DNA of 64,000 nt, taken from Microbacteriaceae bacterium. Its GTDB lineage: Bacteria; Actinomycetota; Actinomycetes; Actinomycetales; Microbacteriaceae. Location: contig JAHBTA010000001.1 of NCBI GenBank assembly GCA_019638805.1, forward strand, positions 669,408 to 733,407. Direction: 5' to 3'. Of the stretch, positions 1 through 64,000 are shown piece after piece (position 1 is the first letter of the stretch; each line of letters opens with the position of its first letter). The notes under the pieces were generated by a model that was not told where the DNA came from, searched no databases, and worked only from the letters and a program-made list of their open reading frames with translations. The translations under genes and the position numbers were made by a program.

Positions 1-392
1 CACATTTCCTTCTTCCAGGCGATGGCATCGATCTCGAGCAGGAACTCGGGGCGCGAGAGCGGCCCGATCTGCACCGTCGCGCGCGCGGGACGGTGGTCGC
101 CGAATGCCGCGCGATACGCCGTGTTCATGCCCTCGCTCAACCCGATGTCGGTCAGGTAGACGGTGGTCTTGATCACGTCGGCGAGGCTCAGGCCCGCCTG
201 CTCGAGGATGAGGGCGACGTTGCCGAGGACGCGTTCCGCCTGCTGCTCGACCCCGCCCGCCACGCTCTCTCCGGTGAACAGGTCCATCGGCACGCAGCCG
301 GACACGAAGACGAACGGCGGCGCGACGAAGGCGGGCGAGTAGGGCGGACCCGGAGGACGAGCGCCAGGAACGTGCAGGGGGCCGGGGATCAT
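1..392 (-). CDS. RidA/YjgF/YER057c-family protein (3' end outside window)
   Basis: The 130 visible residues match the RidA family: a core VSGCVPMD segment near residue 35, an LIxxAGLSLxDVIKTTVYLTD stretch in the middle, and an RPARATVQIG segment followed by a conserved LLEIDAIA near the end. RidA proteins are usually about 125-130 residues, so almost all of it is present although the stop codon is not. Family members hydrolyse reactive enamine/imine intermediates formed by PLP enzymes, or act as deaminases in catabolic operons. The ATG overlaps the stop of the upstream amidohydrolase (ATGA), so it is the last visible gene of the transporter operon. A deaminase role fits the threonine-synthase-like PLP enzyme of the same cluster, but that is inference. 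Confidence 0.88.
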   Translation of the reverse strand, partial: MIPGPLHVPGARPPGPPYSPAFVAPPFVFVSGCVPMDLFTGESVAGGVEQQAERVLGNVALILEQAGLSLADVIKTTVYLTDIGLSEGMNTAYRAAFGDHRPARATVQIGPLSRPEFLLEIDAIAWKKEM

Positions 393-1603
393 CCGCTCAC
401 CTCGAGGAGTGCGACGCCGGATCGCCAGGAGCCCCTGCACTCCCGGAGCCCGGCGGGGTCGCGGGTCAGGTCGCCGGCGAAGAGCGCCAGATCGGCTGGA
501 GCGCCCGCTCGGATGACCCCTGCGCCGGACCCGGGGTCGACCGCCGCCGCGGGCACCGACGTCGCGCGCTGCACGACCTCCTCGACCGGCACGCCGGCTT
601 CGGCCACGGCGGCGAGCCGGCCGGGGTAGTGCGCGAGCTTCCTCCCGAACTCGTCGCTGGAGAAGAACAGGTGTGCGCCGCGGGCGCGCAGATCGTGGTG
701 AAGCTGCCAGCGATTGCGGGGGGCTCCGTGCGGGGCGTCGACGATGAACGACTCCCCGTCGCGCACCGTGTAGTCGGCGAAGCTGTTCGGCAGGTCCAGG
801 TCGATGAACATCCCGCGCTCGACGATCCGGTCCGCGATGCGCGGGTCGTAGTCGATCGTGCCCGGCTCCGAACCCAGCCAATTGCAGTGGGCGAGGGTGT
901 CCACGCCGGCGTCCACACACATGGCGATCGCCGTCGTGCACGTCGCGTGAGCCACCACGTGGAGACCGAGTCCGTGTGCCTCCTCCACGAGGGCGGCCAC
1001 GTCATCGGGTCGGTACTGCGGGGCCCGGCGATTCGTGTGGGGATCCATGTCCCCGCCCGCGGCCATGAGTTTGACATGGTCGACTCCCGCTGCGTGCAGC
1101 TCTCGCACGCGGGCGCGCAGCCCCGCCTCGTCGTCGGCCGCGACTCCGATGAAGTCGGCATGGCCGCCGGTCGTCGTGATCGCGGGGCCGCCCGCGCGCA
1201 GGCGGGCAGCACCGCTCGCGGGATCGGCGACCGTCCGGGCGACCTCGACGGTGACGAGGGTCGGGCTGCCCACGTCGCGCACCGTCGTCACGCCGGCCCG
1301 ACCCGCGGCCTGGAGGGAGGCGAGGCACCAGGCTCGGAGCCCCTCGGGGCTCCTGCGACTCGCCTCCCACTCGGCCGGATCGTCATCCGTCGAATACGCG
1401 GGGTGGGCATGGGCGTCGATGAGCCCTGGGGTGAGCGTCGCCGTGCGCGCATCGACGACGCGAGCCTCTCGCGAGCGATATCCGTCGCCGACGGGCTCGA
1501 CGCCGACGATCGTTCCGTCGTGCACCACCACGGCGACGTCATGCAGGGCGGGCGAGCCCGTCCCGTCGATGAGCGTCCCGCTCTCGATCACCAGCGTTGT
1601 CAT
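389..1603 (-). CDS. Amidohydrolase family 1 (imidazolonepropionase/prolidase-like)
   Basis: A 404-residue metal-dependent hydrolase of the PF01979 type. It begins with the usual small beta domain (TLIDGTG, about residues 10-16). The metal-binding DAHAH motif follows, with His65 and His67. Further on come a VKLMAAGG segment that could supply the bridging Lys, HATC and HCNW histidines, and an SSDEF Asp. The start was placed at an ATG preceded by GGAGGAGG; the open frame extends upstream, but those codons lie inside the preceding gene. The ATG overlaps that gene's TGA. The protein probably cleaves a cyclic or linear amide of an amino acid derivative in the cytoplasm. The substrate cannot be read from sequence. 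Confidence 0.88.
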   Translation of the reverse strand: MTTLVIESGTLIDGTGSPALHDVAVVVHDGTIVGVEPVGDGYRSREARVVDARTATLTPGLIDAHAHPAYSTDDDPAEWEASRRSPEGLRAWCLASLQAAGRAGVTTVRDVGSPTLVTVEVARTVADPASGAARLRAGGPAITTTGGHADFIGVAADDEAGLRARVRELHAAGVDHVKLMAAGGDMDPHTNRRAPQYRPDDVAALVEEAHGLGLHVVAHATCTTAIAMCVDAGVDTLAHCNWLGSEPGTIDYDPRIADRIVERGMFIDLDLPNSFADYTVRDGESFIVDAPHGAPRNRWQLHHDLRARGAHLFFSSDEFGRKLAHYPGRLAAVAEAGVPVEEVVQRATSVPAAAVDPGSGAGVIRAGAPADLALFAGDLTRDPAGLRECRGSWRSGVALLEVSG

Positions 1604-2661
1604 GCCCCTCCTCCAGCCGATGCGCGGCGGGCGCTGCGCTCGACCTCGTCGAGCACGCGCATGACCGCGGCCGCGTCCTCGAAGGTCGCGAACTCGGGCA
1701 CGTGATCCGGGTCGGCGATGGCGACCGCCACGTCGTCCAGGAATCGCGCGACCGGCTGCGTGTAGGTGTCGCCCGCCCACCCCATGAGCGACGGCTCGGT
1801 CTCCGGCGCCTCGTGGACCTCGTGCGCGCCGTCGCGGCGATGACCGACGAGACGGGCGTCGTCGTCGAGGAAGAGGCTGCCGCGATCGCCGTGCACCTCG
1901 ATGCGTCGGCCGCGCTCACGCGCGAGGTTGCTGAGCACGATGTTGACGAGCACGCCGTCACCGGCCTCCAGCACGATCACCGCGGCGTCCTCCGCCGTCA
2001 CCCCCCGCTCCGTTCCCGACTCATCCGTGCGCAGCTCGTCCACGACCCGCGTGGCACCGCGGGCGGCACCGATCTCGCCGAACAGCCAGCGCACCAGGTC
2101 GACCGCGTGCGAACCGTACTCGCGCAGCACGCCGCCGCCGTTCTCGCGGGACGAGAGCCACGTCCAGGTCCGTTCGTGGAGTTCCGGAGCGGCGATCTCG
2201 AGGAGGGCGAACCGCGGCCGCCCGACGTAGCCATCGCGGAGGAGTTCGCGCAGCCGCCGGCGCACCGGGTTGTAGCGCTGCTGCAGGTCGACGGCCGCGA
2301 CCAGGCCGGAGGCCCGCGCGGCGGCCACCATCCGCCTGCCTTCCGCCGCGGTGAGGGCGAGCGGCTTCTCGCAGACGACATGCGCCCCCGCCCGCAGCGC
2401 CCCGATCGCCGGCTGCGCGTGATGGGCGGGCGGGGTGGCGATCGCGACCACGTCGAGCTCGCAGGCCGCGGGGTCGGTGAGGTAGCGCTCGCCGACCAGC
2501 ACCTCCGGCTCCGACCAGAGGTCGATGACCTCGGTGACCCGGCGCGGGTCCGGATCGTAGACGGCCGCGAGACGCCAGCGGGGGCTGCGGCTGAACGCAG
2601 CCGCCATGACCGACCCCATGACGCCCAGTCCCAGGACGCCCACTCTGAGCGGCGCGGTCAT
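1600..2661 (-). CDS. Gfo/Idh/MocA-family NAD(P)-dependent oxidoreductase
   Basis: A 353-residue protein with an N-terminal Rossmann fold (GVLGLGVMGS, residues 8-17), the family motif CEKPLALT (Glu98-Lys99-Pro100) and a C-terminal alpha/beta domain. Members oxidise or reduce sugars, inositols and related polyols, with Lys of the EKP motif in catalysis. It is coupled to the upstream permease and downstream amidohydrolase by 4-nt ATGA overlaps, so it is made together with the importer. The stretch at residues 185-230 (HERTWTWLSSRENGGG, then EYGSHAVDLVRWLFGE) holds the usual substrate-site GGG and H-D-x-x-x-W residues. The substrate is unknown; one attached to an amino acid would suit the importer type. 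Confidence 0.88.
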   Translation of the reverse strand: MTAPLRVGVLGLGVMGSVMAAAFSRSPRWRLAAVYDPDPRRVTEVIDLWSEPEVLVGERYLTDPAACELDVVAIATPPAHHAQPAIGALRAGAHVVCEKPLALTAAEGRRMVAAARASGLVAAVDLQQRYNPVRRRLRELLRDGYVGRPRFALLEIAAPELHERTWTWLSSRENGGGVLREYGSHAVDLVRWLFGEIGAARGATRVVDELRTDESGTERGVTAEDAAVIVLEAGDGVLVNIVLSNLARERGRRIEVHGDRGSLFLDDDARLVGHRRDGAHEVHEAPETEPSLMGWAGDTYTQPVARFLDDVAVAIADPDHVPEFATFEDAAAVMRVLDEVERSARRASAGGGA

Positions 2662-3374
2662 CGACGCGCCCCCCGGATCAGTCCGGCGAGCCGGGGGGAC
2701 CGGCGGTGGAGTCGGCTCTGGCCTCGGTCCAGCCGGCGTTCGACGCGGCGCAGAAGCGCGATCACGGGGAGCCCGAGCATGAGGTAGACGACCGTCACGA
2801 TCGCGAAGAGCTCGAAGTAGCGGAAGTTGAGCGCCGCGATCGCCTTGGCCGCCCCGAACAGCTCGGGGACGGCGATGAAGGAGAACAGCGAGGTGTCCTT
2901 GAAGATCGACACGAGATAGCTCGTCCAGATCGGCAGGACGTTGCGGATCGCCTGGGGAAGGATCACCCGCCACCAGGTGCGCCACCGGCTCAGCCCGAGC
3001 ACCTGGGCGGCCTCGCGCTGACCGACCTCGACCGCCAGGATCCCTGCCCGGAAGACCTCGGCGAGGTAGGGGCAGTACGCGAAGGAGATGGCGAGCACGC
3101 CTGCCACGGTCGCGGGCAGCACGATCCCGAATTGCGGCAGCACGTAGTACCAGGCGAAGAGCTGGACGAGCACGGGAATGGCGCGGCCCACGTGGATGTA
3201 GGCGTTGATGGCCGCACGGAACCACCCGCGCTCCGGGGTGATGACCGCCAGCCCGATGCCCAGCAGGGAGGCGAGGATCGCGATCGCGACCGCGAGGCCG
3301 ATGGTCGTGAGAACGGCGCTGCCGAGAATCGGCAGATAGCCCTGCAGGCGGTCGAAGAAGCCCTCGTCGATCAT
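2658..3374 (-). CDS. Polar amino acid ABC transporter permease
   Basis: A 238-residue inner-membrane permease of the HisM/GlnP family with about five hydrophobic segments. The cytoplasmic EAA loop is clear (EAAQVLGLSRWRTWWRVI, about residues 120-137), and this is where the ATPase docks. The start chosen, MIDEGFFDRL, gives the normal family length and an ATGA overlap with the upstream permease; a longer frame would run into that gene. The C-terminus is Arg-rich. With its neighbour it should form a heterodimeric channel served by the ATPase encoded divergently at 9858-10652. Confidence 0.9.
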   Translation of the reverse strand: MIDEGFFDRLQGYLPILGSAVLTTIGLAVAIAILASLLGIGLAVITPERGWFRAAINAYIHVGRAIPVLVQLFAWYYVLPQFGIVLPATVAGVLAISFAYCPYLAEVFRAGILAVEVGQREAAQVLGLSRWRTWWRVILPQAIRNVLPIWTSYLVSIFKDTSLFSFIAVPELFGAAKAIAALNFRYFELFAIVTVVYLMLGLPVIALLRRVERRLDRGQSRLHRRSPRLAGLIRGARR

Positions 3375-4030
3375 CCGACCCTCCAGCGCCTTTCGAGCCG
3401 CCGCAGCAGCATGGTGGTCGGGATGCACGTGACGCAGAAGAACAGCGCGACGATCCCGAGGGGGACGATCGAGGTTCCGGGATTGGCGCGGATGTAGCTG
3501 AGCGCCGCGAAGAGGATGTCCGGAACGGCGACCAGGGCGACCACCGGGGTGCTCCGGAACGCTTCGATGAGCGTGTTGGCGGTCGGCGGGAAGGCCACGC
3601 GGATCGCGACCGGGATGGTGATCCGCCGGACCCGGGTCGCGCCGCGCAGCCCGAGGACGGTGGCCGCTTCGAGCACACCCGTCGAGATGGAGGTGTGCGC
3701 GGCGCGGAAGACCTCGGACAGGTACGCACCGAAGTGCAGGGCGAACGTGAGCACGGCCGCCGGCCAGGCGTCGAGCACGAGGCCGAAGAGCGGAAGGACG
3801 TAGAAGACGAAGAACAGGTGGAGCAGGAGGGGGGTGGTTCGGACGATCTCGACGTACCCCACGACGATCGGAGCCAGGAACGGGATGCCCACGATGCGGA
3901 TCGCCGCAGTGACGAGCGCGACCGCGATCGCCAGCGGGAAGGCGAGGACGGTCAGCTGGACGTTCACCAGGCCCGCTGCGAACAGCACGCCGAACAGATC
4001 AGGCACGTAGGTCCATCTCTCTTTCACCAA
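3371..4030 (-). CDS. Polar amino acid ABC transporter permease
   Basis: A 219-residue HisQ/GlnP-type permease. It has an EIVRTTPLLLHLFF segment typical of the family's third membrane helix and an EAA loop (EAATVLGLRGATRVRRI). It is the partner of the next permease, with which it overlaps by 4 nt. A long inverted repeat separates it from the binding-protein gene upstream. In this family the two permeases, one lipoprotein and an ATPase dimer import polar amino acids, opines or amino-acid derivatives; specificity cannot be assigned here. Confidence 0.9.
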   Translation of the reverse strand: MVKERWTYVPDLFGVLFAAGLVNVQLTVLAFPLAIAVALVTAAIRIVGIPFLAPIVVGYVEIVRTTPLLLHLFFVFYVLPLFGLVLDAWPAAVLTFALHFGAYLSEVFRAAHTSISTGVLEAATVLGLRGATRVRRITIPVAIRVAFPPTANTLIEAFRSTPVVALVAVPDILFAALSYIRANPGTSIVPLGIVALFFCVTCIPTTMLLRRLERRWRVG

Positions 4031-4063
4031 GGTCCGGGCCGACCTGTTCGGCCGACCCGGACC
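4031..4063 (-). terminator. Hairpin between binding-protein and permease genes (attenuator-like)
   Basis: GGTCCGGG pairs perfectly with CCCGGACC, and an inner CCGA/TCGG stem closes a 5-nt loop. There is no T-run on the minus strand, so full termination is not obvious. A stem directly after the binding-protein gene commonly stabilises its mRNA or attenuates read-through, so that more binding protein than permease is made. That role is inferred. Confidence 0.55.
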
Positions 4064-4078
4064 AGCTGTGGCGGGGGC

Positions 4079-4921
4079 TCAGGACTCCGGGAAGCCGGGT
4101 CCGGGCTCCGTGATCGTCGACGGGTCGAAACCGTACTCCTCGAGGAGCCCGGCGAGGGTGCCGTCCTCCTTCGCGCCGGTGACGCACTCGTTCACGGCGT
4201 CGCGGAGGGCCTCCTTGCCCTTGGCGAAGTACCACCCCGGCGACGAGAGGCTGATGCCCTCGTAGTCCCACGGGTCCGCCACCTCGAATCCGGAGTCCGG
4301 GTTGTTCGCGACGTAGTCGCTCAGCGAGAGCTCCGCGGTCGCCGCCATCGTGATGCGGCCGGCGTTCATGTCGGCGATCATCGCGTCGAAGTTGGGGTAG
4401 ATCGACAGCTTCACCCCGAGCGCCTCGATGGCCTCCTGGTAGCTGCCGCCGGCGATGATGCCCAGCACCTCGCCCGAGGCGGCGGCATCCGACCAGCTGT
4501 GGATGCCGAGCGGGTTGCCTTCCAGCACCAGGATCTTCGAGCCGTAGCCGTAGAGCTGCTGGGTCGTGATGCCGACCTGCAGTCGCTCGTCCGTGATCGA
4601 CATGCCGGCGACCACGACGTCCCAGCGGTTCGATCCCAGGCCGGGCAGCAGGCCGTCCCAGTCGGTCGAGGAGACATCGACCTTGTCGATGCCCAGCTGG
4701 TCGGCGCAGTACTCGATGAGGTCGCCCTCGGCACCCTTCAGCTCGTCGCCGTCGAGGTAGGACCAGGGGACCTCGTTCGCGATGGCGACCCGGAGACCGT
4801 TCTCGACGTAGGGGGCCAGCGGGTCATCGGAGTCCCCGCCGGGGGCGGGGGCGGAACAGGCCGTCAGGAGGAGCCCGGCGGCGGCGATCGCGATAGCGGA
4901 TCGCGTCAGTGGTGCAGTCAT
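4079..4921 (-). CDS. ABC transporter substrate-binding lipoprotein, polar amino acid type
   Basis: A 280-residue SBP_bac_3-family protein. It has a short basic N-terminus, a hydrophobic stretch and the lipobox LLTAC with Cys22, so it should be a lipoprotein on the outer face of the membrane. The segments RVAIANEVPW, EGDLIEYCADQLG and DGLLPGLGSNRWDVVVAGMS are typical ligand-cleft elements. An Arg in the usual carboxylate-binding position of amino-acid binders is not obvious after the GMSIT segment (TDERLQ follows), so the ligand may be atypical. The ATG is preceded by GAAGGGA. A regulator-like motif lies about 30 nt upstream, and the FAH gene ends only 63 nt upstream, so this gene may be read both from its own promoter and through from the upstream operon. 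Confidence 0.9.
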   Translation of the reverse strand: MTAPLTRSAIAIAAAGLLLTACSAPAPGGDSDDPLAPYVENGLRVAIANEVPWSYLDGDELKGAEGDLIEYCADQLGIDKVDVSSTDWDGLLPGLGSNRWDVVVAGMSITDERLQVGITTQQLYGYGSKILVLEGNPLGIHSWSDAAASGEVLGIIAGGSYQEAIEALGVKLSIYPNFDAMIADMNAGRITMAATAELSLSDYVANNPDSGFEVADPWDYEGISLSSPGWYFAKGKEALRDAVNECVTGAKEDGTLAGLLEEYGFDPSTITEPGPGFPES

Positions 4922-4941
4922 ACGTTTATCCCTTCGGAAAA

Positions 4942-4966
4942 ATGCTGCGTGTAGCATGTACAATGC
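4942..4966. promoter_or_regulatory. Putative GntR operator upstream of the binding-protein gene
   Basis: The site holds TGTAGCATGT at 4950-4959, which matches 9 of 10 bases of the motif at 9785 and 12134. It is also part of an imperfect inverted repeat, ATGCTGC-GT-GTAGCAT, and is followed by ATGC. It sits in the only gap between the two minus-strand blocks of the cluster. The GntR regulator at 11472-12095 is the obvious candidate to bind it (inference). Confidence 0.5.
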
Positions 4967-4984
4967 AGGTGAACGAGGCGGTTG

Positions 4985-5836
4985 TCAAGCCTTCTCGGCC
5001 ACGATCCGGTTCCGGATCGCGCCGATGCCCTCGATCTCGACCTCGACGACATCGCCGGGCTCGAGGAACGGAACATCCGGGTGCCCGTAGGACACCCCCG
5101 CCGGCGTGCCCGTGCTGATCACGTCACCCGGGTTCAGGCGGACCTGATGGCTCAGATGCCACACCAGGAACCGGGGTCCGAACTGCATGTCGGCCGTGGT
5201 CCCGTCCTGGCGGACGACGCCGTTCACGCGAGTCCGCAGGCTCAGAGCGTCGACGTCGTCGAGCTCGTCGGGGGTCACCAGCCGAGGCCCGAGCGGGTTG
5301 AAGGTCGGGGTCGCCTTGCTGCGATCCCACCCCGTCGGCGGGTCGATCTGCCAGTCGCGGACCGACACGTCATGACTGATCGTGTAACCGGCGATGCAGG
5401 TGTCCGCGTCCGCGGGAGAGCCCAGCCGATGCGCGGGAGCCCCGATGACGATCGCGAGCTCGACCTCCCAGTCGAGGGTGGACTCACCGGCCGGACGCAC
5501 CACATCGTCGTTCGGCCCGACGATCGTCTCGGGGGCCTTGAGGAAGTAGATCGGCTCGTCCGGGATCGGCAAGGACGTCTCGCGCGCATGGTCGGTGAAG
5601 TTCAGGCCGACCGAGATCAGCTTGCCGACGCGCGGCACGGGCGGCCCGAGACGCGCGGCGAGCGCCGCGTCGGGGGCGCGCTCGAGCCGGCCGGCGGCGA
5701 GCTCCGCCGCGAGCTCGCGTGATCCCGCCGGTGAGATCGTCTGCAGCGGATCTCGATCGCCCAGCCCGAAGAGCCGGTCCTCGTGCCGCAGGTAGAGCAC
5801 CTCGGCTCCGGCGCGACCGCGTCGCTCGAAGATCAT
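4985..5836 (-). CDS. Fumarylacetoacetate hydrolase (FAH)-family protein
   Basis: A 283-residue FAH-fold protein. Metal-binding positions are visible around DWEVELAIVIG (Glu-x-Glu), preceded by VGLNFTDHA and KAPETIVGPNDD. The C-terminal part, GDVISTGTPAGVSYG then GDVVEVEIEGIG, is the family hallmark. Members hydrolyse C-C bonds of diketo acids, or act as dehydratases or lyases on 2-keto-3-deoxy acids. It is the last gene of the block 9768 to 4985 and overlaps the upstream lyase by ATGA. With the adjacent DapA-like lyase and hydroxyacid dehydrogenase it probably performs the terminal steps of a keto-acid pathway. Which reaction is not decidable. Confidence 0.9.
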   Translation of the reverse strand: MIFERRGRAGAEVLYLRHEDRLFGLGDRDPLQTISPAGSRELAAELAAGRLERAPDAALAARLGPPVPRVGKLISVGLNFTDHARETSLPIPDEPIYFLKAPETIVGPNDDVVRPAGESTLDWEVELAIVIGAPAHRLGSPADADTCIAGYTISHDVSVRDWQIDPPTGWDRSKATPTFNPLGPRLVTPDELDDVDALSLRTRVNGVVRQDGTTADMQFGPRFLVWHLSHQVRLNPGDVISTGTPAGVSYGHPDVPFLEPGDVVEVEIEGIGAIRNRIVAEKA

Positions 5837-6732
5837 GCCGCCTGCTCCAGCCGTTCTGCGCCGATCTCGTCCAGCAGGGCGCGCAGCCGGTCGAGCCCGA
5901 CGCCCTCGAGAGTCGGGGTGGGATGCGGGGGCAGCCCCGACGGGATCCCCAGCAGCGTGACGGCCTGCTGCACCACCGCCACGAATGCCGCCTCGTCGAA
6001 CATCCGGAGGCGGTGCACCTTGGCCTGAACCGCCCGAGCCGTCACCAGGTCGCCGCCGGTGGCGGCGCTCATGAGCTCCGAGAGCAGCGACGGGATCACG
6101 TTCGCGGTCGACGCGACCGCGCCGTCGCATCCATATGCCAGCGCGGCGAGGACGAGGCTGTCGTGACCGACCAGCACCCGGAACGAATCCGTCCGGAGCG
6201 CGAGGTAGGCGCACAGCGAGAGCATCGAGCCGCTGCTGTCCTTCAGGCCGGCGACGTTGGGGTGGCCGGCCAGCTCCGCGGCGAGCGCCACCGGGATCGT
6301 CCGGCCGGTGCGCGCGGGATGGTTGTAGAGGACGACCGGCACGGGGGACTCCTCGGACAGCTCGACGAGGTATGCGCGCAGTGCCGCGTCGTCGACACCG
6401 GTTCCCAGCGGCGGCGTCGCCACCACGTGGGACGCGCCCTCTGCCGCGGCGACGCGGGCCCGGGCGAGCGAGGCCTTCGTCGATCCGCTCGTCACCCCGC
6501 ACAGGACAGCCCGGCCGCCCGCCGCCGCTCCCGCCGCCGAGACGAGGCCCGCCACCTGCCGGTCGTCCAGCAGCCAGCCCTGCCCCTGGCCGCCGGCCAC
6601 GAAGTGCCCCTGCACACCGCGAGCCGTCAGAGCCGCGATCAGGCGCCCGAAGGCCTCCTCGTCCACCGTGCCGTCCGGACGGCGCGGTGTCGCGACGGCG
6701 GCGACCAGGCCGCCCAGAACCGGCACGCTCAT
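5833..6732 (-). CDS. Dihydrodipicolinate synthase/N-acetylneuraminate lyase-family protein
   Basis: A 299-residue (beta/alpha)8 class I aldolase. The Schiff-base lysine is Lys164 in GLKDSSG and the proton-relay tyrosine is Tyr136 in YNHPART, both in normal positions. The GG-x-G-x-GW segment near residues 47-53 replaces the usual GTTGE loop that binds the pyruvate carboxylate, so the substrate pocket is unlike true DapA. It is embedded in a catabolic operon with ATGA overlaps on both sides, so lysine synthesis is unlikely. It probably cleaves a 2-keto-3-deoxy acid to pyruvate and an aldehyde, or dehydrates one. The neighbouring hydroxyacid dehydrogenase could reduce a resulting semialdehyde. 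Confidence 0.87.
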   Translation of the reverse strand: MSVPVLGGLVAAVATPRRPDGTVDEEAFGRLIAALTARGVQGHFVAGGQGQGWLLDDRQVAGLVSAAGAAAGGRAVLCGVTSGSTKASLARARVAAAEGASHVVATPPLGTGVDDAALRAYLVELSEESPVPVVLYNHPARTGRTIPVALAAELAGHPNVAGLKDSSGSMLSLCAYLALRTDSFRVLVGHDSLVLAALAYGCDGAVASTANVIPSLLSELMSAATGGDLVTARAVQAKVHRLRMFDEAAFVAVVQQAVTLLGIPSGLPPHPTPTLEGVGLDRLRALLDEIGAERLEQAA

Positions 6733-7601
6733 CCTCGGCCCGTCTCGTAGAGGGTCCAGAGCCCGGCGTGGTCGAGGTCCCCGCCTCCGTCCTCAACGAG
6801 CCGCGCGAAGAGGTCGCGGGCGGTCCGGGTCATCGGCGCCCGATCGCCTCCCAGCGTCTCGGCCGCGTCCGTCGCGATCCGGAGGTCCTTGAGCTGGAGC
6901 GCCGATCGGAAGCCCGGCGCGAACGCCCCGTCGAGCATGCGGGCGCCGTGGTTCTCCAGGATCCGGCTGCCGGCGAAGCCTCCCAGGAGCGCCTCGCGCA
7001 CCCCTGCGGGGTCCACGCCCAGAGCGCCGGCGAGACTCAGGGCCTCGGCGACCAGCGCGATCGTCCCTCCGACGATCATCTGGTTGGCGGCCTTGGCGAC
7101 CTGGCCGGCGCCCACGTCCCCGACCCGGGTGATGCTCGAGCCCAGCGCGGAGAGGACCGGCATCGCCTGCTCCACGTCCGCCTCGGTTCCCCCCACCATG
7201 ATGGTGAGGCTCCCGGACTCGGCGCCGCGCACGCCTCCGGAGACCGGGGCGTCGATGAATCGCACGCCCTGACGTGCCAGTCGCGTCGAGATCTCGCGCG
7301 CGGTCGCCGGCGCGATCGTGCTCATGTCGATGAGCAGCTGGGGCGCCTGCAGGGCCTCACCCAGGCCGCCGTCTCCCCAGAGCGCGTCGAGGACGTCCGG
7401 ACTGTCGGGCAGCATGAGGATCACCAGATCGGCCCCGGAGGCGAGCGCCGGGAGGTCCGCTGCCACGTCGTGGCCGTCCTCTCGCGCCGCGGAGCGGCCG
7501 GCATCCGACCGGGCGTACGCGATCACCTCGTGCCCCGCCGCTCGCAGGTTGAGCGCCATCGGGCGACCCATGTTCCCCAGCCCCGCAAAACCGATCCTCA
7601 T
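6729..7601 (-). CDS. NAD(P)-dependent beta-hydroxyacid dehydrogenase (3-HIBADH/GarR-like)
   Basis: A 290-residue protein with the dinucleotide motif GLGNMGRPMA (residues 7-16), the substrate motif DAPVSGGVRGAESGSLTI (117-134) and the catalytic lysine Lys170 in GQVAKAANQM. The C-terminal all-alpha domain contains the KDLRIATDAA helix. The family includes 3-hydroxyisobutyrate dehydrogenase and tartronate semialdehyde reductase. Its place directly upstream of a DapA-type lyase recalls the aldolase-reductase pair of aldarate breakdown (GarL/GarR), but identity of the aldehyde is unknown. A good ribosome site, GGAGGCAGGTC, precedes the ATG, which overlaps the upstream stop. Confidence 0.88.
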   Translation of the reverse strand: MRIGFAGLGNMGRPMALNLRAAGHEVIAYARSDAGRSAAREDGHDVAADLPALASGADLVILMLPDSPDVLDALWGDGGLGEALQAPQLLIDMSTIAPATAREISTRLARQGVRFIDAPVSGGVRGAESGSLTIMVGGTEADVEQAMPVLSALGSSITRVGDVGAGQVAKAANQMIVGGTIALVAEALSLAGALGVDPAGVREALLGGFAGSRILENHGARMLDGAFAPGFRSALQLKDLRIATDAAETLGGDRAPMTRTARDLFARLVEDGGGDLDHAGLWTLYETGRG

Positions 7602-8788
7602 GACCTGCCTCCTCGACTCGATGGTTCGAACTCCAGTGACGCCGGCCACCGATCGCCTGCACCGGTCGCGATGACGACGACCTCCGGGCGAGCCGGGATG
7701 CGGTGCTCGACTCTCGCGAGCGCGGCGCGCAGACCGGCCAGTGCTGCGGCGCCCGCCGGCTCGACGAAGACCCCCAGCGCTCCCATCTCGCCCATGGCCC
7801 GACGCAGCTCGTCGTCGGAGACCGTCACGGCGGCGCCGCCAATCGAGCGCAGCTCGTGCAGCGCATGATCGCCCGCGCGCTCGTCCCGCAGCGAGTGGGC
7901 GATGCTCTCCCCGAGCGCCGTGGGCCGGACGGACTCCGCGTCGTCGGCGAGCGCGACCACCAGCGAGTCGCAGGTCTCGGGCTGAACCGCGACGACCGCC
8001 GGGACGCGTTCGGCGAGGTCCGCCTCGGCGAGCGAGCGGAAGCCCTTGACGACGCCCGCGATGCCGTCGCCCCCGCAGGCGGGCATGACCACGACGTCGG
8101 GAACCCTGCCGAGTTCCGCGACGATCTCCACCGCGATCGACTTGTACCCCTCCATGCCGTACGGGTTGGCCAGCGGGCGCGGCGCGTTCCGTCCGACGTA
8201 GTCCCACCCCAGGTCCACCAGCTCCCGGACGAGGCCCGATCGATCGCCCCACGGCACGATCACCGCCTCTCCTCCATACACCTCGATCACCCGGGGCGCC
8301 GTGCCCGGCACCTCCTCGGGGAGGAAGGCTCGCGCGACCAGTCCGCGCCGACGTGCGTACCAGACGGCGGCGACCGCCTGATTGCCCGTGCTCGAGGTGA
8401 CGAGACGCTCTCCGCCGAGCCCGGCGATCGCCGCTGTCGCGACGGCGTTGAGCCGGTCCTTGAAGCTCCCGGTCGGGTTGCGCGTCTCGTCCTTGACCCA
8501 GACGGCGTTCGCGCCGACGGCGCCGGCCGCATAGGGCGCGGAACGCAGCGGGGTGCCCCCCTCGTCGAAGGACTCCTCCCGCGCGGCCTCGGGGAATGCC
8601 ACCGCCTGCGCGCCCGCCGCCCCACGCGCCACCTGCTCGCGGAACCAGTCCCGGGGCACGACGATCGACAGTGCCGAGGCGCACCCCGGGCATCCGCGCC
8701 AGTACGCCCCGAACGCCAGCTCCCGGTCGCATCCCGTGCACCGCAGCCGTTCGCCGTCGCCGAACAGAGAGGAGGGCCCGCCCCTCAT
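7598..8788 (-). CDS. Threonine synthase-like fold-type II PLP enzyme with zinc ribbon
   Basis: A 396-residue protein. The N-terminus carries a zinc ribbon of the pattern CxxC-x12-CxxC (Cys17, 20, 33, 36), seen in some threonine synthases and carboxylate ligases. The PLP lysine is Lys110 in NPTGSFKDR, with an SSTGNQA phosphate/substrate loop and a glycine-rich CGGDGIAG phosphate-binding loop near the middle. Within a catabolic operon between a lactonase-like and a dehydrogenase gene it is more likely a beta- or gamma-elimination or replacement enzyme on an amino acid than a biosynthetic threonine synthase. That, and a partnership with the RidA-like protein, is inference. It is coupled by ATGA overlaps on both sides. 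Confidence 0.85.
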   Translation of the reverse strand: MRGGPSSLFGDGERLRCTGCDRELAFGAYWRGCPGCASALSIVVPRDWFREQVARGAAGAQAVAFPEAAREESFDEGGTPLRSAPYAAGAVGANAVWVKDETRNPTGSFKDRLNAVATAAIAGLGGERLVTSSTGNQAVAAVWYARRRGLVARAFLPEEVPGTAPRVIEVYGGEAVIVPWGDRSGLVRELVDLGWDYVGRNAPRPLANPYGMEGYKSIAVEIVAELGRVPDVVVMPACGGDGIAGVVKGFRSLAEADLAERVPAVVAVQPETCDSLVVALADDAESVRPTALGESIAHSLRDERAGDHALHELRSIGGAAVTVSDDELRRAMGEMGALGVFVEPAGAAALAGLRAALARVEHRIPARPEVVVIATGAGDRWPASLEFEPSSRGGRS

Positions 8789-9768
8789 GAGCTCGCCAGC
8801 GCGGCACGGGGGTTGTCGACGACCAGCCGTTCGATCTCGGCCTCCTCGAGGCCGATCGCGAGCAGCTCCTCGGCGAATCCGCCCAGCACGTAGGAGTAGC
8901 CGGGTCCGCCGAAGGTGGCGAGGTGGTCCTTCCGGCACACGTCCTGGGAGAGGAGCACGTGATCGCCGTAGCCGGCTCTCACGAGGCTCAGGACGTATCG
9001 CGCACGGCGTTCGATCTCGTAGCGGTTCTCGCCGCGGACGGTGTCGAACTGCACGTAGACGCCGCGCTCGGCCAGCGCGAGATGGTACTCCGGGATGTTG
9101 ATCGAGTCGCAGTGGCCGATGATGACGCGCCGTGGGTCGGCGCCCTCCGCCACGAGCACATCGAGCTGGGCGAGACCCACCGGCCAGCGGGAGGCATGCG
9201 TCGAGATGACGACCCCGGTCGCGAGCTGAGCGCGAGCGGCCGCGCGGAAGCTCCGCTCCTCCGCAGCCGACAGGTACCACCGATCGGAGCCGATCTCGCC
9301 GATCACCCCGGCGCGGACCCCGGTTCCCGGGAAGCCCTCGGTGAGATCGCCGACCATGCGCTCGGCGAGGAGGTCCGGACCGAATCGATCGAAGTCGTCG
9401 AGGTAGGGGTCCCGGTAGTGCCCCGTGCCGAGGACGATGTTCACCCCCGTCGTCCGCGCCAGCTCCCGCAGCTCGATGACGTTGTTGTGCGCACGGGTGC
9501 GAAGCCCGGCGGGCTGAGGGTGCGGTTCGCCGCGGAACAGACCCAGCGGATCCGGACTCGCGCCGACCGTGAGCTCGGCCGAGGTCAGATCGACGATCGT
9601 GCCGCCGCCAGCGGCCCGGAACGCCTCCAGCTCCCGCTGAGCGAGGTCCGCATCGTTGAGCAGGCCGTTGCCCCGGAACTCCGGAAGCAGGTTGATGAAG
9701 ACGTGCTCGTGCATGACGGTCCGCCCGAGATCGGCGGCGTCGACAGGCCCCGAAGCTGTCTGGATCAC
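8785..9768 (-). CDS. Phosphotriesterase-family metal hydrolase (probable lactonase/amidase)
   Basis: A 327-residue TIM-barrel hydrolase with the HEH metal motif (His20, His22 in TVMHEHVF), His191 (ISTHAS), His219 (IIGHCDS) and Asp276 (LLSQDV). The bridging position holds Glu158 (GVIGEIGS) where phosphotriesterases use a carboxylated Lys. The E. coli phosphotriesterase homology protein also uses Glu, so the site can still be binuclear. A GTG start was chosen because GGAGGA lies 5 nt upstream; an ATG 24 nt further out has no such site and would cover the putative operator. As first gene of its block it probably opens a ring or ester in the early pathway. Confidence 0.85.
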   Translation of the reverse strand: MIQTASGPVDAADLGRTVMHEHVFINLLPEFRGNGLLNDADLAQRELEAFRAAGGGTIVDLTSAELTVGASPDPLGLFRGEPHPQPAGLRTRAHNNVIELRELARTTGVNIVLGTGHYRDPYLDDFDRFGPDLLAERMVGDLTEGFPGTGVRAGVIGEIGSDRWYLSAAEERSFRAAARAQLATGVVISTHASRWPVGLAQLDVLVAEGADPRRVIIGHCDSINIPEYHLALAERGVYVQFDTVRGENRYEIERRARYVLSLVRAGYGDHVLLSQDVCRKDHLATFGGPGYSYVLGGFAEELLAIGLEEAEIERLVVDNPRAALASS

Positions 9769-9784
9769 GCTTCCTCCATTGACG

Positions 9785-9794
9785 TGCAGCATGT
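9785..9794. promoter_or_regulatory. Putative GntR operator in the divergent control region
   Basis: TGCAGCATGT lies between the divergently transcribed lactonase and ATPase genes. The 14-bp window starting here reads TGCNNCATGNNGCA, an exact palindrome at the named positions. The same 10-mer occurs upstream of the GntR gene, and a one-mismatch copy lies upstream of the binding-protein gene. A single site could control both transcription directions (inference). Confidence 0.5.
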
Positions 9795-9857
9795 GGCATT
9801 TTTGTGTAGTCTAGCCGGGCTGCAATGGCTTGCCGCAACCTCGAGAGAAGAGGCATC

Positions 9858-10652
9858 GTGACCCGGTCCGCATCCAGCCACGAGCTCGTGGTCAGCTTCC
9901 GCGACGTCCAGAAGTCCTACGGCGACGTGGTCGCTCTCGACGGCGTCAACCTGAACGTCACGCGGAGCGAGGTGGTAGCGCTCATCGGATCGAGCGGCTC
10001 GGGCAAGACGACCGTCCTGCGCAGCCTCATCGGGCTGACCGACATCACCGGCGGCTGCATCGAGGTGCACGGCGAAGTGGTCGCCGACGCACGGGAGGGA
10101 TCGCCGCCGGTCAACGAACGGCGAGCGGCCGAGATCCGGCGCACCCGGTTGGGCATGGTCTTCCAGTCCTTCAATCTCTTCCCCCACCGGACGGTGCTCC
10201 AGAACGTCATCGAGGGGCCGGTGTACGCCGGCGGCATGCCGCGCGACGAGGCTGTCGCCCGCGCTCGCGCCCTGCTCGAGCGCGTCGACATGCTGAGCAA
10301 GCAGGACCGGTACCCGTCGGAGCTCTCCGGCGGCCAGCAGCAGCGCGTGGCGATCGCCCGGGCCCTCGCGATGCAGCCCGATGTCGTGCTCTTCGACGAG
10401 GTCACCTCCGCCCTGGATCCCGAGCTCACCGGCGAGGTGCTCGCGGTCATGAACGACCTGGCGAGCGAGGGCCAGACCATGCTCGTGGTGACGCACGAGA
10501 TCGGCTTCGCGCGACGGGTCGCGACCCGCGTGGTCTACATGGACCACGGGAAGATCGTCGAGGAGGGCACGCCCGCCGCCGTCATCGACGCCCCTGCCAA
10601 GGATCGCACCAAGAGGTTCCTCAGCTCGGTCCTCCGATTCGGCACGGACTGA
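9858..10652 (+). CDS. Polar amino acid ABC transporter ATP-binding protein
   Basis: A 264-residue ATPase of the GlnQ/HisP type. It shows Walker [10 protein letters not shown] (residues 44-52), a Q-loop [11 protein letters not shown], the signature LSGGQQQR, Walker [15 protein letters not shown] and the switch His in VVTHE. The GTG start has GAGAAGAGG just upstream, and about 10 residues precede the first beta strand, which is normal; an ATG 33 nt upstream is the alternative. It should energise the two permeases at 2658-4030, although it is encoded on the other strand 5.8 kb away. An amidohydrolase gene follows 4 nt after the stop. Confidence 0.93.
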
Positions 10653-10656
10653 TCGG

Positions 10657-11475
10657 ATGATCGACGCCGCCGTCCATGTCTGGTCCTCCGACACCGCGGC
10701 GTATCCCTGGCCTCCCGATGCCGCGGCGGCCCCGCCGACCTCGCCCGCGGGGCCCGAAGCGCTCTTCGCGGATCTGAGCACGGCCGGCGTCACCGGCGCG
10801 GTCGCCGTGCAGTCCAGCGCGTACGGCGACAACCACGCCTTCCTGCTCGACACGGTCCGCGCCTCGGGGGGCGCTCTCGCGGCGGTCGGGCTGGTGCGGA
10901 GTCGCGGCATGGATGCGGCGGACCAGGCCCGTGACCTCGTCCGCTCCGGGTGCGCCGGGCTGCGCGTCGTGGTGTCAGGAGATCCGGCCTGGCTCGAGAG
11001 CCCCGCCGCGGACGCGGTGTGGAGCCTCGCGGAGGGGCACCGTGTCCCGGTGGGGTTCCTGGCGCGTCCCGACGAGCTGCCGGACGTGGCCGCCCTCGCC
11101 GCCCGCAGACCGGACCTGCGCGTGGTGGTGGACCACCTCGGGCTCATCGAGCCGGCGGCGCTGGACAGCAGCCGCCCCGCACTGGAGCTCCTGGCGCGTT
11201 CTCCGAACACCTCGATCAAGGTGTCGGCGCTTCGCGCCCTGGCGGCGGCCCCGCCGCCCTTCGCCGCGTTGCGCCCCCTGCTGCTGACCGTGCGCGACCT
11301 CTTCGGCTACGAGCGCATGGCGTACGGCACCGACTGGCCCTACGCCGTCGAGCAGGACTCCTACCCGGCCACCCTGGAGGCCCTCGACGCGGTCTTCGAC
11401 TGGGACCCCGCGGAGCGCGAGCGGGTGACGGAGGGCACCGCGCGTTCGCTCTGGTGGCGGGAGCACCGGAGCTAG
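10657..11475 (+). CDS. Amidohydrolase-2 family protein (lactonase-like)
   Basis: A 272-residue TIM-barrel hydrolase of the PF04909 type. It has a variant N-terminal metal motif, DAAVHVW, in place of D-x-H-x-H. It also has VVVDHLG in the middle and the late YGTDWPY motif carrying the metal/catalytic Asp. The family includes 2-pyrone-4,6-dicarboxylate hydrolase, 4-sulfomuconolactonase and sugar lactonases. It lies 4 nt behind the ATPase gene and is convergent with the GntR gene; the two stop codons overlap. It belongs to the same regulon as the minus-strand blocks and probably opens a lactone. The loss of the first His of the HxH pair may mean one metal or none. Confidence 0.8.
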   Translation: MIDAAVHVWSSDTAAYPWPPDAAAAPPTSPAGPEALFADLSTAGVTGAVAVQSSAYGDNHAFLLDTVRASGGALAAVGLVRSRGMDAADQARDLVRSGCAGLRVVVSGDPAWLESPAADAVWSLAEGHRVPVGFLARPDELPDVAALAARRPDLRVVVDHLGLIEPAALDSSRPALELLARSPNTSIKVSALRALAAAPPPFAALRPLLLTVRDLFGYERMAYGTDWPYAVEQDSYPATLEALDAVFDWDPAERERVTEGTARSLWWREHRS

Positions 11476-12095
11476 ACGGCCGCCCAGGTGCGCCGGCTCA
11501 GGTCCAGGTGCTGCGCCACGAGGTTGCCGACCGCGTCGACGTCTCCGACCTCGATGGCCTCGAGCAGCCTGCGGTGCTCCTCCGCGGTGCGGGCGTCCTC
11601 ATGCCCCGGCGGGAGCAGCTGCGCGTCCATCAGCTCGGCCAGCAGCTGCGTGATCTTGGCATTCCCGTATTGAGCCACGAGATAGAGGTGGAACTGCTTG
11701 TTGACCTCGAGGTACTCCACGGCGTCTCCGTCGACCGAGAGGCGCTCGAGGCGACTGGCGAGCTCGCGTGCGGTATCGAGCTGCTCGTGAGTGAGCTGGC
11801 CCGCTATGCCCCGCAGGGCGGTGCGCTCGAGAAGCTCCCGAACCTCCAGATAGTCGCGCACCGCGGCGGGCGAGAGGCGCACGACCTCGAAGCCGACTCC
11901 CGCCGAGACGTGGATGAGCCCCTTGCTCTCCAGTTCGAGGAGCGCCTCCCGCACCGGGGTCCGTGACGCCCCGTAGCGTTCGGCCACATCTCCGGCGTTG
12001 TAGATCTCGCCTGGCGCGAGACGACCCGCCAGGATCTCGGTCCGGAGGTTGGCGACGATCTGGTCCTTCAGGGAGACGCGGGCGACCATGTTCAC
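11472..12095 (-). CDS. GntR-family transcriptional regulator (FCD/FadR-type)
   Basis: A 207-residue regulator. Its N-terminal winged helix-turn-helix includes LRTEILAGRLAPGEIYN and ERYGASRTPVREALLELESKGLI. An all-helical FCD effector domain follows (KQFHLYLVAQYGNAK; His and acidic residues suited to metal or carboxylate binding). The start was set at GTG because AGGAAG lies 9 nt upstream; an ATG two codons downstream is also possible. A TGCAGCATGT motif lies about 40 nt upstream, as it does at the two other control regions of the cluster, which suggests autoregulation and control of the whole block. FCD regulators usually sense a pathway organic acid and repress in its absence. Confidence 0.9.
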   Translation of the reverse strand: MNMVARVSLKDQIVANLRTEILAGRLAPGEIYNAGDVAERYGASRTPVREALLELESKGLIHVSAGVGFEVVRLSPAAVRDYLEVRELLERTALRGIAGQLTHEQLDTARELASRLERLSVDGDAVEYLEVNKQFHLYLVAQYGNAKITQLLAELMDAQLLPPGHEDARTAEEHRRLLEAIEVGDVDAVGNLVAQHLDLSRRTWAAV

Positions 12096-12133
12096 GAGAA
12101 CTCGCTTCCTGTCTGCGCCGCCGTAACGGTGCA

Positions 12134-12143
12134 TGCAGCATGT
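12134..12143. promoter_or_regulatory. Putative autoregulatory GntR operator
   Basis: TGCAGCATGT is identical to the copy at 9785-9794. It overlaps a second GCAT, giving GCAT-GCA-GCAT, and CATGCAGCATG is a perfect 11-bp palindrome. It lies upstream of the GntR gene's ribosome site, where it could act as autoregulatory site. Confidence 0.5.
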
Positions 12144-12183
12144 TATCGGTGCAGACGGCAGGCTGCATCCAGCGCGCTTCCGC

Positions 12184-13266
12184 TCAGCGCCCCCGAACCG
12201 GCAGGATCGGCGGAAGGGAGCCGCCGATCGTGGTGCTCAACCTCACCAGATCGCGGGGAACCGCACGCAGGTCCGTCACCCCGCACTGACGGGCGTCCTG
12301 GTGCAACTCGGAGTCGAGCAGCTCGAGCACCCGCGCGACGCCCGCCTGCCCGGCTGCCGCGAGCCCCCACAGCACGGGCCGACCGACCAGGACCGCCCGC
12401 GCGCCGAGAGCGAGCGCCCGCAGCACGTCGGTGCCCCGGCGGATTCCGCCGTCCACGTAGACCTCGAGCCGGTCGGCCACCGCGTCCGCCACATCGGCCA
12501 GCGCCTCGGCAGTCGCGATCGTGCCGTCGACCTGCCGGCCCCCGTGGTTGCTCACGACGATCCCCGCGCATCCCAGATCTGCCGCACGACGCGCGTCGTC
12601 GGGGCGGAGGATGCCCTTGAGCACCACCGGAAGGCCCGCCTCCGCGACGAAGCGCTCGATCGTCGCCCAGGTGATCCCGTCGTCCAGCGGCGTGCCGTCG
12701 TTCATCGGGAACGAGAGAGCGGAAGGCAACCCGATGGGGCCGTGCGGGCGGCGATGCGTGGTCGGGGACTCGACCACCGCATCCACCGTCACCACCAGTG
12801 CCTCCGCACCCGCCGCCCGGGCCCGCTCGACCAGATTCGCCGTCACCTCATCGCGGGAGGACAGATAGAGCTGGAGCCAGACGTGCGCGCCCGGCTCCGC
12901 CGCGAGCTGCTCCACCGGCATGCTCGCATTCATGGAGAGCACCACCACATGGCCGCCCGCCGAGGCGGCCCGGACCGTCGCGAGCTCGCCATCCGGGTGC
13001 GCGAGGGTCTGGGCCGCCATCGGCGCGATCATCACCGGGGACCCGACCGATGCGCCGAGCACCGTCGTCTCCATCGTCAGCTCCCGGGTGTCGGTCAGCA
13101 GCAGCGGCGCCAGATACCACGACGACCACGCGGCGACGTTGGCGCGCAGGGTGATCTCGTCGCGAGCACCCGTCATGTAGTAGGCATATGCGTCGTCCGG
13201 AATGATCTCCGAGGCGATCCGCTCCAGACCGGCGAGCGAGACGGAACTGAGAAAGGGGCGATCCAC
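12184..13266 (-). CDS. FMN-dependent alpha-hydroxy-acid dehydrogenase/oxidase
   Basis: A 360-residue member of the lactate oxidase/glycolate oxidase family. Visible features are the early YAYYMTGARDE segment, VMIAPMAAQ, LQLYLSSR (FMN phosphate side), VVLKGIL, and SNHGGRQVDG containing the catalytic His. YVDGGIRRGTDVLRALALGA and VGRPVLWGLAAAG follow, holding the FMN phosphate loop. The enzyme oxidises an L-2-hydroxy acid to the 2-keto acid. It has a GTG start exactly 6 nt after a TAGGCT -10 box, so it is probably leaderless and transcribed alone. A link to the preceding catabolic cluster is possible but there is no shared operator. Confidence 0.88.
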   Translation of the reverse strand: MDRPFLSSVSLAGLERIASEIIPDDAYAYYMTGARDEITLRANVAAWSSWYLAPLLLTDTRELTMETTVLGASVGSPVMIAPMAAQTLAHPDGELATVRAASAGGHVVVLSMNASMPVEQLAAEPGAHVWLQLYLSSRDEVTANLVERARAAGAEALVVTVDAVVESPTTHRRPHGPIGLPSALSFPMNDGTPLDDGITWATIERFVAEAGLPVVLKGILRPDDARRAADLGCAGIVVSNHGGRQVDGTIATAEALADVADAVADRLEVYVDGGIRRGTDVLRALALGARAVLVGRPVLWGLAAAGQAGVARVLELLDSELHQDARQCGVTDLRAVPRDLVRLSTTIGGSLPPILPVRGR

Positions 13267-13320
13267 ATCGTCAGCCTATTGCGTGCCGCAGCCCCTCCCG
13301 CCCGTCGCGCGGCCGTGGGG

Positions 13321-14472
<1,152 letters not shown>

Positions 14473-14492
14473 TCACGGAGGGAGCCGTGACG
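14473..14492. repeat. Short palindromic repeat, copy 2
   Basis: This is the exact second copy of the 20-base TCACGG...CCGTGACG unit in the same orientation, ending 16 nt before the lysC stop codon position. It could slow or end transcription from lysC, or be a REP-like element (inference). Confidence 0.7.
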
Positions 14493-14508
14493 CAGGAGTG
14501 GGGGCGGG

Positions 14509-15777
14509 TTAGCGGCCCGTGCCGCCGTGCACCTCGGCGTCCAGCTCTCCGTCGAGGCCGAAGGCGGTGTGCACGATGCGCATGGCGTCGTTGAGGGAAT
14601 CCGCCCGCGTCACCACCGAGATGCGGATCTCGGAGGTGGAGATCATCTCGATGTTGATGCCCGCATCCGAGAGCGCCCGGAACAGTTGCGCCGAAACACC
14701 CGCGCTCGTGCGCATGCCCGCGCCGACCACCGAGAGCTTCCCGATCTGGTCGTCGTACTGCAGCGACTCGTAGCCCACGTCGCCCTGCTCGGCCTTGAGA
14801 GCGGTCAGCACCTTTTCGCCCTCGGCCTTGAGCAGCGTGAACGAGATGTCGGTCAGGCCGGTCGCGGCCGCCGAGACGTTCTGGACGATCATGTCGATGT
14901 TGGCGCCCGTGCGGGCGACGATCTCGAAGATGTCGGCCGCCTTGCCGGGAACGTCGGGGACGCCCACGACCGTGATCTTCGCCTCGTTGAGGTCGCCGGC
15001 CACGCCGGTGATGATCGGCTCTTCCACCATCTTCTCCTTGTCGTAGGCGTCGACGACCCAGGTGCCCTCGCTGTTGTTGAACGAGGATCGGACGTGCAGC
15101 GTGACCCCGTGCCGCCTCGCGTACTCGACGGCCCGGATGTAGAGCACCTTGGCACCCGCGGCGGCCAGCTCGAGCATCTCCTCGCTCGTGACCACGTCGA
15201 TCTTGTGCGCCTTCTTCACCACGCGCGGGTCGGCGCTGAAGACGCCGTCGACGTCGGTGTAGATCTCGCAGACTTCGGCCTCGAGCGCCGCGGCGAGCGC
15301 GACCGCGGTGGTGTCCGAACCGCCGCGACCCAGAGTCGTGATGTCCTTGCTGTCGCGGTTGAATCCCTGGAAACCGGCCACGATCACGATCGCGCCCTCG
15401 TCGAGCGCCTCCCGCAGCCGGACGGGCGTGACCTCGACGATGCGCGCCGAACCGTGCCGGGAGTCGGTGATCATGCCCGCCTGGCTGCCGGTGTAGGAGC
15501 GCGCCTCGACGCCCATGCTCTTGATCGCCATGGCCAGGAGCGCCATCGAGATGCGCTCGCCCGTGGTGAGCAGCATGTCGAGTTCGCGAGCGTCCGGGAT
15601 GGGCGTGACCTCGTGCGCCAGGTCGAGCAGCTCGTCGGTGGTGTCGCCCATGGCGCTCACGGCCACGACGACGTCGTTGCCCGCCTTGCGGGTCTCGACG
15701 ATGCGCTTGGCGACCCGCTTGATGCTCTCCGCGTCCGCAACGCTCGAGCCGCCGTACTTCTGCACGATGAGGCTCAC
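14509..15777 (-). CDS. lysC: Aspartate kinase
   Basis: A 422-residue aspartokinase. It opens with the classic VQKYGGSSV motif, followed by the kinase domain ([33 protein letters not shown]) and two C-terminal ACT domains ([15 protein letters not shown] and [15 protein letters not shown]) that bind lysine and threonine for feedback control. It phosphorylates aspartate as first step of the aspartate family pathway. The GTG start follows TAGACT by 8 nt. Inside such genes an internal start normally gives the beta subunit in actinobacteria; a specific internal ribosome site was not pursued. A long palindromic element lies just upstream of its promoter. Confidence 0.96.
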
Positions 15778-15822
15778 GGGAACCCAGTCTAGGGTTCGCC
15801 GGGGCCGCCCCCGCGCGCGCCC

Positions 15823-15881
15823 GTGCACGTTTGCTGTCGGGCGAGCACGTTCCAGCGTGCTCGTTCGACGCGAACGTGCAC
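15823..15881. repeat. Compound palindromic (REP/MITE-like) element, copy 1
   Basis: The 59-bp unit begins GTGCACGTTT and ends GCGAACGTGCAC, so its ends are inverted. Inside is a hairpin with arms CGAGCACG and CGTGCTCG. A clearly related unit of 58 bp lies at 60538-60595 in the same orientation, about 75% identical by eye over an ungapped or one-gap alignment. It lies in the gap between the HAD phosphatase and lysC genes. Confidence 0.7.
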
Positions 15882-15887
15882 CCTGGG

Positions 15888-16673
15888 TCAGCGGGCGGCG
15901 AGGAACCCCTCGACGAACGCGGCGGTATCCTCCCAGCCCGCGACCGCGCGGGTGGGGATGCCGAGCCCCACGACCGGGAAGTCGTTGCCGTCCGGGTCGA
16001 GCCGATCGCCGACGAAGAGCATGTGCTCGAAGCCGATGCCGGTCAGCTCGGCCAGCCGCCGCATCCCGTACGCCTTGTCGATGCCGCGGCGCGTGATGTC
16101 GATGCTCGTCGATCCGCCCGAGCGCACCTCCAGCTCGGGCAGCTGCGGCGCGACCGCGGCCCGGAGTGCGCTCTTCTTCTCGCCGGACGGGTCCCAGGCG
16201 CGCTTGGCGTCGACCGGCGCGGACTGGCCGAGCGCGGAGAAGGTGATCTGCGATCCGCGGTCCTCCAGAACCTCGCCCCAGGTCCGCGTGCCATTGGCCG
16301 GCTCCCAGAGCCCCAGGCGCCGTGCCTCCCGCTCGACCGCGGCGAGCGCCGCCGTCTTCTGCTCGTCGGTCAGGTTTTCGGCGTACTGCTGTCGCCACTG
16401 GCCAGCGCGGAACAGGTAGTACTGCGTGCCGCAGGTGGGCATGAGGTGCATGCGCTCGAGCGCCGCGGGATCGTCGACCGGCAGGTTCGCGATGAGCTGG
16501 CTCTCGAACTGGCCGAACTGGCCGCCCGAGATGACACACACCTCGACCTCGCCCAGCAGACGCACGAGCAGGCCGGCCATGCGCGGGTCGATCGCGGTCT
16601 TGGACGGGGCGAGCGTGTCATCCAGGTCGAACGCGACGAGCCGGACGACTGCGGCCCCGGGCTCCGCGCTCAC
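15888..16673 (-). CDS. HAD-IIB hydrolase, phosphomannomutase-like
   Basis: A 261-residue haloacid dehalogenase-superfamily phosphatase. Motif I is [10 protein letters not shown] with nucleophile Asp16 and general acid Asp18. Motif II begins around [10 protein letters not shown], and motif IV is [12 protein letters not shown]. The cap region and [14 protein letters not shown] resemble eukaryotic-type phosphomannomutases, and actinobacterial relatives are usually annotated only as HAD-IIB hydrolases. A sugar phosphate is the likely substrate. The GTG overlaps the recR stop (GTGA), so it is made with recR. The gene stands in a conserved dnaX-recR neighbourhood without obvious functional tie. Confidence 0.87.
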
Positions 16674-17269
16674 GCCTCAACCGTCCGGCGACCCTCGAAC
16701 GCGCGGCCGAGGGTCACCTCGTCGGCGTACTCGAGGTCGCCGCCGACGGGCAGGCCCGAGGCGAGGCGCGTGACGCGCAGGCCGGGCTGGTCGAGCAGCC
16801 GGGTCAGGTAGGTCGCGGTCGCCTCACCCGTCACATTGGGGTTGGTCGCGATGATGACCTCGGTCACCGTCGCATCGGCGAGGCGCTGCACGAGCTGCGT
16901 GAAGCGCAGGTTGTCCGGCCCGACGCCGTCCATCGGGCTGAGGGCGCCGCCGAGCACGTGGTAGAGCCCGCGGAACTCGCGCGTGCGCTCGATCGCCGCG
17001 ACGTCCTTGGCCTCCTCCACGACGCAGATGACGGTCTGCGAGCGGCGCGGGTCGCGGCAGATCGAGCAGGTGTCCTGCTCGGCGACGTTGCCGCAGATCG
17101 AGCAGAACCGCACGCGCTCGCGCACCTCGGCGAGCAGCTCGGCCAGTCGCGTCGTGTCGAAGCTCTGCGTGGTCAGGATGTGGAACGCGATGCGCTGCGC
17201 CGACTTCGGCCCGATGCCGGGCAGGCGACCGAACTCGTCGATCAGCTCCTGCACGATGCCCTCGTACAC
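16670..17269 (-). CDS. recR: Recombination mediator protein RecR
   Basis: A 199-residue RecR. It has an N-terminal helix-hairpin-helix ([17 protein letters not shown]), a four-Cys zinc finger (Cys56, 59, 68, 71; [16 protein letters not shown]), a Toprim domain starting [15 protein letters not shown], and a C-terminal Walker-B-like [15 protein letters not shown] segment. RecR acts with RecO/RecF to load RecA on gapped DNA. It uses a GTG start 2 nt after the dnaX stop with a GAGGAG ribosome site inside the end of dnaX, a normal arrangement. Confidence 0.97.
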
Positions 17270-17271
17270 GT

Positions 17272-19287
17272 CTACTCCTCGGGCTCGGCGACGGGCACGA
17301 CGGGCTCGGTGGCCGGCTCGGTGACCGCGCGCAGCACGGGCCGGTCGATGGGCGCGGTGCTGGTCTCCTCGATGAAGTTCGCGCGCAGCAACTCGCGCAC
17401 CACGGCCTCCCCGTAGCGGGCATCGCCCGCCGGGTGAGCGGATGCGGGGGCCGCCTCGTCCGCGGACGCGGGCTCGCTGGCGGGGTCGGGTTCCGATGCG
17501 TCGGGTTCGGCTGCGTTCGGTTCGACCGCGTCGGGGATGGCCACCACGTTCCACCCGTTGCCGCCGGCCCCGGCATCCTCGGTTGGGCCGTCCGCGGGAT
17601 CCTCCGCCGGCGCGGCCGACCCGGCGGGAGCACCCGGCTCAGCGGCGGTCGCTCTCTCCGCGACGCGGGGGAGGAACTTGACGCGGACCCCGAGCACCTC
17701 GGCGATGGCGGATCGCAGCTGCTCGCTCACGCTCTCGCCCGCCGGCGTTCCCGGGACCGGCCGGAAGCTCGCGACATCGGCCTCGTTGGTGAAGCCCAGC
17801 GTGAGCACGTCGTCGTCGAGGGAGTGCACGGTCGTGGTCGCTACCACGGCCCAGGTGCGTCGGCCCGCCGCGCGCTGGAGCGCTTCGAGCACCTCGGGCC
17901 AGGCGTCGCGCAACTGCGCGGTCGTGACCGGGGTCGCGGGCTCGGGCGTGGGCTCGGGCGTGGGCGTGGTCACGGCGGGCTCCGGAGCGGTCGATTCGGG
18001 TGCCGTCGTCGGTTCAGGGGTGACCCGCTCCACGGGCGCGGGCGTCGAACCCTCCGGCTCCCGTGGCGCGGGAGCGGACTGCACCGGCCCGGCAGGCGCG
18101 GCGGATGCGTCCTCGATGCCCACTCGGCGCTCCAGGCGCTCGACGCGAGCGAGAGCACCGCGCTCGGACTCGTCCGCGGCCGGCACCAGGAGCCGCGCGA
18201 TCATGAGCTCCAGGTGCAGGCGCGGGGAGGTGGCACCGGTCATCTCGGTCAGGGCGGTGTTCGCGATGTCGGCGGCGCGCGAGAGCTCGGCCGACCCGAA
18301 TGCCGACGCCTGGACGGCCATGTGCTCGAGCTCGTCTTCCGGGACGCCGCGCAGCACGGATGCGGCGCTCTCGCGCACGGCCCCGACCACGATGAGGTCG
18401 CGCAGTCGCTCGAGCAGGTCCTCGACGAACCGGCGTGGATCCTGTCCGGTCTGGATGACGCGGTCGACCGCGGCGAAGGCGGCCGATGCATCGCGGGCGC
18501 CCACGGCATCCACGACCTCGTCCAGGAGTGCGCCGTGCGTGTAACCGAGGAGGCCGACCGCGCGCTCGTAGCCGACCGTGACCGTGCCGCCCTCGGACTC
18601 GGACCCGGCGATGAGCTGGTCCAGCAGGGACAGGGTGTCGCGCACCGACCCGCCGCCGGCCCGCACCACGAGCGAGAGCACACCCGGCTGCACCGCGACG
18701 CCCTCGGTCTGGCACAGCTGCTGCACGTAGTCGAGCATCTGCGCGGGCGGCACGAGCCGGAACGGGTAGTGGTGCGTGCGCGATCGGATGGTCGCGATGA
18801 CCTTCTCGGGCTCGGTGGTCGCGAACACGAACTTCACGTGCTCGGGCGGCTCTTCCACGATCTTGAGCAGGGCGTTGAACCCGCCCGAGGTCACCATGTG
18901 CGCCTCGTCGACGATGAAGATCTTGTAGCGATCGCGGGCGGGGGCGAAGACCGCCCGCTCGCGCAGGTCGCGGGCGTCGTCGACGCCGCCGTGACTGGCC
19001 GCGTCGATCTCCACGACGTCCAGCGAGCCCCCGCCCTCGCGCGAGAGCTCGACGCACGACGGGCACACCCCGCAGGGCGTGTCGGTCGGACCCTCGACGC
19101 AGTTGAGGCAGCGGGCGAGGATGCGCGCGCTCGTGGTCTTACCGCAACCGCGCGGCCCCGAGAACAGGTAGGCGTGGCCGACCTTGTCGTTGCGCAGCGC
19201 GGTGCGCAACGGATCGGTCACCTGCGCCTGGCCGATGAGTTCGGCGAACGTCTCGGGCCGATAGCGGCGGTAGAGGGCGGTGACCAC
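17272..19287 (-). CDS. dnaX: DNA polymerase III subunit gamma/tau
   Basis: A 671-residue clamp-loader subunit. The AAA+ region starts [14 protein letters not shown], with Walker [11 protein letters not shown], a four-Cys zinc module (CLNC ... CGVCPSC), the DEAH Walker B in IVDEAHMVT, and SRT sensor elements. The C-terminal third is Pro/Ala/Glu-rich linker and tau-like domain. I saw no A-rich slippery heptamer, so a shorter gamma product by frameshifting is not supported. The GTG start is 6 nt after TACTCT, a promoter that overlaps the 3' end of the upstream anchored-protein gene, so dnaX is probably transcribed on its own with recR and the HAD gene following. Confidence 0.96.
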
Positions 19288-19291
19288 CCCC

Positions 19292-21058
19292 TCAGAGTAG
19301 TCGGCGCCTGCGACGCAGGCTCGCGACTCCGACCATCGCCAGACCCGCCCAGAACAGCGTCATCCCGGGGAGGAGCAGTCCCCACGGCGATGACCCGGTG
19401 AGGGCCAGCGCGCCGCCCGGGCCGGCGGCCGGACCGGCGGCCGGACCGGCGGGTCCGGCCGGGCCGCTCGTGATCGTGACCCCGCCGACCGCGCCGGCCA
19501 CGGTGTTCGGGCCGACGACCGCGCGGGAGAGGTTCAGCACGGCCGCACCGCCGCCCGGCAGCACGGCACTCAGGAGCGTCAGACGCAGTGCGGTCTCGGC
19601 GAACACGTCGCCGACGGCCGGGGCGGCGGGCTCCTGCACGTTGACCCGCAGTGACACGATGCCCGTCACGACACCGGCGAGCGCCGGGTCCAGGAGCGCG
19701 AGGAGCGGAACCACGACGTCGGCCTGCACATCGTCGAGCACGTCGTTCAGAAGCCCCGACGTGGCCGAGGCCAGTACCCCCGCGACCGCGCTCAGCGCGG
19801 ACGCCTCCAGGGTCGAGCACACCAGGTCGCCGAGCACCGGGACGACGCAGATGCTCGCGTTGAGCACGTCGATCGAGACCGTGCCCGGCGCGGAGGCGAG
19901 AAGCTGCGCGACCGTGCCCGCGACATGGATGGTGGCCACATTCCCGAGGATCGGTGCGGTCACGCTCAGGTCCACCGCCACTGCCGCGGACTGCACCGCC
20001 GTGACCACCGCTGCGGCGATGTCGTCCACCAGGTCGTCGATGAGGCTCTCCACACCGTCGGCGATCATGGCGAGCACGGCCGCCGAGAGCACCTCGGTGT
20101 TCGGTGCCAGCGAGTTGAGGTCGTTGGTCGGGTCGGAATCGGACTCCAGCAGTGCCCGGATATCGACCGTGATGATCCCGGTCCCGAGGTCGACCTCGAT
20201 GGGGGATCCGACGCCGAGGGGCGGGGCGGCCGCGCCGATCAGGGGTGCGAGTGCCGCATCCAGATCGACGTCCACGGATGCGCCCGCCCCCAGGACGCCG
20301 AGGGTGAGTCCCGGCGCGGCGGCGCTGACCGCGGACAGCAGCGACCCGGAGCCAGAACCCACCAGGTCCGAGACCAGCGGGTCCACCACGCTGTCGACGG
20401 CCGTGCGCGCGGCCGCCGAGATGCCCCGCACCGCCTGACTGTCGATCGCCAGGCGCAGTCCGGCGATCTCGTAGTCGCCCGTGGGGGCCGTGACGGCGTC
20501 GGCGGCGGCCTGGGCGCTGACCGCGCCGAGCTGCAGGTGCAGATCGCCGACCGCGGAGGCGTCGACCCCGGCCGTGCCCAGCAGCGACCCGAGGTCGAAC
20601 TCGAAAGCCGTGGGGGCACCGCCCGGCCCCACCGGGCCGACGCCGATCGCCCCATCGCTCGCGACCGCGCCGACGGCGCCCAGCGACGACGCGTCCGCGT
20701 TCGCGGCGGCGTACTGGCCGATGACCCCCAGGTCGACCGCGTTCAACGGCACCTGAAGTCCGCCCGCGACCTCCAGCTGCAGGGCCTGCAGGACCGCGAC
20801 GCTCAGCGACCCGGTGTCGACGACATCCGCCGATCCGTCGCTGGTCGCCTCCGTCCCGGCGAGGGAGGCGAGCACCGACAGGTCGGAGCCGATGAGGCTT
20901 CCCGAGAGCAGCTGCCCGCTCGCATACGAGTTGTCGCCCGTGGCGGCGGATGCGGGCCCCACCCCCGCGAACAGCGTCGCGGTCGCGACGGCGAGCGCTG
21001 CCGCGATGGTCGTCAATGCCCTGTGAAGGCGCGCTCGCGCGCGCGGCGTCGTCGCCAC
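19292..21058 (-). CDS. Choice-of-anchor G family surface protein
   Basis: A 588-residue exported protein. A basic N-terminus, a hydrophobic core (ALTTIAAALAVATATLFAG) and an ASAA cleavage region form a signal peptide. The body is low-complexity, rich in Ala, Val, Gly, Asp and Leu, with one pair of Cys in the middle (NASICVVPV and DLVCSTLEA). The C-terminus has a Gly/Pro/Ala linker, an LALTG motif, a hydrophobic segment and five arginines, the pattern of a sortase substrate. Proteins of this family occur in Microbacteriaceae, and their function is unknown. The GTG start has GGGGGAA 3 nt upstream; a longer frame upstream would give a non-signal N-terminus. Confidence 0.8.
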   Translation of the reverse strand: MATTPRARARLHRALTTIAAALAVATATLFAGVGPASAATGDNSYASGQLLSGSLIGSDLSVLASLAGTEATSDGSADVVDTGSLSVAVLQALQLEVAGGLQVPLNAVDLGVIGQYAAANADASSLGAVGAVASDGAIGVGPVGPGGAPTAFEFDLGSLLGTAGVDASAVGDLHLQLGAVSAQAAADAVTAPTGDYEIAGLRLAIDSQAVRGISAAARTAVDSVVDPLVSDLVGSGSGSLLSAVSAAAPGLTLGVLGAGASVDVDLDAALAPLIGAAAPPLGVGSPIEVDLGTGIITVDIRALLESDSDPTNDLNSLAPNTEVLSAAVLAMIADGVESLIDDLVDDIAAAVVTAVQSAAVAVDLSVTAPILGNVATIHVAGTVAQLLASAPGTVSIDVLNASICVVPVLGDLVCSTLEASALSAVAGVLASATSGLLNDVLDDVQADVVVPLLALLDPALAGVVTGIVSLRVNVQEPAAPAVGDVFAETALRLTLLSAVLPGGGAAVLNLSRAVVGPNTVAGAVGGVTITSGPAGPAGPAAGPAAGPGGALALTGSSPWGLLLPGMTLFWAGLAMVGVASLRRRRRLL

Positions 21059-21200
21059 GGTTCCCCCGATCCGGGCTCCGGTGCGCGGCCGACGCGGGTG
21101 GTTGGTCCGCGTCGACGGGTGCGCGAGAGCCCCGTTGCCGAGAATTACACCGCTCATCCGGTACCCGGGGCACGTCCCCGAACTGGTGTCGTTAGACTGT

Positions 21201-21296
21201 CCAGGACTCCCCGCGTGGCGCCATCCAGGCCAACTCCCCCAGGACGGAAACGCAGCAAGGGTAACCGGGCTCTGGCGGGTGCGCGGGGGGTCCTCA
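21201..21296 (+). ncRNA. ffs: Small signal recognition particle RNA (4.5S type)
   Basis: The invariant bacterial SRP core is present: a CCAGGACGGAAACGCAGCAA segment at about 21239-21258 containing the Ffh-binding GGAA tetraloop, with matching strands on each side. The ends pair as AGGACTCCCCGCG with CGCGGGGGGTCCT, a long terminal stem. The length of about 96 nt is that of the short, Alu-less form used by actinobacteria. A TAGACT -10 box at 21193-21198 fits the start. It targets membrane and secreted proteins with Ffh. The exact ends are estimated from the stem. Confidence 0.93.
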
Positions 21297-21381
21297 GGAG
21301 GATTCGCCTAGTGGCCTATGGCGCACGCTTGGAAAGCGTGTTGGGTGAAAGCCCTCGGGGGTTCGAATCCCCCATCCTCCG
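21297..21381 (+). tRNA. tRNA-Ser (anticodon GGA)
   Basis: The acceptor stem GGAGGAT pairs with ATCCTCC, followed by a G discriminator. The anticodon stem CACGC/GCGTG encloses the loop TTGGAAA with anticodon GGA at 21331-21333. There is a long variable arm (TTGGGTGAAAGCCCTC) typical of type II serine tRNAs, and a GTTCGAATC T-loop. CCA is not encoded. It begins directly where the SRP RNA stem ends, so both RNAs may come from one transcript. Confidence 0.97.
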
Positions 21382-21384
21382 CGC

Positions 21385-22065
21385 ATGACCACGACCGACG
21401 ACCCCGGAAGACCGGCCGACACGGTCCGGGCGGGTGCTCCGGACGACGGCTACCGTGTCCTGGTGCGCCCGCGCCGTTCCCTCCTGCTGACCGGCTTCGT
21501 CTCGATCGCGCTGGCCATGATCCCGCTGTTCGGGGTGCTCTACTGGTTCGGCGCCGAGCACGACAGCTGGATCCCCGTCGCGATCGTGCACGCCGTCACC
21601 ATCGCCGCCGCGGTGCTCGTGCTCGTGCGGCAGCTCAGCGTCTTCTCGGCGGTGACCGACGACGAGCTCATCGGACGCGGGATCTTCAGCCCGCTCATCC
21701 GGGTGCCGCTGTCCCGCATCGCCGCGGTCGACCTGGTGGAGACCTACGTGGGCCAGGCTCCCGACACGGCCACCCAGCTCCTGGTGCGCGACGCGGGCGG
21801 CGGGCGCCTCTTCCGGATGCGGGGGAACTTCTATCGGCCCGGCGACCTCCAGCGCATCGCCGCCGCGCTCCCGGTTCCCGGGCGGATCGCGACGGAGCCC
21901 ATCCCGCTGGGCGAGTTCTTCCGCGCCTACCCCGGGAGCGCGTACTGGTTCGAGAACCGGCCCGTGCTGCGCGTCGTGGTCTTCGTCGTCGCGCTCCTCG
22001 TCGCGCTCGGCGTGGGGGCCTGGGTCATGACGATCCTGGGCATGCCGATCGGGTTCGACGCGTAG
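21385..22065 (+). CDS. PH-domain-like membrane protein of unknown function
   Basis: A 226-residue protein with two hydrophobic helices near residues 33-55 and 63-82. A soluble bacterial PH-like region follows (VTDDELIGRGIFSPLIRVPLSRIAAVDLV...), and a last membrane helix lies near residues 195-218. Many actinobacterial proteins of this design exist with no assigned function. The ATG lies only 3 nt after the tRNA 3' end and has no Shine-Dalgarno site, so translation would depend on processing of a tRNA-mRNA transcript or on a different start. Confidence 0.7.
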   Translation: MTTTDDPGRPADTVRAGAPDDGYRVLVRPRRSLLLTGFVSIALAMIPLFGVLYWFGAEHDSWIPVAIVHAVTIAAAVLVLVRQLSVFSAVTDDELIGRGIFSPLIRVPLSRIAAVDLVETYVGQAPDTATQLLVRDAGGGRLFRMRGNFYRPGDLQRIAAALPVPGRIATEPIPLGEFFRAYPGSAYWFENRPVLRVVVFVVALLVALGVGAWVMTILGMPIGFDA

Positions 22066-22088
22066 CCGCGGCCTCCACGGCACCCCGG

Positions 22089-22163
22089 TCAGCGCTTGAA
22101 GAGCTTCCCGAGGATCACCCGCGCCACGCGACCCGCTGTTCGGCCGTTCACGGTGCACACGGT
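22089..22163 (-). pseudogene. Possible C-terminal gene fragment (HerA-like helicase tail?)
   Basis: Reading the minus strand, the last codons before a TGA give TAGRVARVILGKLFKR. This resembles the basic C-terminal tail of DUF853/HerA-like ATPases (GRQLVRGLLGSLF-type endings), with nothing recognisable upstream. The ABC ATPase gene of the next cluster ends within 15 nt of it. The simplest reading is a 3' remnant left when the neighbouring cluster inserted. It is short, so this is tentative. Confidence 0.3.
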
Positions 22164-22176
22164 CGAATCGTCGTCC

Positions 22177-22989
22177 TCAGCCCAGGGCCCAGCGCAGCTG
22201 GCGTCGGCGCGCCTGCTCCTCCGGGTCTGCGACCAGGTTCGCTACGAGCAGGCGCTTCGTGTACTCCTGCTCCGGACGCTCCGTCACGACGCCGGTGTCG
22301 CCGGTTTCCACGATGCGGCCCTGGTGCATGACGGCGACGCGATGGCTCATGTAGCGCACCACCGCGAGATCGTGAGTGATGAAGAGGTAGGCGACGCCGG
22401 TTCGTTCCTGGATCTCGATGAGCAGGTCGAGCACGCGCAATTGAGTGGTGAGATCCAAGGCCGAGACCGGCTCGTCGCACACGATCAGTCGCGGATCGAG
22501 TGCGAGCGCGCGGGCGATGGCGATCCTCTGCCGCTGCCCGCCCGAGAACTCGCGGGCGTAGCGGGTCAGGGAATCCGGAGGCAAGGAGACCGAGGCCATG
22601 AGCTGCCGAATCCGCTCGTCGGCGTCGAGTCGCTTCACGCCTTGCGCGATGAGGGGTTCGACCAGGATGTCGCTGACGGTCATCGAGGGGTTCAGCGAAC
22701 TGTACGGGTCCTGGAAGACCGCTTGCAGCTCGGTCGCCAGCCGTCGTCGGCCCCTTCTGTCCAACCTCGTGATGTCGGTGCCGTCGAAGACGATCGATCC
22801 GCGGGACGCCGGGACCAGGCCGAGTACGGTCCGACCGAGCGTGGTCTTCCCGGAACCCGACTCGCCGACCAGTCCCAGCGTCTCGCCGGCGGAGATCGCG
22901 ATGCTGACGTCATGCAGCGCCTGCTTCGCCGAGCGTCCACGACCGTAGACCACGTCCAGGTGATTCACTTCCAGCAGCGATTCGCTCAT
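22177..22989 (-). CDS. Oligopeptide-type ABC transporter ATPase (OppF/DppF-like)
   Basis: A 270-residue ATPase. It has Walker A GESGSGKTT, the peptide-family Q-loop AVFQDPYSSLNP, the signature FSGGQRQR, Walker B LIVCDEPVSALD and the switch His in FITHDL. The C-terminus is the short oligopeptide-type extension. It overlaps the permease-ATPase fusion gene upstream by ATGA. With the fused ATPase it should form the heterodimeric motor of an importer whose other genes are at 22986-25765 and 31710-33245. Given the rhamnosidase in the same operon, rhamnose-containing oligosaccharides rather than peptides are the likely cargo (inference). Confidence 0.92.
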   Translation of the reverse strand: MSESLLEVNHLDVVYGRGRSAKQALHDVSIAISAGETLGLVGESGSGKTTLGRTVLGLVPASRGSIVFDGTDITRLDRRGRRRLATELQAVFQDPYSSLNPSMTVSDILVEPLIAQGVKRLDADERIRQLMASVSLPPDSLTRYAREFSGGQRQRIAIARALALDPRLIVCDEPVSALDLTTQLRVLDLLIEIQERTGVAYLFITHDLAVVRYMSHRVAVMHQGRIVETGDTGVVTERPEQEYTKRLLVANLVADPEEQARRRQLRWALG

Positions 22990-24818
22990 CCGCGGCGCTC
23001 CCTGGGCACCGAGGAACGCGGCGCGACATCGTCCAGGATCGCGTCCAGCAGCATCCGCGTGTATTCGTGCTGCGGGTCATGGAAGACCTTGGCAACAGCG
23101 CCGTGCTCGACGACGACGCCCTCGCGCATCACCACCACTCGATCGCACAGATCGGCTACCACGCCGAAGTTGTGCGTCACCAGAAGCACGCCCATCTGCC
23201 GCTCCCGCTGGAGGTCGCGCAGCAGGTCGAGGATCTCGGCCTGCACCGTGACGTCGAGCGCGGTCGTGGGCTCGTCCGCGATGAGCAGCTTCGGCTCGCA
23301 GGCGACCGCGCCGGCGATGAGCACGCGCTGCGCCATCCCTCCGGAGATCTCATGCGGATAGGACGCGAAGGTCCGCTTCGGCTCGTGGATGCCCACCCGT
23401 GCGAGCATCTCCATCGCCAGGTGCCTGGCCTGCCGACGTCCCATCTCCGGACGCTGCGCCCGGATGCCGTGCACGAGCTGGGCTCCCACGGTGAAGGACG
23501 GGTCGAGATTCGACATCGGCTCCTGCGGCACATAGCCCATCGCGGTGCCACGGACCGCGACCAGCTCGGCCGGCCGCAGCCCCAGGAGCTCGCGGCCATC
23601 CAGCCGCACCGAGCCCCCGGCGATGATCGCCTCCTCCGGCAGAACCCCGAGCGCGGCGAACACGGTCTGTGTCTTCCCCGACCCGGACTCGCCGACGAGG
23701 CCGACGACCTGCCCGGCCTCGACCTGCACGGACACGCCGTGGACGACCTCGCGGGAATCCGTCTCGCGCGGGTAGGCGATGCGGAGTTCCTCGATCACCA
23801 GCAGCGGCTCCTGACCAGGTCGCCCGGAGTCCTGGCGCTCGGAGCCGGCGGCCATGGGCGCGGCGCGGGTCCCGAGCGTCCTGGTGACGGCGGCATCGCC
23901 GAGGAGCTGCACGATCTGCCGGCGGCGCGCTCGGCGGCTCGGTTTGACATAGGTCCCCTGCAGGGCGTCGCGGACCGCGTTGCCGACCAGCACGAACGCG
24001 GCCATCACCAGCCCGAGAGCGAGCCCCGGCCAGATGAGCTGCCAGCCGGCCCGGTAGATGTTCGCGAAGGCGTCGGTGAGCATCCCTCCCCAGCTGGGCC
24101 GCTGGCGGTCACTCAGTCCGAGGAACTCGAGACCCGCCTGGACGGCGAGCGCCGTCCCCGCGAGGAACGAGGTCATGATGATGATCGGCGCGCGGATGGC
24201 GATCAGCACATGACGCCCCACGATCCGCGCATCGGAGAGCCCCGAGACCCGCGCGGCGTCGACGTACAACTCGGACTTCACCCCGCGGGTCAGGGTGCGC
24301 GTCAGCCAGAAGAAGCTCGGGGACGACAGCACGCCGAGGACCGCCATGGCCACCTCCATCGACGCGTCGACCAGGGTGTAGAGGGCGATCAGCACGATGA
24401 TGCCCGGGACGGCCATCAGCACGGCGGCCCCCCACGACCCGAGGCTGTCGAACAGCTTTCCATAGTAGCCCGCGATCAGCCCCGTGACGACGCCGAGGAC
24501 GACGGAGATGCTGACCACGATCAGCACCCCCACCATGGCGCCTCGAGATCCTGCGATGAGGCGGCTCAGGATATCGCGCCCGAACTTGTCGCCACCCAGC
24601 AGATAGTCCGTGGTGAAAGGGGGTGCGTTCGTGAGCTGGATCTGGACGGAGTTCGGCGGGAATGGCGTCAGCCACTCCTCGGCGATCGCGAGCACGATCG
24701 CGACGAGGATCACGAGGATGCTGCCGATCGCCAGGGGGCTGCGCAGGAGATGGCGGACCAGTCCCGGGCGGCCGCCAGTACCGGCGGCCGATGCCGTGCC
24801 GGTCAGGTCCGCGCTCAT
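22986..24818 (-). CDS. Fused ABC permease-ATPase, oligopeptide type (DppC-OppD fusion)
   Basis: A 610-residue two-domain protein. Residues 1 to about 300 form a DppC-type permease with a GGDKFGRDILSRLIAGSR segment, about six membrane helices and an EAA-type loop (DAARVSGLSDARIVGRHV). After an Arg-rich linker, the region from about 335 on is an OppD-type ATPase with Walker A GESGSGKTQT near 370, Q-loop GYVPQEPMSNLDP, signature ISGGMAQR, Walker B LLIADEPTTALD and VTHNF. Such fusions are known in actinobacterial peptide/nickel-type systems. The fusion replaces two genes and keeps the same order. The start was set at MSADLTG because it overlaps the upstream stop by 4 nt. Confidence 0.9.
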   Translation of the reverse strand: MSADLTGTASAAGTGGRPGLVRHLLRSPLAIGSILVILVAIVLAIAEEWLTPFPPNSVQIQLTNAPPFTTDYLLGGDKFGRDILSRLIAGSRGAMVGVLIVVSISVVLGVVTGLIAGYYGKLFDSLGSWGAAVLMAVPGIIVLIALYTLVDASMEVAMAVLGVLSSPSFFWLTRTLTRGVKSELYVDAARVSGLSDARIVGRHVLIAIRAPIIIMTSFLAGTALAVQAGLEFLGLSDRQRPSWGGMLTDAFANIYRAGWQLIWPGLALGLVMAAFVLVGNAVRDALQGTYVKPSRRARRRQIVQLLGDAAVTRTLGTRAAPMAAGSERQDSGRPGQEPLLVIEELRIAYPRETDSREVVHGVSVQVEAGQVVGLVGESGSGKTQTVFAALGVLPEEAIIAGGSVRLDGRELLGLRPAELVAVRGTAMGYVPQEPMSNLDPSFTVGAQLVHGIRAQRPEMGRRQARHLAMEMLARVGIHEPKRTFASYPHEISGGMAQRVLIAGAVACEPKLLIADEPTTALDVTVQAEILDLLRDLQRERQMGVLLVTHNFGVVADLCDRVVVMREGVVVEHGAVAKVFHDPQHEYTRMLLDAILDDVAPRSSVPRERRG

Positions 24819-25765
24819 CCCACCCTCGCCTTCGGCGTCAGCAGCCCGTTGATGATGTCCACCAGTACGTTGACGACCACGACCACCACCACCATGAACA
24901 CCACCACGCCGAGCACCACCGGGATGTCCCCGAGGACGCCGGAGGTCAGCGCGAGGTTGCCGAGTCCGGGCAGAGCGAAGATGCGCTCGACGATCACCGC
25001 ACCGCCGAGAGTGCCGATGACCTCCAGGGACAGCACGGTGAACGCCGGAGCCGCCGCGTTGCGCAACGCGTGCCGGAACACGATCGCGCGCTCGGAGATG
25101 CCGCGGGAGCGCAGCGTGCGCACGTAGTCCTGACGCAGCACGTCCAGCATCGCGCCGCGCAGCTGCGTGCCCACCGAGGCGACGTTGCCGATCGCGATCG
25201 CGATGGAGGGCAGGAAGATGGATGCGAGCCAACCGCCGAAGGACGTGGTGATCGGCACGTATCCCGTGGCGGGGAACAGCCGCAGGCCGAGCGCGAACAC
25301 GAGGACGAGCACGAGCGCGAGCCAGTAGCCCGGTATCGCACGTACCGCGACCGCGAGGAGCTGCAGGACGCGGTCGACCAGTCCCCCGCGGGTGGCCGCT
25401 CCGACCCCCAGCGCCACGCTGAGGATCACGGTGAGCAGCAGGCTGACGGCCACCAGGCTGAGCGTGATCGGGATCCGCGTCGCCATGATGGCGGTCACCT
25501 CGACGTTCGAGACGAACGACCTGCCGAGGTCGCCGGTGATGACGCCGATGAACCAATCGACGTACTGCTCGGGGATGGGTCTGTTCAGCCCCAGTGCCTC
25601 CGCCTTAGCCGCGACGAACTCGGGTCCGGCATCGGACTGGGAGCCCAGGAGGCTGCGTGCGATGGCCTCGCCGCCGCGCACATAGAGGAGCAGGAAGCAC
25701 AGGGCGGTGACGGCGACGAAGACGAACGCCCCGGTCGCGAGCCGCCTGGCGAGGTAGCCGATCAT
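24815..25765 (-). CDS. Oligopeptide-type ABC transporter permease (DppB-like)
   Basis: A 316-residue permease. The N-terminal first helix is followed by a large external loop (LGLNRPIPEQYVDWF ... GDLGRSF), as in the DppB family. The core has about five further helices and the EAA loop DYVRTLRSRGISERAIVFRHALRNA, cut here into RTLRSRGISERAIVFRHALR. It ends with VDIINGLLTPKAR, typical of the family. It overlaps the NHL-protein gene upstream and the fusion gene downstream by ATGA each. It should pair with the permease half of the fusion protein. Confidence 0.92.
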   Translation of the reverse strand: MIGYLARRLATGAFVFVAVTALCFLLLYVRGGEAIARSLLGSQSDAGPEFVAAKAEALGLNRPIPEQYVDWFIGVITGDLGRSFVSNVEVTAIMATRIPITLSLVAVSLLLTVILSVALGVGAATRGGLVDRVLQLLAVAVRAIPGYWLALVLVLVFALGLRLFPATGYVPITTSFGGWLASIFLPSIAIAIGNVASVGTQLRGAMLDVLRQDYVRTLRSRGISERAIVFRHALRNAAAPAFTVLSLEVIGTLGGAVIVERIFALPGLGNLALTSGVLGDIPVVLGVVVFMVVVVVVVNVLVDIINGLLTPKARVG

Positions 25766-26694
25766 GCGGCCGCCGATCCGGCGCCGAGCACCACCACGCG
25801 GCCGCCGAGCAGCCACTCGGCGACCACGAGGTCGCCGCCCGGAAGCGCCGCGATGCCATGCGGACTGCGCAAGCGCCGCGGCGTCAGGGGCGGTGGCACC
25901 ACCGCGTCCCCGTCCATCGCGTTCGGCCATCCGGGCTCGTCGTGACAGCCCGGCGTACCGATGCTGGCCACCGGCCGATCGTCCGGCCCGAAGGCGACGA
26001 CGCATCCGTACAACTCGGATACCCACAGCATCTCGTCCAGTATCACGAGACCGGACGGCGATGTCAGGACCCCGTTCCCGAATTCGTGCAGGTACCGCCC
26101 CTCGGCGTTCAACGCGACGATGCGACGGTTCCCGCGATCCGCCACCAGGATCCTCGACCGGCGCCCGTCGACGACGACCCCATGGGGGGTATCGAATCTC
26201 GTTCCGCTCGCCGCGCCGTCGGCGCTCCAGAGAAGGGCGCCGTCGGCGGCGAAGCAGTGCACGATGTGCTCACCATAGCCATCGGCCACCCAGACACGAC
26301 CGTCGGCTCCCGTGCCGTGATCATCCAGCGCCACCGAGGTCGGCCGCCAGGTCCCGGTGGGCGAGACGAGGCGGAGGATCGTCTCTCCATCCGGAGCCAC
26401 CAGCACTACCTGCCCCGGCTCGCGTCGCCGATCGATCCGGCCCTCGACGAGACGCGCTTTGATCCCGGGGTCGGCCACCCAGATCCGGCCGCGCCGATCC
26501 ACCGCCATGCCGTGAGCCTCGACGACATCGGTCCGGACTGCGCCGATCGGCCGCACGCCGTCGAAACGCAGGACGGTGCAGCCGTCCGGCGCGGTGACAT
26601 ACAGCGCGCCATCATGCCCGACGGCCACCCCGGGGTGGGCCCACAGGTGATCCGTATGCGGACCGAGAGGAAGCTCCGTCCACCCGTCAGCCAC
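25762..26694 (-). CDS. NHL-repeat/SMP-30-like beta-propeller protein (candidate sugar lactonase)
   Basis: A 310-residue cytoplasmic beta-propeller without signal peptide. Repeats of the type HPGVAVGHDGALYVT, EAHGMAVDRRGRIWVAD, RPTSVALDDHG..GRVWVADGYG, TPHGVVVDGRRSRILVADRGN and SPHGIAALPGGDLVVAE can be read, about six blades. Propellers of this kind include gluconolactonase-like sugar lactonases and peptidyl-alpha-hydroxyglycine lyases. Position between a rhamnosidase and an importer, near rhmD, makes an L-rhamnono-lactonase role attractive but unproven. The GTG start has AGGAG 8 nt upstream and overlaps the rhamnosidase gene by 8 nt. Confidence 0.75.
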   Translation of the reverse strand: MADGWTELPLGPHTDHLWAHPGVAVGHDGALYVTAPDGCTVLRFDGVRPIGAVRTDVVEAHGMAVDRRGRIWVADPGIKARLVEGRIDRRREPGQVVLVAPDGETILRLVSPTGTWRPTSVALDDHGTGADGRVWVADGYGEHIVHCFAADGALLWSADGAASGTRFDTPHGVVVDGRRSRILVADRGNRRIVALNAEGRYLHEFGNGVLTSPSGLVILDEMLWVSELYGCVVAFGPDDRPVASIGTPGCHDEPGWPNAMDGDAVVPPPLTPRRLRSPHGIAALPGGDLVVAEWLLGGRVVVLGAGSAAA

Positions 26695-29386
26695 GGTGCT
26701 CGCTCCTGCCCGCCCGGAGCGGCACGGGTGCACGCCCCGGAAGGACGAGCTCCGCGCGGACTCCGGCGGGGACCTCGGTGACGACGACGGGTTCCGCACC
26801 GGCGGAGCTCCACTGCACGGCGACCGCTCCGTAGGGCGTCTGGACGGACGCCTCCACCTCGCCGAAAGGGGCCGCGAGATCCGGCCGGATCTCCAGACTC
26901 CGATAGCCGGGCTCAAGCGGGCGGATGCCCGCCACCTGCCGGAACAGCCAGTCGTCGACGCACCCGAATGCGTAGTGGTTGTAGGACAGCAGCCCGGGGT
27001 CGCCCTCCGGGCTGACGGCGAACCAGCTCTCCCAGATCGTGGTCGCGCCCATCCGCACCTGGTAGAGCCAGGACGGCGGGGTGTCCTGCAGCAGCAGCCG
27101 GTACGCCAGGTCGGCGCGGCCGATGTCGGTGAGCACGTCCAGGAGATAGGGGATGGACAGGAACCCCGCGTCCAGGTGATCGCCGTGCTCGTGCACCAGT
27201 TCGACCAGTCGTCGGGCGCTGCCCTCGCGTCGCTCGGGCGGCACGAGGTCGAATGCCAGCGCGATCAGGTAGCAGCCCTGCATGTCGGCCGTCAGCCGTC
27301 CGTCATCGAGCACGTACTCCTGGGCGAACGCCGTGCCGATGTCCTCGCGAAGCGCCCGCATCTCGGTCTCGAGGTCCGCATCCCCGAGGATGCTCGCCAC
27401 GATCGCCAGGTTCTCCACCGACCTGGCGAAGAACATCGCGGCGATGATCTCCGCGGTGCGCTCCTGCGCCACCGTCATCGTGCCGACGAAATCAGCGGGA
27501 TCCACGGTACTGGGCGCGAGCCAGTCACCGTAGTGGAACCCCGTGTTCCACAGCACGCGCTGCCGCTCGAGCACCGCGGGGTCTACCCCGGCGCCCCGAT
27601 AGCGTTCGGGGACCCCCTCTCGTGCGGCGCGCCGGCAATACGCCACCCAGCGCTGCATCGCGTCGTAGTTCTCCTCGAGCACGCGGCGATCTCCATACCG
27701 CTCGTACAGCACCAGCGGCACGATCGTGACGGCGTCCCCCCAGCCCGCGGAGGAATCGTCCTGGAACCGGTCCGTGTACATCCGCTGGAACGACGGCGTG
27801 TTGGGAACCAGCATCGGTACCTGGCCGTCGGCGAACTGCTCGGATCTGAGATTGGCCAGCCACCTCTCGACGAAGCGCAGCACCTGCATGTTGTTGGTGG
27901 CCGCCGGGGCGAAGATCTGGATGTCGCCGGTCCACCCCGCCCGCTCGCGCTGCGGGCAGTCGGTGGGAATGGACAGGAAGTTGGCGCGCTGGCTCCACAC
28001 CACGTTCTCATGCAATCGGTTGATGCGGGCGTCATCGGTACGGAAGAAGCCCGTCTGCTCGAGGTCGGACGATATGACGACACCGACCACGTCCTCCGAC
28101 CGCAGATCCCCCGGGTAGCCGGTGACCCGGACGTACCGGAACCCGTGGAACGTGAACGTCGGCTCGAACGTCTCCCGGCCGTTCCCGGCCAGAGTCCAGA
28201 CGTCCACCTGGTCCTTGTTGAAACCGAGCATGCTCACCTGGAAGTTGCCGTCGCGGTCCAGCTGCTCGGTGTGCTCGAGGCGGACCGTCGTGCCGGCGGG
28301 GCCTTGCCCGCTCACTCGCAGACGCCCGGCGATGTTCTGCCCGAGATCGACCACGATCTCGCCGCGCGGAGTGCGGAGCACGACCGGGTCGATGATCTCG
28401 GTGACGCGTCGCACCGGCTCGCCGATGAACGGCACCAGACCGGCCACCGATCCGCCCGCCACGTACGCGCTGTCCCAGCCGGAGTCGTCGAACCCGATCG
28501 CATCCCATCCGGGCTGCTCGTGACGTGCGTCGACCTTCTCGCCGATGAAGATGTCCGAGTAGCGGATCGCCCCGGTGGACGACTTGGCAGGACGGCCGGA
28601 CACGGCCAGCACTTCGCCATCGCCCTCGAGCTGCCAGAAGGCCTGCAGCCGGTCGCCATGATTCGCGCTGAGCCCCGCCGCGCTCGTGCGACCGGCCCAC
28701 CAGCCGTCTGCCAGGGTGAGAGCAAGCACGTTCTCACCCTGCTGCAGGAGCTCGGTCACGTCGTAGCAGAAGTACGACAGCCGGTACGGGTGCGCGTCGT
28801 AGCCGGGCACGAACAGCTCGTCGCTCCAGAGCGCGCCGTTGATCCGTACCTCGACGAGCCCGTGGGATGTCAGGTAGAGCCGAGCTCGTTTCGGGACCTC
28901 GTCGAGACGGAACGGCTGGCGCAGCAGGGGCGCCGGATGAAGCCGCTCCTCCGGCGGCGCCAGCTTCGGACGCTGGTCGGGGGTGATCGGACGCCGCACC
29001 GAGACCTCCTGCTCGCGCGTCACCGGCGGCTGCACGGGCTCGACCCAGGACGCCCGCCAGTCGCGGGGATCGAGGATGGTGGTCTCGAACGCGGAGTCGC
29101 TCCACTCGCTCGGTCGGGCGCCATCGGTCCACACGCGGACGCGCCAGCGATACGCGGTCCGGGAGGCGGCCTCGAAACCGGGCAACTCGACCAGCGAGCT
29201 CTCCGCGGACTCGACCCGGCCGCTGCCGACCACGACGCCGGAATCGCCGTGGACCTCCAGCTCGTAGGCGCGCTGAGCGTCGATCTCTCCACTCGGCCGC
29301 TGCCACCCGAAGCGCGGCCGAGCGGTCCACATGCCGAGCGGCCGCTCGAGCGATTCCACGGTCAGCCTCGTCGGTGCCGCCGACAT
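26687..29386 (-). CDS. Alpha-L-rhamnosidase, GH78
   Basis: An 899-residue GH78 enzyme without signal peptide, so probably cytoplasmic. Order: an N-terminal Ig/FnIII-like beta domain, a rhamnosidase N domain with jelly roll (RARLYLTSHGLVEVRING, LADGWWAG), a concanavalin-like domain (IVVDLGQNIAGRLRV), then the (alpha/alpha)6 catalytic domain. This holds the family hallmark PTDCPQRERAGWTGD near residue 475, bearing acidic catalytic residues. GATTIWESWF and SYNHYAFGCVDDWLFRQVAGI lie near the end. It removes terminal alpha-L-rhamnose from imported glycosides or pectic fragments. It sits 2 nt behind rhmD and upstream of the importer genes, so hydrolysis and import are made together. Confidence 0.95.
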   Translation of the reverse strand: MSAAPTRLTVESLERPLGMWTARPRFGWQRPSGEIDAQRAYELEVHGDSGVVVGSGRVESAESSLVELPGFEAASRTAYRWRVRVWTDGARPSEWSDSAFETTILDPRDWRASWVEPVQPPVTREQEVSVRRPITPDQRPKLAPPEERLHPAPLLRQPFRLDEVPKRARLYLTSHGLVEVRINGALWSDELFVPGYDAHPYRLSYFCYDVTELLQQGENVLALTLADGWWAGRTSAAGLSANHGDRLQAFWQLEGDGEVLAVSGRPAKSSTGAIRYSDIFIGEKVDARHEQPGWDAIGFDDSGWDSAYVAGGSVAGLVPFIGEPVRRVTEIIDPVVLRTPRGEIVVDLGQNIAGRLRVSGQGPAGTTVRLEHTEQLDRDGNFQVSMLGFNKDQVDVWTLAGNGRETFEPTFTFHGFRYVRVTGYPGDLRSEDVVGVVISSDLEQTGFFRTDDARINRLHENVVWSQRANFLSIPTDCPQRERAGWTGDIQIFAPAATNNMQVLRFVERWLANLRSEQFADGQVPMLVPNTPSFQRMYTDRFQDDSSAGWGDAVTIVPLVLYERYGDRRVLEENYDAMQRWVAYCRRAAREGVPERYRGAGVDPAVLERQRVLWNTGFHYGDWLAPSTVDPADFVGTMTVAQERTAEIIAAMFFARSVENLAIVASILGDADLETEMRALREDIGTAFAQEYVLDDGRLTADMQGCYLIALAFDLVPPERREGSARRLVELVHEHGDHLDAGFLSIPYLLDVLTDIGRADLAYRLLLQDTPPSWLYQVRMGATTIWESWFAVSPEGDPGLLSYNHYAFGCVDDWLFRQVAGIRPLEPGYRSLEIRPDLAAPFGEVEASVQTPYGAVAVQWSSAGAEPVVVTEVPAGVRAELVLPGRAPVPLRAGRSEHRG

Positions 29387-29388
29387 GA

Positions 29389-30582
29389 TCAGACTCCCAC
29401 CTGCGCGCCCGTGAACGGACGAGATCGCTCGATGGCAGGGTTGAGCTCGACCCCGAACCCGGGCGCGTCGGACAGGCGGAGCACGCCATCGACCGGCACG
29501 GGCTCGTCGAGCAGGAGCGGGGCGAACATCGGGACGACCCGCTCCGCCGTGGCGTCCATCATGAGGAACTCCGCGAAGGGCGAGTTGTGGCGCGTGATCA
29601 CGAAGTGATACGAGTACACGGACGATCCGTGCGGTACGACGAGGGCGCCGTGCGCATCGGCGAGAGCGGAGATCTTGAGCAGCTCGGTGATTCCCCCGCA
29701 CCAGCCGACGTCCGGCTGGATGATGTCGACACCCGCCTCGAGCAGCTGCCGGAAGCCCCATCGGGTCGCCTCGTGCTCGCCCGTGGTGAGCAGCACGCCC
29801 GGAGGCATCCGCTCGCGCAAGCGCGCGTGGGCGGCATAGTCGTCCGGGATCAGCGGCTCCTCGATCCAGTGCAGGCCCAGCTGCGCGGCTCCCATGGCAA
29901 GGCGCACTGCATAGTCCACGTCGAGCGACATCCAGCAGTCGAGCATGAGCCAGAAGTCCTCACCCACCCGCTCGCGCATGACCGCCAGCGCCTCGAGGTT
30001 CTGCCGCATCCCGGCCTCGCCCTCGGCGGGACCGTGCCGCAGTGGCATCTTGCCGCCGATGAATCCCATCGACTGCGCCAGGTCCGGCCTCGGGCCGGTC
30101 GCGTAGCAGGGCATCCCGGGGCGGACGGCGCCGCCCAGGAGGGCGTGGACCGGCTCCTGCCTCACTCTGCCGAGCAGGTCCCACAGTGCGAGATCCACCG
30201 CGCTGATCGCGTTGAGAACGATGCCCCGGCGACCGTAGAACAGGGTCGAGCGGTAGAGCTGGTCCCACATGCGCTCGATCTCGTGAACCGGGGTGCCGAT
30301 CAGGAACCGCGAGAGATGCCGTTCCACGATCCAAGCACCGAGTTCCCCTCCCGCGGAGACGGCGAAGCCGGTCGTGCCATCGTCGGCGACCAGTTCGACG
30401 ACCAGAGTGCCCAGCACATCGAGGCCGAAGCTGCGCCGCGACTGCCGGTAGTCGGGGTAGACGGCCATGGGCGACGCGACATGGTCGTCGATCCAGTGCG
30501 GCCCGGGTCGGTCGTGATAGTCGGCACCGCCGCCGCGAGCGATGGTCGCGCGAACCTCCCGGATCGTGCGCACGGTCGTCAT
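29389..30582 (-). CDS. rhmD: L-rhamnonate dehydratase
   Basis: A 397-residue enolase-superfamily enzyme of the mandelate racemase group. It follows E. coli RhmD closely over its length: GGGADYHDRPGPHWIDDH near the start, QSRRSFGLDVLGTLVVELV, YATGPRPDLAQSMGFIGGKM, the metal-binding FWLMLDCWMSLDV, WIEEPLIPDDY, QPDVGWCGGITE and VVPHGSSVYSYH with the catalytic His. It dehydrates L-rhamnonate to 2-keto-3-deoxy-L-rhamnonate in the non-phosphorylative rhamnose route. It overlaps the MDR gene by ATGA. No dedicated 2-keto-3-deoxy-L-rhamnonate aldolase of the HpcH type is visible, so the route may end with FAH or DapA-type enzymes encoded at 39-43 kb. Confidence 0.93.
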   Translation of the reverse strand: MTTVRTIREVRATIARGGGADYHDRPGPHWIDDHVASPMAVYPDYRQSRRSFGLDVLGTLVVELVADDGTTGFAVSAGGELGAWIVERHLSRFLIGTPVHEIERMWDQLYRSTLFYGRRGIVLNAISAVDLALWDLLGRVRQEPVHALLGGAVRPGMPCYATGPRPDLAQSMGFIGGKMPLRHGPAEGEAGMRQNLEALAVMRERVGEDFWLMLDCWMSLDVDYAVRLAMGAAQLGLHWIEEPLIPDDYAAHARLRERMPPGVLLTTGEHEATRWGFRQLLEAGVDIIQPDVGWCGGITELLKISALADAHGALVVPHGSSVYSYHFVITRHNSPFAEFLMMDATAERVVPMFAPLLLDEPVPVDGVLRLSDAPGFGVELNPAIERSRPFTGAQVGV

Positions 30583-31616
30583 CGGTCGAACCGCACGAGG
30601 ACCTTGCCGGCGACCGCGTCGGCGGACGCCCCGAGCCGCCGGAACTGCTCGTCGGCCTCCGAGGGCCCGACCTCGAGACTGACCAGGGAGCGCACCCGGT
30701 CCACGGGGGTGCTCGCGAGCGCGGTCACCGAGTCCGCGAAATCGGCCGCGCTGAACGTGAACGATCCGACCAAGGCGCGCTCCTGCGTGCTCACGGCGAA
30801 CGCATCGAGCTCGACGGTCGGCGCCGCCATTCCGACCAGGCACACCCGGCCGCCGAGCTCCGTCGCCGCCAGGGCGTCGCCAAGGGAGCCGGTGGACCCG
30901 ACCGCGTCGATGGCGACGTTCGAGAGTCCCCCGGTCGACTGTTCGAGCACCTCCCAGAGAGGCCGCTCTCGAGTGTCCACGGCGGTGGCGCCGAGCGTGG
31001 ACACCAGGTCCCGGCGCGCTTGACTCAGCTCGGCGACGACGATGCTCGCCGCCCCGGCCTGCTGCAGCGCCAGCACGACGCACTGCCCGATGGGGCCGCC
31101 GCCGACGACCGCCACGACCTCGCCGGGTCGGACTCCGGCGCGGCGCACCGCGTGGATGGCCACCGCCATCGGCTCGACCAGCGCGCCGAGCTCGAGCGGC
31201 AGCGAGTCGGGTAGGAGCACCACGTTGCGAGCGGGGATGACCACCTGGTCCGCGAATGCGGCTCGCACCGCGGGATCGACCCCGATGACGTACTTGCCCG
31301 GGTGGTGCTGCTCCCGCCCTGCGAAGCTGGCCGCACCGGTCGGCGGGATCACCACGGGATTGAAGGTGACAGCCGCGCCGACGGGCAGGACCGCGGGGTC
31401 GACGGCCGGGCCGAGCCCCATGATCGTTCCGGAGCTCTCGTGCCCCATCACCTGGCCCGGCTGACGGCGGCCGTTCTCCCCGGTGTACCCGTGGATGTCG
31501 GAGCCGCAGATCCCGGTCGCGGCGACCCTGATCACGACCTCGTCGTCCTGCGGGTGTGGATCGGGCGCCTCCTCGACGACGAGTTCACCAAACCGCTTGA
31601 GCACCAGCGCGCGCAT
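30579..31616 (-). CDS. MDR (zinc-type) alcohol dehydrogenase, candidate rhamnose-pathway dehydrogenase
   Basis: A 345-residue medium-chain dehydrogenase. The catalytic zinc site is intact in outline: ATGICGSDIHGY (Cys), GHESSG (His-Glu) and LLEPMAVA-type ELGALVEPMAVAIH (Glu). The NAD loop is VVGGGPIGQC. The structural zinc loop is not: where the family has four Cys, this protein reads NPVVIPPTGAASFAGREQHH without any Cys. It sits between the hairpin after the binding-protein gene and rhmD, with a 4-nt overlap to the latter. It may oxidise L-rhamnose, or 2-keto-3-deoxy-L-rhamnonate at C4; sequence alone does not decide. AAGGAAAGG precedes the ATG. Confidence 0.85.
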   Translation of the reverse strand: MRALVLKRFGELVVEEAPDPHPQDDEVVIRVAATGICGSDIHGYTGENGRRQPGQVMGHESSGTIMGLGPAVDPAVLPVGAAVTFNPVVIPPTGAASFAGREQHHPGKYVIGVDPAVRAAFADQVVIPARNVVLLPDSLPLELGALVEPMAVAIHAVRRAGVRPGEVVAVVGGGPIGQCVVLALQQAGAASIVVAELSQARRDLVSTLGATAVDTRERPLWEVLEQSTGGLSNVAIDAVGSTGSLGDALAATELGGRVCLVGMAAPTVELDAFAVSTQERALVGSFTFSAADFADSVTALASTPVDRVRSLVSLEVGPSEADEQFRRLGASADAVAGKVLVRFDR

Positions 31617-31668
31617 CCGCAGTCGCCTTTCCTTGGTTTCTTGATCGAGATCGGTTGCCGGGTGACAC

Positions 31669-31701
31669 GGCGCAGGGCCGAGCCGCGCTCGGCCCTGCGC
31701 C
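31669..31701 (-). terminator. Perfect 15-bp hairpin after the binding-protein gene
   Basis: GGCGCAGGGCCGAGC pairs without mismatch with GCTCGGCCCTGCGCC across a 3-nt loop. There is no T-run after it on the minus strand. It stands between the binding-protein gene and the MDR/rhmD genes, where partial termination or 3'-end protection would give excess binding protein. Confidence 0.7.
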
Positions 31702-31709
31702 ACCCCGCG

Positions 31710-33245
31710 TCAGTCCGCCGGACGGATGTCCTGCAGCATCGCACCGAACAGGCCGAATGCCTGTGACGGTTTGGCCTGCAGGTCGGCGGCCACTCCGAAG
31801 AATGCCCCCGGATGACCGATCTGCACGAACCATGCCTCGTCGTAGATGTACTGGCCGAGTTCCTTCTTGGCCTCCAAGCTCTCCTCATCCGTGCCGGTGT
31901 TGATCCTGCTCAGCAGCGACTCGAGCTCCGGCGTGGTGTACCGGCTGCCGTTCCAGACGCCGGCGGGATCGATCGCGTTCTTCAGCGTGTTGTAGAACAG
32001 GTCGTTGAAGGTGTACGCGGGGGCCTGGCCGCTCTGGATGAGCTGATCGGCCTGGTCGCGGTCCGGGTAGGTCTCGAACGACGCCCGGATCCCGATGTCG
32101 TTGAGGTACTGCACGATCGCGGGCTCGTAGTTCGCGTCAGAACCATTGCCGCGCGACGGCATCACCAGATCGAAGCCGTCGGGGTACCCGGCCTCGGCCA
32201 GGAGGGCCTTGGCCTTCTCGGGGTCGTACGTGTACTTGTCGGCGTCCCCGACGTGGAACGGCCATCCCTCGAGGAAGATCTGGTCCGAGGGGTTCCCGTA
32301 GCCGAGATCGATCTGCTCGGCGATCGCCTCGCGATCGATGGCCATGTTCATCGCCTGGCGTACCCGCACGTCACCCAGGGCCGGCACGATCGCTCCGGCG
32401 CGGTCGGAGATCATCAGGCTCAGCGAGGTCGAATTGGTCTGCACGACGTTCAGCCCCGCGTCCTCGACGGTCTCCACCGACGGGCCGTCGATGTACGCGT
32501 AATCGACCTGGCCAGAGATGAGAGCGTTGACCCGGGCGGCGACATCCGGCATGAGCTTCATCACGAGCTTGTCGAACGGGTACGCCTCCGGATCCCAGTA
32601 GTTCTCGTTGCGCACATAGGCCCACTGGCTGTCGGGAATCGAGTTGGCGTCGTCGATGATGTACGGGCCGGAGGTGATCGGATGGGTGGCGAAGGTCTCG
32701 GGGTCGGCGATCGATGCCAGCGCGGCCAGCGGGGTGCCCGCCACGCCGTTGAGGAATCCATCGTCCGCCTGCTTGAGCGTCACTTCGAGCGTGTAGTCGC
32801 CGGTGGTCCTCATCGACGCCACGTTGCTGTAGTTGAACTGCGAGTCGGAGGTATCGACACGGTACTGGAAGTTGGCAAGCACGGCCTCGGCGTTCAGGGG
32901 CGTGCCGTCGGTGAAGCTCACATCATCGCGGATCGTCAGCGACAGCACCGTGTGGTCGTCGTTGTAGCTCCAGTCCGTTGCGATCCACGGCTCGTACTCC
33001 GAGGTATCCGGGTCGACGTGCAGCATGTAGTCGTAGACCGCCTGCTTCTGCGGCACGATCTGGGCTGCGATGTAGAAGCTGTAGTCCGCGTAGGCACCGC
33101 TCCACGTCGTGGCCATGACGAGTTCGCTCTCCTCGTCGTCTGCGGGTGCCGGACTCGTGCATGCTGCCAGGGCGAGGGCCGCGATCGCGGCCGTCGCGGC
33201 GAGGGCGAGGCGGCGCCTCGACCATGGCGTCAATGAAATGCTCAC
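31710..33245 (-). CDS. ABC transporter substrate-binding lipoprotein, SBP_bac_5 family
   Basis: A 511-residue extracellular solute-binding protein of the oligopeptide family. The signal region RRRLALAATAAIAALALAAC ends in a lipobox with Cys29. The core has YEPWIATDWSYNDDHTVLSL, IRDDVSFTDGTPLNAEAVLANFQYR, SGPYII, VRVRQAMNMAIDREAIAEQI and AKALLAEAGYPDGFD, all family landmarks. It should deliver substrate to the permeases at 22986-25765. The GTG start has AAAGGAG 8 nt upstream. It is first in a long minus-strand operon and divergent from an AraC regulator, so cargo is likely an inducing rhamnoside (inference). Confidence 0.92.
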   Translation of the reverse strand: MSISLTPWSRRRLALAATAAIAALALAACTSPAPADDEESELVMATTWSGAYADYSFYIAAQIVPQKQAVYDYMLHVDPDTSEYEPWIATDWSYNDDHTVLSLTIRDDVSFTDGTPLNAEAVLANFQYRVDTSDSQFNYSNVASMRTTGDYTLEVTLKQADDGFLNGVAGTPLAALASIADPETFATHPITSGPYIIDDANSIPDSQWAYVRNENYWDPEAYPFDKLVMKLMPDVAARVNALISGQVDYAYIDGPSVETVEDAGLNVVQTNSTSLSLMISDRAGAIVPALGDVRVRQAMNMAIDREAIAEQIDLGYGNPSDQIFLEGWPFHVGDADKYTYDPEKAKALLAEAGYPDGFDLVMPSRGNGSDANYEPAIVQYLNDIGIRASFETYPDRDQADQLIQSGQAPAYTFNDLFYNTLKNAIDPAGVWNGSRYTTPELESLLSRINTGTDEESLEAKKELGQYIYDEAWFVQIGHPGAFFGVAADLQAKPSQAFGLFGAMLQDIRPAD

Positions 33246-33315
33246 TGCTTGACTCCTTTGTCCTCTTTTGGCCTGCAGATGCCGGGCCCGCGGGCCACGC
33301 GCCGGCAGGTGGTTA

Positions 33316-33326
33316 GGGTATGACCC
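33316..33326. promoter_or_regulatory. Short inverted repeat in the AraC/importer divergent region
   Basis: GGGT-ATG-ACCC lies in the 129-nt gap between the divergent start codons. It is the clearest symmetric sequence there and a possible part of the AraC regulator's site. AraC sites are often direct repeats, so this is weak. Confidence 0.3.
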
Positions 33327-33374
33327 AATGTATGGACGGCGAATGCCGAACCAGCTAGACGGACGGGGTTTTCC

Positions 33375-34247
33375 ATGGACGACAGCGGCACTGCCATCGA
33401 CCCGCTGGAGGCGCCGACCGTGGTGTTCGCGACGCACTTCCGATTCGGGCCCAACGAGGTGGTCGGCCCGCGGGCGGTCGCGAGCCGGATGCTGATGTGG
33501 GTCATCAACGGGCACGGACGGGTCCGAACCGGGGGCCAGACGATCGAGTTCGGACCCGGCGCGATGGCCCTCTTCCCGTGGCGCCACGACATCCGCTACC
33601 AGGCCGACGGTCGCGACCCGTTCGTGATCGGCGGCGTCCACATCGTGCCGTGGTGCGACCCCGGCCGACCGATCGAGCCGCGGGCGGCGCACCGGATCGA
33701 CGAGCCGCTCTGGCGCAATCCCAACCGCAAGGACGCGCCATGGCCCGGGTACGAGGGCCTGACCATGATCCCCGCCGCGCTGAGCGAGCGGCTCCTCCCG
33801 CTGTGCGAGGCCGCGATCAGGCACTTCGCGAATGGACTGACCGACCCGCGCGTGCTCCGGTCATTCGGGACGGTCATCACCAGCACGCTCCTGAACGCGT
33901 CGACCCGCGAGTCCCCGTCGATGCCCCCGGTTCTGAGGGCGATGGTCGAGTACGCGCACCTGCACCTGGCCGACCATCTCGACCGAGAGGTGCTTGCCGA
34001 GGTGGCCGGCTGCAGCGCCTCCACCGCCGAGCGGCAGTTCCGGCGCCATCTCGGCCACTCGCTGCAGGCGTGGCTGCGCGACACCCGTCTCGACACGGCG
34101 GCCCGTGACCTCGAGACGAGCACCCGGAGGGTCTCCGAGGTCGCCCGGTCGGTGGGCTTCGATGACCCGTTCCACTTCTCGCGTGTATTCCGCGCGAGAT
34201 TCGGTGTGCCGCCGAGCCAGTACGCGCGGCGCGAGCCGCTGCTCTAG
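33375..34247 (+). CDS. AraC-family transcriptional regulator
   Basis: A 290-residue activator-type regulator. The N-terminal cupin-like ligand domain includes VINGHGRVRTGGQTIEFGPG and LFPWRHDIRY. The C-terminal pair of helix-turn-helices reads LHLADHLDREVLAEVAGCSASTAERQFRR and STRRVSEVARSVGFDDPFHFSRVFRARFG, ending PSQYARRE. It is divergent from the importer/rhamnosidase/rhmD operon, which it probably controls in response to rhamnose or a rhamnoside. AraC members of this build include RhaS/RhaR-like activators, but close identity to those is not claimed. Confidence 0.9.
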   Translation: MDDSGTAIDPLEAPTVVFATHFRFGPNEVVGPRAVASRMLMWVINGHGRVRTGGQTIEFGPGAMALFPWRHDIRYQADGRDPFVIGGVHIVPWCDPGRPIEPRAAHRIDEPLWRNPNRKDAPWPGYEGLTMIPAALSERLLPLCEAAIRHFANGLTDPRVLRSFGTVITSTLLNASTRESPSMPPVLRAMVEYAHLHLADHLDREVLAEVAGCSASTAERQFRRHLGHSLQAWLRDTRLDTAARDLETSTRRVSEVARSVGFDDPFHFSRVFRARFGVPPSQYARREPLL

Positions 34248-34287
34248 GTGGGGGCGTGGGAGATCCGCGCTGCTAGCATCCGTCCTC

Positions 34288-34893
34288 ATGGATCCGGCAC
34301 TGTATTCCATCGTGAAGCAGGTGATGAAGCTCCCGCAGACGGTCGGCAACGTCGTGCTGACGAAAGACCTCCGGACGACGATGGCGGACGGCACGGCCCT
34401 GCCCTCCGACCATCTGACGCCCGATGGCGACACGGATGCGCCGCTCATCCTGGTCCGCACGGCTCGCAGTGCCGGCTGAGGCGAAGCGCGAGTTGATCGC
34501 GGCGGTCCCCGACGAGCACCCATGACATCGCCGGGCCGGTGACGGCCTCGCGCTGCAGACCTCGCTCGGCTGGTCGATCGGCGCGCAGCACCGCAACCCC
34601 ACCCATGTGCCTCGGGGAGGCATTCACGCTCGCGACGATAGGCAGAAGATCCTCCGCGCGGGTTGCGGTCCCCGCTTCTGTCGTCCTACATCCCAGCGAC
34701 ATCCGGCAGATCGCCGTTTCTCGAGAACTGGTGGGAGCACCCGGACCGGAACGACCCGGCGTGGGCCGAGGAGGACCGGACGCAGATGGCGTGATCTTCG
34801 CGGAGGTCATCTACTTCCTGTGGCGTGCTTTCCGCGGTGACCACGCGGAGCAGGAACCACCCATACGGACGTTCGAGATTCGGTCGGGACCGA
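34288..34893 (+). pseudogene. Decayed CocE/NonD-family hydrolase
   Basis: A 63-codon frame from the ATG ends at a TGA at 34477-34479. Its last part, MADGTALPSDHLTPDGD then APLILVRT, resembles the N-terminus of CocE/NonD (X-Pro dipeptidyl-peptidase S15) hydrolases, which normally run MRDGVRLATDVYRP ... VLLMRTPYG. About 230 nt further, in another frame, SGRSPFLENWWEHPDR resembles the middle of the same family. Around 34812-34880 LWRAFRGDHAEQEPPIRTF resembles the W-L-x-G-x-x-x-x-x-PP-V-x-x-F segment. Together they suggest a gene reduced by deletions and frameshifts. No intact active site Ser or His remains. Confidence 0.6.
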
Positions 34894-34898
34894 CCGCG

Positions 34899-35978
34899 TC
34901 ACCTCTCGGCCGGTCGGTGGCCATCGACCGATGCGACGTTGATCAAGGGACGACCCTCGTGCAGCCGCGTCAGGTTCTCGATGAGGATGTCGACCATCCG
35001 GTCCATCGCGCCGGGGACGAGCGCGGCGCAATGCGCGCTGATCGTCACTCCCGGCGCGTCCCAGAGCGGGCTCGCGGACGGCAGCGGCTCCTCGGCCGTG
35101 ACGTCGAGCGCCGCGCCGCCGAGCCGGCCCGACTCCAGCGCGGCGACGAGCGCAGGCTCGTCCACCGTCGTCCCGCGCCCGACGTTGACGAAGTACGCGC
35201 CGGGCATGCAGCGGGCGAAGCGGCCGGCATCGAACAGCCCGGAAGTCTCCGGCCCGCCGGGCAGAGCATTCACGATCCAGTCCGCCCCGGGCAGCAGGTC
35301 GTCGAGGTCGTCGAGCGGGTGCACCGAATCGACGTCGGCCGAAGGCCGCGGGCGCCGCTGGACGCCGTGCACCGCGATCCCGAACGCCCGCGCTCGCCGG
35401 GCGACAGCGGTTCCGATGCTGCCGAGGCCGACCACGACCATCGAGGTCTCATCGACGCGCTGCGCTTCGGTCTCCTCCCACATGTGGCGCCGGGTGAACT
35501 CGGCCAGATCACGGAAGCGCTTGGCGTGACCGAGGATCGCGGCCAGTGCGAAGTCGGCCAGCGGTCCGTCGTGCACCCCGCGCGCGGTGCAGATCGTCAC
35601 CCCGGCTCGCGCGATGCGGGCATCGGCCAGCAGCTCCCCCGCACCGGCCCCGATCGCCTGGATGAAGGCGAGCCGGTGGTCGGACCGCTCCAGCGCGGGG
35701 ATCGCGGCGGGGTGCAAGTCGAACAGCACATCGGCGACGGGCAGAAGCTCCCGCCACGCCTCCTCCACCGCGCTCGTGCCGCCACCCGGGACCGGCGCCT
35801 CCCGTTCCTCCGCCTGGTACAGCAGGCCGACCCTGCCATCCGGGCCGATCATTGCGCCCGGTTCGGCGACGATCCCAACCCACGGGCAGGCAGCGCGGAC
35901 ACGGTCGATGAGCCGCGCCGGCAGGTACCTGGACAGAACCAGGGTGGTTCCCTGCGGTGCGTCGACGGATGCTGGCAC
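34899..35978 (-). CDS. D-isomer-specific 2-hydroxyacid dehydrogenase
   Basis: A 359-residue NAD(P)-dependent dehydrogenase. The N-terminal substrate domain is followed by a Rossmann domain with VVGLGSIGTAVARRARAFG and the downstream segments NALPGGPETSGLFDA, FVNVGRGTTVDEPALVAAL and GAALDVTAEEPLP. The catalytic Arg is in NVGRG-type context, with Glu in the ALDVTAEEP stretch and His in SAHCAALVP. It interconverts a 2-hydroxy and a 2-keto acid. It lies 4 nt behind the upstream jelly-roll gene. It ends the block that starts at 36687; a terminator-like hairpin separates this pair from the enolase-family gene. Confidence 0.88.
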   Translation of the reverse strand: MPASVDAPQGTTLVLSRYLPARLIDRVRAACPWVGIVAEPGAMIGPDGRVGLLYQAEEREAPVPGGGTSAVEEAWRELLPVADVLFDLHPAAIPALERSDHRLAFIQAIGAGAGELLADARIARAGVTICTARGVHDGPLADFALAAILGHAKRFRDLAEFTRRHMWEETEAQRVDETSMVVVGLGSIGTAVARRARAFGIAVHGVQRRPRPSADVDSVHPLDDLDDLLPGADWIVNALPGGPETSGLFDAGRFARCMPGAYFVNVGRGTTVDEPALVAALESGRLGGAALDVTAEEPLPSASPLWDAPGVTISAHCAALVPGAMDRMVDILIENLTRLHEGRPLINVASVDGHRPAER

Positions 35979-35982
35979 CGCG

Positions 35983-36687
35983 CTAGCTCCGGTCGACCGG
36001 AGCCCTGAGGGTGAAGGGGGCGAACATCACGCGGGTGTTGCCGGCCCGACTCCAGTCGTTGTTGACGTCGATCGCCCCGCCGTGCATCGTCGCGCCCCGC
36101 AGCGAAGCGGGAATGGGGTACTCGAGCCCGACCCGGAGCATCGGCAGCCCATCGCGGACCTCCGCGAGCGGGTAGAGATCCGGGTCGGCGGCGTAGTCGA
36201 ACCTGACGTCATTGGCCGAGATCCAGACCGAGAACGTGTCGCCATGACTGCGCAGCTCGATGCGGCGCCGCAGGCCGTGCACATGCTCCACCAGGATCTG
36301 CTGGATGACCGTGAACTGGCTGGGCACCCGACCCGCCGTCCCGACCAGGATGACGCTGCGGGCGCTGAAATACCAGGCGCCCAGCCCGAACTCGTCGGCG
36401 TCTGGATTCACGTGCAGCAAAGGCGTCCCCTCGAGTGGGCGACGACCGCTCCACACCAGCGACACACTCACCTCCTCGGCCGCTTCCGGCCCGAAGTCCC
36501 GGTAGAACGCGGCGCGGCCGGCCGCGTTGTCCGCGCCCATGATGAGTCCGCGATCCGGGTCCGGGACAGCCGGCGCCCGACCAGCGAGGGCGAGCTGATC
36601 CCACCAGGTCGGGTGAGCGTCGTGGGCGTCGGTCCACCCGTTCCCCAACTCGCCATCGGCCCGGTCCCACCGCTCGATGAATTCCAT
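35983..36687 (-). CDS. Hypothetical protein, concanavalin-like (LamG/DUF1080-type) fold suspected
   Basis: A 234-residue protein with no signal peptide and no membrane helix. The opening FIERWDRADGELGNGWTDAH resembles the first strand of single-domain jelly-roll proteins that bind or cleave sugars. The rest is rich in aromatic and beta-prone residues with WYFSARSVILVG and DTFSVWISANDVRFDY. I do not recognise a specific family. It is in an operon with a hydroxyacid dehydrogenase and downstream of sugar genes, so binding of a carbohydrate is plausible only. Confidence 0.6.
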   Translation of the reverse strand: MEFIERWDRADGELGNGWTDAHDAHPTWWDQLALAGRAPAVPDPDRGLIMGADNAAGRAAFYRDFGPEAAEEVSVSLVWSGRRPLEGTPLLHVNPDADEFGLGAWYFSARSVILVGTAGRVPSQFTVIQQILVEHVHGLRRRIELRSHGDTFSVWISANDVRFDYAADPDLYPLAEVRDGLPMLRVGLEYPIPASLRGATMHGGAIDVNNDWSRAGNTRVMFAPFTLRAPVDRS

Positions 36688-36748
36688 GTCTGCTCCAGTC
36701 GACGACGCCCGCGCGCCGCTGCTGGCACGCTACTGAACGGCCTACGCC

Positions 36749-36778
36749 CAGCACCCTGGACGGTCGCGCCAGGTGCTG
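36749..36778 (-). terminator. Terminator-like hairpin
   Basis: CAGCACC pairs with GGTGCTG, and an inner TGG/CCA extends the stem past a 1-nt bulge, with a 9-nt loop. It lies directly after the enolase-family gene on the minus strand. No T-run follows. Confidence 0.45.
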
Positions 36779-36792
36779 ACGCTCAGCGGCAT

Positions 36793-37938
36793 CTACTCGA
36801 TCTCCCACACCGAGCCACCGATCCGACGGCGCTCGATGAGCTCCCAGTCGTAGGTGACGCCGAGCCCCGGTCCCGTCGGCGCGGCAACGCAGCCGTCGGC
36901 GTCGATCGCGTCGAGCCCGTCCCGGTAGTCGAGTGCGACGCTCGTGGCCGGCGACGTGAGGTCGTAGTCCGGATGCACGAGCGCCATCTCGTAGTAGTTG
37001 GTGTTCCGGATGGCGGTCATCGCGTGCCGGTGCGCCGGACCCGCGAAGTGCAGCTCGACATCGGTGCCCAGGCCCTCGGCGGCGTGGGCGATCTTCATCA
37101 CCCCGGTGATCCCGCCGTCATTCTCGGGATCTGCACGCAACAGGTCTGTGCCGCCGTTGACCGCGAAATCAACCTTCGGCTCCAGCCAGCGCAGATGCTC
37201 GGTCAGCAGCAGCGGCGTGCGGACCCGCTCGCGCAGGCGACGATGCCCGCTCGACGAGATCCCCGTGTCGGCGTACGGATCCTCATACCAGAAGTAGCGG
37301 TAGTCGTCGAGGGTGAGGCCCAGCCGCACCGCGTCCGCGAACGTCCGGCTACCGGACGAGGGATCGTCCATGAGTACCATCCGATCGCCCACCCGCTCGC
37401 CCACCGCCTTCGCCGCCGCGATCTCGTGCTCCACGTCGCCGTCGATCCAGGCGTGCACCTTGAACGCCCGGTACCCGAGGTCGTAGCACTGGTCGGCGAA
37501 GTCCGCGTAGCCCTCCGGGCTGCCCAGCGGCCCGCCGGCCGGATCCCCCGGTGACGTAGACGCGTACGCTCGCAGCCGCTTGGGCCCCGCGCCGAGCAGC
37601 TCGTAGACGGGCGCCTCGTACCACTTGCCCGCCAGATCCCAGAGCGCGATGTCGACGGTGCTCGGACCCACGCGCCCGATCTGGCGGGTGGCGTGCTTGG
37701 CGCGCTCGTAGAAGCCCGACCTGTCCAGGGCACTGTAGCCGATGAGCAGGTGCGCGATGTAGCGGATCGAGTCATGGTCCACCGGCTGTCCGCCCACATA
37801 CTCCCCGGTCGCCCCCTGATCGGTGCTGATCCGGATAGCGCATGCATGCGGAAGGTGTTTCAGGTGGAGCTCACCACGCGGGTGAACCCACTCGAACTCG
37901 GTCGTCTCGATGCGGGTGACAATCGGGGTGCCGGCCAT
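36793..37938 (-). CDS. Mandelate racemase/enolase-superfamily dehydratase
   Basis: A 381-residue enolase-superfamily enzyme. Readable landmarks are VDIALWDLAGKWYEAPVYELLG, an FKVHAW strand where the family keeps its catalytic Lys pair (here Lys-x-His), metal ligands in VLMDDPSS, FWYEDPYAD and LLLTEHLRW, and ELHFAGPAHRHAM near the end carrying candidate catalytic His. It should dehydrate or epimerise a sugar acid; it is clearly different from the RhmD of this window. GAGAGG lies 5 nt before the ATG chosen. An in-frame ATG 60 nt upstream with GGAGGAGG is also possible and would overlap rhaM. Confidence 0.85.
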   Translation of the reverse strand: MAGTPIVTRIETTEFEWVHPRGELHLKHLPHACAIRISTDQGATGEYVGGQPVDHDSIRYIAHLLIGYSALDRSGFYERAKHATRQIGRVGPSTVDIALWDLAGKWYEAPVYELLGAGPKRLRAYASTSPGDPAGGPLGSPEGYADFADQCYDLGYRAFKVHAWIDGDVEHEIAAAKAVGERVGDRMVLMDDPSSGSRTFADAVRLGLTLDDYRYFWYEDPYADTGISSSGHRRLRERVRTPLLLTEHLRWLEPKVDFAVNGGTDLLRADPENDGGITGVMKIAHAAEGLGTDVELHFAGPAHRHAMTAIRNTNYYEMALVHPDYDLTSPATSVALDYRDGLDAIDADGCVAAPTGPGLGVTYDWELIERRRIGGSVWEIE

Positions 37939-37987
37939 GGCCGCCTCTCGCTGTGTGTAAATCGTCGGTATGTAGCTGCTGCGCGGA

Positions 37988-38317
37988 TCAGTCGACATGG
38001 AAGACCTCCTCCATGGGTGACATCCGGGGCGACCCATCCGGCTCAGACTCCATATAGCGCTCGAGACTCGCCCACCAGCGCCGCACGACCGGGTTCTCCC
38101 CGCCCACGGGGGCGCTGTTCTCGTCCACCTCCATCACCGCGAAGAGGTCGAGCCCTTCGCGGAAGATGCTGTAGTTACGCACCCCTCCGAGGGCGATGAG
38201 CTCACGCATCTCGGGCCAGAGCTCGTCGTGCGCCTTCTTGTACGGCTCCTCGCCTCCGGGATTGAGGCGCATCCGGAACGCGATACGCCAGGCGCGCGGC
38301 TCCAGCTGCTCGGTCAT
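37988..38317 (-). CDS. rhaM: L-rhamnose mutarotase
   Basis: A 109-residue dimeric alpha/beta protein of the RhaM (DUF718) family. WRIAFRMRLNPGGEEPYKKAHDELWPEM carries the active-site His of the family (cut: YKKAHDELWPEM). GGVRNYSIFREG and LFAVMEVDE follow, then the closing PVVRRWWASLERYME with the Trp pair. RhaM interconverts alpha- and beta-L-rhamnose so that isomerase or dehydrogenase can use them. It is here separated from rhaI by 9 kb and instead is coupled by ATGA to a Gfo/Idh oxidoreductase. This supports the view that the 35-41 kb cluster also handles rhamnose or a related 6-deoxysugar. Confidence 0.92.
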   Translation of the reverse strand: MTEQLEPRAWRIAFRMRLNPGGEEPYKKAHDELWPEMRELIALGGVRNYSIFREGLDLFAVMEVDENSAPVGGENPVVRRWWASLERYMESEPDGSPRMSPMEEVFHVD

Positions 38318-39393
38318 CGAGTGCTCCTTCCGAGATCGGGGACGCCCACCGGTGCACTTCGTCGGGCCGACTCGAGCAACGACTCGATGAGCACGGTGGT
38401 GGCGAGGCCGAGGGATCCATCGGCGACCGGGACGCGATCGTCGAGGAAGCAGTCCACGAGGTGTCGTGCGGGCAGGTGGCCGGGGAAGCTCACGCTCGGG
38501 TCCAGCGCTGCGATGTCGAGGCGGGCGCCGTCGGCCCCGATCACATCGAGGCTCCCTGCCGCCGAGTCGAGCACGGCATAGCCATCCGTGCCGAACGCGG
38601 TCAGCTGGATGAACGACGGTGCCCCCAGCGGAACGGTGCCGGCACTGGCCAGCGTGGCGATCGGGCCCTGATGGGTGGTGATCGCCGCCGCGTCCACCAT
38701 GTCCACCTCGATGCCCGGGCCCCAGGTGTAGGCGGAGATCTCGCGCGGCAGCAGCCCGGTCACGGCCAGCAGCAGCGAGAGCGAGTGCGTCATCTGACCG
38801 TGGGCCTGACCTCCCCCCAGCTTGCGCAGCCCATAGGTCTCGAACCGGGGACCGAACATCGCGTCGGAGGCGTCCGGGGCGCGGTCGGGATCGAGCGGCG
38901 CATAGAGGGCGCCGGACGGGTTGGCATACAGGCTCGTGACCAGACGCAACTGTCCGATCGCCCCATCGGCGAGCAACGCGGTCAGCTGCGCGGTGTGCGG
39001 CGAGTGCAGGTGGGCATAGCCCACGTGCAGGCGGCGACCCGTGGAGGCCGCGAGTGCCACGAGCTCGCGTCCCTGAGCCGAGTCCACGACCATCGGCTTC
39101 TCGATCATGACGTCCGCCCCGGCCAGGAGGCTGTCACGAGCGGGCGCGAAGTGCGCGACCGGCGGAGTGGCGATCAGCACGCAGTCCAGCCGCTCCCGAA
39201 GCATCTCTGCATGGTCCGTGAAGACCATCTCGACACCGAATCGCTCACCCACGGCCCGGGCGCGTTCGGGGTCCGCATCGGCGATGGCCACTAGTTCGGC
39301 GCGCTCGTAGCTGGCGAGGCTCGGCAAGTGGACTCTGGTCGCCCACCATCCGGTCCCGACGACGCCGACCCGTGCTCGCCTGCCCGAGGTCAT
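38314..39393 (-). CDS. Gfo/Idh/MocA-family oxidoreductase
   Basis: A 359-residue NAD(P)-dependent sugar dehydrogenase-type protein. It has the Rossmann motif GVVGTGWWATRVH near residue 10, IATPP, and the EKP motif (Glu98-Lys99-Pro100 in MIEKPMVV). The substrate side shows YAHLHSPH, where family members place catalytic His, and GGGQAHGQMTHSLSLLLAVTG. It overlaps rhaM downstream and the DapA-like gene upstream by ATGA. Oxidation of a free sugar or its lactone/acid is likely; L-rhamnose is a candidate because of rhaM (inference). Confidence 0.87.
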   Translation of the reverse strand: MTSGRRARVGVVGTGWWATRVHLPSLASYERAELVAIADADPERARAVGERFGVEMVFTDHAEMLRERLDCVLIATPPVAHFAPARDSLLAGADVMIEKPMVVDSAQGRELVALAASTGRRLHVGYAHLHSPHTAQLTALLADGAIGQLRLVTSLYANPSGALYAPLDPDRAPDASDAMFGPRFETYGLRKLGGGQAHGQMTHSLSLLLAVTGLLPREISAYTWGPGIEVDMVDAAAITTHQGPIATLASAGTVPLGAPSFIQLTAFGTDGYAVLDSAAGSLDVIGADGARLDIAALDPSVSFPGHLPARHLVDCFLDDRVPVADGSLGLATTVLIESLLESARRSAPVGVPDLGRSTR

Positions 39394-40301
39394 GCGGCAC
39401 CCACCAGCAGCCCGGCAGCCGACGCGGCACTCTCTAGGCCCGCGAGCAGTTCCGGTGCCGGCCGGCGATCCGGGCGACGGACCCCGGTACCGAGCCGCAG
39501 AACACCCATCAGACGGAGCAGCTCCTTGAATGTCGTATTGACCGACGCGGGCTGGCTCACCGCGAGATCGATCAGCGGCCGCAGCCTGTCGAAGGCGTCG
39601 GTTGCCTGGTCCCGCTGCCCCGCGGCATGCAGAGCCTGAACGTTGAGCAGCGCAGGGGCGAACGCGACGGGCGGCACTGTGCCGTTCACCCCCGCGTCGA
39701 GTTCGTCCAGGAAGGCGAAGCCGCCGCTGCCACCCAGGACGCTGACTCGCTGCCCCGCCGTTGCGCTGAGGCGCGCGATCTTCGGCACCGGATCGGGGCA
39801 CTCGATCTTCAGGGCGACGATGCCCGGCACCCGCTCGACCAGGCTCTCCAGCAGATCTGCGCTCACCTCCACGAGCGTGAGCTCGGGTGCATCCTGGAAG
39901 ACGATGGGCAGGCCGGTCGCGGCCGACAATTCGGAGCAGGCCGCTTCGATCTGCTGCTCGTCGCATCCGCCAGGCGGTCGCATCATGAGGATGTCCGCGC
40001 CCGCGCGGGCGGCCTCGACTCCCTGCACGACGAGCGCCCTGATGCTGCCCCCGCCCACGGTGGCCATCACGCGCACTCGGCCCGCCGCGTACCCGGTCAC
40101 CGCCCGGAGCGCCTCCCGCACCTCTGACTCGGACAGACGCAGGATGTCGCTGCCGAATCCGAATCCGACGGCACTCACGCCGTTCGCGACCAGGAAGTCC
40201 ACCTGGGAGCCCAGCTCGAGGTAGACGATCTCCTCCCGATCGTCGAACGGCATCTGGAGGATCGGGATGATGTCGTCCAGACGCTGGTGACCCGCGCTCA
40301 T
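39390..40301 (-). CDS. DapA/NAL-superfamily protein with variant active site
   Basis: A 303-residue class I aldolase-fold protein. The Schiff-base Lys165 is present in IVALKIECPDP. The segment that normally reads Y-N-x-P reads VFQDAPE here, with Gln136 in place of the proton-relay Tyr, and GFGFGSD replaces the usual GTTGE loop. Residues 104-115 (ILMMRPPGGCDE) are unlike DapA. Such divergent members occur in sugar-acid clusters as lyases or dehydratases, so reaction is uncertain. A role in cleaving or dehydrating a 2-keto-3-deoxy acid of a 6-deoxysugar is the working idea. It overlaps neighbours by ATGA on both sides. Confidence 0.82.
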   Translation of the reverse strand: MSAGHQRLDDIIPILQMPFDDREEIVYLELGSQVDFLVANGVSAVGFGFGSDILRLSESEVREALRAVTGYAAGRVRVMATVGGGSIRALVVQGVEAARAGADILMMRPPGGCDEQQIEAACSELSAATGLPIVFQDAPELTLVEVSADLLESLVERVPGIVALKIECPDPVPKIARLSATAGQRVSVLGGSGGFAFLDELDAGVNGTVPPVAFAPALLNVQALHAAGQRDQATDAFDRLRPLIDLAVSQPASVNTTFKELLRLMGVLRLGTGVRRPDRRPAPELLAGLESAASAAGLLVGAA

Positions 40302-41161
40302 CGCGGCCCCCAGAGCTCGCTCACCAGCAGTTCGAGTTCCGCGCGCATCGCCTCGTTCTCCACGACCGGGTCCACTGCGTCCTGATTCAGCCAGGGGCTC
40401 GCCACGTACTCGGTGGTCAGAGCACCCCGATAGCCGGTGGCCTTCAGGCCGTTGAGGACCCGTCGGAAGTCGATGGCCCCCGAGTTGACCGGAGCCGAGA
40501 GGACCCCCTCGCCGGCCTGACGCACGTGCATGTGGCGGGTGCGCGAGTGGAGAGGCTCGATGTCATCCGGGCCGAAACCCGCCCACACCAGGTGGGAGTA
40601 GTCCAGAGTGAGCATCAGTCCCGGCACGTCGGAGAGCATGCGCAGGGTGCGTTCGGGCGAGTCGGTGACGGATTCGACGTGCGGTTCGATGGAAATCGTC
40701 GCTCCGGTCTGTGCAGCGGCGTTCACGAGCCCCTTCAGTTGCTCCCGCACCAGCGCCTCCGCCTCCGCGAAGGGCATGTCCCCCACGAGCCCCGGGATCA
40801 CCGTCATGCCGGTGAGACCCAACTCGGGGAGCCGCGGTGCGAGATCCGCTACGAGTTCGCGCTGAGTCGCGCGTGCCGAATCGTCGATGCCTGGGGCCAG
40901 AATGGCGCCGATCACGAGATCGGTGTACCGGATCCGGTGCGCGCGCCCGGTCTCCCCGAGTCGAGCACATTCGTCCGGGTCGGTCGCAAGCCGTTCGAGA
41001 GTGGGGTAGTCCTCGCCCGGTTCACCGACCACGAGATCCAGGCCGTCATATCCGGCCACGGCCGCGAACCTGCATGCCTCATCGACGGACCGGCCGTTCA
41101 TCGACCAGAGGTGCGCGGCGATCGCTGGTCGCGACCGTGACGCCGTCTGCGCGGTCATCAT
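40298..41161 (-). CDS. Sugar phosphate isomerase/epimerase-like TIM barrel
   Basis: A 287-residue xylose isomerase-like TIM-barrel protein. Metal ligands fall in the expected order: Glu in ISIEPHVES, Asp in LTLDYSHLVW, His in RHMHVRQAG and Glu in LTTEYVAS. Family members epimerise or isomerise ketoses, inosose or keto acids. It overlaps the DapA-like gene by ATGA and is the first gene of the block that runs to 36793. The ATG has only a weak ribosome site. A GntR gene lies upstream on the same strand after a 302-nt gap. Confidence 0.83.
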   Translation of the reverse strand: MMTAQTASRSRPAIAAHLWSMNGRSVDEACRFAAVAGYDGLDLVVGEPGEDYPTLERLATDPDECARLGETGRAHRIRYTDLVIGAILAPGIDDSARATQRELVADLAPRLPELGLTGMTVIPGLVGDMPFAEAEALVREQLKGLVNAAAQTGATISIEPHVESVTDSPERTLRMLSDVPGLMLTLDYSHLVWAGFGPDDIEPLHSRTRHMHVRQAGEGVLSAPVNSGAIDFRRVLNGLKATGYRGALTTEYVASPWLNQDAVDPVVENEAMRAELELLVSELWGPR

Positions 41162-41463
41162 GGTCGAACATTGACAGCGGCCATCCTCGCCCGTCAATCG
41201 TTCGCGATACGCTTCGCCGTTCCCATCCAGGAGGTGCCGTCGTGATGCAAGTCTCATCGCCGATGCCGGGGTCCTGGGGTGATTCCATGGTCGCCTGACG
41301 CCGACCGCCCTGGCCGGCACGCGTGTGGGCGCGCAACTGGTGCTGCACGCGCGAGCCGAGCTGGGCGAGCACGTCGCTGGGCGGTCCTCGGGCCCCGCCA
41401 CGGGCGCCAAAATGGATGGCCTTTTCGAAAATGTCGCCGGTGCTCGGACGGCGGTGCGCTGTT
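41162..41463. other. Gap of 302 nt without recognisable gene
   Basis: No convincing gene on either strand. The plus strand has an open stretch of about 55 codons ending in the TGA just at the GntR stop (reading GAQLVLHARAELGEH and later MDGLFENVAGARTAVR), which looks like a protein end but matches nothing I know; it could be a remnant. TTTTCGAAAA at 41422-41431 is a perfect 10-bp palindrome. The promoter of the minus-strand block must lie here unless it reads through from the GntR gene. Confidence 0.5.
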
Positions 41464-42150
41464 TCAGTCGCTGAGGTTGTGGGCGCGCATCAGTTCCCTG
41501 GCGAGGTCGCGGTCGCGGTGCTCCACGGCTGCCACCATCCGTGCGTGAAGCTCGTACCGCGACTCGATGTAGGCCGGAAGTCGGGTCTCGGGGAGGGACT
41601 CCAGGCCTGTAGTGTGTCGCTCCAGCATCTCCAGCATCGCGAGATACATCGAACGGAGCAGGCTGCTGGGCGACGCCATCGCCATCGCGCGATGCAGCGC
41701 CCAGTTCTCGTAGAGGAAGCGAACGTAGTCGCCGTCGTCGATGGCGGCGCGCATCTCGCCGAGGCACCTGCGCATCTGCGCGACATCGTCGGGGGTGGCG
41801 AAGGCGACCGCGTCGTCGACCAGGAGCGGGTCGAGCGCGTCCCTGATCCGGATGGCGTCCGGGACGGCCGGGCTGGCCGTATCGAGCGCGAGCAAGGCGT
41901 TGCCCAGGCGAGCGAATGCCGACTGGTCGCTCACGAAGATGCCTCCGCCGGGGCCCGGTCGGAGAGAGACGTACTGGCGCGCCTGGGCCAGCGCCAGCGC
42001 CTCGTTGAACGTGCCGACCGACACCCCGCACTGCCTGCGCACGGTGTCCTTGGTACCGAGCCGGGTGCCGACAGGGTGGCGTTCCGCGATCTCGCCGATG
42101 GCGTTCGCCGTCGCTTCGGTACGCCGGGTCGGGGTGGCCGCGGGGGTCAT
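41464..42150 (-). CDS. GntR-family transcriptional regulator (FCD-type)
   Basis: A 228-residue regulator. The N-terminal winged helix is readable but divergent (IGEIAERHPVGTRLGTKDTVRRQCGVSVGTFNEALALAQARQYV, cut: TVRRQCGVSVGTFNEALAL), with GPGGGIFVSD as wing end. The FCD domain includes LYENWALHRAMAMASPSSLL with acid and His residues for metal, and ends YELHARMVAAVEHRDRDLA. The ATG has GAGGAGAG close upstream. A perfect inverted repeat AACGAT-CATA-ATCGTT stands about 48 nt before the start, in the gap to the divergent FAH gene, and is the likely operator. Confidence 0.85.
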   Translation of the reverse strand: MTPAATPTRRTEATANAIGEIAERHPVGTRLGTKDTVRRQCGVSVGTFNEALALAQARQYVSLRPGPGGGIFVSDQSAFARLGNALLALDTASPAVPDAIRIRDALDPLLVDDAVAFATPDDVAQMRRCLGEMRAAIDDGDYVRFLYENWALHRAMAMASPSSLLRSMYLAMLEMLERHTTGLESLPETRLPAYIESRYELHARMVAAVEHRDRDLARELMRAHNLSD

Positions 42151-42197
42151 GGCTCTCCTCGAGGTTGACGCGTCGTGCGCCGCGTCATACAGTCGCA

Positions 42198-42213
42198 AAC
42201 GATCATAATCGTT
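42198..42213. promoter_or_regulatory. Perfect palindrome, likely GntR operator
   Basis: AACGAT-CATA-ATCGTT: 6-bp arms with no mismatch around a 4-nt AT-rich centre, in the only gap between the GntR gene and the divergent small ORF/FAH genes. Length and symmetry fit an FCD-GntR dimer site. Confidence 0.6.
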
Positions 42214-42242
42214 ATGGTTGATAGATGCCAGGAGGCGTACTC

Positions 42243-42341
42243 ATGACCTCAGTGGACGCCATCTCCGCCTGGCAGGCGGGCAGCATCATGACCTCGCCCG
42301 ACTGGGCGATCGCCTGGCGCGGCGTGCCCGTCGAGCGCTGA
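42243..42341 (+). CDS. Small ORF of 32 codons, unknown
   Basis: It starts at an ATG with a strong AGGAGG 7 nt upstream and ends at TGA. The peptide begins MTSVDAISAWQAGSIM and contains three Trp. It is directly downstream of the palindrome and 58 nt before the FAH gene. It may be a leader peptide, or the truncated N-terminus of a lost gene. The good ribosome site is the only positive evidence. Confidence 0.4.
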   Translation: MTSVDAISAWQAGSIMTSPDWAIAWRGVPVER

Positions 42342-42399
42342 TCGCGCGACTCGCCCCTCCCAGCACACCCTCACCTGAGCAGAAGAGCGGACATACCTC

Positions 42400-43242
42400 A
42401 TGCGTCTTGCCAACCACGGCGGCCGTGCCGTCATCCTCACCTCGGACTCGAGCGGATTCGACCTGGAAGCCGCCAGCGGCGGCCGTTTCGGGCCCGATCT
42501 CCCTTCCGTCTATGACGCCTGGGACGACTTCGTCGCCTGGGCGTCGAAGGCATCCGGCCCAGCGGTGGCCATCGACCGGCAGGCGCTGGGCCCGGTGAGT
42601 CCCCGCCCGTTCCAGTCGTTCGGGGTGGGCCTCAACTACGACGAGCACGTGACGGAGAGCGGATTCGCGCGCCCCGAGCTGTTGCCGCCGGTCTTCCCGA
42701 AGTTCCAGTCATCGATCGCCGGACCGTTCGAGACCGTGACACTGGTCCCGGGCGGCAGGACGGACTGGGAGGCAGAGCTCGTGATCGTCATCGGTCGTCA
42801 CGCGCACCGGATCGAACCGGGCACCGGCTGGGACCACGTCGCCGGCGTCACGGTCGGCCAGGACCTGTCCGAGCGCACCACCCAGCTCCAGGGGCCGGCT
42901 CCGCAGTTCGGGCTCGGCAAGTCCTTCCCCGGATACTCGCCCCAGGGGCCCTGGCTGGTGACGCCCGATGAGCTCCCCGATCGCGACGATCTCCGGATCA
43001 CCTGTGAACTCGACGGGGAGATCGTGCAGAACGGGCGGACGGGTCAGATGATCTTCAGTGTCGCGGACATCGTCGAGAAGCTCGCCGAGATCGTCACGCT
43101 CCATCCGGGCGACGTCGTGTATTCGGGAACTCCCGCCGGTGTCGGGTACAGCCGCCAGCCGGAGCGGCTCATCCAGCCCGGTGAGGTGCTCACCACCACG
43201 ATCGAGGGGATCGGCTCGATCACGCAGCACTTCGTCGCCTGA
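42400..43242 (+). CDS. FAH-family hydrolase, candidate 2,4-diketo-3-deoxy-L-rhamnonate hydrolase
   Basis: A 280-residue FAH-family protein. VGLNYDEHV, DWEAELVIVIGRHAHRI (metal Glu-x-Glu), and the C-terminal GDVVYSGTPAGVGYS and GEVLTTTIEGIG are clear. It differs from the FAH protein at 4985 mainly in the N-terminal part. Known members hydrolyse 2,4-diketo-3-deoxy-L-rhamnonate to pyruvate and L-lactate, and a RhmD in the same window makes this a reasonable candidate; other diketo acids fit as well. It is divergent from the GntR gene and read from the region with the AACGAT palindrome. Confidence 0.85.
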   Translation: MRLANHGGRAVILTSDSSGFDLEAASGGRFGPDLPSVYDAWDDFVAWASKASGPAVAIDRQALGPVSPRPFQSFGVGLNYDEHVTESGFARPELLPPVFPKFQSSIAGPFETVTLVPGGRTDWEAELVIVIGRHAHRIEPGTGWDHVAGVTVGQDLSERTTQLQGPAPQFGLGKSFPGYSPQGPWLVTPDELPDRDDLRITCELDGEIVQNGRTGQMIFSVADIVEKLAEIVTLHPGDVVYSGTPAGVGYSRQPERLIQPGEVLTTTIEGIGSITQHFVA

Positions 43243-43370
43243 CCCCCCCTGCGCACGACAGGCCAACAGATCGGTCGGAGGGCTACTGCACGGCATCGGT
43301 CAGGCGGGCGACGTGGTTCAGTACTCGCAGGAGGAGGGGGCGCGACTTCTACGGCCGACGTCCGGCGCTG

Positions 43371-44348
43371 TTACTTGCGTCCGACCGTCACCACTGCCTG
43401 GACGCGGGCGGCGATGTGCTCGCCGGTCAGACCGAACTTCTCGAGCAGCTCACGGGGCCGGCCGCTCTCTCCGAACCGGTCCTCGACGCCCAGTCGGACG
43501 AGCCGGGTGGGCAGCTCTGCGCTCAGAAGCTCGGCGACCGCGGACCCGAATCCCCCAGCCACCTGCGCCTCCTCGGCGGTCACGACCAGACCGGTCTTCG
43601 CCGCACTGGCGAGAATCGTCCGCGCGTCGAGCGGCTTTACGGTGGGCACGTGAAGGACCTCTGCGTGCACACCCGTGCGATCGAGCACTTCCGCGGCGAC
43701 CAGAAGCTCGAAGGTCATGGTGCCCGTGCCGAGCAACGAGAGGTCCGTCCCCGCGCGTATCACGTAGGCGCGGCCCAACGTGAAGGGCGATTCGTCGGTC
43801 GTGAAGATCGGGGTAGGATCCCTTGCCAGCCGCAGGTAGCCCGGTGAGCCATTCGATGCCAGCGCCATCGTCGCCTTCTCCGCCTCGATGCTGTCGCCCG
43901 GGGCGACCACCACCATGTTCGGCAGCACCCGCATGAGTGCGATGTCCTCCAGCATCTGATGCGTCGCACCATCCGGACCGACGTTCAGGCCGGTGTGCGA
44001 GCCGACGATCTTGACCGGCTGGTCGTTGAGGCACGCCGTGGTCTTGATCTGCTCCCAGTTGCGCCCGGGACTGAAGGCGGCGTAACTGCTCGTGAACGGG
44101 ATCCTGCCTGCGCGCGCCATGCCGCTGGCAACCGTGACCAGGTTCTGCTCGGCCACACCGACTTCGATGAACCGTTCGGGGAACCGCTCCTTGAACGCGT
44201 GCATCTGGGTGCTCTCGGTCAGGTCGGCGCAGAGCGCGACCACGCGGTCGTCGGCCGCGCCGGCACGGACCAGTCCGCGGCCGAAGCCGAACCGGATCGG
44301 CTCGTGGGCGGGATCCTCGATGCTCGAGATGGTCGGGAAGGCGCTCAT
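43371..44348 (-). CDS. Transketolase, C-terminal subunit
   Basis: A 325-residue protein holding the pyrimidine-binding and C-terminal domains of transketolase. ERFIEVGVAEQNLVTVASGMA contains the catalytic Glu for ThDP activation (cut: FIEVGVAEQNLV). SYAAFSPGRNWEQIKTT and GSHTGLNVGPDGATHQ are phosphate-side loops, and the last domain includes AEEAQVAGGFGSAVAE. It pairs with the N-terminal subunit, whose stop it overlaps by ATGA. Split transketolases serve central metabolism in some bacteria, but here the location in a sugar cluster with its own IclR regulator suggests a dedicated pathway. Confidence 0.92.
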   Translation of the reverse strand: MSAFPTISSIEDPAHEPIRFGFGRGLVRAGAADDRVVALCADLTESTQMHAFKERFPERFIEVGVAEQNLVTVASGMARAGRIPFTSSYAAFSPGRNWEQIKTTACLNDQPVKIVGSHTGLNVGPDGATHQMLEDIALMRVLPNMVVVAPGDSIEAEKATMALASNGSPGYLRLARDPTPIFTTDESPFTLGRAYVIRAGTDLSLLGTGTMTFELLVAAEVLDRTGVHAEVLHVPTVKPLDARTILASAAKTGLVVTAEEAQVAGGFGSAVAELLSAELPTRLVRLGVEDRFGESGRPRELLEKFGLTGEHIAARVQAVVTVGRK

Positions 44349-45187
44349 CGTCTTGCGTCCGCCTCAAGCGCATCGATGGCTGACAGAGCCTGGTCCTTCG
44401 TCGGTGGCTTTCCATGCCATCGGTAGTCGTACTCCATGAAGTCGACGCCCCTCCCCGGAACGGTGTGGGCGATGATCGCGCTGGGCCGATCCGAGACCGC
44501 CCTCGCCTCTCCCAGAGCAGCGAGCAGTCCGCTCACCGAGTTCCCGTCCGTCTCGATGGTGTGCCATCCGAAGGCACGCCACTTCGCAGCAAGGTCGTCG
44601 AGCGGCATGACCTCCTCGGTCCGGCCATCGATCTGGATGTAGTTGCGGTCGACGAGGCCGATCAGGTTTCCCAGGCGGTACTTCGCCGCGAACATCGCAG
44701 CCTCCCAGATGTTGCCCTCGTTGAGCTCTCCGTCTCCCATGGCCACGTACACGAACCGCTTGCGTGAGCGATCCAGGTGCTCACTGACGTACGCGATGCC
44801 CGCTCCTTGCGAGAGCCCGCAACCCAGTGGGCCGCTCGTGGTTTCCAGCCCCGGTAGGGCGGTACGCTCCGGGTGACCCTGCAGCCGGCTTCCCAGTCGC
44901 CGCAATGTCATCAGCTCATCGGTCGGGAAGTAGCCGGCGTGCGCCATTGCTGCGTACAGGATCGGTGCGGTGTGACCGTGGCTGAGGATGAAGATGTCGC
45001 GGTCGGGGTCATCGGGTCGTGCGGGATCGTGCCGCAGAGTGTGGAAGTACATGACCGCGATGATTTCGGCCATTCCGAGCGGTCCCGCGCTGTGCCCGCT
45101 GCCCGCCTGCGCCAGCATCGCCAGAACGGACCTGCGCAGATCCCGCGCGATCGATTCGAGGCGGTCGACTTCCTCAGGTGCGCTCAT
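44345..45187 (-). CDS. Transketolase, N-terminal subunit
   Basis: A 280-residue protein with the diphosphate-binding domain of transketolase. SGHSAGPLGMAEIIAVMY, ILSHGHTAPILYAAMAHAG, TTSGPLGCGLSQGAGIA and the ThDP/metal motif GDGELNEGNIWEA ending in N-x-I at VDRNYIQIDG are present. Together with the following gene it makes a complete enzyme that moves two-carbon units between ketose and aldose phosphates. GGAAAG precedes the ATG, and upstream on this strand is a TTGACT/TAAGTT promoter crossed by an inverted repeat. Confidence 0.92.
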   Translation of the reverse strand: MSAPEEVDRLESIARDLRRSVLAMLAQAGSGHSAGPLGMAEIIAVMYFHTLRHDPARPDDPDRDIFILSHGHTAPILYAAMAHAGYFPTDELMTLRRLGSRLQGHPERTALPGLETTSGPLGCGLSQGAGIAYVSEHLDRSRKRFVYVAMGDGELNEGNIWEAAMFAAKYRLGNLIGLVDRNYIQIDGRTEEVMPLDDLAAKWRAFGWHTIETDGNSVSGLLAALGEARAVSDRPSAIIAHTVPGRGVDFMEYDYRWHGKPPTKDQALSAIDALEADARR

Positions 45188-45227
45188 CCAACTTTCCTAT
45201 ATAGGGATGGAGTCTTGTTAAATTGCG

Positions 45228-45264
45228 GATAGCGAAACTTACTGCCGCTATACGATACTAGTCA
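45228..45264 (-). promoter_or_regulatory. Promoter with inverted repeat for the transketolase genes
   Basis: On the minus strand TTGACT (45259-45264) and TAAGTT (45235-45240) are 18 nt apart. ATAGCG (45228-45233) and CGCTAT (45245-45250) form an inverted repeat with an 11-nt spacer across the -10 box. The IclR regulator encoded divergently is the likely binder. A second palindrome, CCTATATAGG, stands at 45195-45204. Confidence 0.5.
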
Positions 45265-45319
45265 ACGCGACGCCGCAAGTACGAGCCCTGTGACACACTG
45301 TCGAGGTGAAAGCGACACC

Positions 45320-46081
45320 GTGAAGGGACGAGCATCGGAGTACGCGCTCAGCAGCGTTGAGAGGGCGTTAGCGGCCCTGGACCTGCTGGCGAAGAATCCC
45401 GGAGCTCGGCTCAACGAGGTCGCCGCCGCTCTGGGATCCTCGCCCAGCACCGTACTTCGGATGCTTCGTGTTCTGGAGCGCTCCGGCCACGTTCGACGAT
45501 CGGCCAGGGCTCCCGGCTACCTTCTGGGCCCCCGGGTGGCCGAACTCGGGCGGGCGTTCCTGGCCGGGATCGACGTGATCGCCGATATCCGTCCGAATGT
45601 TGCGCCGCTCGGAAGGGAGTTCAACCTCACGGTCCACCTGGGATTGCTGCGCGCGGGGATGCTCACGGTCATCGACAAGATCGATCCCCCTGACCCGATC
45701 GTCCGATACTCGACGCTCGGCACCCGGATGCCCTTGCACGCGACCGCGGCCGGCAAGGCCGTGCTGGCGTTGCTCCCCGACGAGTTGGACTCCCTGAGGG
45801 ACATCGACCTGGTGAGCTACACGCCCAGCACCCGTACCGCCTTCCACGAGCTCGTCGCGGACGTCTCCCTCGCGCAGCAGAGGCGCTTCGGTGTGGAGGA
45901 GGAGGAGTTCCAGGTCGGCTTCAGTTGCGTGGGGACCGCATTCGCGATCGGCCAGGACGTGTACAGCGTGAGCCTGAGCGGCGCGCAGGACTCTCGTGCG
46001 CTCCTTGCGAGAGGAGAGCGCCTGTCGAAGGGCGTTTCGGAGGTCGTCGCCGGCTACGGTGCGCTCGCGTCGGTTCTCTAG
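45320..46081 (+). CDS. IclR-family transcriptional regulator
   Basis: A 253-residue regulator. The N-terminal winged helix reads SSVERALAALDLLAKNPGARLNEVAAALGSSPSTVLRMLRVLE (cut: LNEVAAALGSSPSTVLRML), and the C-terminal IclR effector domain contains TLGTRMPLHATAAGKAVLALL and the FGVEEEEFQVGFSCVG segment. It is divergent from the transketolase genes and convergent with the LacI gene, with which its stop codon overlaps. The GTG start follows GAGGTGA at a 9-nt distance; an upstream ATG in the same frame lacks a better site. It probably controls the transketolase operon. Confidence 0.88.
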   Translation: MKGRASEYALSSVERALAALDLLAKNPGARLNEVAAALGSSPSTVLRMLRVLERSGHVRRSARAPGYLLGPRVAELGRAFLAGIDVIADIRPNVAPLGREFNLTVHLGLLRAGMLTVIDKIDPPDPIVRYSTLGTRMPLHATAAGKAVLALLPDELDSLRDIDLVSYTPSTRTAFHELVADVSLAQQRRFGVEEEEFQVGFSCVGTAFAIGQDVYSVSLSGAQDSRALLARGERLSKGVSEVVAGYGALASVL

Positions 46082-47079
46082 GAGGACTCCCGCACCACGA
46101 GTTCAGGTTGGTAGACGATCTGCTGCGCCCCGACCCCTGGATCCTCGCCCTCCGTCAGCAGTAGTTCGAGGGCGCGAGCCCCGATCGTCCGCGCGGGTTG
46201 ACGAACCGAGGTGAGGGGCACGACCGCCGATGCGGCGAAGTCGATGTCGTCGTACCCGATCACGGCGATGTCCTCTGGAACACGGATGTCGCCCGCCATG
46301 ACCAGTGCCTGCAAAGCCCCCAGAGCGAGGAGATCATTGGCGGCGAACACGGCGTCCGGACGCCGCCGCGGTGGCCTCGCTCGAAGCCTCTCGCCAGCGC
46401 GACGGCCTTCCAGCACCGTCTGCGCTCCCGTGTCGATCCGCTCCAGTCGGGCGCCCGGCGTCGCCGCGAGGCCCGTCACCGCCCCACGGTGGCGGTCCTC
46501 GACCTGGCGGATGCCCGCGGGGCCCCCGATGAATGCGATGCGCCGACGCCCCCTCCCGAGCAGGTGCTCGATCGCAAGCCTCCCGCCGACGACATCGTCC
46601 ACCGACACGGAGCTGATCCGCTCCCCACGCGCGACTCGATCGACCTGAACGACGGGAATTCCGCGATCGTGCAGAGCTTCCAGGCGCGGCTCAACGTTCC
46701 GGAGTGGGGAGATCAGCACCCCATACGCGCGTTGCTCCTCGAAAAGGCCGAGATACATGGCTTCCCGGTCGGCATTCCCGTCGACGTTCCCGGTCAGCAC
46801 CGAGAGGCCGCGCCCGCTTGCTGCCTCCTCGGCGCCCAGAGCGACGTCCGCGAAGAAGGGGTTACGGGCATCCGGAACGATCAGCCCGACGTTGTTGCTG
46901 CGCCCTGCTCGTAGCTGACGAGCGGCGTCATTGCGCACGTAGCCCAGGTCGGCGATGGCGGCGCGGACCCGCTTGGCGCTTTCGGGCGCTACCCGCGGCG
47001 AATCGTTGAGCACATTGGAGACGGTTCCGACCGAGACGCCCGCACGTGCCGCGACATCTTTGATGTTCGCGGTTCCCAT
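46078..47079 (-). CDS. LacI-family transcriptional regulator of the rha genes
   Basis: A 333-residue repressor. The helix-turn-helix is NIKDVAARAGVSVGTVSNVLN with the hinge helix NDAARQLRAGRSNNVGLIVPD after it. The periplasmic-binding-like core includes PFFADVALGAEEAASGRGL, VDDVVGGRLAIEHLLGRGRRRIAFIGG and AVFAANDLLALGALQALV. It is divergent from rhaI, and a TGAATCGTTTCA site lies at the rhaI promoter, so it is the likely repressor of the rhaI operon, relieved by rhamnose, rhamnulose or a phosphate of it. Confidence 0.9.
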   Translation of the reverse strand: MGTANIKDVAARAGVSVGTVSNVLNDSPRVAPESAKRVRAAIADLGYVRNDAARQLRAGRSNNVGLIVPDARNPFFADVALGAEEAASGRGLSVLTGNVDGNADREAMYLGLFEEQRAYGVLISPLRNVEPRLEALHDRGIPVVQVDRVARGERISSVSVDDVVGGRLAIEHLLGRGRRRIAFIGGPAGIRQVEDRHRGAVTGLAATPGARLERIDTGAQTVLEGRRAGERLRARPPRRRPDAVFAANDLLALGALQALVMAGDIRVPEDIAVIGYDDIDFAASAVVPLTSVRQPARTIGARALELLLTEGEDPGVGAQQIVYQPELVVRESS

Positions 47080-47120
47080 GATCCTCACCTTAGGACCGTT
47101 GTCGTGCTCCCACCCCACGC

Positions 47121-47167
47121 TTGACCTGGCCGGAGGCGCGTCGCTATCGTACGGATGAATCGTTTCA
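47121..47167 (+). promoter_or_regulatory. rhaI promoter with LacI-type operator
   Basis: TTGACC (47121-47126) and TATCGT (47145-47150) are 18 nt apart. Just downstream, TGAATCGTTTCA (47156-47167) is a near-perfect 12-bp palindrome (two mismatched positions at the centre pair), the usual form of a LacI/GalR-family operator. A repressor there would cover the transcription start. Confidence 0.6.
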
Positions 47168-47185
47168 ACATGAAGGGCCCGCGAC

Positions 47186-48352
47186 TTGCGCCAGATCTCC
47201 ACGATCTCAGACCGCCTCGCCGAGCAGCGCATCGAGTTACCCTCTTGGGCGTTCGGGAACTCCGGGACCCGCTTCAAGGTGTTCGCGCAGCCGGGCGTCC
47301 CGCGCGATCCGTTCGAGAAGATCGCGGATGCCGCGCAGGTGCACAAGCACACCGGACTCGCTCCGACGGTCGCCCTGCACATCCCGTGGGACAGGGTCGA
47401 CTCGTACGCGGACTTGCGCAAGCACGCGGAGGACCTCGGCGTGGGCATCGGGACCATCAACTCGAACACCTTCCAAGACGACGACTACAAGCTGGGCTCG
47501 GTGACGCACAGCGATGACCGGATTCGGCAGAAGGCGATCGATCACCACTTCGAGTGCATCGAGGTCATGCGCCAGACCGGGTCGCGCGACCTCAAGATCT
47601 GGCTCGCCGACGGCACCAACTACCCCGGCCAGGACGACATGCGCGCCCGCCAGGACCGACTCGCCGACTCACTGCACAAGATCTACGACCGGCTCGGTCC
47701 TGAGCAGCGCCTCGTCCTGGAGTACAAGTTCTTCGAGCCGGCGTTCTATCACACCGATGTCCCGGACTGGGGGACCAGCTACGCGCAGGTGGCCGCCCTC
47801 GGCGACAAAGCGATGGTCTGCCTTGACACCGGCCACCACGCCCCCGGCACCAACATCGAGTTCATCGTCATGCAGCTGCTGCGGCTCGGGAGGCTCGGCT
47901 CGTTCGACTTCAACTCGCGCTTCTACGCCGACGACGACCTCATCGTCGGCGCGGCCGACCCGTTCCAGCTGTTCCGCATCCTCGTGGAGGTGGTCCGTGG
48001 CGGTGGGTACGGCGACGACGGCGATACGGCGTTCATGCTCGACCAGTGCCACAACATCGAGGACAAGATCCCCGGTCAGATCCGCAGTGTGCTCAACGTG
48101 CAGGAGATGACCGCCCGCGCGCTCCTCGTCGACACGGAGGCCCTAGGCGCCGCCCAGCGCGACGGCGACGCGCTGACCGCCAACGGCATCCTGATGGATG
48201 CCTTCTACACCGACGTGCGTGCCGATCTCGCGGCATGGCGCGAGTCGCGCGGTTTGCCCGCCGACCCGATGGCCGCGTACGCCGCGAGCGGGTACGGCGC
48301 CTCGATCATCGAAGATCGCGTCGGCGGCACCCAGGCCGGGTGGGGCGCGTGA
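47186..48352 (+). CDS. rhaI: L-rhamnose isomerase
   Basis: A 388-residue TIM-barrel isomerase of the RhaI type (Pseudomonas/Bacillus-like, not E. coli RhaA). Typical segments are ELPSWAFGNSGTRFKVF, TVALHIPWD, LKIWLADGTNYPGQ, VLEYKFFEPAFYHTDVPDWG with metal Glu, MVCLDTGHHAPGTNIEF with metal Asp and His, and GSFDFNSRFYADDDL. It converts L-rhamnose to L-rhamnulose. The start appears to be TTG: an AAGGG lies 9 nt upstream, and the only nearby ATG is out of frame. It overlaps the next gene by one base (TGATG). Confidence 0.95.
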   Translation: MRQISTISDRLAEQRIELPSWAFGNSGTRFKVFAQPGVPRDPFEKIADAAQVHKHTGLAPTVALHIPWDRVDSYADLRKHAEDLGVGIGTINSNTFQDDDYKLGSVTHSDDRIRQKAIDHHFECIEVMRQTGSRDLKIWLADGTNYPGQDDMRARQDRLADSLHKIYDRLGPEQRLVLEYKFFEPAFYHTDVPDWGTSYAQVAALGDKAMVCLDTGHHAPGTNIEFIVMQLLRLGRLGSFDFNSRFYADDDLIVGAADPFQLFRILVEVVRGGGYGDDGDTAFMLDQCHNIEDKIPGQIRSVLNVQEMTARALLVDTEALGAAQRDGDALTANGILMDAFYTDVRADLAAWRESRGLPADPMAAYAASGYGASIIEDRVGGTQAGWGA

Positions 48353-50382
48353 TGAGGGCCGTGGACGACCTGCTCGCGCGCTCGAATCGTCTCGGTGCCG
48401 ACCCCCGGATCACCAACTACGCGGGTGGCAACGCGAGCGTCAAGGGCACCGGGGTGGACCCGGTGACAGGCGAGCCCGTCGAACTGCTGTGGGTCAAGGG
48501 CTCGGGCGGCGATCTCGGCACGCTGACCGAGGCGGGGCTGGCGGTCCTGCGCCTCGACCGGGCGCGGGCGTTGAAGGACGTCTACCCGGGCGCCGATCGC
48601 GAAGACGAGATGGTGGCCGCGCTCGACTACTGTCTGCACGGGCGGGGTGGGGCAGCGCCGTCGATCGACACAGCGATGCACGCGCTCGTCGACGCGACGC
48701 ACGTGGACCACCTGCACCCCGACGCGGGCATCTCGTTCGCGACGGCGCAGGACGGCGAGAAGCTCACGGCGAAGGCATTCGGCGGTCGGGTGGTGTGGGT
48801 GCCGTGGCGTCGCCCGGGTTTCCAGCTGGGGCTGGACATCGCGGCGATCAAGGAGAGGAACCCGGATGTGATCGGCTGCATCCTTGGCGGACACGGCATC
48901 ACTGCGTGGGGGAGCACGAGCGCGGGCGCGGAGAAGAACTCGCGCTGGATCATCGACACCGCGCAGGCCTATATCGACAAGAACGGCAAGAAGCTGCCGT
49001 TCGGGCACGTCGTCGCGAAGAACGCCGCACTCAAGCCGGCCGAGCGACGCACCAAGGCCGCCGCCCTCGCGCCGACGATCCGCGGTATCGCCTCCCGCGA
49101 TCGCCCGATGGTCGGCCACTTCACGGACAGCGACGTCGTGCTCGACTTCCTCGCATCGGCGAACGCACCGAAGCTCGCGATGCTGGGCACGAGTTGCCCC
49201 GATCACTTCCTGCGCACCAAGGTCAAGCCGATGCTGCTCGACCTGACCGCCGACGCATCCGTTGAGGACTCGATCGCCCGCCTCAATGTCCTGCACGAAA
49301 AGTACCGCGCCGAGTACACGACGTACTACGAGAAGCATGCGACACCCGACTCCCCCGCGATGCGCGGCGCCGACCCGCTGATCGTGCTCGTGCCGGGGGT
49401 CGGGATGTTCTCGTACGGCGCTAGCAAGCAGACCGCGCGGGTTGCGGGCGAGTTCTACGTCAACGCGATCAACGTGATGCGCGGCGCCGAGGCCATTTCG
49501 ACGTACGCGCCGATCTCGGAGGCCGAGAAGTTCCGCATCGAGTACTGGGCGCTCGAGGAGGCGAAACTGCAGCGGATGCCGAAGCCCAAGTCGCACGCGA
49601 CGCGCGTCGCGCTGGTGACCGGGGCGGCATCCGGGATCGGCAAGGCGATCGCCACCCGCCTCGCCGCCGACGGGGCCTGCGTCATCATCGCCGACCTCGA
49701 CCTCGCGAAGGCCCGGGAGGCCGCCGCCGAGATCGGGTCGACGGATGTCGCGGTCGGTCTCGCCGTCGACGTCACCGATGCGGCCGCGATCGAGCACATG
49801 GTGCAGGATGCGGTGCTCGCCTTCGGCGGCATCGACATCGTCGTGAACAACGCGGGCGTCTCGTTGAGCAAGCCGCTGCTGGAGACCACCGAGCAGGACT
49901 GGGACTTCCAGCACGACATCATGGCGAAGGGGTCGTTCCTGGTCTCGAAGGCGACCGCACCGGTGCTCATCGAGCAGGGGATGGGCGGCGACGTCATCTA
50001 CATAGCGAGCAAGAACTCGGTGTTCGCCGGGCCCAACAACATCGCCTACTCGGCGACGAAGGCTGACCAGGCGCACCAGGTGCGGCTGCTCGCGGTCGAG
50101 CTCGGCGAGCACGGCATCAAGGTCAACGGCATCAACCCGGACGGGGTGGTGCGCGGCTCCGGGATCTTCGCGTCGGGCTGGGGCGCCAACCGCGCCAGGA
50201 CCTATGGCATCGACGAGTCGAAGCTCGGGGAGTTCTACGCACAGCGCACCATCCTCAAGCGCGAGGTGCTGCCCGAGAACGTCGCGAACGCGGTCGCGGT
50301 GCTCACCGGGCCCGACCTGTCGCACACCACCGGACTGCACATCCCCGTCGACGCGGGTGTCGCCGCCGCCTTCTTGAGATGA
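48352..50382 (+). CDS. rhaEW: Bifunctional rhamnulose-1-phosphate aldolase/short-chain dehydrogenase
   Basis: A 676-residue fusion. Residues 1 to about 400 are a class II aldolase domain: NASVKGTGVDP, VDHLHPDAGISFA with zinc His residues, and ILGGHGITAWG. From about 415 a short-chain dehydrogenase follows, with TGAASGIGKAIA (NAD site), NNAGVS and the catalytic pair in YSATKADQ. The aldolase cleaves L-rhamnulose 1-phosphate to DHAP and L-lactaldehyde; the dehydrogenase half oxidises the aldehyde to L-lactate. This fusion is known in Bacillus (RhaEW) and in actinobacteria and rhizobia. It sits between rhaI and rhaB with overlapping stop/start codons. Confidence 0.93.
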   Translation: MRAVDDLLARSNRLGADPRITNYAGGNASVKGTGVDPVTGEPVELLWVKGSGGDLGTLTEAGLAVLRLDRARALKDVYPGADREDEMVAALDYCLHGRGGAAPSIDTAMHALVDATHVDHLHPDAGISFATAQDGEKLTAKAFGGRVVWVPWRRPGFQLGLDIAAIKERNPDVIGCILGGHGITAWGSTSAGAEKNSRWIIDTAQAYIDKNGKKLPFGHVVAKNAALKPAERRTKAAALAPTIRGIASRDRPMVGHFTDSDVVLDFLASANAPKLAMLGTSCPDHFLRTKVKPMLLDLTADASVEDSIARLNVLHEKYRAEYTTYYEKHATPDSPAMRGADPLIVLVPGVGMFSYGASKQTARVAGEFYVNAINVMRGAEAISTYAPISEAEKFRIEYWALEEAKLQRMPKPKSHATRVALVTGAASGIGKAIATRLAADGACVIIADLDLAKAREAAAEIGSTDVAVGLAVDVTDAAAIEHMVQDAVLAFGGIDIVVNNAGVSLSKPLLETTEQDWDFQHDIMAKGSFLVSKATAPVLIEQGMGGDVIYIASKNSVFAGPNNIAYSATKADQAHQVRLLAVELGEHGIKVNGINPDGVVRGSGIFASGWGANRARTYGIDESKLGEFYAQRTILKREVLPENVANAVAVLTGPDLSHTTGLHIPVDAGVAAAFLR

Positions 50383-51800
50383 GAGCCTCGGGTGGCAGCG
50401 TCGTCGCGGTCGACCTCGGGGCGACCAGCGGCCGCGTCGTGCTCGGGCACGTGGGGCACGGCGAGGTTCGGCTGACCGATGTCGCGCGGTTCGAGAACCG
50501 TCCGGTGCGCACGCCCGACGGGCTGCACTGGTCGATCCTCGAGCTGTACCGTGACGTCGTAGAGGGGCTCGCGACTGCCGTGCGCCAGGAGCCCCAGCTC
50601 GCGAGCATCGGTATCGACTCGTGGGCCGTCGACTACGCCCTGATGCGCGACGGCCGGATGCTGGGGACCCCGTACGCCTACCGCGATGAGCGCAATCTCC
50701 CGGCCGTCGATGCCGCGCACCAGATCGTTCCCGCCGATGAGTTGTACCGCATCAACGGGTTGCAGCACCTGCCGTTCACCACGCTCTTCCAGCTCACCGC
50801 CGACCGGCTCTCCGGCACGCTTGATCTCGCGGACTCGTTCCTGCTGCTGCCCGACCTGCTCGCGTACTGGCTCACCGGACACGAGGCGGCTGAACGCACC
50901 AACGCGTCGACCACCGGGCTGGTCGGCGTCGAAACGGGCGAATGGGATACCGTGCTGATCGACCGGCTCGGCCTGCGGCCCGAGATCTTCCGCGGCCTCG
51001 TCGAGGCCGGCACGCCCATGGGCGCACTCACCCCGACCGCCGTCCGCGGGGTCGGAGACACCCGCGCCGTCGTCACCGCGGTCGGCTCGCACGACACCGC
51101 CTCGGCCGTGGTCGCCGTGCCGGCGACCGAGCCGGGCGCCGCCTACATCTCGAGCGGAACCTGGTCTCTCGTCGGCATCGAGCTCGAGCGCCCGGTGCTC
51201 ACCGACGAGAGCCGGGCCGCGAACTTCACCAACGAGGGAGGCATCGACGGCCGCATCCGGTACCTGCGCAACGTCGGCGGGTTGTGGCTTCTCACCGAGT
51301 GCATCCGCGACTGGGAGCGCACCGGTGACACCATCTCGCTCCTAGGTCTGCTGGCCGCAGCGACCGACGCCCCGGCCGACGTGCCGCGGTTCGACGTCGA
51401 CGACGACGCGTTCGTCGCGCCGGGCGACATGCCTGCGCGCATCGCCGCCTGGTTCACCGAACGCGGGGTGCCGGGGCCGACCGACCGCGCATGTCTGGTG
51501 CGCAGCATCCTGGCCTCCCTCGCGGCCGCCTACGCCCGCACACTCCGGCAGGCGTCGGAACTGAGCGGCATCGAGATCCGGGTCGTGCACATCGTCGGCG
51601 GGGGCAGCCGCAACGAGCTGCTGTGCCAACTGACCGCCAACGCCACCGGCCTGCCGGTGCTCGCGGGACCCGACGAGGCCACCGCGATCGGCAACGCGCT
51701 CGTGCAGGCGCGGGCGCACGGCCTCATCCCGGGATCGCTGGAATCGCTGCGCGCGATCGTGCGATCCTCCTTCCCGATCCGCAGCTACGAGCCCCGATAG
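50379..51800 (+). CDS. rhaB: L-rhamnulokinase
   Basis: A 473-residue FGGY-family sugar kinase. The phosphate 1 loop is [13 protein letters not shown], then [45 protein letters not shown], the phosphate 2 region [12 protein letters not shown] with [19 protein letters not shown], and the adenosine site [16 protein letters not shown]. It phosphorylates L-rhamnulose at C1. It overlaps the aldolase gene by ATGA and is followed 7 nt later by an L-lactate dehydrogenase gene. Confidence 0.96.
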
Positions 51801-51807
51801 GACTCCC

Positions 51808-53046
51808 ATGGTCAAGAGACAGTTCCCGCGCCCGGCCGAGGTGCTCGATCTGATGAGGTTCAAGAAGCCGGACTTCAACGCCCGGCGTCGCCGGCTCAAC
51901 GCCGCGTTGACGATCGGGGACCTGCGGGAGATCGCGAAGCGCCGCACCCCGAAGGCTGCGTTCGACTACACGGATGGTGCCGCGGAGGGTGAGCTGTCGT
52001 TGTCGCGGGCGCGGGAGGCGTTCGAGGATGTGGAGTTCCATCCTCGGGTGCTGCGGGACGTGTCGGCGGTGGATGCCACCGCGAACGTGTTCGGGGGGAC
52101 CTCGGCGCTGCCGTTCGGGATCGCGCCGACGGGGTTCACCCGGCTGATGCAGACCGAGGGCGAGATCGCGGGAGCGTCCTCGGCGGGTGCCCACGGCATC
52201 CCGTTCACCCTGTCGACCCTCGGCACGACCTCGATCGAGGATGTGAAGGCCGCCAATCCCGAGGGGCGGAACTGGTTCCAGTTGTACGTGATGCGGGATC
52301 GGGAGATCTCCTACGAACTCACCCGCCGCGCCGCCACGGCGGGGTTCGACACGCTGTTCTTCACCGTCGACACCTCGGTGGCGGGCGCCCGGTTGCGGGA
52401 TAAGCGCAACGGGTTCTCGATCCCTCCGCAGCTTACGGCGCGCACGCTTCTGGATGCGTTGCCGCGGCCGTGGTGGTGGTGGGACTTCCTGACCACCCCG
52501 AAGCTGGAGTTCGCGTCGTTGTCCTCTACCGGGGGGACGGTGGGCGAGTTGCTGGATGCGGCGATGGACCCGACCATCTCGTTCGCGGACCTGAAGGTGA
52601 TCCGGGATCTGTGGCCGGGCAAGCTCGTGATCAAGGGGGTGCAGTCGGTTCAGGACGCCCGCGCCCTGGTGGACGCCGGGGTGGACGGGATCGTGCTGTC
52701 CAACCACGGGGGCCGGCAACTGGACCGGGCACCCGTCCCGTTCCATCTGCTCCCCGAGGTGGTGCGCGAGGTCGGGGCGCACACCGAGATCGTCATCGAC
52801 ACCGGCATCATGCACGGGGCCGACATCGTCGCAGCGATCGCCCTCGGCGCGAAGTTCACCCTGATCGGACGCGCCTACCTCTACGGGCTCATGGCCGGCG
52901 GCCGGCAAGGGGTCGACCGCACGATCCAGATCCTCACCGACCAGATCGTGCGCACTATGAAACTCCTCGGCACCCACACCATCGCAGAGCTCGAACCGGG
53001 GCACGTCACCCCACTACACAGGCTCACCCCCCGTCCAGGCGGTTGA
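51808..53046 (+). CDS. lldD: L-lactate dehydrogenase, FMN-dependent
   Basis: A 412-residue alpha-hydroxy-acid dehydrogenase. It has [20 protein letters not shown], the FMN segments [17 protein letters not shown] and FQLYVMRD, the catalytic His in [11 protein letters not shown] and the late [18 protein letters not shown] and [13 protein letters not shown]. It oxidises L-lactate to pyruvate at the membrane face and passes electrons to the quinone pool. As last gene of the rha operon it uses the L-lactate made by the aldolase/dehydrogenase. It is distinct from the FMN enzyme at 12184. No strong terminator is seen after it; only a 5-bp stem CCCCG/CGGGG near 53061-53077. Confidence 0.92.
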
Positions 53047-53141
53047 ACTCGGCAGGGGCTCCCCGGCTCCGTCGGGGCAGCACCGCCCGCGGAGCGTCGA
53101 ATACGCCGAGGTCGACGCTGTCCGCAACGGCGTACCCGCGG

Positions 53142-53744
53142 TCAGCGGGCGCGGCTGGTCGCGATGCCCAGGACGGGCTCGGCGGGCGAGCTCGAGGGGA
53201 GCGCCCTGAACCCCAGGCGCTCGTAGAACCCGCGGGCGGCCGTGTTCTCCGGGTCCAGCGTGACGTGCACGCCCGGGACGCCCACGTCCGCGAGCTCCGA
53301 GCGCAGCCGGTCGATGAGCTTCGCGCCCCAGCCCCTGCCCTGGGCTGGCGGCAGCAGGTCGATGTGCAGATGCGCGGGGTAGCCCTCGTGCTCGTCGACG
53401 AGCATGACCTCGGGCCGGTACCCGCGCAGCACGAGTTCCTCCTCCTCGGAGTACGGCTCGCCCGGTCGCGGGTAGCGCACGGCGAACCACGGGGTCCAGG
53501 TGTCGCGCCACCACGCGACGAAGGCCGCGGTGTCCGAGACCGCGACCAGGTACCCCTGGATCACGCCGTCGAGCTCGAGCACCCACGCCCATCCGGGCGC
53601 GAAGGTCGTGTAGGGCTCGAGGAAGAGATCCGGCAGCAGGTCGTCGGTGGACCATCGCCCGGTCGCGTCGCCCCCTGCCGCCCCGGTCAGCACGCAGATC
53701 TCGCGCAGCCGGCTGAGATCGCTCGGCCGATACGGGCGGATCAT
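53142..53744 (-). CDS. GNAT-family N-acetyltransferase
   Basis: A 200-residue acetyltransferase. The start MIRPYRPSDLSRLREIC is typical. The acetyl-CoA loop is LPPAQGRGWGAKLIDRL (Q-x-x-G-x-G type) and the end has NTAARGFYERLGFRAL. The build resembles the eukaryotic O-GlcNAcase-like acetyltransferase group, but the acceptor is unknown. The ATG is 6 nt after TAGGGT, a box that includes the MFS gene's stop codon, so the transcript is probably leaderless and independent. Confidence 0.9.
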   Translation of the reverse strand: MIRPYRPSDLSRLREICVLTGAAGGDATGRWSTDDLLPDLFLEPYTTFAPGWAWVLELDGVIQGYLVAVSDTAAFVAWWRDTWTPWFAVRYPRPGEPYSEEEELVLRGYRPEVMLVDEHEGYPAHLHIDLLPPAQGRGWGAKLIDRLRSELADVGVPGVHVTLDPENTAARGFYERLGFRALPSSSPAEPVLGIATSRAR

Positions 53745-53753
53745 GGCACGACC

Positions 53754-54998
53754 CTAGCCGTCGATGGGCGGGACCGTCGCGGGGCGGACGATCGTCCACA
53801 GCGCGAGTGCCCCGAGCGCCGCCGCGACCAGCATGACGCTCGCCATCGGCACCGCATCCGGTCCGGGCAGGAGCCCCACGATCGGCGACACGATGCCCCC
53901 GAGGATGAAGCACACCGCGCCCTGCACGGACGCGGCCGTCCCCGCCTCCGCACCGTGACCGACGAGCGCCAGGACCTGCACGCACGGGAAGGTGAGGCCG
54001 CAGCCGACGATGAAGAACCACAGGGGGATCGCGATGCCGAGGAACCCCGTTCCCGCGAGGGCCATCAGCATGATCGCGAGCGCGGCGCAGAACTGGAGGG
54101 TGACCGCGACCGCGAGGACCCACTGCGGACCGCAGCGCCGGGTCAGCCAACTCGCGGTCTGCACCCCCAGCGCGGTGCCGACCGAGTTCGCGGCGAACAG
54201 GAGCCCGTAGCCCTGCGGACCGAGGTCGTAGAACTCCTGGAACAGGAAGGGCGATGCCGCCAGGTAGGCGAAGAGCCCCGAGAAGTTCATGCCCGCGACG
54301 ACGGCGATGCCCACATACACCCGGTCGCGCGCGAGGGCGCGGAAGCGCTCACCGGTCGTCGAGTGACCCCGCACGACGCGGTGCTCGGGCGGCAGCGTCT
54401 CGCGCACCACGAGCGCCGCGAGCAGGAGGATGAGCGCCCCGTAGCAGGCGAGCACCCCGAACATCCCGCGCCAGTCGGTGACGAGCAGCAGCTGCGACCC
54501 GACGACCGGGGCGACCACGGGCGCGATGCCGAAGATCAGCGCGAGCAGCGACAGCATCCGCACCAGGGGATGCCCGGTGAACAGGTCGCGCACGACCGCG
54601 GTCGCGACGACCGCTCCGGCGGAGGCGCCGGCGCCCTGGAGGAACCGGAAGACCGTCAGAAGGCCGATGTCCTCCGATGCCAGCGCGCCGATGCTGGCCA
54701 GGACGTTCACGACCGTGGCCAGGAGAAGCGGGAGCCGGCGCCCCACCCGGTCGCTGAACGGGCCCATGAACAGCTGCCCCAGCCCGAAGCCGACGGTCGT
54801 GCCGGTGAGCGTGAGCTGGATGGCCGACATGGGAACCGCGAGATCCTCGCCCATGCGCGGAAACGCGGGAAGGTACATGTCGATCGTGAACGGGCCCAGA
54901 CCGGTGAGGGCGCCCAGCACGAGGACGTACCCGGCGCGGCGGCGCCGGGAGAGCAGGTGGCCCGGGTGCACGACGGCGGACTCGGGCGGGGTGGACAC
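53754..54998 (-). CDS. Bcr/CflA-type multidrug MFS transporter
   Basis: A 414-residue permease with twelve predicted membrane helices. Helix 1 is LVLGALTGLGPFTIDMYLPAFP, the Bcr/CflA signature with a membrane Asp. The loop 2-3 motif A is FMGPFSDRVGRRLPLL, and helix 4-5 contains GAGASAGAVVATAVVRDLF. Such proton-driven exporters pump out bicyclomycin, chloramphenicol or sulfonamide-like compounds. The GTG is 6 nt after TAGGGT (leaderless type). It is followed by the GNAT gene. Confidence 0.92.
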   Translation of the reverse strand: MSTPPESAVVHPGHLLSRRRRAGYVLVLGALTGLGPFTIDMYLPAFPRMGEDLAVPMSAIQLTLTGTTVGFGLGQLFMGPFSDRVGRRLPLLLATVVNVLASIGALASEDIGLLTVFRFLQGAGASAGAVVATAVVRDLFTGHPLVRMLSLLALIFGIAPVVAPVVGSQLLLVTDWRGMFGVLACYGALILLLAALVVRETLPPEHRVVRGHSTTGERFRALARDRVYVGIAVVAGMNFSGLFAYLAASPFLFQEFYDLGPQGYGLLFAANSVGTALGVQTASWLTRRCGPQWVLAVAVTLQFCAALAIMLMALAGTGFLGIAIPLWFFIVGCGLTFPCVQVLALVGHGAEAGTAASVQGAVCFILGGIVSPIVGLLPGPDAVPMASVMLVAAALGALALWTIVRPATVPPIDG

Positions 54999-55054
54999 CG
55001 CACAACCCTAACGGTCGCCCACCTTCGGCCCGATCGCGCGGAACCGGGTGGGCG

Positions 55055-56494
55055 TCAGGGGGTCGTGCGCGTCGCGATGAGCTCCTGGAACCAGCGGGCG
55101 CTGTCCTTGAGGATGCGTTCCTGCGTCTCGTAGTCCACCCGCACGATCCCGAAGCGCTTGGTGTAGCCGTAGCCCCATTCGAAGTTGTCCAGCAGCGACC
55201 ACACGTAGTACCCGCGCAGGTCCACCCCGCGGGCGATCGCGCGATGCGCGGCCGTGACGTGACGGTTCAGGTAGTCGACGCGCGCGGCATCCGGCACCCG
55301 CCTCCCCGCGTCGGTCTCGACCACGCGGTCCGGGAAGGCCGCGCCGTTCTCGGTCACCATGAGCGGCTGCTCGGGGCAGCGCTCGCGCAACGAGACCAGC
55401 AGCTCCTCGAGGCCATCGGGTGCGATGTTCCAGCCCATGTCGGTGTAGGGCCCGGGCTGCTCCAGGAACTCCACGTGCTCGCTGCCCGGCCAGGGCGAGC
55501 CGGCCGCGCCCTGGTGGCCGTCGGCGTTCTTCCGGGGGGCGACGCCGTCCCACATGCGCACCGTCACGGTCGAGTAGTAGTTGACCCCCAGCACGTCGAT
55601 CGGCTGATGGATCTGTGCCGCATCCCCGTCGCGTACGAAGGCCCAGTCGGTGACGGCCGCGGTGTCCTCCAGCAGGTCGGCGTCGTAGCGCCCCTGGAGC
55701 AGGGGCGACAGGAACGCCCGGTTCGCGAGCGCGTCGATGCGCCGGATCGCCTCGGGCGAGGTGTCGTCATCGTCGTCGCCCCGGATGACGTGCAGATTGA
55801 GCGTGATCGACACGTCGGGCGCGTTGCGGGCCGCGCGACGGATCTCGGGCACCGCGAGCCCGTGCGCCAGGTTCAGGTGGTGCACGGCGGCGAGCGCGTC
55901 GGCTCCGCTCGTGCGGCCCGGGGCGTGGGCCCCCGAGCCGTAGCCCAGGTACGCCGTGCACCAGGGCTCGTTGAGGGTGGTCCAGGTCTGCACGCGATCG
56001 CCCAGTGCCTCGGCCGCGAGCGCCGCGTACTCCGCGAACCGGTACGCGGTGTCGCGGTTGACCCAGCCGTTCGCGTCCTCCAGCGCCTGCGGCAGATCCC
56101 AGTGGTACAGCGTCGCGACCGGCGTGATGCCCCGCGCCAGCAGCCCGTCGACCAGCCGGCTGTAGAACTCCAGGCCGGCCCGGTTCACCGCCCCGGACCC
56201 GGTGGGCTGGATGCGCGGCCACGCGATCGAGAACCGGTACGCGTCCAGCCCCAGGTCCTTCATGAGGTCCAGGTCGGCATCCGCGCGGTGGTAGTGATCG
56301 CAGGCGACGTCACCCGTGTCGCCGTTCACGACGCGGCCCGGCGTGTGGCTGAAGGTGTCCCAGATGGAGGGGCCCCTGCCGTCCTCGCGCACCGCGCCCT
56401 CGATCTGGTACGACGCGGTCGCCGATCCGAACACGAAGCCCTCGGGGAACACCAGCCCCTGGTCGCGGTAGTCGGGGGTACCCGTGGTGGCCAT
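55055..56494 (-). CDS. Beta-glucosidase, GH1
   Basis: A 479-residue GH1 enzyme. It starts [19 protein letters not shown], has [16 protein letters not shown], the acid/base Glu in TTLNEPWC, the nucleophile Glu in [10 protein letters not shown] and the aglycone-side [18 protein letters not shown]. No signal peptide, so it acts on imported beta-glucosides or related disaccharides. A TAGCGT box 7 nt before the ATG suggests a leaderless start; a second ATG lies 9 nt further upstream. Stands alone beside a ROK regulator. Confidence 0.95.
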
Positions 56495-56551
56495 GGCATC
56501 CACGCTAGTGCGCGGCGCCGGGCTACCCCGCGCGCCGACGAGCTCGCGCGG

Positions 56552-57757
56552 TCAGCGCCTCGCGGCCGCCTGCCCGTACCCGGCCGGGTCGGCGAGGAGC
56601 CCCTGGAAGGTCAGCTCGGCTGCGCCGATCATGAGCAGGTCGGAGCCGAGCGCCGCCGGCACGATCTCGACGTCCTCGAAAGGTGCGGCGAGCGCCTCGG
56701 CGGCGACGCGATCCCGCAGGTAGGACGCGTCCTTCTCCAGGATCGATGCGAGGAACCCCCCGAGCACGACACGCTGGGGGTTGAGGATGTTGACCGCATC
56801 GGCGATCGCGGCGCCCAGGTGATCGAGCTGGGCGTGGACCACCTTGGCGACTCGCGCGCTGGTGTCGGCCAGCAGCCGCAGCTCGAGCTCGTCCGGTGAC
56901 GCGCTCGTGAGCCCGAGCGCCGCGAGCAGGTCGCCGCGGTTGACGCGCACCTCGAGGTCGACGCCCCGGTTGCGCGTGTGGCCGAGCTCGCCCGCGTAGC
57001 CGCTTGCGCCCTCCAGCAGGGCGCCGCCGACCACGACCCCGCCACCGATGCCCGACGGGCTGCCGTTGAAGTAGACCATCTCGCGCAGGCCGCGACCCGC
57101 GCCGTAGATGTGCTCGACCATGGCGGCAAGACTCGCGTCGTTGCCGACCACGACGTCGTGCCCGGTGGTCTCGGCGAGCATGGCGCCCACCGGCTCGTCG
57201 GTCCACTCCAGGTGCGGGCCCCAGCGCACGAGGCCATCCGCCGCGCGCACGAGGCCGGGGACGGCCACCCCGAGCCCCACGATGCGGCCGTGCCGGGTGA
57301 GGTAGGGCTCGAGATCGCGGATGATGCGCGCCGAGATCTCGACGGCATCGCGGGCGGTGGGCACGCGATCCGTGTCGTGCCGGATGCGCTGCACCACCCG
57401 CCCGCCGAGCGCGACGACGCCGACCGTGATGGCGTCGACCTCGGGGTTGATGGCGATGGCCACGTTGGACTCGTCGACGTTCACGCGCGGGCTCGGGCGC
57501 CCCACCTGGTTGGTCGGGTCGGGCTCGGTCTCGTAGACCAGCCGGCGCTGCTCGAGCTCGGCGACGAGCGCGGCGACGGTCGACCGGTTGAGCCCGGTCT
57601 GGGCGGTCAGGGCGGAGCGCGCCTGGGAGCCTCCGTGGTGCAGGAGCGTGAGGATGGCCGAGAGATTGTGCTTGCGCAGATCGTCGGTGGCCACGCCACT
57701 GACCCGGGGCGCGCGCAACGATGCGGGCCCGGGTCCACGACGCTGCGAGCCCGCCAC
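56552..57757 (-). CDS. xylR: ROK-family transcriptional regulator (XylR/NagC-like), zinc motif missing
   Basis: A 401-residue regulator. The N-terminal winged helix is [40 protein letters not shown] (cut: [20 protein letters not shown]). The ROK kinase-like domain begins [19 protein letters not shown], with [30 protein letters not shown] and GYAGELGHT. After GELGH the family normally has CxCGxxGCxE; here the sequence goes straight on to [17 protein letters not shown] without Cys, so the zinc site is absent. It is divergent from xylA-xylB and probably represses them with xylose as inducer; the gene symbol is by context. GTG start with GGAG 7 nt upstream. Confidence 0.88.
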
Positions 57758-57796
57758 AGTTGTCTCCTCGGATGCGTCCCCAGGTTATCGGGGCCA

Positions 57797-57830
57797 CATA
57801 TGTTGCTGCTACAAACTTATGCGGTATCGT
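57797..57830 (+). promoter_or_regulatory. xylAB control region with 25-bp palindrome
   Basis: The 25-bp palindrome has the form CATANGTT-N9-AACNTATG (57797-57821), with 7 of 8 matching positions in each arm. TTGCTG (57803-57808) and TATCGT (57825-57830) are 16 nt apart and could be the -35 and -10 boxes of xylA, so a bound ROK regulator would cover the -35. Confidence 0.55.
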
Positions 57831-57878
57831 GCTGTCACCGCTAGTCCCGCGGAGCACGCCGAAGATGCCGGAGCACCC

Positions 57879-59075
57879 ATGAGCACGAGCCTGACCCCGA
57901 CCCCCGCCGATCGGTTCACCTTCGGGCTGTGGACGGTCGGGTATTCGGGCACCGACCCGTTCGGCGGGCCGACTAGGCCGTCCCTCGATGTCGTGCACGT
58001 CGTCGAGAAGCTGGCCGAGCTGGGCGCCATGGGACTCACCTTCCACGACGACGACCTGTTCGCGTTCGGATCGAGCAACGCGCAACGGCAGACCCAGATC
58101 GACCGGCTGAAGGCCGCGCTCGCCGACACCGGCCTTCGCGTGCCCATGGTCACCACCAACCTGTTCAGCGCGCCCGTCTTCAAGGACGGCGGCTTCACCT
58201 CCAACGACCGGGCGGTGCGGCGCTTCGCCCTGCGCAAGGTGCTGCGCAACCTCGACCTGGCCGCCGAGCTCGGGGCCACCACCTTCGTCATGTGGGGCGG
58301 GCGCGAGGGTGCCGAGTACGACGCCGCGAAGGACATCCGGCAGGCGCTCGCCCGGTACAAGGAGGCCGTGGACCTGCTGAGCCAGTACGTCCTCGACAAG
58401 GGGTACGGCATCCGGTTCGCGATCGAGCCCAAGCCCAACGAACCGCGCGGCGACATCCTGCTGCCCACGGTCGGGCACGCGCTCGCGTTCATCTCCTCGC
58501 TCGAGCACCCCGAGATGGTCGGGCTGAACCCCGAGGTCGGGCACGAGCAGATGGCCGGGCTCAACTTCCAGGCCGGGATCGCGCAGGCGCTGTACCACGG
58601 GAAGCTCTTCCACATCGACCTCAACGGGCAGCGCGGCATCAAGTACGACCAGGACCTGGTCTTCGGGCACGGTGACCTGCACAACGCGTTCGCGCTCGTC
58701 GACCTGCTCGAGAACGGCGGGGCGGGGGGTGGCGCGGCCTACGACGGTCCCCTGCACTTCGACTACAAGCCCAGCCGTACCGAGGACGAGGACGGCGTCT
58801 GGGCCTCCGCCGCGGCCAACATGCGCACCTACCTGCTGCTCAAGGAGCGCGCGCGGGCGTTCCGCGCCGACCCCGAGGTGCAGGAGGCGCTCGCCGCCGC
58901 GCGCGTGCCCGAGCTCGCGCAGCCCACGCTCGGCGACGGCGAGGGCTACGAGGGACTGCTGGCCGACCGCGGGGCCTACGAGGACTTCGACGCCGGCGCC
59001 TACCTCGGCGGACACGGATTCGGATTCGTGCGCCTGCAGCAGCTCGCGACCGAGCACCTGCTGGGCGCGCGGTAG
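57879..59075 (+). CDS. xylA: Xylose isomerase
   Basis: A 398-residue class I (actinobacterial) xylose isomerase. It has [11 protein letters not shown] with catalytic His, [29 protein letters not shown] with metal Glu and Lys, [36 protein letters not shown] (cut: [16 protein letters not shown]) and [17 protein letters not shown]. It converts D-xylose to D-xylulose. GGAG lies 5 nt before the ATG. xylB follows after 25 nt. Confidence 0.97.
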
Positions 59076-59100
59076 CCTCGCGCGCATGAGCCTCGCGCGC

Positions 59101-60525
59101 ATGGGCCTCGTCGCGGGCGTCGACTCGTCGACGCAGAGCTGCAAGGTGGTCGTGCGCGACCCGATCGGTGGCACCGTGCTGCGCAACGGGAGGGCGCCGC
59201 ACCCCGACGGCACCGAGGTGCACCCCGACGCCTGGTGGGACGCCCTGCGCGCCGCCATCGCCGACGCGGGCGGACTGGATGGCGTGGCCGCCCTCTCCGT
59301 CGCCGCTCAGCAGCACGGCATGGTCGCCCTCGACGGCGCGGGGGAGGTCATCCGCCCGGCCCTGCTGTGGAACGACACCCGCTCGGCCGCCGCCGCCGCG
59401 GCGCTCATCGCCGAGTTCGGCGCGGGCGAGCTCGCCCGCCGCACCGGCAGCGTCCCGGTCGCCTCGTTCACGGCCACCAAGCTGCGCTGGCTGCGCGACG
59501 CCGAGCCCGAGGCCGCGGCGCGGGTCGCGGCCGTCGCCCTCCCGCACGACTGGCTCACCTGGCGCCTCCGCGGCTACGGGCCCGCCGCCACGAGCCCGCT
59601 CGGACCCGACCTGGCCCAGCTCACGACCGACCGCTCCGACGCGAGCGGCACCGGGTACTGGTCACCCGCCACCGGCGAGTACGACCACGAGTTGCTCGTC
59701 ACCGCACTCGGGCACGGCGTGGTGCTTCCGCGCGTGTTGAAGGCCGGCGAGAGCCCCGGGGTGACGAGCGAGCAGGCGGGCGCCCCCGGCATCCCAGGCG
59801 GGATCGTGCTGGGCGCGGGCGCGGGCGACAACGCGGGCGCCGCGCTGGGGCTGGGTGCCGGGCCGGGCGACGTCGTGGTGTCGATCGGCACGAGCGGCAC
59901 GGTCTTCGCGGTATCGCCGGAGCCCGTGGCCGACGAGTCGGGCGCGGTGGCCGGGTTCGCCGACGCGGCGGGCGCGCACCTGCCGCTCGTCGCGACGCTC
60001 AACGCGGCGCGCATCCTGGATGCCGTGGCCGGCCTCCTGGGCGTGGATCACGCCGAGCTGTCCCGGCTCGCACTGACCGCCGAGCCCGGAGCGGGCGGGC
60101 TCGTGCTGCAGCCGTACTTCGAGGGCGAGCGCACCCCGAACCTTCCCGACGCGACCGCGACGCTCTACGGCATGACCCTCGCGTCGACCACGCGCGAGAA
60201 CCTGGCGCGGGCCGCCGTCGAGGGCATGCTGTGCGGGCTCGCCGACGGGCTCGACGCCGTGCGGGCGCAGGGCGTCGCGGCGCATCGCGTGCTGCTCATC
60301 GGCGGGGCCGCGCAGAGCCCCGCGGTGCAGGCGGTGGCCGCGCAGGTGCTCGACGTGCCGGTCGTGGTTCCCGAGCCGGGCGAGTACGTCGCCCTGGGCG
60401 CCGCGGCGCAGGCCACCTGGGCGCTCGAGGGGGTGCGCCCGGAGTGGCCCGTGCCCCTGGCCGCCGCGCCCGCGAGCGACCCGCAGCCCGACATCCGCGC
60501 CGCCTACGCCGCGCGCGGGGTCTGA
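59101..60525 (+). CDS. xylB: Xylulokinase
   Basis: A 474-residue FGGY kinase: [15 protein letters not shown] (phosphate 1), [68 protein letters not shown] and [19 protein letters not shown]. It phosphorylates D-xylulose for the pentose phosphate pathway. Two in-frame ATGs exist because the 12 bases CTCGCGCGCATG occur twice, 15 nt apart; the second gives the usual N-terminus. The Ala/Gly content is very high, as in neighbouring genes. Confidence 0.95.
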
Positions 60526-60537
60526 TCCCCGCCGAAC

Positions 60538-60595
60538 GTGCACATTGGCGACAGGCGAGCACCGTAGAGCATGCTCGCCTGTCGCGAACGTGCAC
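60538..60595. repeat. Compound palindromic (REP/MITE-like) element, copy 2
   Basis: The 58-bp unit begins GTGCACATTGGC and ends GCGAACGTGCAC; an extra GAACGTGCAC overlaps its left end. The inner hairpin has arms GCGACAGGCGAGCA and TGCTCGCCTGTCGC, which are perfectly complementary over 14 bp. It is related to the unit at 15823-15881. It lies between the convergent xylB and binding-protein genes, where it could also act as a two-way terminator. Confidence 0.75.
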
Positions 60596-60629
60596 AGGAG
60601 CGGCACCTGGGAAGGCGGCGGGTGCCGGG

Positions 60630-61832
60630 TCAGGGCGTGAGGGCGTACTCGGCGATGGCCTCGTCGACGCGCTCGCGCGTCCAGTAGCCGCTGCCGATCA
60701 CGACCCCGTCGATGTCGCCCAGCCGCACGGCCACCGGCGGGATGAGAAGCACCGGCACCCGAGCCGCGCCGTTGTCGACCGTCGGGACGTCGACCGTCGG
60801 GACGTCGGGCTCCGGCTCCGGGGTCGCGGACGGGGTGGGCGTCGCGCGAGCCGCATCGCGGGCGGCGACCACGGCATCCGCCGCCGCGGCCGCGAGCGCA
60901 CGCGGGTCCTCCAGGAGCGTCGCGTATTGCCGCCCGGCGACCAGCGCGGCGAGCGCGCGCAGCTCGGAGCCGCGGCCGGTCACGACCGGGAAGCCCTCGC
61001 CCGGCAGCGCCCCCGCCTCCAGGAGCGCGGTCGCCACCCCGCGGGCCAACTCGTCCGAGGTGGCGAGCACGGCATCCGGAAGCGCGTCGCCGTAGCTCTC
61101 TCGCAGGATCCGAGTCATGCGCGAGGCGGCCGTCTCCGCGTTCCCACGCAGGGTCGCGACCTCGGCGAGCCCGGTCTCCCCCGACCCCACGACGACGGTG
61201 CGGGATGCGAGATACGGCTTCAGAACGTCCATCGCGGCCGCGAGGGCCGGCTTCGTCGCCGGGTCGTCGGTCGAACCCGCGACGAGCTCGATGCGGAAGG
61301 GCCCGGCCGGGGCGCCGGCCGGGGCGCCCCCCGCGGTTCCCACCACGGGCGCCCCGTCGTCGTCGACCAGCCCGAGCCCCTGCAGGAGCGCGATCGCCTG
61401 CAGGCGCCCACCCGCCGCGGCGTCGAAGGCGACGTAATCGTCGACCGCGGCGGTGTCGCGCACGAGCACCCCGAGCGCGAGCACCTCGGTCTCGGGCGGG
61501 GCGGCGTCGAGCACCGGCGTCAGCGCCTCGGCGTCGACCGGCCACACCACGAGCGCGGCGACCCCGTCGGTGAGGGCGTCGTGCACCTGCTGCACCTGGG
61601 CGGGGATCTCGCCGTCGGACACGAGCACCTCGACCTCGAAGCCCTCGGCCGTGAGCCGGGAGCGCAGCACCGAGGCCAGGTCGCCGAAGCGCCCCGCGTC
61701 GGAGGGCAGGGCGATGGCGACCACGTCGCGCGCGGGCGCCGGGGCGCAGCCCGTGAGGGCCGGGACGAGGGCGCCGAGTGCCGCCGCGAGGAGGAGTGCG
61801 GCGACCTGCGTCGCAGTGGCCTGCCGCCGCAC
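60630..61832 (-). CDS. Sugar-binding-type lipoprotein (periplasmic binding protein-like)
   Basis: A 400-residue lipoprotein. Hydrophobic signal region and lipobox ALTGC with Cys29. The body resembles type 1 periplasmic binding proteins of the xylose/ribose kind: DVVAIALPSDAGRFGDLASVL, GVAALVVWPVDAEALTPVL, DYVAFDAAAGGRLQAIAL and AVLATSDELARGVATALLE. A Pro/Thr-rich stretch near residues 330-350 separates the last part. No permease or ATPase genes are next to it, so it may be an orphan binding protein or a sensor. GTG start with GGAG 5 nt upstream. Confidence 0.8.
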   Translation of the reverse strand: MRRQATATQVAALLLAAALGALVPALTGCAPAPARDVVAIALPSDAGRFGDLASVLRSRLTAEGFEVEVLVSDGEIPAQVQQVHDALTDGVAALVVWPVDAEALTPVLDAAPPETEVLALGVLVRDTAAVDDYVAFDAAAGGRLQAIALLQGLGLVDDDGAPVVGTAGGAPAGAPAGPFRIELVAGSTDDPATKPALAAAMDVLKPYLASRTVVVGSGETGLAEVATLRGNAETAASRMTRILRESYGDALPDAVLATSDELARGVATALLEAGALPGEGFPVVTGRGSELRALAALVAGRQYATLLEDPRALAAAAADAVVAARDAARATPTPSATPEPEPDVPTVDVPTVDNGAARVPVLLIPPVAVRLGDIDGVVIGSGYWTRERVDEAIAEYALTP

Positions 61833-61834
61833 CC

Positions 61835-62328
61835 TCACTCCGGAAGGGTACCCGCACCGCGCCCGGGCAGCTCGCCCAGCCGGGTCAGGTGCTCCACCAC
61901 GTGGATGCCCATCCGGTGTGCAGCAGTACGGCCGCACCGCGCAGATCGCGGTCGAGGAACACCTCGGCCGGGATGTCGCGGCGACCGTCGCCGCCCGGCG
62001 CCACGTCGGTCAGGTGGAAGACCTCGGCAGGCAGATCCACCATGGTCGCCAGGTCGAGCCCGGCCAGGTCGGCGCCCTCGGCATAGCGGTGGTACGGGCT
62101 GTCGAGGTAGGTGCCCGTGTTGCCGATGAGCTCGATGACGTCCATGGCGAACTCGGTGCCCGGCGCGTACCGCTCGCGCGACGCCTCGCGCGTCAGGTGC
62201 GGCACGATGCGCGGGGCGGGCAGACCCGGGTAGGTCACGAGACCGTCACGGATGACGTGGCTGAGATCCACCACCCGGCGCGCGGATGCGGGGGTCGCCG
62301 CCTCGATCCCTCCCAAGGTCTCAGGCAC
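61835..62328 (-). pseudogene. Cyclase-family (kynurenine formamidase-like) gene with internal deletion
   Basis: The open frame gives 147 residues, starting at GTG: VVDLSHVIRDGLVTYPGLPAP, IELIGNTGTYLDSPYHRY and AAVLLHTGW, all landmarks of the cyclase family (PF04199), whose members have about 210-260 residues. The frame then ends at once. In the next frame, starting exactly at this point, the DNA reads GIHVVEHLTRLGELPG, which is the C-terminal motif of the same family. The middle part, with the usual second metal/active-site region, is missing. It is a deletion plus frame change, so the product is very likely inactive. Confidence 0.75.
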
Positions 62329-63643
62329 GAGCGGTCCTTCTCGCCCTCGCCCGCCGGATCACCGTCACCGCGATCGCGACCACGGCGAACCCGGCCGGGA
62401 GCACGAGGTGCCAGCCGGCCAGCACGACCAGGCCCGCGCACAGGACCACCGAGACCAGCGCCATCCACCAGCCGACCGAGAAGCGCGGCAGCAGCCGCAC
62501 GGCGGCGAACGTGCCCACCGTGTAGATCGCCACCATCGAGCTCGTGTGGATGAGGATGAACGTCGCCAGGTCGATCCGGAACGCGAAGAACGCGCCCACG
62601 TAGATCACCATGAGGGCCGCGAACAGGGCGAGGGCGCGTCGGGGAACCTCCCCGGCATCCGCACCCTTCGCGAACCAGCGCGGCAGGTGGCCGTCCCGTC
62701 CGAGCGAGGCGCCCAGGTTCGCGAACGCGGGCAGGTAGGCGTTGAGCACGCCGACCACGACGATGCCCGCGATGATGCCGACGATGAGCGGGCCGACTCC
62801 GGGCAGCGTGATGGCGACCAGGTCGATGAGCGGCACGGCGCTGCTGGGCTCGTCGGCGCCGAGAACCGCGATGGTCGCGATCTGCAGGGCGAGGTAGGCC
62901 ACCCCGACGACGCCGACCGCGATCGCGGTCGCGAGCGGGATGGTGCGACTCGGGTTGCGGAACTCGGCGGCGATGTGCGTCACGGCCTCCCATCCGGCGA
63001 CGGCCCACACGAAGAGGCTGATGGCGACCCCGACGCCGGCCCAGCCGTGCGGCAGGAAGGGCGCGAATTGCGCGGGCTCCGCGGCGGGGACGGCGCTGGC
63101 CACCACGATGACGACGATGACCACGAGCAGGGCGGAGAGCACGAGCTGCACGGTTCCGCTGACGCGCAGGCCGAACGCGGCGAGGATGAAGGTCGCCACC
63201 AGGAAGGCGAGTCCGATCACCGGCACCAGGCCGCGGGGCAGGCCCAGAGCGGCCACCACGTTCTCGCCGCCGAGCGACGCCACGACGGGCGCTCCGAAGG
63301 CCACCCCGAAGAAGAACCAGTACCCGGTCGCGCGCGCGGCGGTCTCGCCGAGCGCGAGCCGCACGAAGGTCGCGACGCCCCCGGCGTCGGGGTAGCGCGC
63401 GGCGAGGGCGGCGAAGGTGCCGGCCAGCGGGATGGAGAGCAGCACGACGGCCGCGACCGCGAGGACGGCGGCCGGACCGGCGGCGTCGGCGGCGAGGCCG
63501 GGCAGGACGAGGATGCCGGTTCCCAGCACGGCAGCGATGTACAGGGCGGATGCCGGGGCCAGCCCGATGCTGCCGTGTCGCGTCAGTGCCGCGTCGGCAT
63601 CCGGGGCGGGGGAGGGCGTCGCGACGGGCTCGCTGGTGGGCAC
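62321..63643 (-). CDS. APC-family amino acid permease
   Basis: A 440-residue transporter with about twelve membrane helices. IAAVLGTGILVLPGLAADAAGP carries the family's broken helix 1 (cut: LGTGILVLPGLA), and helix 6 is found at SLFVWAVAGWEAVTHIAAEFRNPSRTIP (cut: AEFRNPSRTIP). It imports or exchanges amino acids; resemblance to the YjeH-like subgroup is possible. The GTG is 6 nt after CAGACT (leaderless type). The cyclase pseudogene overlaps its end by 8 nt, so both were once an operon. Confidence 0.9.
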   Translation of the reverse strand: MPTSEPVATPSPAPDADAALTRHGSIGLAPASALYIAAVLGTGILVLPGLAADAAGPAAVLAVAAVVLLSIPLAGTFAALAARYPDAGGVATFVRLALGETAARATGYWFFFGVAFGAPVVASLGGENVVAALGLPRGLVPVIGLAFLVATFILAAFGLRVSGTVQLVLSALLVVIVVIVVASAVPAAEPAQFAPFLPHGWAGVGVAISLFVWAVAGWEAVTHIAAEFRNPSRTIPLATAIAVGVVGVAYLALQIATIAVLGADEPSSAVPLIDLVAITLPGVGPLIVGIIAGIVVVGVLNAYLPAFANLGASLGRDGHLPRWFAKGADAGEVPRRALALFAALMVIYVGAFFAFRIDLATFILIHTSSMVAIYTVGTFAAVRLLPRFSVGWWMALVSVVLCAGLVVLAGWHLVLPAGFAVVAIAVTVIRRARARRTARA

Positions 63644-63773
63644 GGTTCCAGTCTGACGCCCGGCGGCGACATGCGAGATCGGGTTCCTGCCACCGGGGCG
63701 GGGGATGGTGCCAGGGGTCCTCTCCTTCACTGGAGGGGTGTTCGAGGTTCTTTCCACATCTTCGGGGTTTCGG

Positions 63774-63779
63774 TAGAAT
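63774..63779 (+). promoter_or_regulatory. -10 box TAGAAT before the HNH/DUF222 gene
   Basis: TAGAAT lies 29 nt before the ATG. A CTCTTGTGG stretch stands between them as weak ribosome site. DUF222/HNH genes of this group often have this AT-rich box in otherwise GC-rich surroundings. Confidence 0.4.
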
Positions 63780-63808
63780 GTGTGTTCCTCTTGTGGCAGA
63801 CTCGGTGT

Positions 63809-64000
63809 ATGACGATTTCTCTCCTGGCTGGTGGTGGTGTGGCGGTGCCGGTGGTGCCTGCTGTGCCGTCGCCGGGTGCGCTGCGGGCGCTGGGGGATGA
63901 GGAGCTCATGTCGCTGCAGACCCGGCTCGCGCACGCGCGGCGCCGGGTGGATGCTTCATCGGCTGCGGTGGCGGGCGAACTGGCCCGGCGTTCGGCCCGC
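63809..64000 (+). CDS. HNH endonuclease/DUF222-domain protein (5' part only)
   Basis: Sixty-four residues are visible before the window ends. After a Gly/Val/Pro-rich start, LGDEELMSLQTRLAHARRRVD and SAAVAGELARRSAR match the opening helices of the DUF222 domain that precedes an HNH nuclease in a large actinobacterial protein family, present in many copies per genome in Microbacteriaceae. Function is unknown; they are often seen as intron-like or 13E12-repeat elements. Confidence 0.75.
   Translation, partial: MTISLLAGGGVAVPVVPAVPSPGALRALGDEELMSLQTRLAHARRRVDASSAAVAGELARRSAR

What the first reader, a model, noticed from the sequence alone, without database searches (positions are those of the whole stretch)
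1..12143. GntR-controlled cluster of unknown substrate combining an amino-acid importer, PLP chemistry, lactonases and keto-acid enzymes
Twelve enzyme and transport genes plus a GntR gene stand together. The set is a polar-amino-acid ABC importer, RidA, amidohydrolase 1, amidohydrolase 2, Gfo/Idh, FAH, DapA-like, GarR-like dehydrogenase, a zinc-ribbon threonine-synthase-like PLP enzyme and a phosphotriesterase-like hydrolase. I know of no described pathway with this combination. A plausible logic is: import of an amino-acid conjugate, ring or amide opening, beta-elimination with RidA clearing the enamine, then cleavage of a keto-deoxy acid by DapA/FAH and reduction of the semialdehyde.
Basis: partly seen in the sequence, partly recalled or inferred. 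Interest (0 to 1): 0.8.

Follow-up and report, generated by a model that had tools for sequence, protein, structure and literature searches.

The report
Operon for breaking down amino-acid conjugates
A bacterium, likely an actinobacterium, carries thirteen tightly packed genes, plus a divergent gene pair and a regulator gene, that are predicted to import an unknown amino-acid derivative, likely strip off its acyl group, remove its nitrogen and cleave the remaining keto acid into food, and would do so with a threonine-synthase look-alike that lacks an arginine found at that position in the threonine synthases it was aligned with; the substrate is untested.

Summary
Window 1-12143 holds 13 enzyme/transport genes plus GntR, not 12. 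The gene run also continues past the left edge into an M24 metallopeptidase and a D-2-hydroxyacid dehydrogenase. It looks like one unit: 10 of 12 junctions are 4-bp overlaps at the starts I chose. PTE (82%), PLP enzyme (67%) and M24 (77%) orthologues are each listed with 6 contigs, longest 730,512 bases, so likely one assembly. A 12-mer recurs in the three leaders compared, 3 of 5 exact copies in the genome.
Two labels change. The phosphotriesterase-like protein has the Glu-bridged metal site of PHP and PTER, an N-acetyl-amino-acid hydrolase, not the Lys of a lactonase chain. The 'threonine synthase' has Gly where the synthases have Arg.
Best reading: uptake and deacylation of an N-acyl beta-hydroxy-amino acid, PLP-plus-RidA deamination, cleavage of a 2-keto-3-deoxy acid, as in the ong pathway. 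A family member's cluster pairs PTE, FAH and RidA with a glucosaminate-ammonia-lyase-like enzyme and a deacetylase-like amidohydrolase, which points to an amino-sugar acid. Substrate unknown. New variant of a known kind.

The parts
8785..9768 (-). PTE: phosphotriesterase-related metal hydrolase of the Glu-bridged PHP/PTER type; predicted N-acyl-amino-acid amidase (inferred). Start GTG 9768 behind GGAGG; a longer frame starts at 9792
   Evidence: Pfam PF02126; His28, His30, Glu166, His199, His227, Asp284 in the 335-aa frame; Glu aligned with PHP, Lys in a lactonase-type chain; start
7598..8788 (-). PLP: fold-type II, threonine-synthase-like enzyme with N-terminal cysteine pairs; predicted dehydratase/ammonia-lyase (inferred)
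   Evidence: PALP 198 bits; Lys107 and NPYGMEGYK; model pLDDT 90.3, nearest solved folds threonine synthase then TdcB
6729..7601 (-). GarR/HIBADH-like semialdehyde reductase
   Evidence: TIGR01505 267 bits, cut-off 340.75; Lys170
5833..6732 (-). DapA-family lyase; Lys164 and Tyr136 kept, substrate loop reads GGQGQ
   Evidence: PF00701 143 bits; alignment with four solved chains
4985..5836 (-). FAH-family diketo-acid hydrolase or decarboxylase
   Evidence: PF01557 226.5 bits; best NCBIfam NF053535 211 bits, cut-off 500; Glu122, Glu124, Asp154
4079..4921 (-). Extracellular solute-binding protein of the amino-acid ABC importer, nearest EhuB
   Evidence: PF00497; EhuB model 119 bits, cut-off 191; best PDB match 2q88
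3371..4030 (-). ABC importer permease (EhuC-like)
2658..3374 (-). ABC importer permease (EhuD-like)
1600..2661 (-). Gfo/Idh/MocA oxidoreductase, IolG-like at superfamily level
   Evidence: PF01408; TIGR04380 99 bits, cut-off 355; Lys95, His181
389..1603 (-). AH1: amidohydrolase 1 of the carboxypeptidase/prolidase-like type
   Evidence: PF01979; NF051886 138 bits, cut-off 500; PDB 3be7, 2qs8, 3mtw; His64, His66, Lys177, His218, His238, Asp316
1..392 (-). RidA-family imine deaminase (last stop base lies just left of the window)
   Evidence: PF01042; Arg in PARATV
1..3 (-). Start codon (GTG) of the M24 metallopeptidase gene, which continues left of the window (L004:18219-19403), followed by a D-2-hydroxyacid dehydrogenase gene (L004:17275-18222)
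   Evidence: Asp253, Asp264, His328, Glu357, Glu370
9825..10652 (+). ABC importer ATPase (EhuA-like), divergent from the operon
   Evidence: TIGR03005 305 bits, cut-off 345
10657..11475 (+). AH2: Amidohydrolase 2, fuconolactonase-like at superfamily level; Ala5 where a metal His is usual (usual residue recalled)
   Evidence: PF04909 127 bits; NF052480 67 bits, cut-off 400
11472..12134 (-). GntR-family (FCD) regulator; an ATG at 12089 is the likelier start (inferred)
   Evidence: PF00392 and PF07729
12184..13266 (-). FMN-dependent 2-hydroxyacid oxidase/dehydrogenase; possible member
   Evidence: PF01070 355 bits
4948..4959 (-). Candidate operator ACATGCTACACG before the binding-protein gene
9783..9794 (-). 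Candidate operator ACATGCTGCACG between PTE and the ATPase gene
12132..12143 (-). Candidate operator ACATGCTGCATG in the GntR leader

Best explanation
This is a run of 13 closely packed leftward genes with a divergent ATPase-amidohydrolase pair and a GntR gene that likely forms one catabolic regulon, which would import an N-acylated or peptide-linked beta-hydroxy-alpha-amino acid (best guess a 2-amino-2-deoxy sugar acid), would strip the acyl or aminoacyl group, would eliminate the amino group with a threonine-synthase-like PLP enzyme helped by RidA, and would cleave the resulting 2-keto-3-deoxy acid. Steps, all inferred from family and motif: (1) uptake by the Ehu-like ABC importer; (2) amide hydrolysis by the PTER-type PTE protein, amidohydrolase 1 and/or the M24 peptidase; (3) loss of water and ammonia on the PLP enzyme, with RidA hydrolysing the enamine/imine; (4) either retro-aldol cleavage by the DapA-like lyase, or oxidation by Gfo/Idh or D-2-hydroxyacid dehydrogenase followed by hydrolysis in the FAH enzyme; (5) reduction of a semialdehyde by the GarR-like enzyme. 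The GntR protein likely acts through the shared 12-mer. Shown directly: gene content, overlaps, motifs, and orthologues of three members listed with one same-sized source.
For: Unit: 10 of 12 junctions are 4-bp overlaps. Conservation: PTE 82%, PLP 67%, M24 77% orthologues each listed with 6 contigs, longest 730,512 (identities). Control: ACATGCTRCAYG occurs 5 times exactly in 3.14 Mb (reversed-pattern control 1), 3 of them in these leaders; a three-way match this good arose in 3 of 400 random window triplets and 0 of 400 shuffles. Amide chemistry: PTE's best PDB match is 3k2g, also PTER's top structural match in PMC11374699, where PTER hydrolyses N-acetyltaurine and, more slowly, several N-acetyl amino acids, with metal residues such as H26, H28, E169 (passages); the window protein has His28, His30, Glu166. 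Glu is at that motif in 119 of the 120 listed relatives, 110 by pattern and 9 by eye, one not read. In two family members with PTE near 50% identity, amino-acid ABC importer genes are close by (L022, L023). Elimination: the PLP enzyme keeps Lys107 but has Gly for the Arg of three solved synthases. Keto-acid link: in family member L027 one strand carries ABC importer genes, Gfo/Idh, a deacetylase-like amidohydrolase (347 bits, cut-off 371), a DgaE-like PLP ammonia-lyase (160 bits, cut-off 385), RidA, PTE, FAH (44% to the window's) and an FMN enzyme; in L026 FAH follows PTE directly. Precedent: ong pathway, with RidA essential in vivo (PMC9537276).
Against: No step is tied to a substrate. No cluster protein reaches an equivalog cut-off in the rows shown (25 of 189 rows for the ATPase, 25 of 32 for the PLP enzyme). 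The DapA-like loop reads GGQGQ where four solved chains read GSNGE, GTTGL, GTTGE and GSGGE, so pyruvate chemistry may not hold. No sugar kinase is among the 17 proteins scanned, and the genome has no LPMO_10 match, so a chitin-oxidation source is not indicated. Three or four amide hydrolases are more than the route needs. PTE-FAH adjacency was seen in 2 of 9 PTE loci only, at 34-41% PTE identity. The FMN enzyme of L027 is 70% identical to another window gene (51808-53034) and 31% to the one beside GntR. The PLP orthologue is missing from the other held genomes sampled.
Confidence: 0.42

Rival explanations
1. The cluster is a regulon of two separate tasks: peptide or N-acyl-amino-acid scavenging (importer, M24, AH1, PTE, PLP, RidA) and sugar-acid or hydroxyacid breakdown (Gfo/Idh, FAH, DapA, GarR, D-2-HADH, AH2) that share a regulator but not a substrate.
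For: The binding-protein gene in the middle has its own candidate operator; several amide hydrolases look redundant for one substrate; PLP-M24 pairs occur elsewhere mostly without relatives of the keto-acid enzymes; 5 of 9 PTE loci show neither FAH nor importer permease or binding-protein relatives close by.
Against: Hydrolases and keto-acid enzymes are interleaved and overlap in one run; PTE, FAH, RidA and a DgaE-like PLP enzyme stand together in L027.
Confidence: 0.23
2. It degrades an ectoine-like cyclic amidine: Ehu-like uptake, ring opening by the M24 protein, dehydration of a hydroxylated ring by the PLP enzyme as proposed for EutB.
For: All four importer parts score best against Ehu models; the binding protein matches EhuB best in the PDB; M24 and a dehydratase-like PLP enzyme also feature in ectoine use (PMC5924519, passages).
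Against: M24 scores 64 and 34 bits against ectoine hydrolase models with cut-offs 575 and 613; PLP scores 47 and 32 against EutB models with cut-off 413; no cyclodeaminase or diaminobutyrate enzyme among the 17 proteins scanned; the review states that ectoine consumers in its data set are restricted to Proteobacteria.
Confidence: 0.1
3. It is a non-phosphorylating 6-deoxy-sugar or sugar-acid route (fucose/rhamnose type: dehydrogenase, lactonase, FAH diketo hydrolase, hydroxyacid oxidase), with the PLP enzyme and importer as extras.
For: FAH scores best with 2,4-didehydro-3-deoxy-L-rhamnonate hydrolase, AH2 with L-fuconolactonase; an FMN 2-hydroxyacid oxidase gene is adjacent.
Against: Scores 211 of 500 and 67 of 400 bits; AH2 lacks one usual metal His; no enolase- or IlvD-type dehydratase among the 17 proteins; importer is of the amino-acid type.
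Confidence: 0.12

Closest known systems
ong pathway for N-acetylglucosaminate (GlcNAc1A) in Pseudoalteromonas prydzensis (PMC9537276)
   Same: Order of chemistry: uptake, amide hydrolysis, PLP deamination to a 2-keto-3-deoxy acid, RidA protein needed in vivo, repressor gene in the cluster
   Different: OngC is fold-type III, here fold-type II; SSS symporter versus ABC importer; KDG kinase versus DapA/FAH; RpiR versus GntR; extra dehydrogenases and peptidase here
[quoted passage not shown]
   Same: A DgaE-like enzyme takes the PLP place beside PTE, FAH and RidA in family member L027
   Different: The window enzyme is PALP, a different Pfam family from the SelA/DgaE type
PTER, mammalian N-acetyltaurine hydrolase (PMC11374699, PMC13311154; passages)
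   Same: PTE family with His-x-His and Glu metal residues; same nearest solved structure 3k2g
   Different: Bacterial, in an import gene run; substrate unknown
Ehu ectoine importer of Sinorhizobium (EhuB 2q88)
   Same: All four parts match Ehu models best
   Different: Below every Ehu cut-off; Ser where EhuB has Phe in AGLF (that this Phe lines the pocket is recalled)
Threonine synthase
   Same: Fold and PLP lysine
   Different: NPYGMEGYK in place of NPYRIEGQK and alike; the genome has a separate synthase-like gene at C3:345195 reading NNDRIEGQK

Membership tests
ong pathway | Fold-type III PLP deaminase OngC | tested here: not met
   Window enzyme is PALP, nearest fold-type II structures; OngC fold-type III per section 13
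ong pathway | RidA-family protein in the cluster | tested here: met
ong pathway | KDG kinase in the cluster | tested here: not met
   No kinase among 17 proteins scanned
ong pathway | LPMO supplying oxidised chitin | tested here: not met
   No PF03067 match in the own genome, 98.2% complete
ong pathway | Deacetylase acting on N-acetylglucosaminate | not testable with these tools
   PTE and AH1 are candidate amidases only
Ectoine/hydroxyectoine use (Ehu-Eut/Doe) | EhuABCD importer | tested here: inconclusive
   Best matches in all four parts, all below cut-off
Ectoine/hydroxyectoine use (Ehu-Eut/Doe) | Ectoine hydrolase EutD/DoeA | tested here: not met
   34 and 64 bits against cut-offs 613 and 575
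Threonine synthase | Arg of the RxEGQK motif (said, from recall, to bind the substrate phosphate) | tested here: not met
   GMEGYK against RIEGQK/RLEGQK in three solved chains
Phosphotriesterase-like lactonase | Bridging Lys (carboxylated; recalled) | tested here: not met
   Glu166 where the 4ha0 chain has Lys
PHP/PTER-type PTE | His-x-His plus bridging Glu | tested here: met
PHP/PTER-type PTE | N-acyl-amino-acid hydrolysis | not testable with these tools
   needs purified protein
Non-phosphorylating fucose/rhamnose route | Diketo-deoxy-acid hydrolase and fuconolactonase equivalogs | tested here: not met
   211 of 500 and 67 of 400 bits

The most novel reading that the evidence does not exclude
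A second, independently assembled route for 2-amino-2-deoxy sugar acids (or other N-acylated hydroxy-amino acids): a PTER-type bacterial deacylase, a fold-type II threonine-synthase-derived ammonia-lyase with RidA, and a non-phosphorylating DapA/FAH cleavage end, fed by an amino-acid ABC importer and controlled by GntR through ACATGCTRCAYG. The PLP slot is swappable: a relative fills it with a DgaE-like lyase. It would give first functions to a clade of 'threonine synthases' that are not, and to bacterial PTER relatives.
Probability: 0.28. Interest if true: 0.73.

Novelty: new variant of a known kind. Interest (0 to 1): 0.54.

Why it matters
If right, it shows that the deacylate, deaminate with PLP and RidA, cleave the keto-deoxy acid scheme known from marine chitin oxidation was built again elsewhere with different enzymes, and that three PLP families (fold-type III OngC, DgaE-like, and this PALP clade) fill the same slot. 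It would assign functions to two groups with doubtful names: proteins called 'threonine synthase' that lack the synthase Arg, and bacterial phosphotriesterase-related proteins. Each step can be assayed with single purified enzymes.

Tried and rejected
Considered and set aside: hydroxyproline or Xaa-Pro peptide use (DapA-family and M24 present, but no epimerase, amino-acid oxidase or semialdehyde dehydrogenase among the 17 proteins; family roles recalled). AHL or other lactone breakdown (PTE has Glu, not Lys). Mimosine and opine use (recalled gene sets do not match).

M24-PLP pairing as orthology: of 24 PLP loci examined, 12 have an M24 relative within 255 bp: 11 of 11 that carry NPxGx[ED]GYK and 1 of 13 that do not. 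Seven of 24 also carry an AH1 relative. But 8 of the 11 are one genus, and trees put neither the window PLP nor the window M24 inside the linked groups, so this is a recurrent pairing, not proof of shared function. Three over-long or misread rows were left out of the PLP tree (L058_0, L068_0, L069_0).

The class-wide profile search (180 of 394 genomes at 1e-60) was too broad: it gathers many PALP subfamilies and says nothing on this cluster's spread. The PTE-guided search of genome contigs gave 3 loci; in the two whose genes I printed (L007, L009) and in L022 the PTE gene sits with hydantoinase-A/B-like genes, named by eye. Inverted-repeat search gave nothing at the PTE or SBP leaders and one imperfect 16-nt pair at the GntR leader that overlaps the 12-mer; the 12-mer was spotted by eye and then tested. 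Literature searches: no paper in the rows listed describes this gene combination; the library holds open-licence papers only. The two other exact copies of the 12-mer fall inside frames (window 33017-33028; C7), so were not counted as regulon members.

For that I raised the best explanation from 0.37 to 0.42 and the novel case from 0.25 to 0.28, and lowered the two-task rival from 0.27 to 0.23. My first wording '0 Lys among 120 relatives' was also mended: the pattern could not have caught a lactonase-type Lys, so the ten unmatched rows were printed.

Full report
What is there. The window is bases 669,408-733,407 of contig 1 of a 3.14-Mb genome, 98.2% complete. The family is probably Microbacteriaceae: a PTE relative (82%) is named Pseudolysinimonas (lineage); the genome itself is unnamed. 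Leftward order: PTE, PLP enzyme, GarR-like, DapA-like, FAH, binding protein, permease, permease, Gfo/Idh, amidohydrolase 1, RidA, M24 peptidase, D-2-hydroxyacid dehydrogenase; the last two lie beyond the window edge. Ten of the 12 junctions are 4-bp overlaps, ATGA or GTGA, with the starts I chose. Divergent are the ABC ATPase and amidohydrolase 2; then GntR and an FMN 2-hydroxyacid oxidase gene, leftward.

Is it more than chance? Orthologues of PTE (P0243, 82%), PLP (P0003, 67%) and M24 (P0122, 77%) are each listed with 6 contigs, the longest 730,512 bases (identities). That they share one contig is inferred from that equal length. They are genes 1, 2 and 12 of the run. Beyond that the PLP enzyme is rare: only the own genome of 297 in the order (E 1e-40) and of 396 in the phylum (E 1e-50); with P0003 as query 3 of 398 in the family, the own genome and two 36-38% relatives (E 1e-45). 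These samples overlap, and only the top 4-6 first-look candidates per genome were scored. The genus-mate, 77% complete, gave only a synthase-like gene (31%).

Control. A 12-mer, ACATGCTRCAYG, lies on the minus strand at 4948-4959, 9783-9794 and 12132-12143, in the leaders of the binding protein, of PTE/ATPase and of GntR. The PTE start is better placed at GTG 9768 behind GGAGG, so the site is in its leader. It was read by eye from these leaders, then counted: five exact copies in the genome, one in the reversed control. With one mismatch allowed, the window holds 4 against 0.63 expected. Three leaders sharing 10 of 12 columns occurred in 3 of 400 random window triplets and 0 of 400 shuffles. 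GntR binding is inferred.

What the parts say. PTE: the alignment puts GEIGSD on AEIGTS of E. coli PHP and on KLASSK of a lactonase-type chain, so the bridging residue is Glu166. PTER, whose top structural match in the paper is also 3K2G, hydrolyses N-acetyltaurine and more slowly several N-acetyl amino acids (PMC11374699, passages; PMC13311154, passages). The PLP enzyme keeps Lys107 and four N-terminal cysteines, but reads NPYGMEGYK where three solved threonine synthases read NPYRIEGQK, NPYRLEGQK and NPVRIEGQK; the genome's own synthase-like gene reads NNDRIEGQK. That this Arg holds the substrate phosphate is recalled. The motif NPxGx[ED]GYK is in 32 of 49 family sequences gathered, and in 21 of the 22 rows of the window's own group. 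The model (pLDDT 90.3) is nearest threonine synthase, then threonine deaminase TdcB. AH1 is nearest solved carboxypeptidases and prolidases. The DapA-like protein keeps Lys164 and Tyr136, but its loop is GGQGQ. AH2 has Ala5 where a metal His is usual (usual residue recalled). M24 keeps five metal-ligand positions and is far below ectoine-hydrolase cut-offs.

A telling relative. In family member L027 (G083:C2) one strand carries, in order, ABC importer genes, Gfo/Idh, an Amidohydro_1 protein near a deacetylase model (347 bits, cut-off 371), a zinc alcohol dehydrogenase, a PLP enzyme of the DgaE type (160 bits of 385; [quoted passage not shown] The FAH is 44% identical to the window's, the PTE 34%. 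In L026 FAH follows PTE (41% each). So in 2 of 9 PTE loci read, PTE stands next to FAH, and once with RidA and an amino-sugar-acid-lyase-like enzyme. Two others have amino-acid ABC genes close by (L022, L023). The L027 FMN enzyme is closer to window 51808-53034 (70%) than to the gene beside GntR (31%).

How it most likely works. The best precedent I found is the ong pathway: deacetylation of N-acetylglucosaminate, PLP deamination to 2-keto-3-deoxygluconate, a RidA protein essential in vivo, then a kinase (PMC9537276, outline, passages and section 13). The window has counterparts for uptake, amide hydrolysis, PLP elimination and RidA, and replaces the kinase end by DapA/FAH and dehydrogenases. 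It is not a member: the PLP fold type, kinase, transporter, regulator and LPMO tests fail. It works like it, by inference. An Arthrobacter plasmid has a distant relative of the PLP enzyme (31%) overlapping a KDPG-type aldolase gene, with a sugar kinase, Gfo/Idh and RidA nearby, which fits a keto-deoxy-acid product, though that enzyme lacks the window motif.

Context against and beside. Two PTE relatives at about 40% (L024, L025) and three at 29-33% (L028-L030) show neither FAH nor an importer permease or binding-protein relative close by. PLP-M24 neighbours recur in 12 of 24 loci, but the trees do not place the window proteins inside those groups. The same genome holds a second cluster with a 73.6% identical RidA, another ABC importer, Gfo/Idh, an amidohydrolase, a class V aminotransferase-like gene and a KdgD-like gene over its subfamily cut-off.

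Verdict. A coherent gene run, likely one operon and likely conserved in a second assembly, of unknown substrate. Interest is moderate: the scheme is known, the parts are new to it, and each step is testable.

Noticed in passing
L005 (G000:C4:200001-220000), about 10869-19784: A second cluster in the same genome with a RidA 73.6% identical to the operon's, an ABC importer, Gfo/Idh, TRZ/ATZ-like amidohydrolase, class V aminotransferase-like gene and a divergent KdgD-like gene (397 bits, subfamily cut-off 278).
   Followed up: partly
window about 22000-45500: A further catabolic-looking stretch: oligopeptide-type ABC genes, a zinc alcohol dehydrogenase (30579-31703) 51% identical to the one in the L027 cluster, an enolase-superfamily-like gene (36793-38037), a RhaM-like gene (37988-38317), a DapA-like gene (39390-40301) and a second FAH gene near 42604-43245; most named by eye.
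   Followed up: no
L057, L059-L066, L080, L081, L054: A threonine-synthase-like gene and an M24 peptidase gene sit side by side in 11 loci of four genera and on an Agrobacterium plasmid; by eye some stand with luciferase-like flavin genes and oligopeptide ABC genes (L066, L080, L081).
   Followed up: partly
L007, L009, L022: Relatives of the PTE protein stand beside hydantoinase-A/B-like genes, with ABC importer or thioesterase-like genes near some of them (named by eye).
   Followed up: no
L055 (Arthrobacter sp. zg-Y820 plasmid) 1-11531: A PLP enzyme of the same superfamily overlaps a KDPG-type aldolase gene, with sugar kinase, Gfo/Idh, RidA, creatininase-family, M20 and aldehyde dehydrogenase genes around.
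   Followed up: partly
window 33017-33028: A fourth exact copy of the 12-mer in the window lies inside the frame 31710-33824, a binding-protein-like gene; probably chance.
   Followed up: partly
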